In this document: piece after piece, positions 1 to 64,000 of the stretch
Layout of the letters: every line of letters begins with the position of its first letter
Position numbering within the stretch: position 1 is the stretch's first letter
Origin: Tilletiopsis washingtonensis
Lineage: Eukaryota > Basidiomycota > Exobasidiomycetes > Entylomatales
Reading direction: 5' to 3'
Assembly (NCBI RefSeq): GCF_003144115.1
Contig: NW_020312002.1
Coordinates: 860,750 to 924,749, forward strand
DNA length: 64,000 bases
Position numbers and translations under genes: made by a program
Notes under the pieces: model-generated
The model's database searches: none
Told to the model about the DNA's origin: nothing
What the model saw: only the letters and a program-made list of their open reading frames with translations

Positions 1-640
1 CGCCACAGTGGCCCTGTGTGCAGCCAGTGCCATACGCCGCCTGGGCGCTGCTGTTGATGCCTTGGCTGAGAATGTTGTCAAGGCGCAGTGCATCCTGGCT
101 GTGTATGTCACTGGACTGCATCACATCTCCCCAGCACATGCTGCCTCTGCGCCCATTGCTGCCCTCCCACTGTCCCCCAAGGGCAGCAATTCAGAGATGT
201 GGCTGCCACTGGCTGAAGCAGATGTGCATGGGCAGCAGGGAGATGCTCCCAGCCTGGCTCTGCTACCGCCTGGTTATCTTCTGCACATTGGTTCCCTCCA
301 TTGTCCTCCCTACAGTCATCCCCACAGACATCTGCATCTGCCATGTTGCCCATCCTGTCCTCAAAGCACCTGACCCAGTCTGCATCAAACTCCATGTCAA
401 GAGCTTCAGCTCCTGCCTGAGCCGCTTCTTCTGCATCTACCTCTTGCCACTATTGGACTCACCCATCAGAGGATGCCATCCTCATCACGGTAGAACCCTG
501 CTGGGATGAACTCCATTTTGAGGATAGCAGTCTAGGTGGGCCTGCCATGTGATCCAGATGTATGGGGAAGGTTGACTGCATCATGCCCCTGCTGGCCTGC
601 CCCACAAGTGAGTCCCACACCCCTGCCTTCCCACCTGCCC

Positions 641-698
641 CACCATGGGAGTCCTGAGTCTCAAATCTCAAGTCCCAAGTCCAGAGTCCCCAGTCCCG
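641..698. repeat. Degenerate heptamer repeat
   Basis: Successive variants of AGTCCCA/AGTCCAG/AGTCCCC can be read by eye. This is a small, diverged simple repeat with no sign of a functional role. Confidence 0.5.
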
Positions 699-1147
699 CA
701 CCTCTGCCAGCCTGCCTGCCCCCCTAAGGCCCTCGGTGCCCAAGGCCCGCACAGCGGCATGCCGGCACTGCCTTGGGCCACCCAGCTCCGCTGCTGCACT
801 GCCAGCCTGCCAAACTCCCTCCATGCCACTGCCCACCTGCCCACCACTCACCACAACACAGACAGAGACTGAGGAGGGCTGCAAGGCAAGTGCCAGGTTG
901 ACGAGTGCCGGGTTGACGGTGATTTAGGAGGGAGGGGGTTGATGGTGGTCCAGGAAGGGCTGCAGTGTGCCTGGCTGCAATTGCGCACAGCAAGCTGCGG
1001 CGTGGAGTGGACTGCGGCGCCAGGCCACACCATGCCAGCCTTTCCTTCTCAAATAATCTCCCGCACGCACTGGGCGCTGGGGCAGTTGTACCCGCAAAGC
1101 CGCGCGCCATTGCGGCGCTGCGGCGCTGCCCAAGGCGGGCGCAAGGG

Positions 1148-1204
1148 GCCGCTCCAGATATGGAGCAGGAATGGCTGCCCCTGCCGCTCCATATCTGGAG
1201 CGGC
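1148..1204. repeat. Perfect 19-bp inverted repeat, 19-nt spacer
   Basis: Arms 1148-1166 and 1186-1204 are exact reverse complements (left arm GCCGCTCCAGATATGGAGC). The pairing stops at once on both sides. Each arm also contains a smaller CTCCA/TGGAG palindrome. It could form a hairpin or cruciform, or be the remnant of a mobile-element end. No target-site duplication is obvious next to it. Confidence 0.8.
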
Positions 1205-1383
1205 GCGCTCCTGCAGCTCTCCCTCCCCCCACCACCTGCACGCCGCACCACAATGCCTGCCGCCCGCCGCGTCTGCGTCTGCTCTCCTGGCTCTCCTCTC
1301 CGGCCCCTGCTAACTCCCCTGTCCCCCCCAGAACCGCTTGCCCTCGACGCCTCCCCGCCGCTGCACTCACTTGCTTGCCAGAA

Positions 1384-1906
1384 GCTTGTCGCCTATCAAG
1401 GCTTCTGAGGCACAGCTGGAGCACGCCAAGGCTTAAGCTGCCAAGGGCAACCTGGTTGCACGCCTGATGCTACTTGGTGCTAGCGTGTCAGAGGTGAGAC
1501 TACCACAGCTTCAGCCTGCCATCCAACTCAGGCTAACAAATGCTGTACACAGGCCATGTGCCACGTCTCAGAGCAGTCCAAGCTCAATGCTGCTGTGGCT
1601 ACTCAGGTTGCCAAGAACTGCACAGCAGCTGACGCACAGCTCATCAAGACACGCACTGCAGCCACCATGCTGCACCTCAAGAACTTGAGTGCCAAGCACA
1701 CTGAGTGGGCTGAGGAGTGCCACCTGGATGCAGAGGCCCAGGCTGCAGAGCGCCACATGGACGCAGAGGCCCATGCTACACCGCAGGCCTTCTACTGGTC
1801 CAGTGTTCAGCAAATTGGCCATATAGTTGCCGCGCACATGAACGCCACCAAGCCTCTCCCTGCCACTGCACCTGCTGAGGCCAAAGAGGTGGCACCTGGA
1901 ATCTAA
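1384..1906 (+). pseudogene. Exon relic, helical/coiled-coil-like protein
   Basis: Two stretches join across a convincing intron (donor GTGAGAC at 1494, acceptor ACACAG ending at 1552) and keep one reading frame. They encode a lysine/alanine/glutamine-rich helical segment of about 150 residues that ends at a TAA at 1904-1906. The upstream exon is broken by an in-frame TAA near 1432. Codons end mostly in G or C, as in a real gene. The family is not recognised, and no start codon or upstream exon is convincing. It is probably a decayed element or duplicated gene. Confidence 0.4.
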
Positions 1907-2124
1907 TTGACAGGCACTGCGCCTGTGTCCTCCTTCTTCATGCAGGGCTCCTCTCACATTCTTATCAGGCAACCTGACACAAAAGCTAGAGCAAAAGGTC
2001 AAAAGGCCTGCTTGTAAAGACCCTTGTCTGCAGAAGCAGGAGCAGGTCTGCATGCAGCTGACAAAGCTCAGGCAGCGAGAGGGGAAGGATGAGCACAGCA
2101 GCGCATCTGCGCCTCTTGCGCTGG

Positions 2125-2534
2125 CAAGGGGATGATGCCAGAGCAGAAGGAAGCCAGCTGCGCGTACTGTGAGAAGCAAAAGGCGGAGGGCACAACATAC
2201 AAGGTCACCCCTTAACAGTCAAAGAAGTACTGCAAGACTTACACCGCGCTGGGCATTGAGTACAGGGGGCCAGAGCAGAACTGGCAGTACTACCTGACCG
2301 CCAAAGGAATGGGTCAGGCCTGGGCAGTGGACAAGAAGCGGTGCGGCCGCAAGTTGCGCAGCAAGGGCACTTGCTTCTACTTCTTGCCACTGCCCAATGG
2401 CAGGCCCACTGCACTTGACGCGCTGCAGGAGGCAAAGCCTGCAATCAAGACCACACTTGACGCGCCAGCTGTGCAGGGGGTGGAGTGCGTGAAGCGCAAC
2501 TTGCTGCCAGGCTGCTGGATGCATGAATGGGACA
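2125..2534 (+). pseudogene. Exon relic with CxxC motif, one in-frame stop
   Basis: A plus-strand frame of about 136 codons runs up to a good splice donor (GTGAGTC at 2535). It has a CAYC motif and a second Cys further on, followed by a basic patch and an aromatic-rich segment, suggesting a small zinc-binding fold. It is interrupted by one TAA near 2214, which a single C-to-T change of CAA would give. The protein is not recognised. Confidence 0.4.
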
Positions 2535-2535
2535 A

Positions 2536-5500
2536 GGTGAGTCTAACCCCTGCCTTGGCTTTGCTGTTGGGCAAACAGAGTAGCATCTTCACACAGTGAG
2601 AGGGGCAAACAGCAGACTTGACATGCCAAGGTTAATGCACCTGGCCTTGTCATTGTTGGCTGCTGTAGACTGTCAGCACAAAGTACTTGCGCAGCACACT
2701 TGCACAGTGTGTGGGCATCTGCTTGAGTCTGACACATATAATTCAAGCAGATCAGTACATTGCAGTGCAGCGCAACTCCCGCGGCCCCAGTTAATCAGAT
2801 GGAGCAATTGGTCCATAGCAAGAGATGGCGCGTGCTGCAATGCCGGTGCAGGTTTGTTGGCTGACACCCAGCAATGGCTTGACAGCAGTGCGGCTGCACC
2901 AGCCTAGGCTGCAGATGACAAGGCAGCACCTTGAGGGGCAGACAATGATGCAGCCTCTTGAGGCGCACATGTCAACACAGCACTTTGAGGCTCAGCTTGG
3001 AGCTGGCGTGGCTACTTTCCACTTCTACTTCTTCTGCCAGCACAACAAGGGGCCGGTAGCAGCTGACAAGGGGCCGGCAGCAGCACCAGCCAACAAGTGG
3101 CTGGCAGCGGCTGCGCCAGCCAACAACCCTGACGCCGCCGCCTGGGCACGCGTACAGGGCAGCATGCAGCAGCGTGGCAAGGGGAGATGCTCAGAGAGAG
3201 GAGAAGAGGAGGAGGCTGGAATGCAGCAAGACAGGGGTGAGGAGGATGGGGTGGGAAAGGAAGGGGCGGCAGCAGGCAAGGCAACAGTTTTGTAGAGCAG
3301 GCCAGCACAGCAGCAAGCAGGAGGCAACACCCAGCGGGAGAGGCCCATCAGGGGGCAAAGCGCCTTGGCGCACAACGCCTCTGCTGGAGCGGCTGTGTTG
3401 GTATGGGCAGCTGTGGCCTGTCTGTGGGCCTGCTTGCGCCCACCACCTTGCCTGCTTGCACTGCGCTACGCCCTCTGCCTCAACCCTGCCTGGTGGCCAC
3501 ACCTCCTCCTCTGCCCACGTCATCCCACACCCTTGCTGCCATGTTGCCTGCAGCGCCCACTGGAGGCGCATCTGGGTTGGCTGGCCAGGCCATTGCTGTT
3601 TTGTTGCACAGCCAAGCCATTGCAAGCCCATTGGCCAGCCAGGCCACTGCAAGCTTGTGAGTCAAGCATTGGCGCCGCATTGCAACTTGGCAGCCTTGTT
3701 GATGGACATTGTGCAAGCAGCAGCGCTGCACCTGGAGGGCACTGGCCTTGCAGACACGTTGTCTGGCAGCTCATCTGCCTCTGGACGCAAGCAGGAGGAG
3801 TTCAAGCTGCACATTTTACTGCATGTACCAAAATTGGCTGCAATGTGCGCTTTGCTGTCAAATGTTGGGAATCAAATGTTGGGATGTACGCAAGAGGAAA
3901 GAGACACTGCATCTTGCTGAGCATGATGCCAACAATCATGCTGCTTTGCTAACTGCCTTGCAAAGCGTGGACCGGTTGAGTGGACCAAGATCATTGTGCG
4001 GCCCTCCCTGCCAGGTATGGTCTTCAGTCAGAATGTGTCCTGGAGGCCCTTGCGCCATGCTTTCTGATGCTGCTCAACAGCATGCTGGGTGACAGAGGTA
4101 GAGGCTACGCCATGCCAAGCGGCATCAAGATCACCCTCTATTGTCATGCAGCAGCCAGCCTGGCCCCTGCGCTGCGTCCCATTGTCTCTCTCTTTGTGAA
4201 GAGCGTGAGTGCACAACTGCCTGCAGAGAGAGTCAAGATGCTGCTGCCAAATTCCTGCTCTGACTCAACTTCCTCACACAAGAAAAACCCAAGATCTGTC
4301 AGAAAGAGTTGCAGCCTCAGGCCTTGACGGGCAACTCACCCAGATGCAAGCCATGCACAAAGTTGACTGGCATGTTGCAGACAGGACTCCAGTATGACAG
4401 CAAGTAGACAATGGAGAAGCAAGCGCCTGTGGCAATATAGTGGCATGTCAGACTGGCAAACATTGTGAGCCTTGGTGCTGCAAGCAATGCTGCCGCATGG
4501 TAAGCAGGGTTGCAGCTCTGCATTGCAGCAGCTGCGCACAGCAGCAGCTTGAGATGCAGGCAAAGTTTTTGCCAGGGCCCAGCTGCAACTGTGCAACAAG
4601 AGGTGCAAAGGCAAGCCGCCAATCTTGGTGCGCTTGATACAATTTTGATTGAACACATGCAGCCACCTTGACAAGGCATTTACACCCGTGCAATCTGTCA
4701 GGTACATCAATTGCTCACTGCCACTACGCAGCCCACACTCTGCAAACCCCTTCTCCAGGCCCAAGCTTCATGCATTAACTCCCTTGCGTCACTAATATGA
4801 CTTTCCTGACGCACCTCAACACTGTACTCATCAATCTGCATCCTGTGCAACCTTCATGTCTGGTGCCTGACCTGGTGTGAGCGCCGCTGTGTATGTTGAG
4901 ACAGCATACAAGGGTGTCTGTGCCCCCTTCCCCTTGATGTGACTGGTGCTGTGCAAGGCGCACAAGGTCCAAACAGGGAGCACTCTCTTCTGGGTGCTGG
5001 CGCACATGGGAGAATTGCTGCCAGAGCGCAGCCAACAGCCATCTCAAGCTGATGCATCATGCTGCGCTCTAGGCATGCTGCAGAATCAGTGGCACAGCCA
5101 AAGAAGTGATACGCTGAACCAGCATTGTTCTTTTGTGCATCCCTACATGCCCTTGAGCAGGACCAAGCTGTAGATGACAAGGCTGTTGGCGCAACTGCTG
5201 GCCAGCTTGAGAGCGGCTTTGCGCATTGCTTCCGTAATTGTCTCCTTGAAGAGCTGGCCCAGATGCTCCAGCGCATTGATGAGATGCTTGCACACTGCAG
5301 CGCATGCACAGGCTGCTATGGAGGTAAAGGCAGAGACCAAGATGGTGGGCAAGGTGATGGAGGCAGGAACAGCCAATGCAGCGTCCCTGCTGCTGGCAGT
5401 GCCAGTGCCAAGCACAAGAGAGTGCAGGCGCAAGTTGAGTGGCGCAATTCAGCAAGAGTGAAATCCACCTGATGTGCTGTTTACGGCTGGAGAGCAAGTT

Positions 5501-6138
5501 TAGCTGTGTGCTAAGCCAAGCAAGACTGCAGACTCACCAGTGCAGCTGCAGAGGAGATTGAGTAGACGCTCCATGTCCTACGCTACATAGGATGTGCACC
5601 AGGCCACCACATTGCTGACGCACTGCTGCCCTGCAGGCCTTGAACTTAAGCAACCAACTGTAACTACTACATTGCACTTCCAGATGTGCTGTGGCCTGCA
5701 GTTGTAATGGCTCTGCAGCGCCACACAACCGTCATGCGCTCTACATTGCTGATGCAACAAATGCTAGACAACAGGTGCAGCTGGAACAGAATGGAGACAG
5801 CAAGTGGATTTGGCACACCCACACAGCAACTGACAAGGCAGCTCTAGGGCACAGCTGCACCCCTTTCCTGCCTGCTTCACCTCTCCCTGCTGCAGCTACA
5901 GAGGCTGCAATCTGCAGATGTTGCCATGTAGCTCAAAGCTTGCCAAATCTACTGCAACAGCAATGATGTGAGTGGGACATGGAAAGAGAGACCTGCCAAC
6001 AATGTACCTCCTTGCACTCCACAGGGCGCAGGTACCCCTTGCATGTGTTGTTGACCTGCGCCATGTAGGGGTGTGTGGGGCACATATGCCGTCACCAGCT
6101 GGACGCATCCCAGCTGTGAGTGTGCAAGCGCTGGCAGA
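2536..6138. other. No gene recognised; hypermutated stretch
   Basis: Only short open frames are present, none with a recognisable family. A plus-strand frame at 5125-5472 (115 codons) has a plausible helical segment but no supported start or splice sites. Local short repeats occur around 3040-3125 (GGGGCCGG-type) and 3570-3660 (GCCAGCCAGG-type). Confidence 0.5.
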
Positions 6139-6139
6139 A

Positions 6140-6348
6140 AGGTCTCTGGCGCCAACAACATCAATGGCTGGCACAACAAGGCAGGGTCAGGCAGCATGCT
6201 CCAGGACAAGAAGGCAACGCGGCGCACAGACAGTCACTTCCTTCAGCTGTACAGCCAACAACTGCTTGAGGGCACCTGTCTTCTGCACATCAAGGCCATT
6301 GGCTTGCCCCACAAGCGCTTCATGGGGCTGCAGGACAGCGTGTCAAAG
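6140..6348 (+). pseudogene. Internal exon relic
   Basis: About 70 codons are open between a possible acceptor (GGCAG ending near 6139) and a good donor (GTGAGTG at 6349). The residues are balanced and look like protein: an NNINGWHN stretch, then a basic helix and an HFLQLYSQQLL segment. No family is recognised. No flanking exons could be joined, so it is treated as part of a decayed gene. Confidence 0.35.
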
Positions 6349-6458
6349 GTGAGTGTAGAGCTGTAGGCAGCACTTTACTGGAGCGCTTTTGCTGTCGTCA
6401 TGACAACAAGGCAGTTGTATACTGCAGCACCGCAGATGTCAGCAAAAGCAAGCAGCAT

Positions 6459-6536
6459 GAGCAGGCAGCAAGGGCAGGCAGCAAGCGCAGGCAGCAAGAG
6501 TGGGCAGCGCAGGCGCACAACAAGAGCAGGCAGGCC
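6459..6536. repeat. 13-bp minisatellite, six units
   Basis: Six consecutive 13-bp units, consensus GAGCAGGCAGCAA, with the last three diverged. It lies inside the hypermutated domain and has no associated gene. Confidence 0.75.
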
Positions 6537-6890
6537 AGGCATGTGTATGTGCGCTGCAAGACATGCAGGCAAACTCCTGACAAGAGCTAATGGCCACTAA
6601 TCTATCTATCCAAGGCAAGCAGTAGGATGCCATGTTGATGATCTACCATGCTGCCTGCCAAACAATGGCTTGCGTGGCTGCCCACGCATGCAAGCTCTTT
6701 GGGCTCCTGGCGCTGAGGCAGCAGCAGCAGTAGCAGCAGCGCAGCAGCAGCGGCAGTCTCACCTCAAGAACAAGAATTGCAAACAACTTGCGCACAAGAC
6801 ACTGGCACCTGACAGACCACGCCTTGTCAACAGTGTGCAGCACCTACAGCAGGTCAGGGTCAGCACAATCACGCGTTGCGCATGCACTAC

Positions 6891-8064
6891 TCACAGGTCC
6901 AGCATCCCACAGCACAAGGAGATTGGTACAGAGGCCGGAGCAAGGGATCTGTTGGGCTTGCGTGTCTCCTTGTAGACAAGCATGCAGTGGCAGCGCTGCT
7001 TCTTTGCCTTCTTGGGAGCCTTGTGGTTTTGGCGGCGCTGCCAGACATTCATGCTCATGTTGCTGTAGACAAGGGTGCACGCTGCTGCTGTTACCAGCGT
7101 GCTCTCAAAGCACATTGCGTACACACCACCGCACTTCTTAGGTTCATTCTGGATGCCGCAAAGCTTGTCCAGCAGCTTGTTCAGCTTGTGTAGAACTCAA
7201 GTTAGATATGTAAGAAGAAGAGACCTCAAGGCACTTGCTCAATGCGCTTGCTTGTTGACAAGACACGTTGCTGACCCTTATCCTGCCTGGCAGCACCTAC
7301 TCACAATGCATTGCCCTGTGGATAAGTGCTGCGGCAGATGTCAAAAAGCTTGCGCGTGCGGTTCTCAAAGCTGCCAATGAACTCTGCCAAGGGCATCTTG
7401 ATGTACTCCTCCAGCCAGTAGCAGCAGGATTCAACAATTGCGCCGCCTATGCCAAGCGTCAGCAAGAGCTTGAGCATGCGCAGCAACAATCTCAAGCATG
7501 CACCAACTGAAGCAAGCTTGACCATGCGCTGAGGATGACAGGTTCAAGCATGCGCCAAGCAGGACGTGCTTGAGTGCGCGCACCAACAGCGGCCTGCAAG
7601 AGTAAGCTCAAGCATGCATCAACAGTGGCAAGCAAGAGCACATGCGCCAACAATGGCAAGCTTGAGCATGCACTGGGAATGGCATGCGCACAGAGAGAGG
7701 CCCACTCCAGCATGTGTGCCAAGGACAGGACAGCAAGCTCCAGCAGCGCACGCGCATGCGCCCGCCAGCAGCTTGAGATGTTGGACGCGCGCGCACATGT
7801 GTTGCCAGCCGCTCAAGACGCCAGATGCTGTTCCACGGCAGCAAGCTCAATTCACCCTTGGGAATTGGCCAGAGGCAATGCTCCTTCAGCTTGACAAGGT
7901 ACAGCTTGTCCCAGTGCATCATGTGAGCAGTGGAAGGCATTCATTCCCATGCTCACTGCTCTTCTGCGCTTGCATCTGTACGCCAAGCTGTACCTTTCCA
8001 ACCCCTGCTTGAGGACTGCTTGCTGCAACATAGTGGTCTTTTCAATTGTAGTGTACCATTGCAT
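6891..8064 (-). pseudogene. Decayed minus-strand multi-exon gene
   Basis: Three minus-strand stretches look protein-coding: 8064 down to about 7920, 7525-7301, and about 7190-6891. The first is basic and helical, beginning MQWYTTIEK. The second carries a WLEEYIKMPLAEF segment. The third has an MSMNVWQRRQNHK basic patch. The frame shifts between 7940 and 7850, stops separate the segments, and the degenerate repeats at 7455-7700 lie between them. No transposase or helicase motif was recognised. It is likely a relic of a mobile element. Confidence 0.35.
7455..7700. repeat. Degenerate CAAGCATGC-rich repeat cluster
   Basis: The word TCAAGCATGC or its reverse-like form GCTTGAGCATGC recurs at irregular 25-50 bp spacing, with accompanying CCAACA(G/A)TGGCAAGC. 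The units are too diverged and irregular for an array of functional repeats. Confidence 0.5.
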
Positions 8065-8783
8065 GCAGCAAGCATGTAAGAACAGGCGTCAATCCCTGCA
8101 TGGTCAGCCTGCCAACAAGCACATGCTCAATGTTGTGCAACCAGAGAGCAATGGTTGACATGGAGCCATGTTCAGACCAAAGGATGTTGCTTGTCTCATT
8201 TGCAGGGCCAAGCTATGTGGGTGACGCAAGCATCTACAGGTCAGAGCAGAAAAGAGCATGCAGGAAAGAAGGGGTTGCTTGCCATCCTGCGCTGGCACAA
8301 ATTCACACTCACTGCACATGCGCCTGCACGCAGCTCTTCTCAAGACAGATCAATCAAATGCAACTGCATTCAGATCCGTCTGCTTGTGCGCAAGAATGGA
8401 AGCGCAAGCAGCAAGCAGATGTCAGGCGCATTGCCTGGCTTCTGCTTGCATCTGCGTGCTGTGCAAGTGTCAAACAGGCAGATGCGCTGCATATTCATGC
8501 TGCAGCATGGGATCACTGGCTGCCCAAGCTGCTCTCACTCAGCATGCTGCAGCTGATTATATCAATGACAAGGTAGAGGGTGTGCGTGGTAGGACAGTTG
8601 CCTTGGATGAAGTTGGAGACGTCTGACAGTCATTGGCAGATTTGTCACTCTGAGTTGCTCTACCCCTCAGAGACTGCCTTGTTGTTTGCAGTGCTGTTGC
8701 TGTGCAGTGCTGAACAAGTGCATGCGTGAGAAGCAGGGCGCTAGACGCAGCAGCTTGAAGACATACATGCCATGGAGGACATG

Positions 8784-9041
8784 TCAGAGTAGTTGGCCTC
8801 CAGAATCAATGTCCCTGTTGTGGTTGCTGTGGAGGGGTGCAGAGCGCAAGCATGTGAGCAGATGAGCCACTGGGCGCAAGAGCCAGCATGCACTGTCTAT
8901 GAAGGAGTGCATAGCCGCAGCCAGATGGCCAATGAGGCCAACTTTGCGCTTCTGCAGCTGCTCTGTCCAGTGGTTGCGCTTCTTGGGAAGAGCGGCTGCC
9001 GTGACCTCAAAGTCAGGTAGCAGCTGTAGCTCACTGCCCAA
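8784..9041 (-). pseudogene. Minus-strand exon relic
   Basis: An 85-codon open frame with protein-like composition: a basic WTEQLQKRK stretch, then a hydrophobic helix. It ends in a stop at 8784-8786. No family is recognised and no splice partner was found. It may belong to the same decayed element as the minus-strand exons at 6.9-8.1 kb. Confidence 0.3.
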
Positions 9042-9316
9042 CCCCGCTCTGTACCACTGGCTGGTCCAGAGCTACCATGAGCAACTGCAGCATGTGGGAG
9101 CCCATTTGCCTGCTCTGCTTATCAGACTCTCCAAAGACTGCCAGCCTGCTGTTGTCTCCCAGGCTGTGTGCGTGAGAGATGGTGTGTGGCGCAAGCAGTA
9201 GACGGCATTCTACTTCTGCAAGGTGCAGTGCAGGCAGGGCTGCTCTGCTGCTTTCTCCATCACTGCCTTGTTGCTCCCTTCATTGCCCAACCAGGTTGCA
9301 CAATTGCCAATCTACC

Positions 9317-9876
9317 ATGAGTGTAGTGTCAGGCAGACCCAGCAACAATCCCAGGCACAAGCATACAGGAGATCACAGCTTGGGCAGCAAGCTGCGCAAG
9401 TGTCCCTTGCACAAGGCAACAAGAAGCAACAAGCCAGCAAGGGACAACAAGGCTGCTGCAGCAGCAGCGGCCAAGAAGATGGAGGACAAGCACTGGCACC
9501 ACTTCAAAACCATGGCGTCTAGCTGTAAGGGGATTCTGCAGCTGGCAGGGTGAGTGGCAAGCAGCTGTCTTGAGTCTTGCATCCTGCAGCATGCACTTGT
9601 CACAGCCTGGTGCTGACCCCACTCCCAAGCCTGCCACCTCACCTGACTGCAGCTCCCTATCACAGAGGCAGACTGAGCAGCCTGGCGCAAGCTGCCAGAG
9701 CCGCAGCCTGAGGAGATTGAGATCAAGGATGCATGTAGGATTCACTGGGATAATCCTGATGCAAGCGTGCTCAAGCAGATTGTTGACTCCATCAGCCCAG
9801 AAGAGCTCAGGCCCCTGGCTTAGGATGCTACCAGGCTCAAGAGGCTTGAACAGGCATGGGTGGTATGCCAGCAGAT
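9317..9876 (+). pseudogene. Two-exon relic with C-to-T stop codons
   Basis: A first open stretch (9317-9549) is lysine/alanine-rich with a KKMEDKHWHHFKTM segment and ends at a GTGAGTG donor. A second starts after a CTATCACAG acceptor (exon from 9666) and runs to a GTGAGTG donor at 9877. It carries an acidic segment (EEIEIKDACRIHWDNPD) and a helix. The second exon contains a TGA near its start and a TAG at about 9821; both are one C-to-T step from Arg CGA and Gln CAG. The codon pattern is good but the family is not recognised. Confidence 0.45.
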
Positions 9877-10263
9877 GTGAGTGATTGACACAGAGCAAGC
9901 AGCTTCAGCTGCTTCATGCGCAATCCTCCCCCTCAGCATCTGTCACTGTTGCTGTGCAGGCCAGCAGAGGCAAAGGGAATTGAGGGACCTTGTGCGCAAT
10001 TCTAGCTGCTGCTCCTGTACAAATCTACTGGCAGCATCAGCATTGTGAGGCTGCACCCTTTGGCTAATGCTTGTGAAGGCCAGGTCACTCCTGTGCTGCA
10101 GAAGTGAGGTGCCTGTTATGGCTGCGCCTGCCAGGCCAGCGCTGTCCTTCATGCAGCGTGCCATGTCACATGAGCCTCTTGGCTACAGCAGGGATTGCAG
10201 ATACTGCTGCAATAGCTGAGGTTGTAATGCGCTCTCCAGCACAATGCTGCTACTGCAATGACA

Positions 10264-10632
10264 ATGCCATGCAAGGACATGTACCTGCCTGGGAGCTGCT
10301 GGCGCTACACAGTGTGGGCGCTAGCAAACAACATAGAAGCAGGAACAGGAGTGTTCTTGCTGCCTCCCTGCGCCAGCAAGATGCAGCAGTCTTGGGCAAT
10401 CTTGGCTCCAACCCTATTCAAGCATATCTCCAACTCTGGCCTCAGCCTGGCCAATTATGCTGCACTCTACCTGCTCTTTGGCATTGAAGCCAATATTGCT
10501 GCTAACATCTGCACTGCACTTCAGTTCCAACTGCACATCATGGCATCAACTAGCAAGGCTGAGTGTGCTGCAGCAAGCAAGACCCAAGACAGAGCTGCAA
10601 TGGTCTTGGTCTGTGTCCATCTGCTTGACTGA
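10264..10632 (+). pseudogene. Exon relic or small hypothetical ORF
   Basis: An open frame of about 122 codons just before the composition boundary. It is rich in Ala, Leu and Asn with several hydrophobic helices, and ends at a TGA at 10630-10632. It uses third-position C and A in the style of the hypermutated domain rather than of the genes downstream. No family is recognised and no promoter or start context is convincing. Confidence 0.3.
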
Positions 10633-10857
10633 TCCTCACTGATCTTTCTGGCGCACTCTCTGCCCCACCAGCGTGCGCTCCCATTCAAGACTCAAGCATG
10701 TCACAAACAATCAGCATTGCTCAACATGTGCAGCACCACATGCTGAACGCATCTGACCGTCGATTGTCTGTCGCCGGTCATGTACGCAACCGCCGGCGGC
10801 ATCAGCATCGCTCTTTGGTGGGTTGGGGGCTGTGGCGCGGCCGCAAGCAAAAAGAAT

Positions 10858-10952
10858 CTCTCTGGCCGGGAATCGAACCCGGGTCTGGACCGCCGAAGCG
10901 ATGGACATGCCGTAATGACAAGGTCCCGTCATAACCCCTAAACTACCAAAGA
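10858..10952 (-). tRNA. tRNA-Asp (anticodon GUC) with a 23-nt intron
   Basis: On the minus strand the 7-bp acceptor stem (TCTTTGG with CCAGAGA) pairs with one G-U wobble. The discriminator base is G, as usual for Asp. The D arm and a GGTTCGATTCC B box are intact. The anticodon stem GGACC/GGTCC frames a TTGTCA...C loop, giving anticodon GTC. A 23-nt intron lies at the canonical position after base 37. The gene sits about 100 bp inside GC-rich DNA, right where the TCG-depleted domain ends, so it may act as a chromatin boundary as well as a tRNA gene. Confidence 0.93.
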
Positions 10953-11253
10953 CCGGATATCTGTGGCTCCGGCCGCCAAGTACAAGAGCTATCGGGCGAA
11001 GTTCCGGCCAGCGCGGCGCGGAGCGGCCCGCCGACTCGATCTGTGCCGCGCACGCGTGCTCTGCATCTCACCACCACTTCCTCTCTGCTTCCACTCCCTC
11101 GACGCTGCTGCGCCTCTCTCTCTCGCACGCAGCTAGCTTGCTGCGTGCAAATTGATGGATGTACGGAGCGTTACAGTGCGCGGCTGGGAGTGAGGGCTGG
11201 GAAGGGATGCGCGGCGAAGGAAGAGGTGCGTGATGGCCTGGACGAGGCGGCTC
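10953..11253. other. Intergenic between tRNA and orphan gene
   Basis: Three hundred GC-rich bases including a pyrimidine-rich stretch near 11070-11125. No gene is visible. The region must hold the 5' flank of the tRNA and the 3' end of the orphan gene, both on the minus strand. Confidence 0.5.
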
Positions 11254-11997
11254 CTAGCGGCGGCGGGTGGGGCGCGGGGTGTGGTTACCAAAGACGTTGG
11301 CGGAGCGCATCAGGTTGATGCCCGCCGGCCGGCTCTCGTACCAGCGGCGGTGCTCTGGCGAGCCGGTCAGCATGCCGCTCGGCGTCGCCACCCGGTTGCC
11401 CTGCAGAAGATAAGTCTTGAAGGGCATGTCCGGATCCTTCTTGAGGGCCTCCTCAGTTGCACGCTTCGTCTTCTCCGAGTTGCGCGTGCTGTGCTCCTCC
11501 TTGGACATCTTTGCGTGCCGTCCAGCAACGAGAGAGCCGTCGACCGCACGGTGCAGCTGCTGCAGCTGCGCCACCAGTGGAGCGGGATCGGCGAGCGGCC
11601 CGTCGAGCGGAGCGGGGTTGTAGAAGAAATCGAGCGCGAGGAAGTAGAAGAGGTTGGCGCGGACTTCTGCCAGCTGCGGCTGGTACTTGACGCTGCCGGT
11701 GTGGATGCTGACGAGCAGGTTGATCTCGGTGCCAAGCCCCGGCTGGCTCAGCTGCTGCCAGCCCACCTTCTCGAGGAAGCCGCGACGGAAGCTGGCCTGC
11801 GCATCCTCGAGTTCGCCACGGCAGAGGTCCGGACCGGCGCTCATGAGCAGCTGGGTTTGCGACGCCGTGAGCGGAGCGCCGAGGAGCTCCTCCAGCGAGA
11901 CGTCTCCAAGAAGGGAGCAAGCTGCTTGCAGCAGCTGCGGCAGCACTGCGAGGAAGGCAAAGGCGTCTGCGCCGTCGACCTTGATGCGCGGGGAGCT

Positions 11998-12028
<31 letters not shown>

Positions 12029-13767
12029 AAGCCAGCAGCGCGCAGGAACTGAGCGAGTAGCACCGCGTAGAACAGGTTCAGCTCTTTGCCCCGATTACTG
12101 AGGGACCAGACGTCGATGGAGACGGCATTCTTGAGGCTGCGGCCGCTGCGCGCCTGCAGGCTGTCGTAGATGTCGCGACCGAGCCTAGGCCCAGGGCCGG
12201 CGGCGTCGCTGAAGTAGGAGACGCGGCTGTCTTGCAGCGCCTCGAGAGTAATGTCGGCACCGATGATAATGCCGCCGCTGGCGGGCCCCTCTGCAGCCTC
12301 GAGGAGATGAGCAAAGCTCGCGTCGTTGATGATGACGAGGCTGCCGGGCAGCAGGTGCTGGTGCTGCAGAAGCAGGCCGCGAGCGCGCTTGAGGATGGCG
12401 TGCGGCGTCATCTCCGAGCTGCAGCTGAGCGACGGCGCTGCTTGGCGGAAAGGTGTCATGGATCGAACAGACGCAGCAAGGGCGGGGGGCGGCGCAAAGA
12501 CGTAGTGGAAGCCACCGGGCGCATTGTTAGCCGTCACGCTGCCGCCGGAGCCTCCGAGGATAGAGATGAGCACCGCCTCGCACTCCTGCCAAGGGGAGCG
12601 GTTAATCACCGCCATGCAGGGCAAAGAGCGCAAGGAACGCACCTGTGCGCAGCGACTGGCCCGCCAGTCCATGAGAGTAGCAGCACCATCATCTACTCCG
12701 GCTAGCTCAAAGACGTCAAACTGCAGCACCTTGCTCCACTGCTGCACGCGGCGACTGCTGCCCTTCTCGTCCTCCTCTGCGCGGAGCAGCGCGGCAGCAG
12801 GCGCGTCGCGATGAGTCGTCCCGCCGTACTTTAGGAAAGGCGAGGAGCCGGCTGTGCCGGAGGACGCCGCGGCACTCAGTGCTGTGCACAGGCAGTCGAC
12901 GTGCTGCCGCTCCGCGGGCGTGTCGGAGAGTAGCTGAGGCTCAAAGGTGTCTAGCGCCGCGCCAGAAAGCGGCGCCTGGCGAACGTAGAGATGGCTGCTA
13001 TTCTGGCCCGCCGCCGCCGGGATGCAAAAGGCGGGGACGCTGTGCAGGTCAACGAGCAGCGGCTCGAAGAGGAGCTTGGCCACGTCCTGGAAGTTGCTGA
13101 TGTGCACGACGCGCGCCACTGCATCGATTGAGCTCTGGCGCTGCTGGCCATGCGGGCAGTGAATTGCTAGGACTGCGGCACGCACGCTCTCGAGAGTGAG
13201 AGTAATGCTGCGGAGCGCACCAAGCGCGGCTGCCCGGGCTGCTGCCGCACGCTCGACGTGCTCGACGCCAGCCTGCGCCTCCTCACGCGCATTCTTGCGC
13301 TTGGCGATGCGGTCGTCGAGCCTGGCCGCCGTAGCGGGATTATTCTCGCGGCGGCGGGCAATAGCCGCAGCGTTATCGATGGCGCCAAGGACGGTGCGCG
13401 ACGGCGCAGACGGCATGCCGGGCGGAGCAGGCGGCGCGCGGCTGCTGCTGCCTGCCGACGCCCTGGCCATGGCTTCCGAGGCCGGCCCGAGGCCAGGGGC
13501 CATGCGTGCGGTGCGCGAGGCCGCAGACGCCATGCCGGGAGGAGCAGGCGCAGGCGCCGTTCTGCTGCCGCCGCCGGGAGGAGCAGGCGCCGGCGCCGTT
13601 CCGCTGCCGCCGCCGGGAGGAGCAGGCGGACGCGCCGTTCCGCTGCCGCCGCCGAGAGGAGCAGGCGCACGCGCCGCGCTGCCGCTGCTGCCGCCCGCAG
13701 GCTCAGCAACAACATCGCCGGCTGCAGGCTGACGGCGCAGCAGGTCGAGGATCGTCGGGCGCGGCAT
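11254..13767 (-). CDS. Unrecognised 837-aa protein, possible GIY-YIG-like region
   Basis: A single uninterrupted frame. The Met at 13767 was chosen because the residues upstream of it are low-complexity Arg/Ser/His, whereas MPRPTILDLL begins a plausible protein. Residues about 20-110 hold four 13-residue repeats (GGGSGTAPAPAPP type), followed by a basic helix (ARRRENNPATAARLDDRIAKRKN). The middle has a LYV...KYGGTT segment and further on an EAVLISILGG...NNAPGG segment, spaced loosely like the GIY, YIG-side and Glu motifs of GIY-YIG nucleases. This is a weak resemblance, not an assignment. A (GS)n run near residue 590 comes from a GGAGCC microsatellite. The gene is intronless and TCG-rich, so it has escaped the mutation that hit the neighbouring domain. 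It could be a host gene, a domesticated element or an intact mobile-element gene. Confidence 0.6.
11998..12032. repeat. GGAGCC hexanucleotide microsatellite
   Basis: About five copies of GGAGCC inside the orphan gene, coding on the minus strand for a Gly-Ser run. In-frame copy-number change would be tolerated. Confidence 0.8.
13529..13690. repeat. 39-bp coding minisatellite, about four units
   Basis: Near-identical 39-bp units (GGGAGGAGCAGGCGC... type) encode the 13-residue Gly/Ser/Thr/Ala/Pro repeats near the N-terminus of the orphan protein. The unit length is a multiple of three, so unit gain or loss keeps the frame. Confidence 0.75.
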
Positions 13768-14458
13768 GGCGGATGCGTGCGAGCGGCGGCGATGCAGCGA
13801 TGCAGAGGAGTGCGCGCGCGAGAGGCGAGTGCGGCGGTGATGCAGCGATGCAGAGAGGACGCAGCGCTGCGGAGGAGTGCGGGTGCAACGCAGCGACGCA
13901 CGCCAGCGATGCAGAGGAGTGCGGCGATGCAGCGACGCAGGGACGACGCAGCGATGCGGAAGACGGAGTTGCGAGGGCAGAAGCGTGCTCGCTGGCCGCA
14001 CCCCTTGCCAGCTGGGCGGCGGTGCGGCATGCGAGAGCCCGCCCCCGCGGCGTCGTGCAGCAGCCCTCGCCGCTTGGCCGCGTCGCGCAGCGCCTCACGC
14101 CTCTCGCTGCACTGCGCATTCTCCTCCCCTGCTGCAGCCCTGCGGCTGATGCCGGTGCTGTCGGCGTCAACACGTGCCGCCGGCGCCCACCGCTGCCTCT
14201 GCCGCTGCGCAACCCTCTGCTCTCGCCCCGCCGAGCGCGCTCAATGCTCACCGTAGGCGCCTGCGCGCTGCTTCCCGGACCGCTGCTGCCGCCTCTCCTT
14301 CCGTCTTCGGCCCAGCCTGCCTGCCGCTGCTGCCCCTCCTTCAGCCCAGCCTGCGCTGCCGCCCCTCCTCCAGCCCAGCCTGCGCTGCTGCCTCTCCTTC
14401 AGCCCAGCGTGCAGCCTGCCCATCTCGCGCGCCAGCGACGCCCGCCGCCCGCCGTGCG

Positions 14459-14497
<39 letters not shown>

Positions 14498-15429
14498 CTG
14501 CTGCGGCACCCGCATGGGCTGAATGCCGCCGCTCGCCGTGCACCTGCTGCTGCTGCGGCGGCGGCGCCTGCCACCCGCTGTCCGCCTCGCCGCTGTTGCT
14601 TATGCTGCTGCTGCTGCTGCTGCTGCTGACGCTGCGGCGGCGGCTGGATTCGGCGGCGATGATTGTCCTGCTGCTGTGCGCGCCTGCCTGTTGCGCTTGA
14701 CGACGCCGGCGCTCGGGCTCTCGCGCTGCGCGAGCGCATCGGGATGGTGGCATGGTGCGCAAGGTCGCTCCGTCAGGGGCACGATGTTGACGCGGCGCGC
14801 GGCGCCACGCGCGGCACGCCGCACGACTGCACGTGACGCGGGCTGCCCGAGTCCCGCCGCGACATGCGCCGCGCGCAGAGCCCGCTACGCCCTCCGCGAG
14901 CTGCAACTGGCGGCTGGGCGGCGGCACGGGGCGGACAGCAGACCGCTGGATCTGCGCCTGGTCCGGATCAGCCTCTTCGCCAGCGCCCGCCAGCGCCCGG
15001 CCCCAGTGCAGAAGCCGCGGCGCGGCTTGAGCGACGCCGTAGGCCGCGGAGCGGCTCGAGCGACGCCATGGGCCGCAGCGCGGCTTGTGTGCGCGCGTTG
15101 GCCGCGCCGCAGGCCGACGGCACGGGGGGGCAAACTAACGCCTTCCCCTCAGCTTGCCGCTCTGCCTTGACCCGTCTGCAGCTCAGCGCTCGACACAGCG
15201 CTCCAGAGCGCGAATGTGAGAGCGGGCGGCGCGCCTCGCATAGCTCAGAGCCGCGTGGATGAGCATGCTCGTGCGATGCTGCCCGTCGCCGCCTCTCGTG
15301 CTCCCTGCGCGCTTGCAGGGCAGCTCGGCTCCGCATTGTTGCCGCTTACCGACACCAGGGCACCACTTGCGGCGACGCCTCAGCACACCGCCCCTCCGCG
15401 CCGCTTTGTCTGCTACGCTGCATTCCACG
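13768..15429. other. Low-complexity intergenic region with CTG runs
   Basis: Extremely GC-rich promoter side of the orphan gene and 3' side of the carboxylase gene. It contains a run of about twelve CTG units near 14459-14496 and a shorter one near 14600-14632. Long open frames occur on both strands but encode only Ala/Arg/Gln/Pro low-complexity sequence with no splice or domain support. Confidence 0.6.
14459..14496. repeat. (CTG)n microsatellite
   Basis: About twelve uninterrupted CTG units, non-coding as far as can be seen. A second, interrupted CTG run lies about 110 bp downstream. Confidence 0.85.
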
Positions 15430-18400
15430 TCACAGCCGCGAGCGCGACGGCTCCGCCTGCTGCCACGTCGGCACGCGCTGCCGCACCATGCGCAGCGCCG
15501 TCGCGACCCAGTGCCGCGTCGCCGCGGGGTCGATGACGGCGTCGATCTCCATCTTGGCCGCGACGTTGACCGCGGCGCCGCGCTCGTACGACGCAGCGAC
15601 GAGTCTGGCCGGGTGTGAGCGACGCACGTGTCTGACGTCTCGCAACTCACTTGTTGAAGAGCTCCTGCCGCTCCTCCTCCGACTTGGCCGCCTCGAGCTC
15701 CTTACGGAAGCCAAGACGCACCGCACCTGCGTGGCATAGTCAGCGCGGCAAGCCTCGCCATCGCTGTCCTCTCCCTCACTCACCCTCGACGCCCATCGGC
15801 CCCCACTCGCCATTCGGCCACGACACGCTGCTGTGGTTGCTCAGGCTGCCGCCGCCGAGCAGCCCCTGCGCGCCGAGGCCAAACGCCTTGCGCAGCGTGA
15901 CTGCAGAGGGTCAGCGTATGCGAAACAGGGCCTTCGCACCACTCACTGGCAAAGATGCGGCCGCCGCCGTCTGTCAGCGACGACATCGCCGCAAAGAGCT
16001 CCGGGAACGCGCGCAGGCCGCCTTCGCCCTCCGTCTCGGGCCCGCCGACGATGAAGCCCGGCGTATCGACGAGGACAACAAGATGCGCACACTGCGTCCG
16101 CGCCAGCAGCTGCACGAAGCGCGTCGCCTTGCGCGCCGAGGCCGCCTCGATGGCGCCGCCGAGCGGCGAGGCCACCGACGAGGCGACGACACCGAGCGGC
16201 TGGCCCTCGACGCGCAGGAAGCCCGTGATGAGGTTCTTGCCCCATGCCTCGCCGATCTCGCAGAACGTGTCGTCGTCGGCGAGCAGGCCGATGACCTCGC
16301 GCACGTCGTAGGCGCGCAGCCGCGATTCGGGCAGCACGTGGCGCATGCGCCGCTGGTCGGAGGTGTGCTTCCAGTGGGCAGCGGGCAGCGGGCCCTGGAA
16401 GTAGCCCAAGAGCTTCTTCGTCAACGTCGCGGCCTCGCGGTCCGTCGGCACAACGATGTCTCTGTGCGACGAGTCAGCCAGGGCTAGCATCTCTTCGCGA
16501 GTCACTCACACAGAGCCGCTCTCCGCGTGCACAAGCGGCGGCCCAATGTCGTACGGCTGATTCGCAGTCAGCACTAGTCGCTTCACTTCACGCCGCACTC
16601 ACCTTGTACACGCCGAGCCCGCCGCCCTCGATCATCGCCGGGCCGCCCATGCCAATGCTCGTTGGAAGCCGCTTGGGCGCGCCCTCGACGCCGCCGAGCG
16701 AGGCGATGACAATGTCGCACGTGCCGAGGAGCGCAGCGTTGCCCGCAAAGACGTAGCCAGCGGCAATTCCGACTCGTGGTACAAGTCAGCAGATGACAGA
16801 AGGTGTCTCGTTGCGCCACTCACTGGTTGGCAAGCCACGGGCACGGATCATTGCCATGAGTGTAAAGGCCGGCCCCTCGAGACCTGCAGCGGCACGTCAG
16901 ATGGTGCGAGATCAGAGTAGGCCTGTCAGGCACGCACCGCCTGCCTTGAGCGGCGCCAGATCGACATCGCCAGGTCTGCCACCGCCGCCCTCGGCGTACA
17001 TGATGAGAGGCTGGGGTTTGGCAAGTCAGCTCTGCCGCACCTCAAGACACGCTCCGTCTGCTCACCGCAGGATTCTCGAGCACGGAGCGGAACAGGCGAT
17101 CTGTGAAGCCGTCAGGCAGTACCGCAGAAGAGCTCAACGCGTGACGCACCAAGCTTGAGGTGGTGGAAGTAGCCCTGCGTGCCTGCGAGCACCTGTGCGT
17201 CGCCGAGAAACAGGGCACAGCGGGCGCGCGACTCGGCGCCCGGCCGTGACGGACCTTGCTCAAACAGCCCAGCATTCACAGTTGCCCACGCCGTCCTATC
17301 ACCAGTCAGCACAGTCCACACAGCGCCCACGCCGACACTCACAAGATGCCGTCGCCCTGCGTGTTCGCCAGGAGCTTCTCCTCCGAGATACGCGTCCGCT
17401 GTGCCGCCAGCGCCAGCGCGCCAATCTCAATGACCGAGCCCTGATCAGCGAGAAGCGCCAGATTCTCGCGCGCAGTGAGGAAGCCAGCATCGTGTCTCCG
17501 CTTGACGGCGCTGGTCATCGACTCGGGTGACGCCAGGCGCTGCCGGTCAAAGAATTGCTGCAGCTTCGGCGGGATGTGGTCCAGGTCGAGCTGCTTCTTG
17601 GCCGCCGCAGCGGCGCGCGACGAGCCCGCGAGCGGCGCAAAGAAGAGCAGCGGCGAGGACGCCTGTACGGCATCGCCCTGCTGCGTGCAGATCTGCTCGA
17701 TGCGCCCGGCGCGCGATGCCGTCACGACGTGCTCCATCTTGAGCGCCTCGATGACAGCCACCTGCTCACCCTCGCCGACCTCCTGGCCGACCTGGACGCT
17801 GATGGCCGTGACGATGCCAGAGAGGGGCAGCGCGAGCGCCTCAGTGCCCGGCGGTGCCTGCTGATGCTTGGCCTGAGCTGCGGCCGGAGCGGGAGCCTTC
17901 TTCTCGCCGGACGTGCGCTTTGCCTTTCGCCGTGAAGCATCCTGAAAGAGCTCCGCCCAGTGCTGCTCGACAAATGCCGTGTGCACGCGATTCTTCCCAA
18001 CGGCTGGGTGGTCGAGAAGCGCTGCTTGAAAGTCGAGATTGCTCTCACAGCCTTCGAGCACAAACGCGGCCAGGCTGCGGCGTGCCAGCGCCAGCACTGC
18101 AGGGAAGCTCGGCGCCGTGACGATGACCTTGGCCATGAGCGAGTCAAACGCCGGGCTGGCGCTGTACACGACACCGCCGTGCGGCGCGTGCGCAGCCGTG
18201 TCGACGCGGATGCCGGGTCCGGCGGGAGGGGCAAAGGCCGTCACGGCGCCGACGGCGGGCAGCGCCTCGCCCTTTTCAGTGAGCGTCTCCGAGTTGATGC
18301 GCAGCTGCACGGCAGAGAGCAGTGGAAACGGTAGCGGCGCGGCAGCCTCACCAAGGCCCATATCCCGCAGGCGCTCGCCGAGCGCGATGCGCAGCTGCAG

Positions 18401-19558
18401 TGCCACAAGGTCGAGATGCGTGACCTGCTCCGTCACCGTGTGTTCAACCTGGATGCGCGGGTTGGCCTCCATGAAGAAGTGCTCGCCGCTGTCGGGCAGA
18501 CACAGAAACTCGAACGTGCCGAGCGACTTGTACTTGCCCACCGACGCCATGCGCAGCGCCGAGGCCAGCAGGCGCTGCCGCAGCGGCGATGCTGAGCCGC
18601 CGGACAGACTTGGCGCCGGCGCAAACTCGACGAGCTTCTGATGCTTGCGCTGCAGGCTGAGGCAGAGGTCTGAGCTTACCCACTATGTAGCACGCGCAGC
18701 GCAGTCGCCTCACCTGCACTCGCGCTCCCACAGATGCGCCACGTCGCCACTGCCGTCGCCAATCACTTGCACCTGCGAGGCGCTTCAGCCCGCAGCACAG
18801 GGCTCATGCATCACTTGACTCACCTCGATGTGCCGCGCATTCTCCAGGTAGCGCTCGGCATACAGCCGGGCGTCGCCAAACGCCGCGCCCGCCTCGCGCG
18901 CGCAGCTCTCGTAGGCGCGCGAGAGGGCCGCCTCACCGTCGTCGACGGGCACAACGCGCATGCCGCGCCCACCGCCGCCGGCAACGGCCTTGATCATGAC
19001 CTTTGCGCCGCGCGGCAGCGTCTGTGCAAAAGCGCGCACCTGCTCGAGCGACGCGGCGTCGCCAGCAGTGCCGGGCAGCGTGGGCACGCTGCACTCGGCC
19101 GCCAGGCGCCGCGCACTCGTCTTCTCACCGAAGCGCGCCAGGTGCGCCGGGTCCGGGCCGATCCACACGAGGCCGGCAGCCTGCACGGCCTGCGCAAAGG
19201 CGGGCGACTCGGAGAGGAAGCCGTAGCCCGGGTGCACACCCCAGGCAGACGCGCCCTTGGCGGCCGCGACGAGCGCCTCGGCGTCGAGGTAGGCACGCAC
19301 GCCGGCGGCATGGAGCAGCGTGCGGTGCGCTGGCGGCACGGCGAGCATGTGCGCTGCGTCTGCCTCGCCGGCCGAGGCGACGGCGAGCGCATGGAAGGCC
19401 GTCTGTGCCGACGGCTGCGCGCTGCCGGGCAGCGGGAAGAGGGCGCAGGTGCTGGCGACGCGCAGCGCAATCTCGCCGCGGTTGGCGATGAAGACGCCTG
19501 CAGAGATCAGCACAGGGCCACGTGCTGCGTGCGGTGGGGCTCACTCACCCTTGCTCAT
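15430..19558 (-). CDS. Single-chain biotin-dependent acyl-CoA carboxylase (BC-BCCP-CT)
   Basis: ATP- and biotin-dependent carboxylation of an acyl-CoA by one polypeptide. A 10-nt first exon (MSK) splices at 19548/19498 to GVFIANRGEIALR, the start of the biotin carboxylase domain, which carries the glycine-rich KAVAGGGGRGMR loop and EANPRIQVEHTVTE. The biotinyl domain has EALKMEHV with the predicted biotin Lys at about residue 554. The carboxyltransferase follows, with AEGGGGRPGD, SSIGMGGPAMIEGGGLG, LLGYFQGP and a C-terminal DAVIDPAATRHWV. About eleven short introns split the gene; joins at 19497, 18772, 18656 and 17295 were phase-checked. The order BC-BCCP-CT on one chain, with an acyl-CoA-type CT, matches bacterial long-chain acyl-CoA carboxylase (LCC) rather than two-subunit MCC/PCC or eukaryotic ACC. 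No clear mitochondrial presequence is seen. Substrate unknown. It is divergent to the acyl-CoA ligase. Confidence 0.85.
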
Positions 19559-20245
19559 GGCGGCGGGCGTGGTGAGGGTGGGAAGGAGGCGCGCGTGTCG
19601 GAGCATCGCAGCCCGCCTTCCCCGCACTCGCGCGCTGTTCCCACGCCGAGCTGCCACGCTCCGGCTCGCCCGGCGCCCGGCAGCCGGCGCGCCTGCGCAG
19701 AGCCGCGGAATCGGGAGGCGGACAGCACCAATCTTGCTCCTCCGAGTCCCACACCTCGGCATGCGCAGTTCGATAGCAAGGCCCCTGCTCGGCTCGTGCA
19801 TTCCGAGCTTCTGCTGCGCACAGTGAGGTGCCGAGCCGCGGCGCTGGCGGTGCGAGGTGCCAAGGCGGATGGCGGAGGATGCGTGTGAAAAGAGCGAAAG
19901 CGAGACGCGCTGCCCCCAAACTTGAAGTGGAGGCGCCTCTGGACGAGGCGAGGCGAGGGGCCTTGCAAGCGAGGAAGTGTAGTTGCAGGGGTTGCTGTAG
20001 CGTGTATGCTGGCGATGCTGGCAGACAGAGGCAGGGGCAAGTGCATCATGTCCGGGCTTGGCCATGGACAGGCGGGCGATCAGGTGTGGCGCATGCCGAG
20101 ATCCGCAGGTCTGGCGCCGAGATCTGCATCCGCAGCGCCGGGTAATCACGAGCCGGCGATGGACGGTCCCGCTGCCCGCTCGCCTGGGCCACATTTCACA
20201 GCTGCAGCTGGCGTGGGCACATCTCTCCCAACTACCACCACCGCC
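19559..20245. promoter_or_regulatory. Shared divergent promoter, carboxylase/ligase
   Basis: The 687 bp between the two divergent start codons must hold both promoters. No TATA box is clear. One CCTCGG hexamer (19754-19759), the core of fatty-acid-responsive sites in ascomycetes, is present, but one such hexamer in this composition may be chance. Confidence 0.4.
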
Positions 20246-22520
20246 ATGTTCGCCTCGCCGCACCCTGCGCTGCACCTGCCGCAGTGTGCGCTGCCCGCGC
20301 TGCTGCTGGCGCCCGCCGCACCGGACGCCTCGCTCGCACCCGGCACCGACGCCGCGCGCCTCGAGGCGCCGCTCTTCTTCCCGCCGCCGGCGGCCTCCGA
20401 CGCGGCCACGCGGCCACAGGCGCATCCGCTGAGCGTGCGCCAGCTGGCACGCGATGCATATGCCGTTGCCGCCGCGCTGCTCGACGAGCAGGCGATGCGC
20501 GACGCCGGCGGGCCGCTGCGCCGCGGCGACGTCGTGGCGCTCTTCTCGGGCAACCAGGTGAGCAGCAGCGCGTTGCAGCAAGTGGCCGCTGCTGATCTCC
20601 GTCACAGCACGACTATCTGCTCGTCGTGCTCGCCATCCAGCTGGCCGGCGGCGTGCCCGCGCTGTGCAATCCGGCGTACACGGCGCGCGAGCTGGCGCAC
20701 CAGCTGCGCATGGTGCAGGCGCGTGCCGTGTTCGCCTCGTCGATCGCGCCGCCGGGCAAGAGCTCGCCGCTCGACGTCGCACGCAACGCCACAGCACTGG
20801 CGCGCGACGCCGGCCAGGACGGCGCCGGCTTCGAGGCGCTGGCGCACGACGTGGCGCTGTGGGCGTGGGAGGAGGAGCGGCCCGACAGCTGGCTCGCCTC
20901 GCTGCTGCCGCGCGGCCGCGAGCTGGGCGAGGCGGGCAAGGCGGCGGTGCAGCAGCGCGCCGCCGAGGTGCAGCCGCAGGACACGGCCGTGCTGTGCTTC
21001 AGGTGAGCCAGACGGTGTTCTTCATTGTCAGCAGCTCACGTTGCCGCAGCTCTGGCACGTCCGGCACGCCAAAGGCCGTGTGCCTGCCGCACTCGGCGCT
21101 CGTGGCCAACACCATCCAGGCGTCGTTCCTGCTGCACGACCGCATGAACAAGCCGCTGCTCGACGGGCGCAAGGAGCATCCCGAGGGCAAGGGCTGGTAC
21201 GACACGGCGGGGCAGGGCACGAGCAAGGGCTCGCTGCTCGGGCGCGTCAAGCGCCGCCTCTCGCTCGGCGCCGAGGGCCTCGAGTCGAAGAACCGCGGGC
21301 GGCCCGAGTTCCACCAGGACGTGCTGCCGCAGTTCCACTGCTACGGCCTGCTCGTCACGTTTGTTGCGCTGCACACGGTGCGTTGCCGAGGTACGCACTT
21401 CCGTGGCGCCACGCTCACCTCTCTGTCCAGGCCACGCCGCGCGTCGTGCTGCCGCGCTTCGACCTGCGCACCTTTCTCTCCGTCGTGCAGGAGCGCAAGG
21501 TGACGTTTGCCTTCATCGTGCCGCCGATCCTGCTCGCGCTCGCCAAGTCGCCGCTCATCGACGAGTACGACATCTCAAGTCTCTGGCGCGTCGCCAGCGG
21601 CGCCGCGTCGCTCGCCGACGAGCTGGCGCAGAAGGTGTATCGGCGGCTCGGCATCCGCGCCACGGACGGTGAGCAGCGGCGTGGCGCCTGCAGCACAGCA
21701 GGCTGACCCGTTTCGCCGCGCACAGGATACGGCATGACCGAGAGTGAGCACCCTGCCGTTCGGGCATGTCCTGCTTGACTGACGCGCCGCAGTGAGCCCC
21801 ATCATCTGCATGCAGACGCTCGCCGACATCAAGGTCGCCCCAGGCAGCGTCGGCGTGCTGGCGCCAAACACCAGGGCCAAGGTCATCGGCCCGGAAGGCC
21901 AGGGTGAGCGGCCGCAGATCATGCTGCTTCTGGCGCCGCTGACACCTCTGCAGAGCTGTCGTACGAGCAAGAAGGCGAGCTGCTGCTGCAGGGCCCGCAG
22001 ATGATGTCGGGCTACCTGCACAACGCCGCCGCCAACGCCGAGGCCTTCTTTCCCTCGCCCGAGGCGACGCCCGAGGCGCGCTGGCTGCGCACGGGCGACA
22101 TTGTGCGCATCAGCAGGGCCGGCTACGTCACCATCACCGACCGGCAGAAGGACGTCATCAAGGCCAAGGGCTTCCAGGTGTCGCCCGCGGAGCTGGAGGG
22201 TGAGTCCAGCCACGAGGCACGTCGCGCTGGCGCTCACACAGCTCCCCGCAGCGCTGCTCTTCCGCGACGACTCGATCGCAGACGTGGCCGTCGTGGGCGT
22301 GCGCGACCCCAAGGATGACAGCGAGCTTGTGTGGGCGTTTGTCGTGCCCAAGAGCAAGCCGGCCGACGAGAAGGCCGCGGCCGAGCAGATCATGCAGCGC
22401 GTCAACTCCGACGTGGCCGGCTACAAGCGCATCAAGGGCGTCACCTTCATCGAGGAGGTGCCCAAGAGCGCCGCGGGCAAGGTGCTCAAGCGCGAGCTGC
22501 GCGAAAAGGCCAAGCCATGA
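20246..22520 (+). CDS. Acyl-CoA ligase, ANL superfamily (4CL-like)
   Basis: Activates a carboxylic acid to its CoA thioester through an acyl-AMP. Start MFASPHPALHL follows a CACCGCC context. Seven introns are inferred, the first at 20558-20607. Motifs in order: P-loop SSGTSGTPKAV, LPQFHCYGL (A4), GYGMTES (A5, split by small introns), LRTGDI (A7), TDRQKDVIKAKGFQVSPAELE (A8 hinge) and PKSAAGKVLKREL (A10, catalytic Lys). About 60 basic residues lie between the P-loop and A4, longer than usual in 4CL-like enzymes. The C-terminus (REKAKP) is not a peroxisomal PTS1. The substrate cannot be read from the sequence; the family covers hydroxycinnamates, fatty acids and others. Divergent from the acyl-CoA carboxylase, convergent with the RING-CH gene 84 bp away. 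Confidence 0.88.
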
Positions 22521-22604
22521 GATCTCTCGCCGTGACGCTCCCGCATACCCCCCTGTATCCTTATGCTCCGCTGCCCTAATGTGCTACTGCCTGGATTGCC
22601 CATC

Positions 22605-24634
22605 TCACTCCTGAATGTCGAGCTCCGAGCGCATGCTCTCGGCGAACGGCTTGTCCGCCACCGTCAGGCTGGAGCGATCGCGCGCCTGGCGCAGACGAGC
22701 TGCGCGGTACGCCAGCTGTGCGATGTCCTTGGCGACGATGCAGAGGCCGGCGCCAATGGCGCTGCGCAGCCACACTGCATCCTCCTCCTGCCAGGCCGGC
22801 GTCGGCGCGGGCTCGGGCGCGACGGCGGCACGCGCACGCGAGTTGAGCTGGCTCCAGGACCAGCTGCTGTCGGCTGTCGGCTGAGGCGCAGCTGCGGTGG
22901 CGGCGGCGCTGCTGTCCGAGCCACCATAGAAGAGCGAGGCGAACGGCGAGCGGCGCGGCGCCGTGCTGCTTGCGGACGGCGTGCCGGCGAACGAAGGTGG
23001 AGAGATGGGCGAGCCGGGGCGCATGCCGAGGATGCGCAGCATAATCGACGAGCCCGAGCGGCGCGCCAGCATCGCCAGCACACTGCCGACCGCGGAGCCG
23101 ACAAAGGGCAGCGCCAGCGCTCCCAGAACCAGGCGGCCCAGGCTCGACGGCGTCACGTAGATGAGGCGCCGGTCCGCCGCGCGCGCTGCGTCGGCGCCAT
23201 GTGCGGCGTCGGCGCCTGCAGCGATCTCGTCTTCCTCATCGTCGTCGTCCTCGGGCAGGCCTTCGGGTCGGCGGCCGAGGTCGTCGATCGCAGCCACGCC
23301 CGCCGGAACAGGGCGCGGCAGGCCGTCCCTGCCGATGCCCACATCACGCACGCCGTCTTGACCCGGCACATCGACCATCGGCTGGCCGTCGGTGAGCACA
23401 ATCTCGCGGATGCGGCGACGCGGCTGGTCGCCGATAGCTGCAGGCGCCCGCGGCCGGCGCGCGTGCGGCGCCAAGACCCAGCGCGTGACGCGTAGCTTGA
23501 GCTCCAGATAGAGTAGGCGGATCCAGGGCAGCGCGACGAGCTGCAGAAGGTGTCAGCAGCGAAAGGGCGGCACTTTCTATCCGACTCACCGTCACACTCG
23601 GCGGCAGCGGCCACCACGAGCCGTGGGCGCGGAACGGGTTGTTGCGCGCCTCGAACTGCGCAAACTGCGCGCGCTGCACGCGGCTCATGCGCGAGAAGGC
23701 GCCGACGCCGCGCAGCGGCAGGTACGTGAAGAGCTGTGGGAAGTGCATCGAGATGAAGTACGAGAGGAGCGCGGGCATGCCGCGCGTCTCGACGCGGGCG
23801 ACGATGAGCGCGACGGGGATTAGAGGAATGTCAAAGTAGTACTGGACACAGCGTGTCAGATCTGACGCATCACTGGCACAGCGCACCACTCACGTGCCAC
23901 GGCCACTTGCGGTCGAGCATGCGCCGCGCAGCGCTCTGCCCGGCAAAGACGCGGATCGCCGCACAGCCGTACGCCGTGCCGGCGACGAGCAGCGCCGAGC
24001 CGGCACTGGCGGCGGCGAGGATCGGCAGCGCGCGCTGCGTGAGCGCCTCGAGACGCTGCCCGAGCGCCAGGACGACGCTGCGCCGCTCGTGCAGCTCGTA
24101 CGGCTGCACGCACTGCGGACAGCGCACGGGCGCCTTGCGTGCCTGCGAGTGGCGCACCCAGCGGCGCAGGCATGCCTCGTGCGCGATGAGCGAGCAGCCG
24201 CAGGGGTGGATCCAGCGGCGGCGGCGGGTGCGCGCTTGCGGCTGCTGCGTGGGCGTGCCGGCTGTCGGCGTCGAGCCGCCGCTGGAGCTGGGCGTCGCGG
24301 CCACGCCGTCCTCGGCGTCGCCCTCGCTGCAGATCCAGCAGACGCGGTTGCGCAGCTGCGACACGCGCACTGGCCCGCGCGGCGCAGGTGCAGCGGCAGT
24401 GGACGGCGCAGCAGGCGCCGCGCTGCTGCTGCCGGCGACGGCGGGAGAGGCCGGCGGCGATGGAAGCAGGTCGGCGACGAGTGCAGCGGATGCCGGCTCG
24501 GCCTGCGCGGCGGGCTCCGCAGCAGCAGCAGCGGCCGGCGGCGGCGCGCCCTCCTCGCTGCCGGCCTCGCCCTGGTGGCGGCGGCGGTACGCGGCGAGCT
24601 GTGCGGCGGCGCTGTCGGGTGCGGCGGACGACAT
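22605..24634 (-). CDS. RING-CH (MARCH-type) membrane E3 ubiquitin ligase
   Basis: A C4HC3 RING-variant domain lies in the first exon: C99-x2-C102, C145-x-C147, H152-x2-C155 and C172-x2-C175, the spacing typical of RINGv. The loop between the first two pairs is long (about 40 residues, basic and Ser/Gly/Thr-rich). Hydrophobic segments follow the RINGv (LPILAAASAGSALLVAGTAY; FDIPLIPVALIVAR; LVLGALALPFVGSAVGSVLAML), suggesting a multi-spanning membrane protein. Two introns are inferred, at WPWH|YYFDIP and PPSVTV|LVALPW. The first in-frame Met at 24691 would add 19 unlikely residues, so 24634 was chosen. The family ubiquitinates membrane proteins in the ER, mitochondria or endosomes; the site here is unknown. 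Confidence 0.8.
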
Positions 24635-25053
24635 GGCGGCCGATGGGTGGACGTGGAGGTGAAGTAAGCTGCGGCCGTGCGCCTGGCACAAGACAAGTCA
24701 CGCGCGCAGCAGCACCCCGCATCGTGTTCCCACGCTCCGCTTGCGCAATCACGCCGTGCTCGCCTGCGTCACACGAGCAGCGTGCGATGCTAGACTGGGC
24801 ACTGGCTGGCGCCGCGGCGCACTCAGTCAGGCAGATGGAAGGCATTGGAGTCATTGCAGGGCGCAGCAGGAAGCGCCGCAGAGCAGGGAGATCGGCGCGC
24901 CAGGGATGCAGCGGCGCGCGCACAGGGGGGAATCAAGGAGGCAAGGGAGACGGGCGCGCGCGCAGAGGGAGCGCACGCAGAGATGGAAGCAAGGAGAGTG
25001 GGGTGGGGCAGACGGCGTTGTGGTACCCCGGAGCGGACGCAGGCCTGCTGTGG
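24635..25053. other. Intergenic between RING-CH and forkhead genes
   Basis: 419 bp between two tandem minus-strand genes: the promoter of the RING-CH gene and the 3' end of the forkhead gene. No gene and no clear TATA box. Confidence 0.5.
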
Positions 25054-27881
25054 CTACGACGAGTCCGCCTCGCTGCCGGCGGCGGCACGGTTCGGCAGCA
25101 GGCCGCGCAGCGCATCGAGCGGGCCGCGCTGCAGCACCGGGTTGTACGGCGGCGCACCCGACGTCTGGTTCGCCGCCGCGTGGGCCGCTGCCTGCGCCGC
25201 GGCGTCGGCGTTGGCCTGCGCCTGCGCCGGCGTGGCGCCGCCGGGCGGAGGCATGCCGTCGCCGTACGCGGCTGCCGCGGCCGCCGCCGCGCCGGCGTAG
25301 TACCACGAGCCCGACGCCGAGTCGGCCGGGCTCGAGCTCAGCAGCCCGCTCGAGTCGAGCGGCGTGGCGCCGGGAATGTGCAGCCCGGCGCTCGGCGTGC
25401 CGCGCCCGCCGCTGCCGCTGCCGCCGCGCGAGTGCGACGGCCCGACCTCGCCGCTCGGCGCCGTCTGGCTGCGCATCTGCGCGGCGCCGCCGTTCGGCCG
25501 CGGGCTGTCGAGCAGGCTGAACGCGCCGTCGCCAAAGCCGCCGTCGAGGCCGGCAAACGCATCGGCACCGCCGAAGGCATCGAGCAGCACGTCGCTGCCC
25601 AGCGCGCCGCTGCCGCTGTCGCTGTCCGTGCTGCTCTCGCCGCTCGGCGCGCTGGGCAGCAGCGTGTCGAAGGCGCCGTTGCCCATCGGCTGCGCGTAGC
25701 CGAAGCTGAAGACGTCGGGGTTGTGCAGCATGCCGTTGGTGCTGCCGGTGCTGCCAAACGAGTCGTTGACGCTGGGCAAGACGTGTGAGCAAGCAAGTAC
25801 AGCACCAATGCCCGTCTGGCACACACCTGTTCTCCATCAGGCGCATACGCCGCTCGTTGAGGCTCAGCTGGCTCGCGCCGTCTGCCAGCCCCTCGAGGCC
25901 GCTTTCGAGCATCGGCGGCGGCGCGCCTGGCGGACCCATGCCGCCACGCTGGCCCGGGCCCATCGGCGGCGGCGGCGCGCCGAAGCCGCCCATGCCGAGC
26001 GCCTGCAGCTGCGCGGCCTGCGCCGGCGTGAGCGAGCTGGCAAAGTGCATCGCGGCGGCGTTGAGCTGCTGCTGGTGCTGCGCGTCTGGCGGCGGCTGCA
26101 GCGGCGGCGCGGGGCCGGCGTGCTGCGGCGCCTGCATTGGGAACTGCTGCTGCTGCTGTTGCATCATCTGCTGCATGTGCATGTTCTGCTGGTGCTGCTG
26201 CATCGCCTGCTGATGCATCGCCTGCTGGTGCATGGCCTGCTGGTGCATCGCTTGCTGCTGCTGCTGGAGTGCGTCCTGCTGCTGCTGTTGCTGCTGCTGC
26301 GTTGGCGCTTGCTGCTGCCCGGCTTGCCCTGCCTGCGACGGCGAGCGAGCATGCGCGGGCGTCATTGGCGCTGGTGCACTGGCGGCTGCCGCTGCCGCTG
26401 CCTTGGCATGCTGGTTGGCATGCTGAGCGTGCGCCGAGCTTGGCCCTCGACTCGACACAGGACTGCCACGCCGGCTTGGGGCGCGCGAGGGCGCGCGGCT
26501 GGCGGTGCGCGACGTGGCGCCCGAGGCGGCGCCGTCGTGGTGCAGCTTGCTGCTGGCGCTCGCCGTGCGCCCGTGCGTCGTGCCGCTGTTCTTCACGACG
26601 GATGCCACGCGGCCCTCCTTCCAGGCGTCCTGCGCCTCCTGCGACAGCGTCCACCACGACCCCTTGCCGGCAGCCGACGAGGGCCGCGGCACCTTGATGA
26701 AGAGTGTGCCCTTGATCGAGAGCGTCGACTTGATGCGGTTCTTGACGCGGGCCTGCGTGGAGCGCGTGATGAGGGTGCAATGCGCATAAAGCAGGCGGCC
26801 GGTGCACAGCGCGCATCGTGCGCAGCTGGTCTGCGCTGTCTTGCGCTCCACGGCAAGAGTCCCCTTCCCTTTGCCCCTGTCGTCGCACACTCACCTCCCA
26901 GTCCTTGCCGAACGCCCATTCGCGGATCTCGGGGAACTTGTTGCACATGCTCTCGAAGAGGTCCTGGATCACGAGGCGCCCGCTCTCGCTCTCTGCGATC
27001 GTCTGTGGGAGCGCGGCGTCAGCGGTGCTGCCACACAGCGGGCGAGCCGTGCACCTCGCCGCACGCACCTGGCAGATCATCTCGCTCCAGTTCAGCCGCT
27101 TGCCCGTCACGGCACTCGCGGCGACGCGGCTGTTGCTGGCGTGCGGCACTGTGTGCGCCGGCGTCGAGGCGCCCGTGCCCGGGCCTGAGGCGGTGCTGGC
27201 GAGCGGTGCCGCCCGGCGCGGCGCGGCAGCGCCCGGACTGCTGGCCGCCGAGCCGGGCATGCTGGCCGCCTGCCACTCGGCGAGCGCCGAGGAGAGGGCG
27301 TGCGGGCTGAGGTGCGCCGCCGCCGCAAGCCCGCCGTACGCAGCCGCGTTGGCGGGCGCACTGGCCGTGCCGGGTGCCAGCTCGCCGCCGCCGCCGGCGC
27401 TGGCGTAGTGCGAGAGCGCGGCGTTGGCGTAGGCGAGCGCCGGCGGCGCGCCAAACGCGTACGAGCCGTCAAAGGCGTACGCGCCCGACGGCGGCGGCGC
27501 GAACGAGTGCTGCGGCAGGCCGAAGCTCGGGTCGAAGGCGTCGGCAAAGGCGAGGCCGGCGGGCGCGCGCATCTGCTGCGAGACCTGCGTCATGCCGAGG
27601 CCGGGTGCGCCGAACGCGGCGCTGCCGGCGCTGCGAGCGGCCGACGGCGAGCGGCGCTGGCTGCTGCTGCCGTGCGCCGGCGACGCGCTGCGCGACGGCA
27701 GCTGCGTGCTGGGCGCCGACGAGACGCTGCCGCGCGCGGCGGACATGGCGGCGGCGCTGCTGCTGCCCGGCGTGCTCGGCCGGCTGGAGAAGGGCGAGGC
27801 GGCGGTGCCGGGCGCGAGGGCGGCCGCGGCAGCGGCAGCGTTGGCGGAGGACGAGGCGTGGGCGAGCGAGGCGTACTCCAT
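25054..27881 (-). CDS. Poly-Q forkhead transcription factor, atypical
   Basis: About 854 aa from four exons (27881-27069, 27002-26895, 26752-25827, 25771-25054), all phase-checked. The forkhead domain (about residues 262-340) is read across two introns: LNWSEMICQ, TIAESESGRLVIQDLFESMC, FPEIREWAFGKDW, then ARVKNRIKSTLSIKGTLFIK and GKGSWWTL. The recognition helix has VKNRIKSTLSIKG where classical forkheads have WKNSIRHNLSLH, so DNA specificity may differ. The N-terminal 260 residues are Ala/Ser/Pro low complexity. The C-terminal half is Gln-rich, with MHQQA repeats and a poly-Q tract. A nuclear regulator is likely; targets are unknown. Confidence 0.82.
26150..26320. repeat. CTG/CAG-rich coding tract (poly-Q and MHQQA repeats)
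   Basis: Interrupted CTG (CAG on the coding strand) runs plus three near-perfect copies of a 15-bp unit coding for MHQQA inside the forkhead gene. In-frame length variation is likely between strains. Confidence 0.75.
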
Positions 27882-29310
27882 CGCGCGCACAGCAGCGCCG
27901 GCGGACGGAGACGGGCGCCGCAGAGACCTGGGCCGGGGTACAAGGAGCGGACAGACGCGACGGCGACGGCGACGGCGACGACGAGGATAGCGATGGAGGA
28001 TGCGGAGAGGAAGCACGGCCGGACGAGAGCGGCGCGACGCCAGCGAGCCAGCGCCAGGCCCGGGTCGGGCGCCGCGCGGCAGCAGGCGGCGAAGGCAGCG
28101 CTCGCGGCTGCAGCTTGGCTGCGGGGCCCGGCCAAGCGCTGCGGCGCGGCGCCGGCGAGGCGGATGCGGCCGCGCGCGCGAGGCCGGCGAGCGGCGGCAC
28201 AGCGGCACAGCGCCGCACAAGCACCGCACAGCCGTCAGCCGCTCAGCCCCCAAAGAGCGGCAGCGAGTCAGTGCGGGGCGGACAGGAGGAAGTGCGGCCG
28301 CCTGGGCGGGCACCGCGGCGGGCGCGCCTCCTCTTGACAGCAGGCAGCGCCTCCTCTCCTCGACCCAAGTATAGCAGCCAGGCCTTCGCTGGCCAGGGGC
28401 ATGTTGCATGAGCCGCACGAGGGCGAGGCGGTGCTGGGCCCTGCAAAGGCAGCAGCGACCGCGGCAGAGCCCCTCCTGCTCTTGCTTTGTGCTGGCCTCG
28501 GCGCAGCGCTGCGCCTGGCCATGTGCTGCGCCTGGGAACGGCGTCCTTCTCGCCTCAGCCCCTCTCTCTGGCCCAGCCAGCAGAGTCCATGAGGGCCGAT
28601 TACAGCCTCATGCAGTCGCAGGGGCGTGCAGCTGCGGCCGCGGCGTGCTTCCTCCGCGGCGCCTCGCCGCTCGGTGGCCGGGCGCCGCTTCCCCCGCGCG
28701 CGCCGCCCGATCGCGTGGTGCCTGACGCGCGTCTCGCTCAGCCGCCTTGTCGACGCTCGCTGCGGCAGAGGCGAGCCTGCGCGGCCCCGAGGTGAGCAGC
28801 GTTTGGGCTCAAAATACGCAGAAACTCTCTCTGCTATGGTCTGCAGGGCAGACGGTGCTCCAGCTGTCGCGCAAGGGCTGCGTGCTACGGCGAGGAGCTG
28901 ATGGACTGCGGTGCCTCAGCTGGCGACGCGTATGCCGGGGCGTGCGCCGTGTCACTTCAGTCCAACGCGGTGAGCCTGCTGCTCCGGCTTTTCCTATGCG
29001 TGCCGCTGTGCAGCGCCGACGTAACACTGACACTCTGTGACTGCTTGCCATGCGTATGAGGCTGAACGACGTCGTGGTGAGGTTGCGCCGTGCCTTGGAG
29101 GTGCGCCGGGCGTGTCAGCAGGCCGCGATGGTCTGATGCGCTGCTGCTCCACATCGCGGCGCCGGCGGCCCGGCGGCGGCGGCGCAGCGTGCGGCGCGAA
29201 CGTGCGGCGAGCGTTGCGCAGCCTGCTTCCTCTCGTCACCTTCGCACCCGTCGCTGCTCTGCGCACATCCAGCCTCCATCGCCGCGCCCCCGGTGCGCCC
29301 CTCTGCCGCC
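27882..29310. other. Divergent intergenic region, forkhead/GH5
   Basis: 1.4 kb between two divergent start codons, the longest genic-region gap after 13.8-15.4 kb. It holds only overlapping low-complexity frames on both strands. No TATA box, RNA gene or conserved repeat was seen. The length fits a regulated promoter for the forkhead gene. Confidence 0.5.
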
Positions 29311-32300
29311 ATGCCGCGTGTCCCGCAGCGCTCGCCCACCACGGGCGCCGAGGGTGAGTGGCGCGTGTGCCGGCCGGCCGCGCTGCACCCCACCTTGCCG
29401 CTGCACTCACACCCGCCCAGTCCCGCCGCACTACATCCACGCCAGCGACGCCTTCTTCCGCGACACGCACGGCCGCGCCCTGCTCCTCCGCGGCGTCAAC
29501 CTCAGCGGCTCGAGCAAGGCGCCTGTCGGGCAGCCGAGCCAGAAGCTCGCCGGCTTCTGGGAGCGTGCCGAGGCCGGCGGCGACAGCTTCGTCGGCCAGC
29601 CGCTGAACCTCGACGACGGCAGCGCCGACGTGCACCTGGCGCGCCTGCGCGTCTGGGGCTTCAACTGCTTCCGCTACGTCTTTACCTGGGAGGCGCTTGA
29701 GCATGCCGGTCCGTGAGTGATAGGAAGATGAAGTGCCGCGGGCAGGCTGGAGGGCACGGCGGCGAGGCGTGCTGGGCAGGGCTGGCAGAGCGAGGTGCGC
29801 GGAGTGCCGCTCATGATGCTGCAGTGGAGGCGAGGCCGTGAGCAGACACGTGCCGCAGCGAGAGCACGAGTGAACGTGCTGCCGTTCAGGGTCAGACTCG
29901 GCTGGCCAGCTCTGCCGGGTCGTGTCGCAACCTGCGCAGCTGCTGCACGACGGTTGTCCCTTCCAGCTGTGGCGCGTGCATTGCTGCACATCTGCTATCA
30001 ATGTGCTCACACACCCGCAGCGGCAAGCACGACCACGAGTTCATGGACTACACCGTGCGCGTGCTGCGCAAAATCAAGGAGTATGGCTTCCGCGTGTTCA
30101 TGGACCCGCACCAGGACCTGGTGAGCGCCGCTGGCTGCACCGCATCGGCCTTTGCTCACCCTCTCGCAGTTCTCGCGCTTCACCGGCGGCTCCGGCGCGC
30201 CGTACTGGGTGCTGCGCGCCTGCGGCATGAACCCGCGCAACTTGACCGTCACCGAGGCGGCCTTCCTGCACAGCGAGTGGCCCAGCGCCGACAAGCCCAA
30301 GCCCATCGAGTACCCGGACATGCTGTGGGCGAGCAACTACACGCGGCTCGCGGCGGCCACGCTCTCGATCCTCTTCTTTGCCGGCCGCGTGTACGCGCCG
30401 CTGTGCGTCATCGACGGCGAGAACATCCAGGACTGGCTGCAGCGCCACTATCTCGCCTCCTGCACCGAGCTGGCGAAGCGCATCCGCGACGCCGGCGACC
30501 TATTCGACGAGTGCGTCATTGGCTGGGACTCGATCAACGAGCCGAACCCGACGTACGTCGGCCTCGACGTGCTGGACAAGCTCCCAGAGAAGTGGAAGCT
30601 GCGCAAGGGCCCGATGCCGACGCCGGTGCAGAGCATGCGCCTCGGCATCGGCATGAAGCAGACCGTCGAGCACTACATCTTCACGTCGCTCGGCCCGAAG
30701 CGCAAGGGCGACGTCGTCGTCGACCCGAAGGGCAAGTCGATCTGGATGACGCGCGAGGAAGATGACGAGGCCGGCGGCAGCAAGTGGGGCTGGACGCGCG
30801 GCGAGCAGTGGCCGCTGGGCCGCTGTGTCTGGGCGGCGCACGGCGTGTGGGACGACCGGACGGGCGCGCTGCTGCGCTCCGACTACTTCAAGTGGAACTC
30901 GACCGAACCGGGCGCCTCGAAGCACGTCGACTTTGTCGCCGAGTTCTGGCTCGCCCATTGGCGCGCGTACGCGGCGGCGCTCCGGCCAGTGCACCCCGAG
31001 GCCATCATGTTCCTGCAGCCGCCGGTCTTCGAGCCGCCGCCGCACGAGCTCACGCACGAGGACCTGCAGTCGCGCGCCTGCGTCTCGTGCCACTTCTACG
31101 ACGGCCTCACGCTCATCACCAAGCACTGGAACTGGTTCAACGCCGACGCCGTCGGCCTGCTACGCGGCAAGTACTCGGGCATCGCCTTTGCGATCCGCGT
31201 TGGGTTCAAGGCGATCCGGCAGTGCATGCGCGACCAGCTCGGCTACCTGCGCCGCGACACGCTCGACGTGCTCGGCCAGTACCCCACGCTCATCGGCGAG
31301 ATCGGCATTCCGTTTGACCTGGACAACAAGAAGGCGTACTTTGGCGACGGCAAGGGCAACGGAATCGGCGACTACAGCAGCCAGACGGCGGCGCTCGACG
31401 CCAGCATCAATGCGTGCGACGGCTCCAACGTGCTCAACTACGCGCTGTGGACGTACTGCACCGACAACACGCATCTGTGGGGCGACGGCTGGAACGGCGA
31501 GGACCTGAGCTTGTGGAGCGTCGACGACATCAAGCGTGAAGGGTCGAGCGGCGAGGCCTCGGATGCTGGCTCAAGCAGCACGGGCGCCGGCACGCCGCTT
31601 GACACGCTCGCCAAGAGCACCAGCAACCTGCGCCTCACCGGTCTGACGCGCGCGCTCGAGACGTGTCCCGACGTGGTGCCTGTGTCAGCATCGGGCACAC
31701 GGCCGCGCACGCAGAGCTCCGCCTCGACACTCTCCTCACAGCTCGCCGGCGGATCGACAAGCTCCGCGACGCTGCTGCAGCCCAACGCATCGGCTTCGAG
31801 CTCCAACGCCAAGCTTGGCTCTGCCTCGTCCTCACAGGTGCTGCCGCCTTCGGGGCCAGGCGGAGACCTCGCGGCCTCGCATGCGCGGCACGACGCCACC
31901 GCAGAAGGCGACGAGGAGGCGCCGCAGCTGGCGCCGACAGACATCGCGTATCTGTCCAACGGCGCGCGCTCATCGACAGCCTTCTGCCGGCCATACCCAG
32001 TCGCCACGCTCGGCACGCCGCTCGAGATCAACTTCGACATCAAGACGTCCGAGTTCCGCTTCACGCTCGAAGTCACTGCAGAGGACGTGGCTGGCGCGGC
32101 AGGCGACTCTGAAGGCGCACTGCCGACGGAGATCTACGTTCCGTTCCTGCACTACGCGGCCGACGCGGTGGCTGGCGCTGCTGCCGGCGACCTCTTCGAC
32201 TCGGGCAAGGCTGTGTCGCAAAAGCTGCGCCAGCAGCGCCGACGCGACCTGCGCGTGCCGTCGGTCGGCAGCGGGCACTCGTCCTTCGTCAGCCTGGTGC

Positions 32301-32806
32301 AGCTGTCGGCGGCAGAGCCTGCGTCGCGCTCCGACGCCACTCTTGCGGCGCCGCCGCAGATGGCCGGCAGCAGCAAGTACGCCGGCGGCGACGCGCTCGG
32401 CACAACGGCATCGCAGATGGCCTCGCTCACCAGCAGCGCCGCGGCACGGCGCAAGCTGCTCGCCAACGTGCACCGCGGCGGCACGGCCTCGGCGCCAGGC
32501 TCGGGCGCGGCGACGCCGGTGCGCGGAGTGGACGCGGCCGGCTCGCGCGAGAGCACAGCGCCCGAGGCGACGCTCTGCCTCGACGTCGAGGTCTCGGCCG
32601 GCAGCTGGGAGGTCGAGGGCCAGTACCTGCGCTGGTACCTGCCCGCCGACGCCGCCGAGGCGGGCATCGACGGCTTCGGCACCGCGACGGGCGCAGCGAC
32701 GGCGCGCCACGAGATCCGCATCAAGCGCCAGGGCGGGCCCGTGGACCACTCGCGCTCGGCGTCGGCGTGGGACCTCATCACCACAGGCTGCGGCCTGCTC
32801 GGCTAG
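29311..32806 (+). CDS. GH5_12 glucosylceramidase/steryl-beta-glucosidase (EGCrP-like)
   Basis: About 1023 aa from four exons (29311-29353, 29421-29712, 30021-30120, 30170-32806). It is a TIM-barrel glycosidase: [31 protein letters not shown] with acid/base Glu about 269, and [10 protein letters not shown] with nucleophile Glu about 522. The family hydrolyses glucosylceramide or ergosteryl glucoside inside the cell (EGCrP1/EGCrP2 in Cryptococcus, Egh1 in yeast). No signal peptide is seen, in keeping with this. A Ser/Thr-rich linker of about 110 residues follows the barrel, and then a beta-rich C-terminal domain ([20 protein letters not shown] to the end), itself interrupted by a low-complexity insert. 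Which of the two substrates is used cannot be told. Intron 2 is unusually long (308 bp). Confidence 0.87.
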
Positions 32807-33040
32807 ACGCTCGGCGCCATCATCACATGCTTGTATCTCTTACGCCAGTCACGTCCCTCTAGCATTGTACATCCTCATCACGGTGCAGGATCTGAGTGTC
32901 TGCAGCGCCTTCGTCTTTGCGCTGCGAAGTGCAGCGCCCACAGCAGGGGGTCTGGAAGACGCATCATTCTGCGAGCGAGGCTAACGGTAAGCAAGGCTGC
33001 GTGGCTCCGTCACAGCTGGATCAAGCCCACCGTGACTCGC

Positions 33041-34045
33041 CTAGCGGTGACTTCCTGCAGGCTCCGAGACTTCGGCCGCGTCCGAGCCGCCGGTCAGGTT
33101 CCCTCCTACCTCAGCAGCATATCTGGCGTGCTTGCTCGCGGGCCGCTCCGAGGTGCCTGCCTCTGCGGCGTGCTGAAGCGGCGGGCCTCGCTTCGCCGGC
33201 GCGCATCGATCGTCCGCCGCCTCGGACGCGCGGCTGGCGTGGAATGTGGCCGAGGAATGGCTCGGCCGCTGCCGCGCAGCAGCGCCGCCTTCGCTGGCCT
33301 GCCGGTCGTAGCTGGTGCCGACGGGCGTCGGAGCTGCGCTAGACTGCAGAGCGCTTGTCCATCCATCGGCAGCAGTGACGGCGCGCTGCTGCTGATGCTG
33401 CGGCGGCCACTGCTGCTGGTGCTGCAGCTGCCACTGTTGCTGCTCTTGCTGCTGCCGCCACTGCTGCGGCTCCTGCTGCTCCTGCTGCGAGGCGACGGCT
33501 GGCGGCCGCTGCTGCTGCTGCTGCTTGGCCTGCGGGTCGGTGCCCGAGCCCGGCTGCGGCGGCTGCTGTGCCTGCTCCAGCGGCGGCCGTGCGAGGAGCA
33601 GCTGGCGCTGCGCGTCGACGAGCTGCAGCAGCGTCGTGTTGAGCTGGCTCTGCTGCTCCTGCACCGTGGCCTTGAGCTGTTCCTGCTGCTCGCGTGCCGC
33701 AGCGAGCTCCTGCGTCTGCTGCTGCGTCGTGGCAGTCAAGTGCTCCTGCTTCTGCTGCAGCGTTGTGGTGAACTGCTGCTGCTGCTGCAGGCGGGCGACA
33801 AGCTGCTGGCAGTACTGCTGCTGTTGCTGCATCGCCTCGGCATGCAAATTCGACGCAGAGGAGGCGCTGGCTTTGGCGATCCGCAAGTCATCTTCGCGCG
33901 CCATGACGTCCGACTCGAGCCTCTGGACCTTGGCCGTCAAGCGTGCGCTCTCAAGCTCGGCGGTGTGCTTCTTGTCGTCGCTCGCCGTGACGGCCGCCTC
34001 GAGCCGGAGGATCCTGGCTCTCAGCTCATCGCGCGTCGACGTCAT
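33041..34045 (-). CDS. Glutamine-rich coiled-coil protein (copy 1)
   Basis: Intronless, 334 aa. Residues about 5-65 form a charged coiled coil (RARILRLEAAV, TAKVQRLESDVMAREDD). Residues about 70-220 are extremely Gln-rich with heptad-like spacing. The C-terminus is Ser/Ala-rich with short basic patches. No enzymatic domain is seen. It lies head-to-tail with a second protein of the same layout 470 bp upstream, so the two are probably old tandem duplicates. It may be a transcriptional co-regulator or scaffold, but this is a guess. The low-complexity coding sequence is rich in CTG on the plus strand. Confidence 0.65.
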   Translation of the reverse strand: MTSTRDELRARILRLEAAVTASDDKKHTAELESARLTAKVQRLESDVMAREDDLRIAKASASSASNLHAEAMQQQQQYCQQLVARLQQQQQFTTTLQQKQEHLTATTQQQTQELAAAREQQEQLKATVQEQQSQLNTTLLQLVDAQRQLLLARPPLEQAQQPPQPGSGTDPQAKQQQQQRPPAVASQQEQQEPQQWRQQQEQQQWQLQHQQQWPPQHQQQRAVTAADGWTSALQSSAAPTPVGTSYDRQASEGGAAARQRPSHSSATFHASRASEAADDRCAPAKRGPPLQHAAEAGTSERPASKHARYAAEVGGNLTGGSDAAEVSEPAGSHR

Positions 34046-34513
34046 GAGGGAAGCAGAGGCCGCGGATTTGGAGAGCGGGAGAGGGGTCGAGCGGTGCTGC
34101 TATGCTGAGAGGTCGTGAAGGAAGGCGCAGGCGCACTCGACTTCCCTTGCGGCTCTCTTCACGCGGCCAGCGAAACGAGACCTGGTGCCGGCGGCGCGCC
34201 TCGTGAGAGCGGCGGAGCGACGATAGGAGTCTAGCGCGGGTGCCTGAACCCGAGGTTCCAACTCGAGTTGCACAGGCGCAGCACGAGGGACCTCGGCGGA
34301 AAGAACCAAGAGGTGTCAGGCGCGATGCCTCTGCGGCGGGTGAGAGTTTCTGACCGCGCCGAGACCAAGCTTCCGCGCCAAGACGAGAACAAGGTGCAAA
34401 TTTCAAACAGGAACGTCACGTGCGGTGACGGTGGGGCAGGTGCGGTATGCAGTGGCACAGTGCGCGCGAAGGAAGAAACGAGCAGTGGGAGGGACAACGG
34501 TATGCGGTGCGAG
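34046..34513. other. Intergenic between the tandem Q-rich genes
   Basis: 468 bp: promoter of copy 1 and 3' end of copy 2. It is less GC-rich than the genes and has no open frame with support. No TATA box is clear. Confidence 0.5.
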
Positions 34514-35653
34514 CTAGAAACCGGCGGCAGTGCGGGCGGAGTGAGTGTCTTCCTCGGCGTCGCCCATGGCATGCTTCGCTCGCTTGCGCGTAGAGTCGCT
34601 GCTGCCACCGTCGACGACGTTGACCAGCGGAGATGGTGCGAAGGGCTTGTGAGCCTCGCCTTGGAGCGAAGCCTCGAGCATCGATGAGGGCACATTGTGC
34701 GAGGGAAACGCCCCGTCGCGCTCACGTTTGCGAGGCGCAGGTGCGCTTGTTGGCACCGTCGGGCTGCTTGGCAGCTCGCCCGGCTCCTGCTTGATGTGAA
34801 CAGGAGAGCCGAGTTGCTTTGGCTGCGACGGCGGCGCAGGCAGCTCGGGCAGGTCGGACGGTGACTCGCGCAGCATGTGGCTGAGTAACGCGTCCGACGA
34901 TGCCTGCAGTAGCGGCGTCGAGGATGGCACAGCGTGTGCGGGCACCGAGAATGGCCCAGCGTGTGCGGGCATCGAGGATGGCGCAGCGTGTGCATGGGCC
35001 TCGGGTGGGACTTCGTAGGGAGGAGTGCAGATAGACTGCTGCTGCTGAGACAGCTGCCGCTGCGCGAGCTGATGCTGCGCGTAGTGCCGTTGTGCGTGCT
35101 GCTGCTGAGCGATCTGGATAACTTGCTGCTGCTGAGCATACTGCTGAGCGTACTGCTGAGCGTAGTGCTGCTGAGCATTGCGCTGCTGGGCCAGAGGCGG
35201 CTGCTGCTGCTGCTGGAAGGCAAGGTACAGCTGCTGCTGCTGCGCCACGCATGTCGCCTGCAGCTGCGCATACTGCTGCCGCTGGCCGTCGATCTGCTGC
35301 TGCTGCGCCAGGCAGAAGGCCTGCAGCTGCTGATGCTGCTGCTGCTGGCTGCCGAGGAGCGCAAGATGCTGCTGCTGGCTCTGCATCATGGCATGCTGAC
35401 GCTGCTGCTGCGCGGAGGCGTCGGAACGCAGACGGCCGATGATGCTGGCGGCGTTCTTCAGACTTGCTCGCAGCCCTGCGTTGTCCGCCCGGAGCACCTC
35501 GGCCGCGTTGCGCACAAGGCCGTGCTCCGTGCGCAGCGCACTGTTCTCGGTGCGCAGAGCGTTCTCCGTGCGCAGCGCCTCGTTCTGCGCCAGAAGCGCG
35601 CTGGCAACCTCGTGTAGGCCCTTGATGCTGGCGTCTGGATCCGAGTCAGTCAT
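34514..35653 (-). CDS. Glutamine-rich coiled-coil protein (copy 2)
   Basis: Intronless, 379 aa. The N-terminus carries a predicted coiled coil built on an ALRTEN repeat (residues about 25-45), then a leucine-rich helix. Residues about 80-210 are Gln-rich. Three 9-residue repeats of the PAHAxPSS type follow, and the C-terminus has two candidate nuclear signals (RKRER and RKRAK). The same order (coiled coil, poly-Q, disordered basic tail) as the downstream gene suggests tandem duplication with much divergence. Function unknown; nuclear location is an inference from the basic clusters. Confidence 0.65.
   Translation of the reverse strand: MTDSDPDASIKGLHEVASALLAQNEALRTENALRTENSALRTEHGLVRNAAEVLRADNAGLRASLKNAASIIGRLRSDASAQQQRQHAMMQSQQQHLALLGSQQQQHQQLQAFCLAQQQQIDGQRQQYAQLQATCVAQQQQLYLAFQQQQQPPLAQQRNAQQHYAQQYAQQYAQQQQVIQIAQQQHAQRHYAQHQLAQRQLSQQQQSICTPPYEVPPEAHAHAAPSSMPAHAGPFSVPAHAVPSSTPLLQASSDALLSHMLRESPSDLPELPAPPSQPKQLGSPVHIKQEPGELPSSPTVPTSAPAPRKRERDGAFPSHNVPSSMLEASLQGEAHKPFAPSPLVNVVDGGSSDSTRKRAKHAMGDAEEDTHSARTAAGF
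34920..35000. repeat. 27-bp coding minisatellite, three units
   Basis: Units 34920-34946, 34947-34973 and 34974-35000 differ at a few bases and encode on the minus strand the PAHAxPSS-type 9-residue repeats of the second Q-rich protein. Confidence 0.8.
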
Positions 35654-36593
35654 CGCGCAGACTTGCCGGCGAGAGCGCCGCCGAGATGAGGAGCGCGAGC
35701 GGCCAGGTCGAGGGCCGCAGAGTCCCGAGTGCCGAGAGAAGAGACGAGGTGGTGGAGACGAGGCAGGAAGCGAGCACGCGCCGCGGGCGGCACCTAATGG
35801 GCATCTATAAGTGTTCTCAGCGCGGCCTGGACCTTCCGTCGTCGCTCAGGGGCATGGGCGGCACGCCAGCAGCACCAGGCCTCCAGAGCGGCAGCCCTGT
35901 CCATCCACTTGGCTGCTGCAGCAGCAGCAGCCAGCTGCTCAACAGGCTGGCCCTGCTCTTGCGAGACATGTGCTTACTTTCTCTTTTGCGGCGCTTGACT
36001 TGTGCTCCGTCGCGCGCGAGAAGAGTCGCGGTCCTTGCCGGCCAGGGGCAGGCACACAGAGGCGGTGCCGCGCGTGCTGGTGCGGGTGGCCGGCCTGTGG
36101 GCGCCGCGCGCGTCGGCCCCTCTGGCGCGCTGCTGACGCTCGCGCTGCGCTCGCCACTGCGCGCACCGCCGCCGCCGAGGGGCTGCGCTCGCCTCAGCTG
36201 CGGCAGGACGCTGCGAAAAAGTTGCGAGACGCTCCCTGCTGCCCTTGGGCTGGGAACTGCGGCCATGCGGCTGCACTAGACTGCCTCTGCTGCCACGCCC
36301 ATGGCATTCGGGGTGCTGCGGCGGGCGCGCTGCAGGAGCGCATCGGGCGCCGCGCGGCGGCCCGAGCGGGCGCGGCACGCCGCCTGTGCCGTGCGCTGGT
36401 GCCGCTGCGCCTGCGTCTGCTGCTCATCGTGCGCGTGTCGCAATGTCATCCTCCCGCGCGCCCTCTCGCACACCCCTGAGAGTGAGAGTGCGCCGGCGCA
36501 GCAGGAATAAAAGGACAGCTGCTTTGCGCTCGCTGCCCACTTCCCACCACCACACCGCCATCCACCATCTCCCGTCCACCGTCCTCGCACACC
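35654..36593. other. Divergent intergenic region, Q-rich gene/Clp1-like
   Basis: 940 bp holding both promoters. The Clp1 side has a TATA-like box. The middle carries only overlapping frames without domain or splice support. Confidence 0.5.
36507..36513 (+). promoter_or_regulatory. TATA-like box upstream of the Clp1-like gene
   Basis: ATAAAAG about 80 bp before the start codon, followed by a pyrimidine-rich leader (CCACTTCCCACCACCACA) that would suit a transcription start. Such an AT patch stands out in this GC-rich DNA. Confidence 0.5.
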
Positions 36594-37783
36594 ATGGCCG
36601 CCATCCCCTGCCAGCCGAGCGCCGTGCTCAACAGCAATCTCATCTCGACGCCGCCGTCGCGGCCCGCCTCTCGCAAGGGCTCGCCGAAGCGCGTGCACTC
36701 GCACGCCGCCACGGGCTCGCCGCGCGCTCTCTCGCCGCCCGTGCAGCGTCCTCGTCGTGCTGCTCAGCAGGCACTCGGCACGCCGTCCAGCTCCTCGTCT
36801 CGCCCCGTGGCGCGCGCCCGCCTGCCGCTGCGCCTGCCGACATATCCGATCGCCGTGCTCTCATCTCCGTACGCCGACTTCACCGCACACCTCCGCGCAC
36901 ATGGGCTTGCACACGAGGCGGCTGAGCTCGGCGGCTGCACGCCCGACTATGTCATGGCGCAGCTGCCCGCTTCTCTCCATGCCGAGACGCTCAGCTTCGA
37001 GACGACGCTGCGCCAGCTGGCGGCCCTCGGCGGCGACGTGCCGCCGCACGTCGACTTTCCGCTCGAGAGCAGCGGCAGCATCTCGCACCTCTTCGTCGTG
37101 CGCGCCAGCCTCGGCCCGGCGCCCAGCGCCGTCGACCAGAGCATGCCGCCGCCGGCCATGTCGGCGCGCGGCACCTCGACGCGCCCGCACGTCTCGCCGG
37201 CGCCTGCCGCTACGTCGCGCGGCCTGCTGCTGCCCGTGCACGGCCTCGTGTATGCGCTCGACTGCGCCACGCTGCCGCCGCTGCCGCCGGCGCACGACGA
37301 CCGCGGCCGCCTGCCCGTCGTGACGCTGCATGTCCCCGCGCCCGCGACGTTCGGCACCGTGCACCGCTACGTCTACACGCGCGACGCCGCCGCGCTCCTC
37401 GCCGAGCTGCTGCCGCTGCGCTTCCTCTCGCGCAACCTCGCCGCCGGCGCCGGTGCTGCCGGTGGCGCCGAGCCGGCCGGTGCTGCGCTCACGGCGCCGC
37501 GTGCTCGCGAGCTGCTCGCCAGCCTGCCGACGGCCACGCTGCTCGCCCACGCGCGCACCGTGCACGCGGCATGGGGCAATGCCGGCGCCATCGGCCTGCT
37601 CGACGCGCGCTACTGGGCCACGCTCTCGGTGAGTGGCGCGACGTGTGCCGTGTGCGAGTCCACGACTGACGCCGTGTCCGTCTGCAGCGTGCCTGGGACC
37701 TTATCGTCGGCGCCATTGCCCTTCGCCGTGCGCGCCGCGTCGACGCCGAGCTGGCGCAGCGCATGGACGCGCACGAGCTGTGA
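36594..37783 (+). CDS. clp1: Clp1-like sexual development protein
   Basis: About 396 aa from two exons (36594-37628, 37688-37783), phase-checked. Recognised from features of the basidiomycete Clp1 family: AHLRAHGLAHEAAELGGCTPDYVMAQLP, TLRQLAALGGDVPPHVDFPL, HLFVVRAS, VHGLVYALDCA, LPVVTLHVPAPATFGTVHRYVYTRDAAALLAELLP, and HAAWGNAGAIGLLDARYW followed by AWDLIVGAIALRRA. The first 70 residues are a disordered basic tail. In Coprinopsis and Ustilago, Clp1 controls clamp-cell formation and the proliferation of the dikaryon after mating and is induced by the mating-type homeodomain complex. Whether this copy is the orthologue or one of several Clp1-like paralogues cannot be told. Confidence 0.72.
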
Positions 37784-38077
37784 TGACGTCTCTTGCTCCC
37801 TGTGCGATGTCTCTTGCTCCCTGATCCCGTCTAATATCTCGCCTCGTGGTCGCCCGTCACTCCGCTCTGTCACCCAGCCCTGCCGAGCCGAGTCACCCAT
37901 CCGCCGAGTCACCGCGTCGCCGCGTTACCCTACCGCCACCTGTACTCTGTCACGATCTCTGCTTCTCTTGAGCAACGACGACTCGTCTATCCATCTGATT
38001 GCGACGCAGCGCACCGTCCCACCGGCACATGCCGCGGCCGCCTGCCCGCATGTGCCGCTGCCTGTCCAGCCCGCAGC

Positions 38078-39351
<1,274 letters not shown>

Positions 39352-39701
39352 GGCGGGCGGAGCGGGAGTGGTGGTGGAGAGGCGGTGGAGATGCTGCTGC
39401 TCGCCGTCGGCGCTGCCGTCACGCCTGGCTGGCGCTGCGATCGCGGCACGCCCGCCACGCTTGCGTTGCTGTTGCCCGCACGCCGGCCTGGCCCAACCAC
39501 CGCCGGCGCATCACCACCGCGCGCACTTCGCCGCCGTCGCACGCGCGAGCGTGGGAACACACGGCCGTCGCGGCGCACGACCTCGACGCGCCGCCGCCTC
39601 GGCATCTTCCTATGCTTCCTGCTCCCTCCACCCCTCCTCAGCCAGGCTGCTGTCATCTGCACATTCATAGCCACCTCGTCACACTCCGCTGCATATCCAT
39701 C
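39352..39701. other. Divergent promoter, NDUFS8/U2B''
   Basis: 350 bp between start codons. It ends with a short AT-richer stretch (ACATTCATAGCCACC) before the RNA-binding protein gene. No gene. Confidence 0.5.
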
Positions 39702-41050
39702 ATGGCCGCCGCCGCCTCGTCGACGCCGCCGAGCCCGAGCCTCTACGTCAAGAACCTCGACACGCGCACCAAGAAGCCCGAGCTTGCGCGCCAGCTCTAC
39801 GTGCTGTTCGGCGCGTACGGCAAGGTGCTCGACGTCGTCGCCACGCGCGCCGCCGGCATGCGCGGCCAGGCCTTTGTCGTCTTCCGCGAGCAGCAGGCGG
39901 CGACGGCGGCGCGCCGCGCCCTCGACGGCTTCGAGTTCTACGGCAAGGCGCTCGTGAGTGGCGGCGCACTGCAGCGGATGCAGCGCAGAGGAAGAGTCAG
40001 GGCATGCAGCGCAGCGAGGCATAGCCACGGTGGACGCAGGACGGCTGGAATGCGCCAGTGACTGTAGGGCGCTGGCGGCCGCTCGCTGGCGAGCGGCGAC
40101 GTCGGTGCTTCTGGTGCAGCGAGAGGCTGCGTTGGTGCGTGCAGCGTAGGACGGTGCTGGATGCGGTGCAGCGAGAGCCTGTGCCAATACATGTCGTTCG
40201 ACGCAGGGCTGAGGCATGCTGGCTGGTCATATCCGGCGCTCGCCTCGCTGCGTGGCTCCGTATGTAAGATCAACCCTCTGCCGTCGCTGACGCGTTCCGG
40301 CTCAGTCCATCGACTACGCTCGCACGCGCTCCAACGCCACTGTCATCGACCAGCACGGGCCCGCAGCGCTGTACGACCCGCTGCTGCAGGCGCGCCTCGC
40401 CGGCACGTCGGCGGCGGGCGCGAGCAAGGTGACCATGTCGAGCGCACAGGGCGCGGCGCGCGAGCGCAAGCGCGGCCGCGACGAGGAGGGCGCCGCGCCC
40501 GAGGAGGAGGGCAACGAGAGCAAGGTGGCGCGCACCGAGGCAGAGGCGGCGGACGACGACGACGATGATGCAGGTGAGTGCGGATGGGCTGCTGTGCGGC
40601 GCCTCGTGGCCTCCCTGCCTTGCCTCTGATGCGCCTTTGCCCGCAGAGATGGATATGTCCGACTCGGACTCGGACGCAGAGCCACCAGCAGCCAACGGCA
40701 AGGCGAATGGCTCGGCGCTGGGGCCGCCATCGGCTGCTGCAGGCAGCGTGCCGAACGAGCTGCTCTTCCTTGCAGGCCTCTCGGACGAGGTGTCGGAGGA
40801 CGCGTTGGGCGCGCTCTTTGGCCAGTGAGTAAGCTGGAGGTGCGTCAGTGCGGACGGCCGGCTGACCCTCGACTGCAGATATTCAGGCTACCGCTCGGTG
40901 CAGCTCGTGCCTGGCTCGGCAGCACGGCAAGCACACGCTTTTGTCGAGTTTGCCGACGCGCGAGCGGCCGGTGCGGCGCGCGAGGGCCTCGCCGGCTTTC
41001 AGCTCAGCCCGTCGCTGAAGCTGAGCGTCGAGTGGGCAAAGCGGGGCTGA
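39702..41050 (+). CDS. SNRPB2: U2 snRNP B''/U1A-type protein with two RRMs
   Basis: 289 aa from four exons (39702-39953, 40306-40573, 40647-40824, 40879-41050), phase-checked. RRM1 starts LYVKNLDTRTKKPELARQLY with RNP-type GQAFVVFRE. RRM2 starts NELLFLAGLSDEVSEDAL with HAFVEFAD and ends LKLSVEWAKRG. The linker is acidic and contains a KRGRDEE stretch. The two-RRM layout with IDYARTRSNATV after RRM1 is typical of the U1A/U2B'' family, which binds U1 or U2 snRNA loops in the spliceosome. Fungi often have one such protein, most like U2B'' (Msl1), so that name is preferred. The first intron is 352 bp, far longer than the other two. Confidence 0.88.
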
Positions 41051-41552
41051 GCGGTGCGGCGGATGTCATGCATTATTCAGAACAGCGGTGGGTGACTCGT
41101 GTGATGGAATGAGGGAGCGCGTGACGGCGGGGCTGTTCCGATGATGTAAGGTGACAAGAGATTTGCAGCGTGCGGTATAGATGATGGCGGCGGGATAATC
41201 GGGACGACGGAACAGGACTGTGCCAGGTGCAAGAGCGTCAGCAGGGATCGCGGCCATGTCTGATCCACAACAGCAGCATCAACCGCGAGGCGTCTCAGGA
41301 CCGCGCCGGCGGCGGGTGCGCCGCGTCTTCATCCGGCCGGCGCAGGCGCAAGCGCCCACACCGGCCGCGACGAGGAGGCAGCGGCGCATGGACCGCACAG
41401 GCCCGGCGCGGGCTTGCCACGTTTGATCGTCACCGCCACAACGCGCAAACGCGTGCGACTCGTCGTATAAGGATGAGTTGGTTGCATCACCGATGCCTCC
41501 CGGGATGCTGCTGCTCGTGCACGTGCAGACAAGTACTCACATCAGAAGGGCT
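41051..41552. other. Convergent 3' region, U2B''/APN2
   Basis: 502 bp between the two stop codons. Several short frames overlap, none with support. No terminator motif is distinct. Confidence 0.5.
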
Positions 41553-43878
41553 TCACATGCGGAAGCGCTTGTGCGGGCTGCCACGGCGCTCCGCCTCAGC
41601 CGTCGAGCGCTTCTCGCCGCTGCCGAGGCGCGGCGCAGAGCCCGCGACCTCGCGCAGGCTCTGCTGTCCCGCTGCGGCGCTGTTCTCGCGGCCGCATGAG
41701 CTTGCGCGCACGTCAGAGGCCCACTTGAAGTAGTCGCAGCGGTCTACATGCGGCCATGTCAGCACATCCCGTCACTTCGATGAAGCCAGCGTGCTCACAC
41801 TCGGGATTGATGTCGATGCGCTCGCGGCCCTCGCGCTCGTACCCTGGACCCACAGGCCGCGAGCAGAGGTAGAACTTGCGGCCGTGGTTGGGTCCTGCAC
41901 ACGAGTCAGCCTTGAGTGGCATCGCCCACCTGGCGCCGACAGCCGCTCTCACCTGACTTGTTGACGGTCCATGCCCGCGTCTCCTCGCGATGAACGACGC
42001 AGCGTGGCGCAGGCGGCGGCTTGAAGATGCTGCCCCACGCAAGCGAGGCCTCGACACGCGCTGCCGCTGTGCTCGGGCCGTCATCGTCTTCCAAACCACC
42101 GTCGGATGTCGAGGCAGCCAGCTCGGCAGCGGTCGGCGCGGAGCTGTTGGCGACTCCGAAAGCCTCACCATCTGGTGCCATCGCTGCCTGCTGCGCCGCG
42201 CTAGAAGCATCTACAGTCGATGACGAAGCGTCTGCCAAAGGAGCCGCCGCAGACTCGGCAGCCTTGGCCGAAGAGCCGGCGCCAGAGCCGAAGAAGGCCA
42301 TCAGCTTGCGCTGCCCCGCCTGTGCAGTCTTGCCCTTGCTGGTCGCCTTGCTGCCCTTGGCGGTCGCCTTGCCGCGCGGCGCAGACGGTGACGGGCTTGC
42401 GCTGGGGCGCGGCGCAGCTGGGCGCGTGTTCTGCGGCGACACCGTAGCTCGTGGCGCCTGTTGTGCGATAGCCGCCACCGGACTGGCTGTGACAGGCGCA
42501 GAGCTGGCAGCGAGCTCGCCGACCGCCGGTACCGCGTGTGCGGCGGAGCCTTCACTGTCGCGCAGTGCAGCGAAAGCATCTGCCAGCGTCGGTGAACGCG
42601 GCGCAGCTGGCGCCTCCAATGCACTGGCAGCGACCGGCGCATTCTCGGGCTCTGAAGCGGACGCTGGCGTACTCTCCGGACCTGCGGCGCTTGCAACCGC
42701 TGCCGCCACCCGCGGCGCGCCAAAGAAGCTGCGTATGTTGCGCTGGTTGAACTCGGGCCAGTTGCTCGTCGCCGTCGCCGGCAGCTTGTGCGTGCCGTGG
42801 GCACCGAGCAGGTCGCGCAGCACGAGACGTTCGCCGTCGACGACGAGCTCGTCGTGCAGATCGAGCCACACGGGGCAATGGTCGCTGCCAAAGACGTCGG
42901 GCGCAATGTCGGCGCCCTTGACCCAGCGGCGCAGGCCCGGCGACACGAGCGTGTAGTCGAGGCGCGTGCCGTAGTTCGACGGGCGCGCATCGATGAGCGT
43001 GTTCCACACCGTGTACATGCCGGCGCGGCGCGGGAAGAGCTCGCGCGTGACGTCGTGCAGGCGGCCCGTCGGCGCGGGCAGCAGCCACGAGTCGAGCCAG
43101 GCGCGGGCGGGATGTGCTGCGAGATAGGCGTCGCGCGGTGTCTTGCCGGCGTGGTCGCAGTGGTCGATGGGCTCGCGTGCGATGTTCAGGTCACCGACGA
43201 CTGGCGGGCGGAGTGTTGTCAGCATCGGTGCGACAGCGGGCGGCGCATTCGTGAGGGCTCTGCCAATGAGCACTGGCAGCAGCAGCAGCACTTCGTATCG
43301 CAGCCAGCCTCGCACACGCCACCGCCACTTCTGTACGCACCGATGACCTCGCGCCCCGCCGCCAGCAGCGCCTCGACGCGTGCCGCCAGCGCTGCGTTGT
43401 ACGTCAGCTTGTACTCGCGGCGCGTCTCGTCCGTCTCGTTGGGGCAGTAGAGGTTGAAGAGCACGAAGAGGCCGCAGTCGACGACGGTGGCACGGCCCTC
43501 GGCGTCGAGCTGTGCCCACAGCGCGTCGTCGCACGCCAGCGGCTGGGCCAGCGGCGGCAGTGCGAGGCCGTCGGGCGTGCGTGCGGCGCCGGTGATGCCC
43601 GGCTCGGCGGCGCACGGCCGGCACGCCGCGCTGCGCACGTACGTCGCCGTGCCCGAGTAGCCGCGCTGCGGGTGCAAGTCGGCGAACGTCGTCCAGCCGG
43701 CGGGCGCCATGAGGCCGCGCTCGCCGTCGAGGGCGCGCCGCGTCGCCTTGACCTCCTGCACGCACGCCATGTCGGCGCCCAGCAGCTCGAGGCACGCGGC
43801 CCAGTCGGGCAGCGCGTACCACGGGCGGTAGCCGCGCACGCTCTTGAGGCCGTTGACGTTCCACGACACGATGCGCAT
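41553..43878 (-). CDS. APN2: AP endonuclease 2 (ExoIII family) with GRF zinc finger
   Basis: About 690 aa from four exons (43878-43341, 43200-41953, 41894-41799, 41743-41553). Cleaves abasic sites and trims 3' blocks in base excision repair. ExoIII motifs: RIVSWNVNGLKS, QEVKATRR (catalytic Glu), FNLYCPNE, VVGDLNIA, DYTLVSP and FGSDHCPVWLDL (catalytic His). A disordered tail follows with two PCNA-binding boxes, QRNIRSFF (Gln about 332) and QRKLMAFF (Gln about 476). The C-terminus is a GRF zinc finger (PRCVVHREE, GRKFYLC, RCDYFKWA), as in APN2/APEX2. Start at MRIVSWN because upstream residues are not conserved in the family. The last intron (55 nt, GTGAGC with a CTGAC branch) was preferred over a shorter alternative on phase and length. 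Confidence 0.92.
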
Positions 43879-44037
43879 CGCGGGCAGCCAGAGGTGGCAG
43901 GTGGTGGTGGGAAGGCAAGCTTGCGGCGAGGAGCGTGATGTCAGGTGGAGCGGCGGCGCGCTGACGTAAGCGCGAGGCGTGCTTCCTCGAGGCGCACTGG
44001 CCATCCCCGCACTTCCTTCCCGACCCTCACCTCCGCC

Positions 44038-44781
44038 ATGAACAGCACACACGCATCAGGCAGCAGCACATCGGCGCCCAGCGTCTCGCTGCTCACGCTG
44101 CCTGCCGCGTCGCCGTACGCCGAGCCGCAGTTCCTGCTGCTCACCTGCACGCCGCACGCCGGCGCGCTCCTCGTCCACGTCTGCGCCGCGCCGCCCGCGG
44201 CCATCGTCGCCGGCGAGCGCGCCGCTGCGCCGCCACCGCCGCCCCAGCAGACGCACGCCGAGACGCCCGCCGAGCGCGACCAGCGCCTCGTCGACGAGGC
44301 GGCCGACGGCGACCTCGAGCGCGCCCTCGCCGCCGCACAGCTCGAGGCCGGGCGCGACGCGGCGCCGGCGCCCGGCAGTGCGCAGCCCGTCGGTGCGCTG
44401 GCGCGCGAGTGGGCCGTCGCCATGGCACGGCCGGGGCAGGTGTGTGGCAGCAGAGTGCGTGTCTGTGCGATGCTGACATCCTGCTCAGCGGCCGGGCACC
44501 GAGGCGCTCGGCACGGCCCTCTTCCGCACGCCGGCAGACGTGGCACTGCCGATTGCCAAGCGGCTCGGTGCGTGCGATGTGCACCTCCAGCGACGCTCCA
44601 CACTGACACCCTCCCAGCGCGCCGCCTGCAGCTGCCGCAGCTGCTGCTCTCGCTCGACCTGCCGCCGCTCGGCGAGCCCGGCGCGCCCGAGACGAGCGCC
44701 GCGATGCTCGGCCTCGAGCGCGGCCTGCTCGATGCGCTGCGGGCGCACGTGGCGGCGCAGGGCGGCGCATCAATAGCATGA
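44038..44781 (+). CDS. PSMG4: Proteasome assembly chaperone 4-like protein
   Basis: 214 aa from three exons (44038-44439, 44489-44567, 44618-44781), phase-checked. The core pattern (VSLLTLPA, FLLLTCTPHAGALLVHVCAAP, then GTALFRTPADVALPIAKRLARRLQLPQLLLSLDLP) resembles PAC4, which pairs with PAC3 to guide alpha-ring assembly of the 20S proteasome. PAC4 proteins are small and poorly conserved, so the call rests mainly on the C-terminal ALPIAKRLARRL...LLSLDLP block. An Ala/Gln-rich loop of about 70 residues separates the two halves. Only 159 bp separate its start from that of APN2, so the two share a compact divergent promoter. Confidence 0.6.
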   Translation: MNSTHASGSSTSAPSVSLLTLPAASPYAEPQFLLLTCTPHAGALLVHVCAAPPAAIVAGERAAAPPPPPQQTHAETPAERDQRLVDEAADGDLERALAAAQLEAGRDAAPAPGSAQPVGALAREWAVAMARPGQVCGSRVRVCAMLTSCSAAGHRGARHGPLPHAGRRGTADCQAARCVRCAPPATLHTDTLPARRLQLPQLLLSLDLPPLGEPGAPETSAAMLGLERGLLDALRAHVAAQGGASIA

Positions 44782-44882
44782 GTGCGGTACGCAGCATGCA
44801 GGAGCGGGCATAAGATGTGCAGGGTGTGGTAGTGTACAGGCGTGACGGGGCGTCGTGCAGGTGCGCGGATCGTGAGGAGCGT

Positions 44883-46561
44883 CTAGTTCTCGGGAATGCG
44901 GCTGCCGGAGAGGCGTCAATCAGGGCCGCACCAGCGCAGCACGCTCGCACAACCCACAAGATGGTGATCTCCTGCTGCTTGAAGTAGCGCCGGTTCTCCT
45001 CGTCGATGAGCACGAGGTTGAGGTAGTAGCGCGTCGAGAACTTCTTGTTGACGTCGCGGAACGTCGGCGTGAGCTCGAAGCCGCCGAGGAAGAGGCGGAT
45101 CGGGATCGTCTCGCCTGGAGAGGGGCGCATGAGCACGGGCGACATTCAGGTGCCTGCGGTCTGCTCACCTCGCACTGGCGCGCCGTCCATGATCTCAAAT
45201 TTGGTGATCGTCTCGCTCTCGTTGTACTGATTTGGCGCTGGAGAGAAAGAATGAGCGGAGTAGGCTTGCAGCCAGCCCGAGACACCCACCTGCGCCCGTC
45301 GTTTCTCGCCGGATGATGCTCAGCTCCATGTGCTTGATCTTGATGCGCACGAGGAGGAAGTAGATCTTGCCGACGATCACATCCTTGAGGTGGTATCTGC
45401 GCGCCGCCGTCAGGAGCAGCACGGCACCAACACCAGCGCACCACTCACTTGCTCTTGTTGTACTCAAACTCGATGTGCAGGCAGTCCTCGATGCCGACCT
45501 CCATCTTGATGGCGTTGTTCGAGTCCGGCGGCATGCGGTACGAGTGCACCCAGAGCTCCTTCTCGCGCACCACGTCGGCCATGCGCCGTGCGATGGTGAG
45601 GCGCAGAAAGTACCTGTGTTGCGTGTGAGAGCGTGTCTGGGGCTGCCAGGCCGCACGGCAGGCTCACCGCAGCCGCACGTTGATACCCGCGTAGCTCTCG
45701 TACTGCTTCTCGACGTTGTGGAAGTCAAAGTCGAGCGCGACGGACTGCCGGATCTCGCCCGGCGACGCCAGCTCCTGCACCAGCGACACGAACTCGTAGT
45801 GGTGGCCGCGGTCGTAGAAGAGCTCTGCGGCGGCGCATCAGCGGTCCTGCGTCGCTGCTGCCGGCATGTGCGTGCTCACCGATGGACCCGACAAATTCGA
45901 CCTTGATGCCCTCGTGCGCAAGCTTCTTGCCGTCCCGCACGCGGATATGCGCCTGCAGAGACCGCGTCAGCTCTGCAGCTGGCCTCGTCGCCAGCACGCC
46001 TTGCCAAGGCGCAAGCAGCAGCGCCAGAGCGAGCAGCCCCGAGCGGCCCGCGCGGCAGCATCTGCTAGCAAACAGCGCGCGACCGGACTACTGATGCAGC
46101 TTGCCGGCCAGGCAGAACCCCGACGCTGTGCAGCGCTGCGTGACAGCGATCACGCCGGTGCTGCCTGTCCGCTAGCACAGGCCGCGCGGCGCCGATTCCC
46201 TCCTCTCGCCGAGCTTGCCTCGCACCGCCAGGCCGGGATCGCAGTCCAGCGTGCATGGCGGCGACGGGCTTGGCGGCACTGCGCTCGCTCCAAGCGCGAC
46301 CTCCAGCGCAGCACGTGCCTCTCCTGCCCGCCCTGCCCCTCTCCGCGCGGCCCCACGCACCGTGCCCTGCACGCTCTCGCCGTCGAAGTAGACGGGGCAC
46401 TTCTCGCGGCGCTCGGCGGCCGCGGCGCCCTTGGCGGCGGCGGCGGCGCTGCTGCTGCCGGCGGCGGCGTCGGGCTTGACGTCGACCATCTTGCGCGCCT
46501 CGGCGCCGGCGAGACGCAGCTCGACATCGAGCGGCGACGAGAAGGAGAGCCACGAGGCCAT
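44883..46561 (-). CDS. VPS26: Retromer subunit VPS26
   Basis: Arrestin-fold subunit of the retromer coat that recycles cargo from endosomes to the Golgi. Family blocks are read across seven introns: [140 protein letters not shown] and FRDVNKKFSTRYYLNLVLIDEENRRYFKQQEI. An Ala-rich insert lies near residues 30-50. The protein ends IFRIPEN after a final intron, without the long C-terminal tail of animal VPS26. The first intron is 408 bp (46360-45953). Convergent with the PAC4-like gene 101 bp away. Confidence 0.95.
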
Positions 46562-47558
46562 GGCGGGCGCGTGCGACCCAAGCGGAGTGTGCGAAGGACG
46601 ACGCTGGCGATGTGAGGACTGAAAGAGGCTGAGCGGGAAGGAGTGCAGGTGCAGTGTGAGGGTGTTGGTGTGGAGTGGAGCGAGGCTGCACAGCGAGCTC
46701 GCCGTCGCCCCTGGCTCCGCGGGGACGTGCGCTGCGCGCGGCCGGCGGCGCGCGACTCCGCCTTCCTTGCTCCTCCTCACACTCGACTGCACCTCCGCCC
46801 AACTCGCTCCGCATCGCATCTTAAGCGCTAGCGGATGGCTGCACAATGCAGAGCTGGTCGAATAGTAGCAATCGAGAATGCATTCGGAGGACAGTGACGG
46901 GCCCGCAGTGAAACGGAGCAGAGACGCTTGACACGCCTCGCAAGACGCGGAGGCCCCTGCGTTGCGTGATCTCGTATGGCCAGGCTGCGATGTAGCACGC
47001 CAAGCCTTGTGGCAGGGGCATGGGCTCTTCAGCTTCTGCAATGTCTCCTGCCATGCCGTAGGTCGTCTTGTCTGCCCTTCTGGCGTCCAGATGCGAAAGT
47101 GGCCTTGGCCGGATGCGAGCGGCTCAGCCAGCTTGGTGATGCTGGGAGCAGCCTCCGGCCGCGGCGCGGCGCGATCGACGCCCACCGGGCGCTATGCCCG
47201 GCCGGATTGTGAGCAGCGCTTCGTCGTCGTCGTCGCTGCTGCTGCTCAGGGGGCGTGCCACTGCGGGGCCGGATGCTGGCTGATGAGCTCTGGCCCACTC
47301 TGGCCCATGGCAGCCCGAGGGGCTGCGCAGTGCCGCACCGTGCCGTGTGCTGCTGTGCCCCGCCGGAAGCAGCGCGAGATGAGGCATGCGCCGCGGCGTG
47401 GAGCGGGCGACGCTGACGCTGCTGCTGCCGTGCCGCTGCGCCGCTGTGCCGGCTCCGGCCGCTCATCTCCGCGCGGCCGCGCCGCGCCTCTTTCAGATCT
47501 CCGCCGCGCCGCCGATCGCTCCTCTTGACCACCACCACCGCCAGTCAGAGTCCGTCGC
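46562..47558. other. Divergent intergenic region, VPS26/NMNAT
   Basis: About 1 kb between start codons. No supported gene. A stretch near 46815-46960 is AT-richer than its surroundings and may hold promoter elements, but no motif is certain. Confidence 0.5.
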
Positions 47559-49464
47559 ATGTCGCAGCCGCAGCCGCACGCCGCATCGCCGCCGCCGCCG
47601 CCGCAGCAGGCGCAACAGGCACAGGCACCGGCACAGCCGCAGCCGCAGGCAGCGCAGGCCCAGCAGGTGCGTCGCCATTGGCACCTCCACGTGTGCGTGT
47701 GTGCGCACCACTCACACCCACCAGCCGCTGCCGCGCATGACCGACTCCACCTCGGGGCCCGGCACGGGCCCGTCGAGCGCAAAGCTCGCCGCGCTCAGCA
47801 TCCAGTCCTACCACCTCGACTCGCCGCCCTTCACCGGCGCCGCCGTGGGTGCCGGGCTCGGCTCGGCCGCGCAGACGCCGCAGCAGCAGCCGCACGCCCA
47901 CGACGGCCCGCTCTCGCCGTCGCAGCAGCAGACGCCCGGCGCGTCGGGTTCGGGCGCCGCCGGCAGCAGCGCCCACTCGCGCTCGCCCCTCTCGCGCGAG
48001 GCGAGCCGCCGGCGTGCGTCGCCCGACGGCGCCGCGCCGGCGCACGGGGGCGACGGCAACGGCGACGTGCCGCGCTGGCGTCTGGACGCACGCCGCACCA
48101 GCAACGGCTACCGCACCGAGCGCTCGCCGTCGCGCACGCCGCAGCGCGGCAGCGCCAGCAGCCCGAGCGGCAGTGGCAGCACCAGCGCCGCCGCGACGAC
48201 GGGCAGTGCCGAGGCGCTGGCTGCCGCCGCCGCCGCCTCGGCGCTCGTGTCGGGCGACCCCGAGGCCGTGCGTCCGGCGTACACGCGCACCTACGACGTC
48301 GACGGCTTCGGCGAGGAGCGCAGCGAGGCGCCCGCCGACGACGCCTACGACGAGCTGCTCGACGAGGAGCGCGGCGAGGCGCTTGCCGCCGTGCCCGTGC
48401 AGGGCCAGCGCCGGGTGCGTAGAGCGGTGCATGTGCATACTGGCGCTGCTGACCTTCTCTGCAGGAGGACTACGTGTTCCCGCGGCATCGCCTGCCGACG
48501 CGCATGCGCGATGAGAGCAAGGTGCCGCTCGTGATTGTCGCGTGCGGCTCCTTCTCGCCGCCGACGTACCTGCATCTGTGCGTGCGGCGTGTGCTCTGGC
48601 GCTGGCTGGCCTGGCTGACGCGTTGTGTGCAGGCGCATCTTTGAGATGGCCAAGGACCAGGTCATCGAGGAGGGCAAGTACGAGCTGCTGGGCGGCTACT
48701 ACTCGCCCGTGTCCGACTACTACAAGAAGGAGGGCCTGGCCAAGGCGACGCACCGCGTGCGCATGTGCGAGTGAGTAGCGTGCGTGCTGCTGCACCGGGC
48801 CTCTCTCACCGTCGCTGCGCAGGCTGGCCGTCGAAAAGACTTCGACGTGGCTCATGGTCGATGCGTGGGAGTCGCTGCAGGATGCGTACCAGCGCACCGC
48901 CGTTGTGCTCGACCACTTTCACGAGGAGCTCAACGGCGGCGCCGACGGCGGCGTGCTGCTCAGCGACGGCTCGCGGCGCCGCATCCGCATCATGCTGCTC
49001 GCCGGCGGCGACCTGATTCAGAGCATGGGCGAGCCGGGTGTGTGGGCTGAGGCGGATGTGAGTGCGACGTGCGTTGCCAGGCTTGGCGCTGTGCTGACGT
49101 GACTCGCAGCTGCACCACATTCTCGGCCGCTACGGCTGCATGATTGTCGAGCGGACGGGCGCCGACGTGTGGAGCTTCCTGCTCTCGCACGACATCCTCT
49201 GGACGTACCGGCGCAATCTGCACGTCGTCACGCAGGTCATCTACGACGACGTCAGCTCGAGCAAGATCCGCCTCTTCGTGCGGCGTGGCAAGAGCATCCG
49301 CTATCTGCTGCCGCAGAGCGTCGTGCGGTATATGGCCGAGAACCAGCTGGTGAGCGGCCGCGCGTGCATTGCGGCGCCACGCATAGGCTGACACGGCCTT
49401 GCAGTACCGACTGCCGCCGGAGGAGACGAAGAAGCAGCCCAACGCCGACGACCAGATCTGGTGA
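47559..49464 (+). CDS. NMA1: Nicotinamide/nicotinate mononucleotide adenylyltransferase
   Basis: Joins NMN or NaMN to AMP to make NAD or deamido-NAD. About 527 aa from seven exons (47559-47666, 47725-48414, 48465-48577, 48633-48770, 48823-49057, 49110-49349, 49405-49464), phase-checked. Catalytic motif GSFSPPTYLHL; then GYYSPVSDYYKKEGLAKATHRVRMCELAVEKT, TWLMVDAWES, LLAGGDLIQSMGEPGVW, GCMIVERTG and a C-terminal DVSSSKIRLFVRRGKSIRYLLPQSVVRYM, matching the family's ISST-R signature. About 270 residues precede the catalytic domain and are disordered (Gln/Pro, then Ser/Arg-rich), longer than in yeast Nma1/2. A start at an internal Met (47737) is possible and would shorten this tail by about 40 residues. 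Confidence 0.9.
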
Positions 49465-49859
49465 CCGCGCGCGACGGCACGCCCCTGCTCCATCTCCCGC
49501 CTCGATGCTCTATTGCCCGCCGCATGCCCCGCCATAGATTCAGCGCCCCATCTACCCGCATCGTCCAGCCCCCTGTATCACCACGCCTCGACGGGCCTGC
49601 CTCGCGTGCTTGTCTCCCCTGCAATATGTGTCTCGTCGCGCGCGCACCCGCTGCGTCGCGCCAGCCTCCTCATCGTCTCGATACCGGCAACCAATGGCAC
49701 ACCTTCAGCAGATGTAGGAGGGAATCGATTGCATGCGTGCATGTGGGATGAGAGCGCGCGCTGGCGCTCGGCGGGTATGGCGGCAGGAGCAGAGGAGAGC
49801 GTGACGGAATGATTAGGACGCGGCGAGGATATGTGAGGAGGCAGATAAGGAAGCAGGAC
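49465..49859. other. Convergent 3' region, NMNAT/hydrolase
   Basis: 395 bp between the two stop codons, with lower GC at 49680-49860. No gene. The 3' ends of both transcripts must lie here. Confidence 0.5.
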
Positions 49860-52800
49860 TCAGAGGTCGCGGTATGAGGCGATACTGAGGGAGGATGCGG
49901 TCAGCACAATGCGCGATTGCGGAACAGCCGATCCGACTCACCTCTCGAGAGCGGACACGACGACGTCGATGTTGGTCATGAGGCCGTGGCCGGCGCCCTT
50001 GACGACGCGCACGGTGCAGTCTGCCATCTCGCGCTCCATCCACTGCGCAGACGCGAGTGAGATGCGCTCGTCGCGGTCGCCGTGCCAGACGAGCACAGGG
50101 TGCCGCACATCCGGGTACGAGAAGCCCCACGGCCGCTGCGACGAGCGGCCGAGGATCGTGAGCAGGTCGGCCGTGCCGCCGGCGAGCGACTCGGCGTGCG
50201 AGGCACGCAGCAGCGCCGTGGGCAGGTCGCTCGCCGGCCCGCTGGAGCCGCCGCGGGTCGTGGCAGAGGAGACAGACGAGGACGACGAGGCTGCGTGCGT
50301 CGGCGTCGACGGGCCACTGCCATCTTGAAATGCTGGGAATGAGAGAGCGGCAGGCGATGACAGGGCAGTGGAGCCTGCGCTGCTGCCACGGGCGCCGTCG
50401 GCAGGGCCCATGACACTGCTGCGCCGCGTGACCTTCGACCCTTGTGACGGATCTGCAGGCACGGATGCTGCCGCAGTCACGTCCACGCCAGACGCCGAAC
50501 GCTTCAGCACACGCAGACTGCGGCGCGCAGTGAGCTTGGGCACGCCGTCAAGCGACGGCCGCGCGTCGCGCGATGCTGCTGGCGACGTGTCCAAGCGTGC
50601 CGCTCCCGCACTGCCCGCAAGTGAGCTGGAAGACTCCCACGTCGGCATCTCGCTGCGCGCTGCGATGCTGGCAAAGGCCGACGGCGCTGCAGTCTGCCTG
50701 GGCGACGAGAGCGCAGAGGCATCGGGCAGCGCAGGCGTAGCGGGTGTGGACGGCGTTGGCGAGCGGCGCGGCGACTGCGGCCCGTTCGTGGCGCCGAAGA
50801 TTCCGCCGAAGAGGCCGGTCTTGCTCGACTTTTGCTTGAGCGGCCGTGTTGAGGAGAGCACGGGGCTTGGCACATTTAGCGTAGGCGTCTTGAGCGCTGC
50901 GTCGAGTGACACATCAGCTGCGTTCTGCGATGCATCGTGTGGCGACATCGGCGGATCTGAGCTCGACGGCTCTTGCGAGCCACGACCTTTGCGTGACGCG
51001 GCCGTGCCGAGCGGTGGCGTGTCGGTCTGCAGCGTCGGCAGCTTGCCGAGCTTCCAGCCCTGCATGCGCCACTCTGCCGCCTGCGCCGTCTTGATGATGC
51101 CGTCGGGCACGTACTTGAGCCACTTGTACCCGCTCTCCACCTCGGCACCAACCCACGGCGCCAGAAGATGCGCAGGGCCTGCGATTGTGCCGGGCGAGCT
51201 TGTGAGGCAGGTCGCCATAGCGTACGGGGCGCCTGCCGAATGCGCAAGGACAGAGAAGCGCGACAAGCCAAGCTCGTCCGCAACCTCGTGCACTACGCCG
51301 CTCCACAGCAGCACGCCGCGGCGCTCCGAGGGCAGGTCGTCGGTGCGGCCCATGCCCCAGCGGTCGACGCAGATGAGGCGCAGGCCCATTGCGGCTGCCA
51401 TCTCGTCGTAGAGACCGACGAGGTAGCGCACGGCGCCAAGGCCGAGGAAGACAACGACTGGGTGCCCGACTGGGTCTCCCACGTCTGCGAGCGAGACGCG
51501 CAGGCCAGCATACGGCGCGCGCGAGAGCGTCACGACGCGCGTCAGCTTCGACGAGCGGATGAAGCTGCTGACGCTGGCATCTTCGCTGGCCGACAGCGAC
51601 GGGACAGGCGGCGCTGCCTCAGCTGAGCGAGGTGTCTGCGAGGAGGCGAGACGGGCGTTCGCCGAAGCGACGCTGATGTTGGATAGCGTGCGGTTGCGCA
51701 CGCTCGCGTTTGCCGAGCCCGGCGCAGACTTGCGCGCGTAGACCGGCGGCTTCTGCAGCGCACCGAACTCGCTGGCTCCGAGTTGCGGCGACGGTGTCTG
51801 GTTGCGCGCGGGCCGAGTCGGAAAGCTCGTGGCGTGATGCAAACGGTGCGTGTCCGGCAGCTCTAGTGTGGGACTTGCGGCTGCATCTCGCCGGTCCTTG
51901 AGCAGCGAGCGATGTGTGCGCGTTTGCGGGTTGATCAACTGCGAGGCGCGCAAGGTCTCGCGCACTTCGCGCCCGACGGAGTCGACGCTCGACTCTGACG
52001 CATCGCTGAGCGTGCCGTCATCGGATGCTGCCGCGCTGATAGTGCGCAGGCGGGGCGTTGCGTCGCTCTGGTTTGCCGCGCTGGCGTCGCTGCGCAGAGC
52101 TGCCGGCGGGAGCGGAATGCCATTGATGATGTCGTTGATGCTGCGCACAGGCACACGTGCGCTGCGCGGCGTGTGCGGCAAATCCCTGCCGAGTGCATGG
52201 CTCGACGCTGCATACGTTGCGGGCACGTCGGCAGCGGCACCCGCCGCAGCAGCTCGCAGATCGAGGCGTGGACTGCGCTGCAGCGTCGACGGCGACGCCG
52301 GCGAGTCGGCGCCAACGCAGCCACGCGGCGCGATACGAAGGCCTTCGGAGCCGCGGCGGATGATCTCGTTGATGGAGAGCGGCACATCGCCGGCAAGGCG
52401 CGCAGGCGGAGCCAGGCCCTGGGCGCTCGATCCGCGACTCATGTCCGCGTCCGTCGAGATCCACTCGCTGTCGCGGCTGCTCGCCTGCCGCTCCTCCTCC
52501 TCGCGTCGCCGCTCGCGCTCCTTTTGCGCATCGACCTGCTCGCGCACGCGCCGCCAGCGCTCCTGCGTGGCAGCCTCCTTTGCGCGCACACGTGCCATGC
52601 CTTCGGCGTCAGAGTAGCGCGGGAGGACGCTGTCCGCCGGTGCCGGCATGGTGGCGGTGCGCGGCTTGCCCGGCGAGCCGGTGCACTCTGCCGGCCGGCG
52701 ACGCGCCGAGCTGCGCGGCTGGGGCGGGCTCGAGTGCGTCTCACGCGGAGCACGAGGAATCAGCCCGCCTGCTGTTGCTCTTGAGAGTGCGCCTGCCGAA

Positions 52801-53801
52801 TCTGGCGCCACATGCTGCGGCTCGCGCGCTGGCTGCGACCTGGCCAGGAGGACGATGTTCTGCGCGCTGCGCCGCCGCGTGACGCCCGTGACCTGGCCTG
52901 GATAGCCGTTGGGATGCCGCTGCGCAGCTGCCTGTGCCGCACGATCGACCTCCGGCGGCGAGCCCTGCGCCCTGGATGGTGGGGCGTCGTGCGCCTTTGC
53001 CGGCGTAGCAGCGGCAGCCGCATGTACCTTGGGCACTGGTAGGACACGCACGGGCGGCGAGGGCCAGTCGCGCGCAGCCCGCGTGGCAGCGCGCGCATGC
53101 CACTGGCGCGCCACGCCGCTGCCGAGGCTGGCGGCGCTGCTCGAGCTCGACATGCCGCTGAGCGACGCCGAGCTGCTGCTCGAGCCCGACGCGGCGAGCG
53201 AGTGCTCGGAGCGCGAGCGCACCACGGGCGGCAGCGCCGCACGCGCCGCGGCCGTCGCCGCTGCGCCGCGAGAGCGCGTGCTTATGGGCAGCCCCGAAGA
53301 GAGCAGATAGGCGCGAGCATCGAGCGGCGGCGTTCGTGGTGGCAGTGCTGCGGCAGAGTGTGCCTCGAGTGACGCAGGCGCTCGTCCGGGCGGCAGCGCT
53401 GCGACAGCGTCCGCCGAGGTCGCCTCTGACGCTCGTCCAGGCGTGCGTGGTGCAGCGCGGCCGTCAGTGCTGGTAGCTTGTGGTGGCGCAGCGCCATCAG
53501 GGTGCCCTTCTTGAGCTGCCCGCCCGCTGCTGCGCTGTGCCTCGCCCTCGGACGGCGCGCGGCGCGCAGCCGAGGTGCGGCGCTCGCGGGCGTCGCTGCT
53601 CTTGCTGCGCGCACCAGCGGCGGCCTGAAGGCGCGGCAGCAGCGCCTTGGGCGGCGCATACGGGCCCTGGCCGCGGCGCTCGGGGTAGAGGTCGAAGTAC
53701 GAGGCGCGGGCGCCGGGCGATGCGGCGGCGCCGGTGCTGCCGGGCGTGGGCGAGGCGCTGGGCGAGGCAGCCGCGGACGACGAGGCGCGGGCCGCGAGCA
53801 T
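49860..53801 (-). CDS. Giant alpha/beta hydrolase with long disordered N-terminus
   Basis: About 1290 aa. One long exon, and a short last exon inferred at 49889-49860 (donor GTGAGTC at 49945, CTGAC branch, CCTCAG acceptor) that gives the ending SIASYRDL. Residues 1 to about 790 are disordered: Ser/Ala/Pro/Arg-rich with an RMRAKEAATQERWRRVREQVDAQKERERRREEEE-type charged helix. The hydrolase fold starts near LSRAPYAGLRVSLADVGDP: VVVFLGLGAVR, CVDRWGMGRTDDLP, nucleophile elbow LAHSAGAPYA, then an insert of about 200 disordered residues in the cap, and LVWHGDRDERIS (acid) and KGAGHGLM (His). The triad is complete. A Ser-rich tail this long suggests phosphorylation control. Substrate and location are unknown. 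Confidence 0.78.
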
Positions 53802-54695
53802 GGCTGCGCCGCAGACAGAGCGGAGGTAAAGAGACTATGCGCAAGAGAGCATGAAGAGAGCGGCGGGTGAGAGAGCGTGGCAGAGGCAGGACGTGGCAGG
53901 TCGTGGGCAGAAGCGGCAGCAGGGCAAGGCGGCGGCGAGAGATAGGGGCCGGAGCAGCGCGCACTGCCGAGGCACTTGCAGCAGCAGATGCAGCGAGCAC
54001 AGCACCGAGACGAGCAGCGCAGGCGGAGTGAGGGCGAGATGCGCCGCAGCGGCAGCAGCAGCAGCGGCGGGTGTGGTGGAAGCACGGCAGCAAGCAGCGC
54101 AGCGCCGCGCGAGGCGCGTTTCGTCCCGAGGGCGCTGCCAAAGCGCACCGCCGAACGCGCACCGCACACGAGCGCCTCCGCGCCTGCACCCCGATGCGCG
54201 CGCCGATCCAGCCCAGGCTGAGCTGGCCCACACTATCTCGAGCATGGCCGACTGGCGGCGACGCCGAGGCTGCAGCACGCATCGCTGCCGGCTGTGTGAC
54301 ATCTCACAGCCCTTGCCATCCTCGGCCTGGCGGCCGATGCGTCGAAGGCAGGCGCTCGCTGTGCGGCCGGCGCTCCTGAGCGGCGAGCTGCCGCATGCCG
54401 CGCGCCGCCGCCGCGACCGCCCGCTGCGGAATGGCGCGGCCAGCGGCGCCGGCGAGGCCCAACAGTGGCCTCCCGTTGCATGTACGATGGGCGCGATGCT
54501 GCTCACGGTGCAGCTGGTCCTGTGCAGGCAGCTTGTGGGCCGGGTTAGAGGTTCAAGGCCTCGGTCTGAGAGCAGCCGGTGCTCCCACGAGGTGCGCTCG
54601 CGCCGCCAAGCCGCCCCAGAGCAAGATCCGCGGCTGTCGCGGCGCGCGCGCCGTTCCCCGCACCACCATCATCAAGCAGCAGCAAGCACCGCGCC
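53802..54695. other. Divergent intergenic region, two hydrolases
   Basis: 894 bp with two promoters. Overlapping frames on both strands are Arg/Ala/Cys-rich noise without splice or domain support. A purine-rich strip (AGAGAGCATGAAGAGAGC) lies just upstream of the giant hydrolase. Confidence 0.5.
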
Positions 54696-56151
54696 ATGGC
54701 GTCCAGCGACTCCTGGCCGGATCTGCGCCACGAGCGTGCACGCGAGGCGGCAGCGCGGCGTCTGCCGCCGTGGCGTGTCGGGCTGGCGACCGCGGCGGCG
54801 TACTCGCAGCTGGCCGTGCACCTCGCGCTCGCCCTGCCGCTCTGGGCCCTCGTGCCGGCGACGCGCCCCAGCGCCAAGTGTGCGTGCACAGGCAGCGCCA
54901 GGCGCTCCCGTCGCTGACGTCTCTGCAGACTCGCTGCGGCAGGCGCTGCTCGTGACTGTCGTGCGCTACATCTCCGCGCTGACGATGCGTCTGCGCATCG
55001 CGCCCGCCATCGACGCGCCCGTCGCGCCGGCGTCGCTGCAGCGCAGCGCCCTGCTGCGCCCCGACGTGCCGCCCGTTGCTGCCGAGCGCGTCGTGGGCCT
55101 GGTGCGCCAGGCAGCTGTGCGTGTCGGCGTGCGTCCGCAGGCCGTGCGGGCGTATGTCTTCGGCGGCGCCACGGGCACGACGTGTGCGCCCGACGAGCTG
55201 CGCTCGCTGCGGCGCATCGTGCTCGCGCTGCACGGCGGCGCCTGGGTCGTCGGCCGGGCGCACGAGGAGCGCGGCGGCAGCGCCACGGCCGTCACGCTGG
55301 CCCCGGTGAGCGTTGTGCATGTCATCCCAGTGCCCCGGCTGACGGTCTAGCAGCTGCTGAGCGCCGACGTGCGCGTGCTCAATGTCGAGTACCGCCTCGC
55401 CGAGGAGAACCCGTTCCCAGCGGCGCTGCTCGATGCGCTCTCGGCGTACGTGTGGCTCGTCGAGGAGCTGCAGATCTCGCCCGATCGCATCGTGCTCTCC
55501 GGCGACAGCGGCGGAGGTGAGTGCGGCGGAGTCGAGCGCGTACTAGTGCTGATCCGCATGCGCAGCCAACGTCGCGCTGGCCCTGATCCACTACCTGCGC
55601 GAGACGGAGCTGCTGCCGCTTCCGGGCAGGCTGCTCCTCGCCTCGGTGCGTGGGCCCGCTGGCAGCGCGTGACCATGTGCTGACCACGTCTCAGCCGGCC
55701 GTGGACCGCACCGGCTCGCACAGCGGCCCCCCTGGCTCGCGCGGCGACCTGCTCACGCCCAACGACCTCGCCTGGGCACTCGAGGCGTACCTCGGCTACG
55801 GGCGCCACCCGGCTGATCTGATCCAGTCGCCGTACGTCAGCCCGGCGTCAAAGCGCAACCTTAGCGAGCTTGAGCAAGCATCAGGCTCGTGGCCGCGCAC
55901 GCTGATCTGCATCGGGTGAGCATTGCGCTGCGCTTTGGCAGCCCAGCCCCTGACGCTCCCACAGCGAGACCGAGGGCTATCAGCCGGCGCAGCGGGCCCT
56001 GCAAGAGGCACTCGCGCGCTGGCAGCCGCAGCAGGTGGAGCCGCTGCTCGAGGTCCAGGGCGCGCCGCACTGCTCGTGCCTCATCCCGACCTTCTTCGAG
56101 CCGCACACCGGCACCGCGCGCCAGGCTATGGCCGCTTTCGTCGAGGCGTGA
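54696..56151 (+). CDS. Alpha/beta hydrolase fold-3 (HSL-type) esterase, membrane-anchored
   Basis: Predicted carboxylesterase or lipase of the hormone-sensitive-lipase family. An N-terminal hydrophobic segment (VGLATAAAYSQLAVHLALAL) suggests a membrane anchor. The fold-3 signatures follow: LALHGGAWVVGRAHEE (oxyanion hole HGG), VEYRLAEENPFPAALLDALSAYVWL and LSGDSGGGNVALAL (nucleophile Ser). The catalytic His is likely in QGAPHCSCLIP. The acid position reads GETEGYQPAQRAL, with Glu where Asp is usual. Six introns are inferred; the first (54880-54928) was phase-checked. Steryl-acetyl hydrolases and several detoxifying esterases share this layout, but the substrate cannot be read off. Convergent with MRC1, 97 bp apart. 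Confidence 0.78.
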
Positions 56152-56248
56152 CGTGCTCGAGATGCTGTAGGTATTGCAGGAATGCAGGGAGAATAAGTGT
56201 ACATGTTGTGAGCTAGGGAACAGAAGAGGGGTGGAGGGGCGCAGCCAG

Positions 56249-59200
56249 TCACTGCGACTCCTCGACACGCCCGCTGCGCTTCATGACGATGTCGAGGCCC
56301 GCGAGCAGGCTCTCGCTGTCGCTCTTGCGCATGTGGGCGCGAGCGAGCGCACCCCGGGCCGGCGCGAGTGTCGAGGCGGCCCGCTTGGACTCGCCGCTGC
56401 GGGCAGCGGGCCGAGAGCCAAAGCTGGTGACGCTCGAGCTGGCACCGCCGGCGCCGCGGCGCGCACCGGCGCTGCCGCGCGCCTGGTCCCAGGCAGGCTC
56501 CTCCTTCCACTCGGATTGCAGGCGGCGCATGCGTTCCTGCTCCGTCTGCGTGCCTCGCCGCGGCCCGCGCTGCAGCAGCATGGACATGGCGGACTGTCCC
56601 GGAATGGTCAGCTGGGCCTGCGCATCGGTGGCCAAACGTGCTCACCTGCGACTCTTCCTCGTCGTCGTCGCCGCCGGCGCCAGGGCCGCGCCGCTCAAAG
56701 GCCATGCGACTGCCGTCAGAGGGGCCGTCGCGCATCGACCGTGCCTTCGCAGCAAGACGGTCGTTGATGACAGGCGCGTGCAGGCTGCTCATCTCCTCGT
56801 CGCTGTCGTAGAAGGGGTCGGCGCGGCGCTGCGCCTCGGCTTCGGCCTGCTGTGCAGCCAGCGCCGCCTCGTCGTCCTCGTCGAGCACGGCGCCCGACTT
56901 GCGCTTCCGGCGCTGCTCCCGGATCTGCCGGACGAGGTCGCGATGCGTGATGCGCTCGCGTTGCGGCCCATCGTCGTCCAAGTCGTCGTTGTCCGAGGCT
57001 TCGTCGCTGTCGTGGCGCGGCGCACGCGTGCGGACCTCCTCGTCCTCGCTGGCCTCCTCCTCGCCGCCCGCCAGGAAGGCGTACTGGTCCAGCTCGTCCT
57101 CGTTGCGGTGCGTCTCCACGTATGTGCGCACAAAAGCCTGCGACTCCTCGCTTTGGGCTGTACGACCGGGCGCGTCAGTAGGGCACGATGCGGACCATGC
57201 GTCCGACTCACCGAGCAGGTCCATGCCGTCGGTGCCCTCAAGCTTGCGCTTCTTGGCCAGCGGGGCGCGCAGGCCCTGCGCGCGGCGGAGCAGATCTTCC
57301 TCGTCCCAGTCGTCGTCGAGCACGTCACCGAGGTCGCCGGCGTCGCGTGCACGTCCGCGACGGCCGGTGCGCAGCCCTCCGCGCACAGCCTTCTCGTGCA
57401 GCGCCAGGGCCGCGGCGTCGTCCTTGTCGATGTCTTCCTGGTAGCGCGCGAGAGCGAGCCGGTCCTTGAGTGCCTCGTCTTCCTCCTTCTCGTCGTTCAT
57501 GAGCCCCTCGAGGTCCTTGCCGTCGTCCTCCTCGTCCTCGTCATCTTCGTTGCCCGACTCGCCGTCGTCGCTGAAGATGCCCTGCAGGCCACCGTTTCCG
57601 CGCCTGACGCGTCCCTCGTTGTCCTCGTCCGACTCTTCGGCTTCACCCTCGACGAAGGCGTTGGTGCGCTTCTTCGTCTCCGGGCCTGCCGAGCGGCGCG
57701 ATGCCGCCTCGCGCAAGACTGTGAAGGCGTCCTTCGGCAAGCTGTCCTGCGAACCCAGCTGGAGGTCTTCTTCTTCCTCGTCGAGATCTTCAGCCTCCTC
57801 GTCCGAGCCGAGCTCGTCTGCCTGCGGGCTCTGCGCCGCACGCGCCGACGGTGAGCGCGAAGCACGGGCAGAACCCGAGCCCGACGGCCGCGTCGCTGGC
57901 TCTTCATCGTCATCCGACTCCTGGCGGGCACGGCGGAAGCGCTTGCGGCTGGGAGCGCTGACGGCGGGCCCGGCGGCGGAAGACTGGTCCTGGATGGACT
58001 CGCCAGAAGCTCCGGCTGCAGCGCTCTCGGGGGCGGACAGACGCGAGCCCTCGGGCGCCTGCGTCGCGTCCCAGAGCGCGGCCTGGCTCTGCGACTGAGA
58101 CTGGCTCTGGCTCTGTCCGCTGTCGTCGTCGCCGGGACGCGTCTGCGTGAAGAAGCCGTGGCGGTTGATGTACTGCATGGGCGCCTTGTTGGCGGCCAGT
58201 TGCTGCTCTGCGCGTGCACGCTCGGCCTGCGCGTCCAAGTGCGCCGCGTCAGACTCGGAGTAGCTGAGCGACGGCAGCGCAGATGCGGTCGGCGCTGCGG
58301 CCTCGTCGGCCTGGGCGCGGCGCAGTGCGGCAAAGGCATCGCCGGTCGTCGTCGGCGGCGGCATGCTCTGTGACTCGACCTGCAGACGTCCGATGATGTC
58401 CAGGCTCTCGCCGCGCGGCGGCGCACCGACCTGCGTCGACTCGAAAAATTGGCCGAAGACGCTCGCGTTGGATGCGGCACCGGCACTCGGTGCCAGCAGG
58501 CTTGACGCGCCCTGCGGCGACGGTGAGGACGGTCGACGGACTGCGGGCGCAGCGGTAGGCTGAAAGAGCTGCGTGAAGCCGCCGCCGCCGAGCACGAAGC
58601 TGCCGGCACGCGAGATGTTAGGCGAGACGCTGGCCTGTCGAGGCGCGGACGATGCGGCATGCGGCTGTGCTGCGGCGGTGGGCTGGAACCACTGCGTCAT
58701 GCCGCCCTCGAAGTTGGCGCTCGGGGCCATCGTGATGGCGTCCGCGCTGCTGGCGCTCTTGCGCCCGCGGCCAGGGCTGTCCGCGGGCAGTGCAGCGAAT
58801 GGCGTGCGCACAGTAGAGACGGAGCTTTCTGCATCGGCCTCGTCGTCGGACAGGACGAGGCGCGTGCCGCGGCCACGAGGCAGGGGCGCGAAGACTGTCT
58901 CGTCCTCGTCGTCGTCGGCGGAACGCAGCGGGGCGCAGGGCTGACTGCTGGTGGGCTGCGAGTTCTCCTTGTCGCTGTCCTCCTCTTCGCTGTCGGCCGC
59001 GACGATGGCTGCGCTGCGTCGAACGTCGACATCCTCGCTCGCATCGCTCGCGTCACCGTCGGCACTCTCGACTGCCTCTGCCTCGCTGCCGCTGCCCAGC
59101 AGCACGACGTCGTCGACCACCATATCGGCGCTTTCGTCCCAGTCCGGATCGTCGTCATCGTCGTCGTCGGCTGCCGCGACGCCCGACTGCTGCTCCTCGA

Positions 59201-61426
59201 CGAGCTGCTTGCGGGCACTGGAGCGCTCGAGCATGCGCCGCACCTGCTCCGCGTACGAGACCGGCGCTGACTCCACGCCCTTCTCGACCTTCTGCGGCTG
59301 CGTTGCGCCCTTCGACGTCGCTTCCTTGGCCGTGCGGGACCGCAGGTTCTGCTGCTGCGCGCGTCGGAGCATCGTCTCGTTGAGCTGGTGCTGCGTCACG
59401 GCCAGCGGCGGATTGCTGCGGCGCGACGTGACGGCGCGAGGCGCCTCGGAGCCCTCGATCGACTCGGGCACACCGTCGACCTGTCTGCCCTGCTCGTGGG
59501 CGCGCGCCCGGCGGTGTGCAGAAACCGGCGAAGCGTGGCCAGCAGCAAGCGCCGCGGCGGCGCCGAAGGTGCGGCCCGCGGCGCGCAGCTGCGAGTCGGT
59601 GACCCAGTCGTCCGAGCCAGGCGGGTCGCTGCTGGGTGCGCCGGGCGAGCCGCGGTGGTTCGCACGCGCATCCGAGGCCCGGCTGCGCGCGAGCATCGCC
59701 GCGGGCGTGCGGGCAGCAGCAGGCGCAGGGCTGAGATCGCGCTCGATCTCCAGGTCGCTGTCGTCGCTGAGCGCGGAGCGGCGAGTGGACGCCTTGCCCT
59801 TCTCGCTGCGCCGCTGTGCAGCCTCGAGGGCCCTCTGCTTAATGAGCTGCAGGTTGCTGGCGCGCTCGCGCTTGGCCTTGGCAGCGACGGCAGCGCTGAA
59901 GATGTCGGCAGCGTCGGGCAGCTCGTCGTCTGACGTGGCCGGGCTCTGCAGGGCGGGCGAGATGCGACTGGCCTGTCCGAAATCTCTGCCGGCCAGGGTG
60001 TCGCGTCGATCGGCAGCGCGAGCATGCGCCTCGGGGTGCGACACTTGCGGCGCGGCTCGGAGCGAGGACGACGGTGCATCGGCCTCGATGGGGTCTGAGA
60101 CGGGCGCCGGCCGAGGGCGAGCGATGGCTGGAGGCCGCAGACTGCAGGGGGAGTGAGTAGCGGTCGCGCCAACGCCACGCGTCCTGGCTCACCTGTCCTG
60201 GCCGCCGATGCGCGTCAGCAGGTCGGAGATGCCGTACGTCTTGCGCTCGGCGACGGGCTGGGCCTTGACGGCCTTGGTCTTTTGGTCGCGCTCCAGCCGC
60301 GCCGTCATGCGGTGCATCTCTTCCTTTTGCTGCTTCGAGAGGGGCTGCGAGAGGCGTGTTAGGGGTGTAGCTAGGGCTGCACGTACGCGCTGCTCACCTT
60401 GGGCGCCTTGACCTTGGACGTAAGCGCGAGGTGCGAGCCGCCGGCGCGCTTGTGGTCAGCGTGTGCCGGCCGGCGCTCCTTGCTCCGTGCTGCCTTGGCA
60501 GACTTGCCGGGCAGCTTCTTGCGCTCGAGCACAGAAAGCACATCGTCCAGCGGGTCGCGCTCATCGTCGATCTGCACGTCGGAGCTGCTGGACACGTCGC
60601 CCGCGCTCTCGTGCCCCGCGTCGGCATCGGCGTGGCCCTGCTTTGCGCGAGCCTGGGCTGCCATGTGCAGCAGCTTGGCGCGCCGCTGCTGTGCAGCCTC
60701 GTCTTCGCGCTGCAGCTTCTGAGCTAGCAGCGGTGAGGGATGCGCGCCGCCATCGCTGCCGTCCGACACGGGATCGTCATCCTCGGAGCCGGACGGCGCG
60801 GCGCTGCCAACAGCCTTTTTCGCTCGTCTCGCCTTGCCCTGCTTGCGCGGTGAGGAGTACGAGCCGTCGCTGGCGTCTTCCTCGCTCGACACGTCCGACG
60901 GCGACACCCGCAGCGCTGCCGGCTGGCCGGCTCGGCTGCGCATGCGGCCCGCGACGCCGCCCTTGCGCAGCGGGCGAGCTGCGGCGCGCGACGTGGAGCC
61001 TGGGCTGGCGCGAGTCGCCACCACATCGTGCGGCGCGTTCGACGACGGTGGCACGCTGCTGAGGTCCGACGAGAGGCCGGGCCGTGCGTCGCCTGACGAC
61101 GACGGTGCAGCGCCGGCCGCAGCGAGGCGCTTGGCGCGGAAGCGAGCGAGGAATGCGTCGGGGTCTTCCTCGTCGTCGTCGGCGGCCTCCTCGAGGTGCA
61201 GCCGCGGTGCAGCGGCAGGCGCCTTGGGCGCCGGCTGGTGGTCACTGCCGGGCGAGAGCGCCGTGGGGCAGCTCGACTCGGCGCGCTCGCCGTCGCTGTC
61301 AAAGTCGCTCAGCACGGCACGCAGAGGCGGCGACGACGGCGCGCTGGGCGAGGCCTCGGGCGCCGGGCGGGCGCGGCCGTACGTGGTGCGGGCGGGTGCA
61401 GGCGGCAGCACGCCGGCGGAAGACAT
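56249..61426 (-). CDS. MRC1: Replication checkpoint mediator Mrc1/claspin
   Basis: About 1655 aa from five exons (61426-60398, 60344-60193, 60141-57212, 57157-56646, 56593-56249), all phase-checked. Mrc1 travels with the fork, couples helicase and polymerase, and passes the Mec1/ATR signal to the effector kinase. The Mrc1-like domain is seen at LQGIFSDDGES...GLMNDEKEEDEALKDRLALARYQEDIDKDDAAALALHEKA. The rest is acidic and Ser-rich with many SQ/TQ sites, including an SQ ladder near plus position 58090-58115 and two copies of a TQxFQPTAA module. The start at MSSAGVLPP follows family length; upstream in-frame Mets give only Arg-rich sequence. Intron 3 (57211-57158) is 54 nt with no in-frame stop, so its retention would simply add 18 residues. 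Confidence 0.88.
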
Positions 61427-61770
61427 GGTGCCGCGGCGAGAAGGAAGGGTCACGAGTGGCAGGTGGGTGTCCGGGGCGATGAGGCGGAGCAGGGAGATGG
61501 GTGTGAGAGGGAGGGAGCGTGTGGATCGCTCAGCTGCGGCGGGCCGCGCGCGAAGCACACGCGCCCATTTACGCGTCGCGCGCAGCGCGCGCCGTGATGC
61601 TCTCGGCGAGCGTAGGACCGCTCCCACGCCGTCCCGGCCGAGACGAGGCCCGCGCGGCCGGCCGGCGCGGCTGCCGAGCCGGCGGCGGTCAGCAGCGAAG
61701 TGCCATCTCGCCGCCCTGCGCTTTCAGCGCCTCTCTTCCGCACCGCCATCTCCAAGCACACGCCGCCGCC
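61427..61770. promoter_or_regulatory. Divergent promoter, MRC1/RIB3
   Basis: 344 bp between start codons. A CGCG-dense patch (around 61555-61600) includes ACGCGTC near 61571 (TTACGCGTCGCG), which matches the MCB core ACGCGT bound by MBF in G1/S genes. That would suit MRC1, but this is one site in CpG-rich DNA. Confidence 0.4.
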
Positions 61771-62958
61771 ATGAGCGCCCAGTCCTCCTCGTCTGCCGCG
61801 CGGCCGCTCTTCGATGCCATCCCCGACGCCGTCGCCGCGATGCGCGCCGGCGAGTTTGTCGTCGTGCTCGACGACGAGGACCGCGAGAACGAGGGCGACC
61901 TCATCTGCGCCGCCGAGCTCTGCACGACGGAGATGATGGCGTGGTTCGTGCGGCACAGCAGGTGAGTGCGCTGCACCGCGAGGACGTGTGCGGAGAGCGA
62001 GGTGGTGGGTGTGTGGGCAGAGCTAGGCGGGCACGGCTGCGAGCGGGCATGCCGCAGCACGGCGAGGAAAGAGGAGGGGCCGCGCTGCGCATGTCGCGAG
62101 TCAACGCGCAGCTCCGTCGTTCTCTCAGAGCAGAGAGACTCAGAGGCCGCTCTGGGCATAGCTGTGGCGCTGCGGCGGCAAAGATCCGGGACGTGTTCTC
62201 CTGGCTGCCCCGCGTCATTGCGCGCAGAGGACTTGCCAGAGGCTGCCGCTGTGCTCCGTCGCTTATCGGTCTGGCTCTTGCCGCCATGGTGGCAAGAAGC
62301 GAGCGCTGACGCCGTCTTGCGCGCTCCAGCGGCTTCATCTGCATCTCGCTGCACCCGTCCATCATTGCTGCGCTCGAGATCCCCATGATGGTGCCGCGCA
62401 ACACGGAGAAGAACAAGACGGCGTACACCGTCACGGTCGACTACATCGACGGCACGACGACGGGCATCAGCGCGCACGACCGCGCGCTCACTGCGCGCAA
62501 GCTCGCCGACGCCCACGTGCCGGGGCGCGTGGCGCCGGGCGACTTTACGCGGCCCGGTCATCTGAACCCGCTGCGCTATACGGAGGGCGGCGTGCGGCGG
62601 CGAGGCGGGCACACGGAGGCGAGCGTCGGTGAGTGCTGCATGGACCGTGTGTGCCGCAGCGCTGACTTCTTTCCCATCAGACCTGGCAATCGCGGCGGGC
62701 CTGTCGCCAGCGGCGCTGCTCTGCGAGCTCGTCGACCCCGCCGACCCCAAGGGCGGTATTGCCGCGCGCGACGCCTGCGTGGCCTTTGCGCGCGAGCACA
62801 ACCTGCGCATCTGCACCATCGAAGCGCTGCGCAAGTGGCGCGAGGAGCAGGAGGGCGCCTCGTTTGAGGGCAGCGAGAGCGCGCAGGGCGAGACGCTGGA
62901 CCAGGAGCGCGGCGTGACGCTCGAGACGCAGGCTGTGGCGCCGCCAGCGAGCTCATAG
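61771..62958 (+). CDS. RIB3: 3,4-dihydroxy-2-butanone 4-phosphate synthase
   Basis: Makes the four-carbon precursor of the riboflavin xylene ring from ribulose 5-phosphate. 255 aa from three exons (61771-61961, 62330-62628, 62681-62958), phase-checked. Catalytic acidic loop [12 protein letters not shown]; then [75 protein letters not shown] and LCELVDP. The protein lacks the GTP cyclohydrolase II domain fused to this enzyme in many bacteria, as expected for fungi. The C-terminal 45 residues are an acidic extension. The first intron is 368 bp. It is the last intact gene before the telomere, only 950 bp away, so it may be exposed to telomere position effects. Confidence 0.95.
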
Positions 62959-63251
62959 CGCGCTTGCGCGAGGAATGAAATCTCGTGCAGACCAAGCAGC
63001 GTGCCAATCTCGGCAGAGCACTTGCAGCTGAGGCAGCGCTGAGGTGCTGCGCTCCTTGACCATCACAGCAACGGCTGAGGGCAGCTCCGGTGCAGCAGCA
63101 GGTGCTGCGGCTCTTGCTGAAGCAACCAAGGCGCAAGAGCGGCCAAGAAGGCCGGCAAGGCAAGCACGTCTAGCATGTCCAAGCAGCCTTACATCTGAAG
63201 GTCTCACATTCGCGTTGTCTGCCTTCTTCTGTCTGCCTTCTTCTGTCACCT
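62959..63251. other. Subtelomeric stretch after RIB3
   Basis: The composition changes within about 100 bp of the RIB3 stop codon to the same TCG-poor, GCAAG/TTGC-rich style as the left 10 kb. No supported gene. Confidence 0.55.
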
Positions 63252-63905
63252 CTACAGGATGCTGCAATTGTTGGCAGCTGCATCACTGCCACAGGCTGAC
63301 ACGCACCTGAGATTCACCCAACCTCTGCTGCAACAGGTTTGCACAAGTCTTGTGCAGTGCTTGCCCCACTTTCCTCCTGCGCACCTGCTAGAAGGGCTTG
63401 GAGCTTGCCTGCGCTGCACAAGCCTTGACAAGAGGACCTGCAGCCCATGCAGCAGGGTCAACATCAGAGAAGTAGCTGGCATTGTCTCTGTTGCGGGCGC
63501 TGGCATCAGAGCTGCCAGCGCAAGGGCCCGCAGCCCATGCAGCAATGTCAACTCCCTACCCAGAATCAGTCTCACCACCCTTCTTACTTGCGGCACACAG
63601 CCAAGTTCCCTCCTGTCCACATTGCCAAGGGACTCTTCATCAAGTTTGGTGCACCGCCAGCAACGCTTGGCATGCAGTTTCTGCCGCTGTCCACAGCGAT
63701 CCTTCTTGCCAAGCTCAGCATGTTGCACCAAGAGCTCCTCAATTGTTGTCAGGCGCGCATCAAGCACCTGCACTTCTGCTCCAATGAGGGCAGAAGCCTG
63801 GCTGAACAGCTAAGTGCGCTTGGCTTGCTGCAAGTTGGAGTACAGGTGGAGAGCGCAAATTGGTTGATCAATCCTGATCATCTCTGCCAGCGCAACCGCG
63901 TAGAC
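63252..63905 (-). pseudogene. Decayed ORF truncated by the telomere
   Basis: Reading away from the telomere on the minus strand, the frame opens at the repeat junction and runs through helical, protein-like sequence (ALAEMIRIDQPICALHLYSN; LDARLTTIEELLVQHAELGKK; a CWRC motif) to a stop at 63252. One TAG interrupts it at about 63812, a C-to-T change from CAG. No start codon lies between the TTAGGG array and the coding-like sequence, so the 5' part appears to be missing. The family is not recognised. Confidence 0.45.
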
Positions 63906-64000
63906 TTAGGGTTAGGGTTAGGGTTAGGGTTAGGGTTAGGGTTAGGGTTAGGGTTAGGGTTAGGGTTAGGGTTAGGGTTAGGGTTAGGGTTAGGGTTAGG
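63906..64000 (+). repeat. Telomere, (TTAGGG)n
   Basis: Almost sixteen perfect TTAGGG units run to the end of the window with the G-rich strand 5' to 3' outward, so this is a right-hand chromosome end. TTAGGG is the common repeat in basidiomycetes and filamentous fungi. The array is probably cut short by assembly. Confidence 0.98.

Follow-up and report, generated by a model that had tools for sequence, protein, structure and literature searches.

The left end of the window, by which we mean the whole 64,000-nucleotide stretch of DNA analysed, is occupied by a CpG-decayed domain from which TCG and its complement CGA have almost disappeared, while a second such domain lies against the telomere at the right end (Table 1). 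The loss is restricted to CpG, depends strongly on the base 5′ of the cytosine, is accompanied by a two-strand rise of TTG and CAA, stops at a sharp edge and recurs at the second site. We suggest, with moderate confidence, that these are silenced domains in which a process strongly favouring a 5′ T changed CpG cytosines to T, likely linked to methylation as in the Pucciniomycotina.

Table 1. Features of the window; position 1 is its first nucleotide.
Feature	Position	Strand	Basis and remarks
CpG-decayed domain	1-10747	.	Two-state HMM segment; runs past the left edge of the window
Patch without TCG/CGA	903-1343	.	Inside the domain; 34 CpGs left
Inverted repeat	1148-1204	.	Self-BLAST; strong potential hairpin; sits in the patch 903-1343
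Main island	1421-10747		Survival fits; TCG/CGA near nil, severe loss of CCG and ACG, GCG affected least
Gene-rich unaffected flank	10748-63014	.	GC 0.70
Edge-to-tRNA interval	10748-10857	.	110 bp; normal CpG and TCG at GC ~0.6
tRNA-Asp(GTC)	10858-10952	-	ARAGORN, introns allowed; 23-nt intron; T run after 3′ end
Second, subtelomeric decayed domain	63015-63905		HMM; TCG-poor (2 TCG+CGA, 30 CpG); against the TTAGGG telomere
Telomere repeat TTAGGG	63906-64000	+	Tandem Repeats Finder; 15.8 copies

Depletion of TCG and CGA

A single TCG and a single CGA are left among the 230 CpGs of positions 1420-10750 (9,331 bp), against a context-blind expectation of 75.6 (binomial p ~1e-36), and the near-absence of both triplets put forward in the original prediction is thus a real observation. 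Its direct count for positions 3901-4500 was also reproduced, with no TCG/CGA and 12 CpGs. The proposed excess of TTG and CAA is borne out by 557 copies in these 9,331 bp versus 871 in the 52,267 bp of the flank, and TCG is indeed abundant from about 10.8 kb onward, the flank containing 2,705 TCG+CGA and 7,441 CpGs. Between position 1501 and the edge, 35 of the 37 250-bp windows lack any TCG/CGA, while none of the 209 flank windows of this size contains one or fewer. Four flank windows with a GC content of at most 0.60 served as a low-GC control (0.59-0.60; the island is lower, at 0.55). Three of these retain 7-11 TCG/CGA with CpG observed/expected ratios of 0.93-1.19, and the fourth (62998), which crosses the 63015 edge, contains two.

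The Microbotryum RIP-like index was taken from the available part of PMC10502011 and calculated with a pseudocount of 1 and with the overlap term, printed there as TGCA, taken as TCGA. It reaches +13 in 1-10747, +27 in 1421-10747 and +3.8 in the subtelomeric domain, versus -0.57 in the flank, where the 51 1-kb bins range from -0.17 to -0.85. The island bins extend from +0.32 (1-1000) up to +18.3, and the edge-crossing bin (10001) gives +0.36. In 1421-10747 the index shows TTG+CAA in greater excess over TCG+CGA than is seen for the other NCG contexts.

Extent of the decayed domains

The two-state HMM places 7 TCG+CGA and 284 CpGs in the left domain, at a GC content of 0.562. A single domain at 1420-10750 had originally been proposed; the right edge agrees with the HMM (10747), while the left edge does not, as the domain starts at or before position 1, and the telomere-side domain had been overlooked. 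Position 1420 is not a domain border, because 1-1420 is also TCG-poor (5 TCG+CGA, 55 CpG). At the right end the HMM call spans 63015-64000 and includes the 95 bp of telomere repeat. The calls respond to the switching cost: with cheaper switching 1091-1360 turns normal, and at a switching value of 0.01 nine short flank spots are called decayed. At 0.001, a 93-bp flank spot (56162-56254) is called decayed.

Within 1-1420, a patch chosen after viewing the data (903-1343) has no TCG/CGA among its CpGs, for which the probability is ~2e-6 at the flank share of 0.321; the longest flank run of CpGs without TCG/CGA is 24. GC-matched flank windows (359, overlapping) contain on average 58.5 CpGs and 24.1 TCG/CGA. 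The product excess in the patch is weak (13 TTG/CAA, where the GC-matched windows average 8.6 and reach at most 15), and the patch is possibly less mutated or younger than its surroundings. The inverted repeat inside it could be a young insertion; the DNA fold of 1130-1225 has a z score of -4.4.

Context preference of the loss

The original prediction held that the loss was confined to one trinucleotide context. This does not hold, as CCG and ACG are also heavily lost: observed/expected ratios in 1421-10750 are 0.01 for TCG, 0.16 for CCG, 0.27 for ACG and 0.79 for GCG, versus 1.41, 0.79, 1.16 and 1.43, respectively, in the flank. CCG stands at 0.20x and ACG at 0.24x of the flank. Equal depletion of all CpG contexts, which would have spoken against a targeted process, is likewise not seen, with ratios spanning 0.01 to 0.79.

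Since each XCGY CpG can mutate from either strand, survival was fitted per strand, with one value per 5′ base and strand fitted to the 16 XCGY counts. In the main island the independent per-strand model (negative log-likelihood 26.7) comes close to the saturated model (22.4), while equal contexts (205.1), loss at T alone (145.6) and T versus a common rest (71.0) fit far less well. Per-strand survival is ~0.01 for T, 0.2-0.4 for C, 0.5 for A and 0.6-1.0 for G, the ranges covering the assumed ancestors: 0.011, 0.225, 0.554 and 0.636 (T, C, A, G) with a flank-density ancestor, 0.011, 0.251, 0.511 and 0.715 with a low-GC flank ancestor, and 0.009, 0.362, 0.469 and 1.025 with a composition-adjusted ancestor. 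All three assumptions give the depletion order T, C, A, G. A first estimate of 1.03 for G had indicated that GCG was fully spared, a claim that is weakened by the 0.64-0.72 obtained with flank-density-type ancestors.

In the subtelomeric domain (63015-63905) survival is 0.08-0.10 for T, 0.34-0.40 for A, 0.44-0.66 for C and 0.70-1.06 for G, and in 1-1420 it is 0.13-0.14, 0.31-0.34, 0.68-0.86 and 0.64-0.82, respectively. T is thus lowest in both smaller segments, where A falls below C or the ranking of the two is undecided.

These fits bear on two alternatives. The first is passive decay, in which ordinary CpG methylation is followed by slow deamination of 5-methylcytosine without a repeat-triggered mutator, the differences between 5′ bases arising from methyltransferase or repair preference. 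CpG is indeed lost in the A, C and T contexts, basidiomycete methylation is mainly of the CG type in the available text of PMC7862722, and the CpG bias of Microbotryum transposons is read, in the accessible part of PMC4469406, as consistent with such decay and with maintenance methylation. A context-blind rate nevertheless fits worse by 112-178 log-likelihood units in 1421-10747, by 8-17 in the subtelomeric domain and by 11-20 in 1-1420, and near-total TCG loss beside the 102 GCGC sites surviving in the island demands a very large rate ratio. We regard passive decay as tenable though somewhat unlikely.

The second alternative separates two processes, a TCG-only RIP-like mutator followed by context-blind CpG decay. 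It would fit the patch at 903-1343, where TCG/CGA is missing yet 34 other CpGs are kept, although the TTG/CAA gain there is small. Loss at T plus a uniform remainder also survives some ancestor assumptions in the smaller segments (p 0.18, 0.08 and 0.006 in the subtelomeric domain; p 0.085, 0.015 and 0.002 in 1-1420), but the main island has strong differences between C, A and G, and this model is rejected there under all three (p 3e-15 to 5e-20). Such a succession appears rather doubtful.

Products and simulated decay

Among the product triplets, TTG stands at 2.03x and CTG at 1.51x of the flank, and the A and G products show similar gains (ATG 1.14x, GTG 1.15x). The largest gains (T, then C) match the largest losses, which points to C-to-T change at CpG. 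Non-CpG cytosines are undepleted, the 12 NCH contexts lying between 0.95x (TCT) and 1.69x (CCC) of the flank. NTC triplets stand at 0.60-0.78x, a drop that the TCG loss itself would cause. On the forward strand of 1420-10750, CAA (328) outnumbers TTG (229), an inequality without explanation for a two-strand mutator. With TTG and CAA both raised, non-CpG cytosines kept, a sharp edge and a high RIP-like index, the proposal of targeted C-to-T mutation stands with TCG as its strongest target; the accompanying claim that this was not general CpG decay fails in its TCG-only part, as the main island loses CCG and ACG too.

The survival of non-CpG cytosines also bears on mutation by UV (sunlight) at methylated CpGs preceded by a pyrimidine. 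In the main island depletion is strongest after a 5′ T or C, as this would require, but TC and CC outside CpG are kept (TCA 1.09, TCC 1.02, TCT 0.95, CCA 1.64, CCC 1.69 and CCT 1.32 relative to the flank), the A context loses CpG too, and UV damage would not halt at a sharp edge. This explanation is scarcely credible, and was rejected on the undepleted non-CpG TC and CC.

Flank DNA was randomly decayed under several rate sets and compared with the trinucleotide profile of the island. The Kullback-Leibler (KL) distance to the island is 0.314 without decay, 0.144 with TCG-only decay, 0.060 with uniform CpG decay and 0.044 with graded decay, the graded profile correlating with that of the island at r = 0.95; a small grid of graded rates has its best value of 0.029 at A 0.5, C 0.2, G 0.7 and T 0.005. 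Flank chunks differ from the whole flank by a mean KL of 0.003 (maximum 0.006), so that the best fit, at more than four times the worst flank chunk, is good but incomplete. Predicted GC contents are 0.583 (uniform), 0.606 (graded) and 0.586 (best grid point), compared to 0.553 in the island and 0.70 in the flank. Graded decay thus accounts for much of the GC drop, and none of the models reaches 0.553. The GC shortfall and the residual KL suggest that the ancestor differed or that other changes occurred.

This GC shortfall, together with the lack of a near match in phage records or of homology in Pfam, would be compatible with an island of inserted or misassembled foreign DNA whose composition is merely CpG-poor. 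Against this, the same contig shows TCG loss, with G most spared, a second time beside its telomere, and most of the island profile can be obtained by decaying flank DNA, making a foreign origin very unlikely.

The right edge and its tRNA gene

The decayed state stops at 10747 and TCG is back from 10760; the window 10748-10997 already contains 25 CpGs and 9 TCG/CGA at a GC content of 0.60. The tRNA-Asp(GTC) gene beyond the edge-to-tRNA interval is the sole tRNA found in the window by either ARAGORN run. In bacterial mode ARAGORN proposed a tRNA-SeC at 10858-10952, which was replaced by the intron-bearing tRNA-Asp, and Rfam at its gathering threshold gave no match for this tRNA. As tRNA genes act as barriers to silent chromatin in other systems, we hypothesize that the tRNA-Asp gene may serve as a barrier to silencing here. 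A 946-amino acid open frame (11254-14094, reverse strand), without a Pfam match at E 0.01, lies beside the domain edge.

Content of the island and the flanking genes

A six-frame Pfam scan (with X at stops) of 1421-10750, 1-1600 and 62950-63905 gave no domain above the cut-off, the sole sub-threshold match being to bHLH_LHW (E 0.12; 12.8 bits versus a cut-off of 28.5). Repeat copies were likewise absent, both within 1-10850 (at least 40 bp) and by self-BLAST of the whole window (E up to 1e-6), which returned one palindrome only, and the phage records held no near match to the domain sequence. Period-3 signal exceeds the 99% shuffle level (1.89) in 11 of 34 overlapping 600-bp island windows, with a mean of 1.58 in the island and 4.58 in the flank. 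Part of this signal could stem from tandem repeats (27- and 33-bp units), and a coding origin of the island is not claimed. The island could represent ancient transposon sequence that mutation has made unrecognizable, or silent DNA present in a single copy; since the window holds no repeat copy and the island no Pfam domain above the cut-off, an origin from repeats or transposons lacks support.

The flank encodes a sterylglucosidase, for which the top-scoring solved structure is 7lpo, the Cryptococcus enzyme (671 bits), ahead of SglA of Aspergillus (451 bits). From this match the host chromosome is probably that of a basidiomycete. Other flank genes encode an MRC1-like protein, an endonuclease/exonuclease-fold protein and an AMP-binding enzyme, while a Forkhead match is weak and below the cut-off. 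At 15783-19702 on the reverse strand lie fragments of a biotin-dependent carboxylase, with biotin carboxylase, biotinyl and carboxyl transferase domains. Their best matches among solved structures are 4rcn, a long-chain acyl-CoA carboxylase, and 5fif, a carboxylase, and the arrangement resembles one enzyme chain interrupted by introns. Open reading frames of 893, 1298 and 1402 amino acids run uninterrupted from stop to stop, and frames of such length would be unusual for the intron-rich Pucciniomycotina, hinting at another subphylum. The high GC content points the other way, as it would also suit Rhodotorula graminis, a member of the Pucciniomycotina with a GC content of ~68%. For Anthracocystis flocculosa a value of 65.3% is given in the available text of PMC10849329, which the flank, at 0.70, exceeds.

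Proposed mechanism

Both domains would lie in silenced chromatin (heterochromatin) on a GC-rich chromosome, probably of a basidiomycete. A CpG methyltransferase, most likely of the DNMT1/Masc2 or DNMT5 type, would mark the domain, and deamination of the marked cytosines, as in the Pucciniomycotina TCG RIP-like process, would turn them into T with a 5′ T far preferred, followed in the main island by C and A, with G least affected. The mark would stop at the tRNA-Asp gene, a putative barrier, and at the second site would abut the telomere; the domains may ultimately derive from repeats. A bolder proposal, which we consider a fairly long shot, is that of a CpG mutator graded by the 5′ base (T far ahead, G almost spared) in a very GC-rich basidiomycete outside the Pucciniomycotina, which acts on whole silenced domains, the subtelomere included, and not just on single transposons, and is stopped by a tRNA barrier. 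If such a tRNA-stopped, domain-wide mutator existed, a heterochromatin border would be permanently inscribed in the DNA. The near-saturated footprint provides a quantitative target preference against which candidate methyltransferases can be tested, and the sharp edge near a tRNA gene makes the barrier hypothesis testable. With a host in the Pucciniomycotina the trait would be a known one, while a host in another subphylum would extend it.

Comparison with known systems

RID-dependent RIP, as in Neurospora and other Pezizomycotina, is set off by duplicated DNA before meiosis and converts C to T over whole stretches with a preference for CpA, whereas here ACA, CCA and GCA stand at 1.5-1.6x and TCA at 1.09x of the flank, and loss occurs only at CpG. 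The decay of methylated CpG in eukaryotes also yields TpG and CpA, but it usually depends only weakly on the 5′ base, while T and G differ ~60- to 110-fold here. A TpCpG-directed RIP-like hypermutation was reportedly described in the Pucciniomycotina (Microbotryum, Puccinia) by Horns et al. in 2012.

The available parts of several papers place this system more closely. TpCpG hypermutation is described as conserved in the Pucciniomycotina (PMC5381629), and the TCG pattern is associated there with Masc2 instead of RID/Masc1, hypermutation being undetected in Agaricomycotina (excerpts of PMC12730594). An excerpt of PMC4014442 reports CpG hypermutation in Rhizoctonia solani and names TpCpG as Pucciniomycotina-specific, and the three basidiomycetes studied in PMC4352252 show, in the portion available, CpG signatures only, together with a Masc2-related Dnmt1. 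DNMT1 and DNMT5 are given as the chief basidiomycete methyltransferases in the accessible text of PMC7862722 and PMC13297926. Among the titles and abstract beginnings listed (for instance 25 of 744 and 15 of 836 matches), in a literature scope with few subscription papers, none places the TCG trait outside the Pucciniomycotina. The repeats of Ustilago bromivora are CpG-poor, similar to those of U. hordei (PMC5106213); this is likewise a CpG loss, located there in repeat regions of a basidiomycete, and the available part of that paper states no trinucleotide preference, unlike the steep 5′-T preference found here.

The closest likeness is to the TCG RIP-like process of the Pucciniomycotina as presented in the available parts of PMC5381629, PMC10502011 and PMC12730594, with the same two-strand C-to-T change at TCG, the same TTG/CAA products and a high index. 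That process hits repeats and transposons; for the domain here, the search of the window gave no repeat copy and no Pfam domain above the cut-off. The Microbotryum index, in the text available, takes the other NCG contexts as controls, whereas CCG (0.20x) and ACG (0.24x) are strongly lost here. The domain behaves like the Pucciniomycotina process, strict membership going beyond the evidence, as other NCG contexts are also lost. It reflects a CG-directed C-to-T process of a type already known in one basidiomycete branch, with the graded preference and the sharp edge on the tRNA side as its points of interest.
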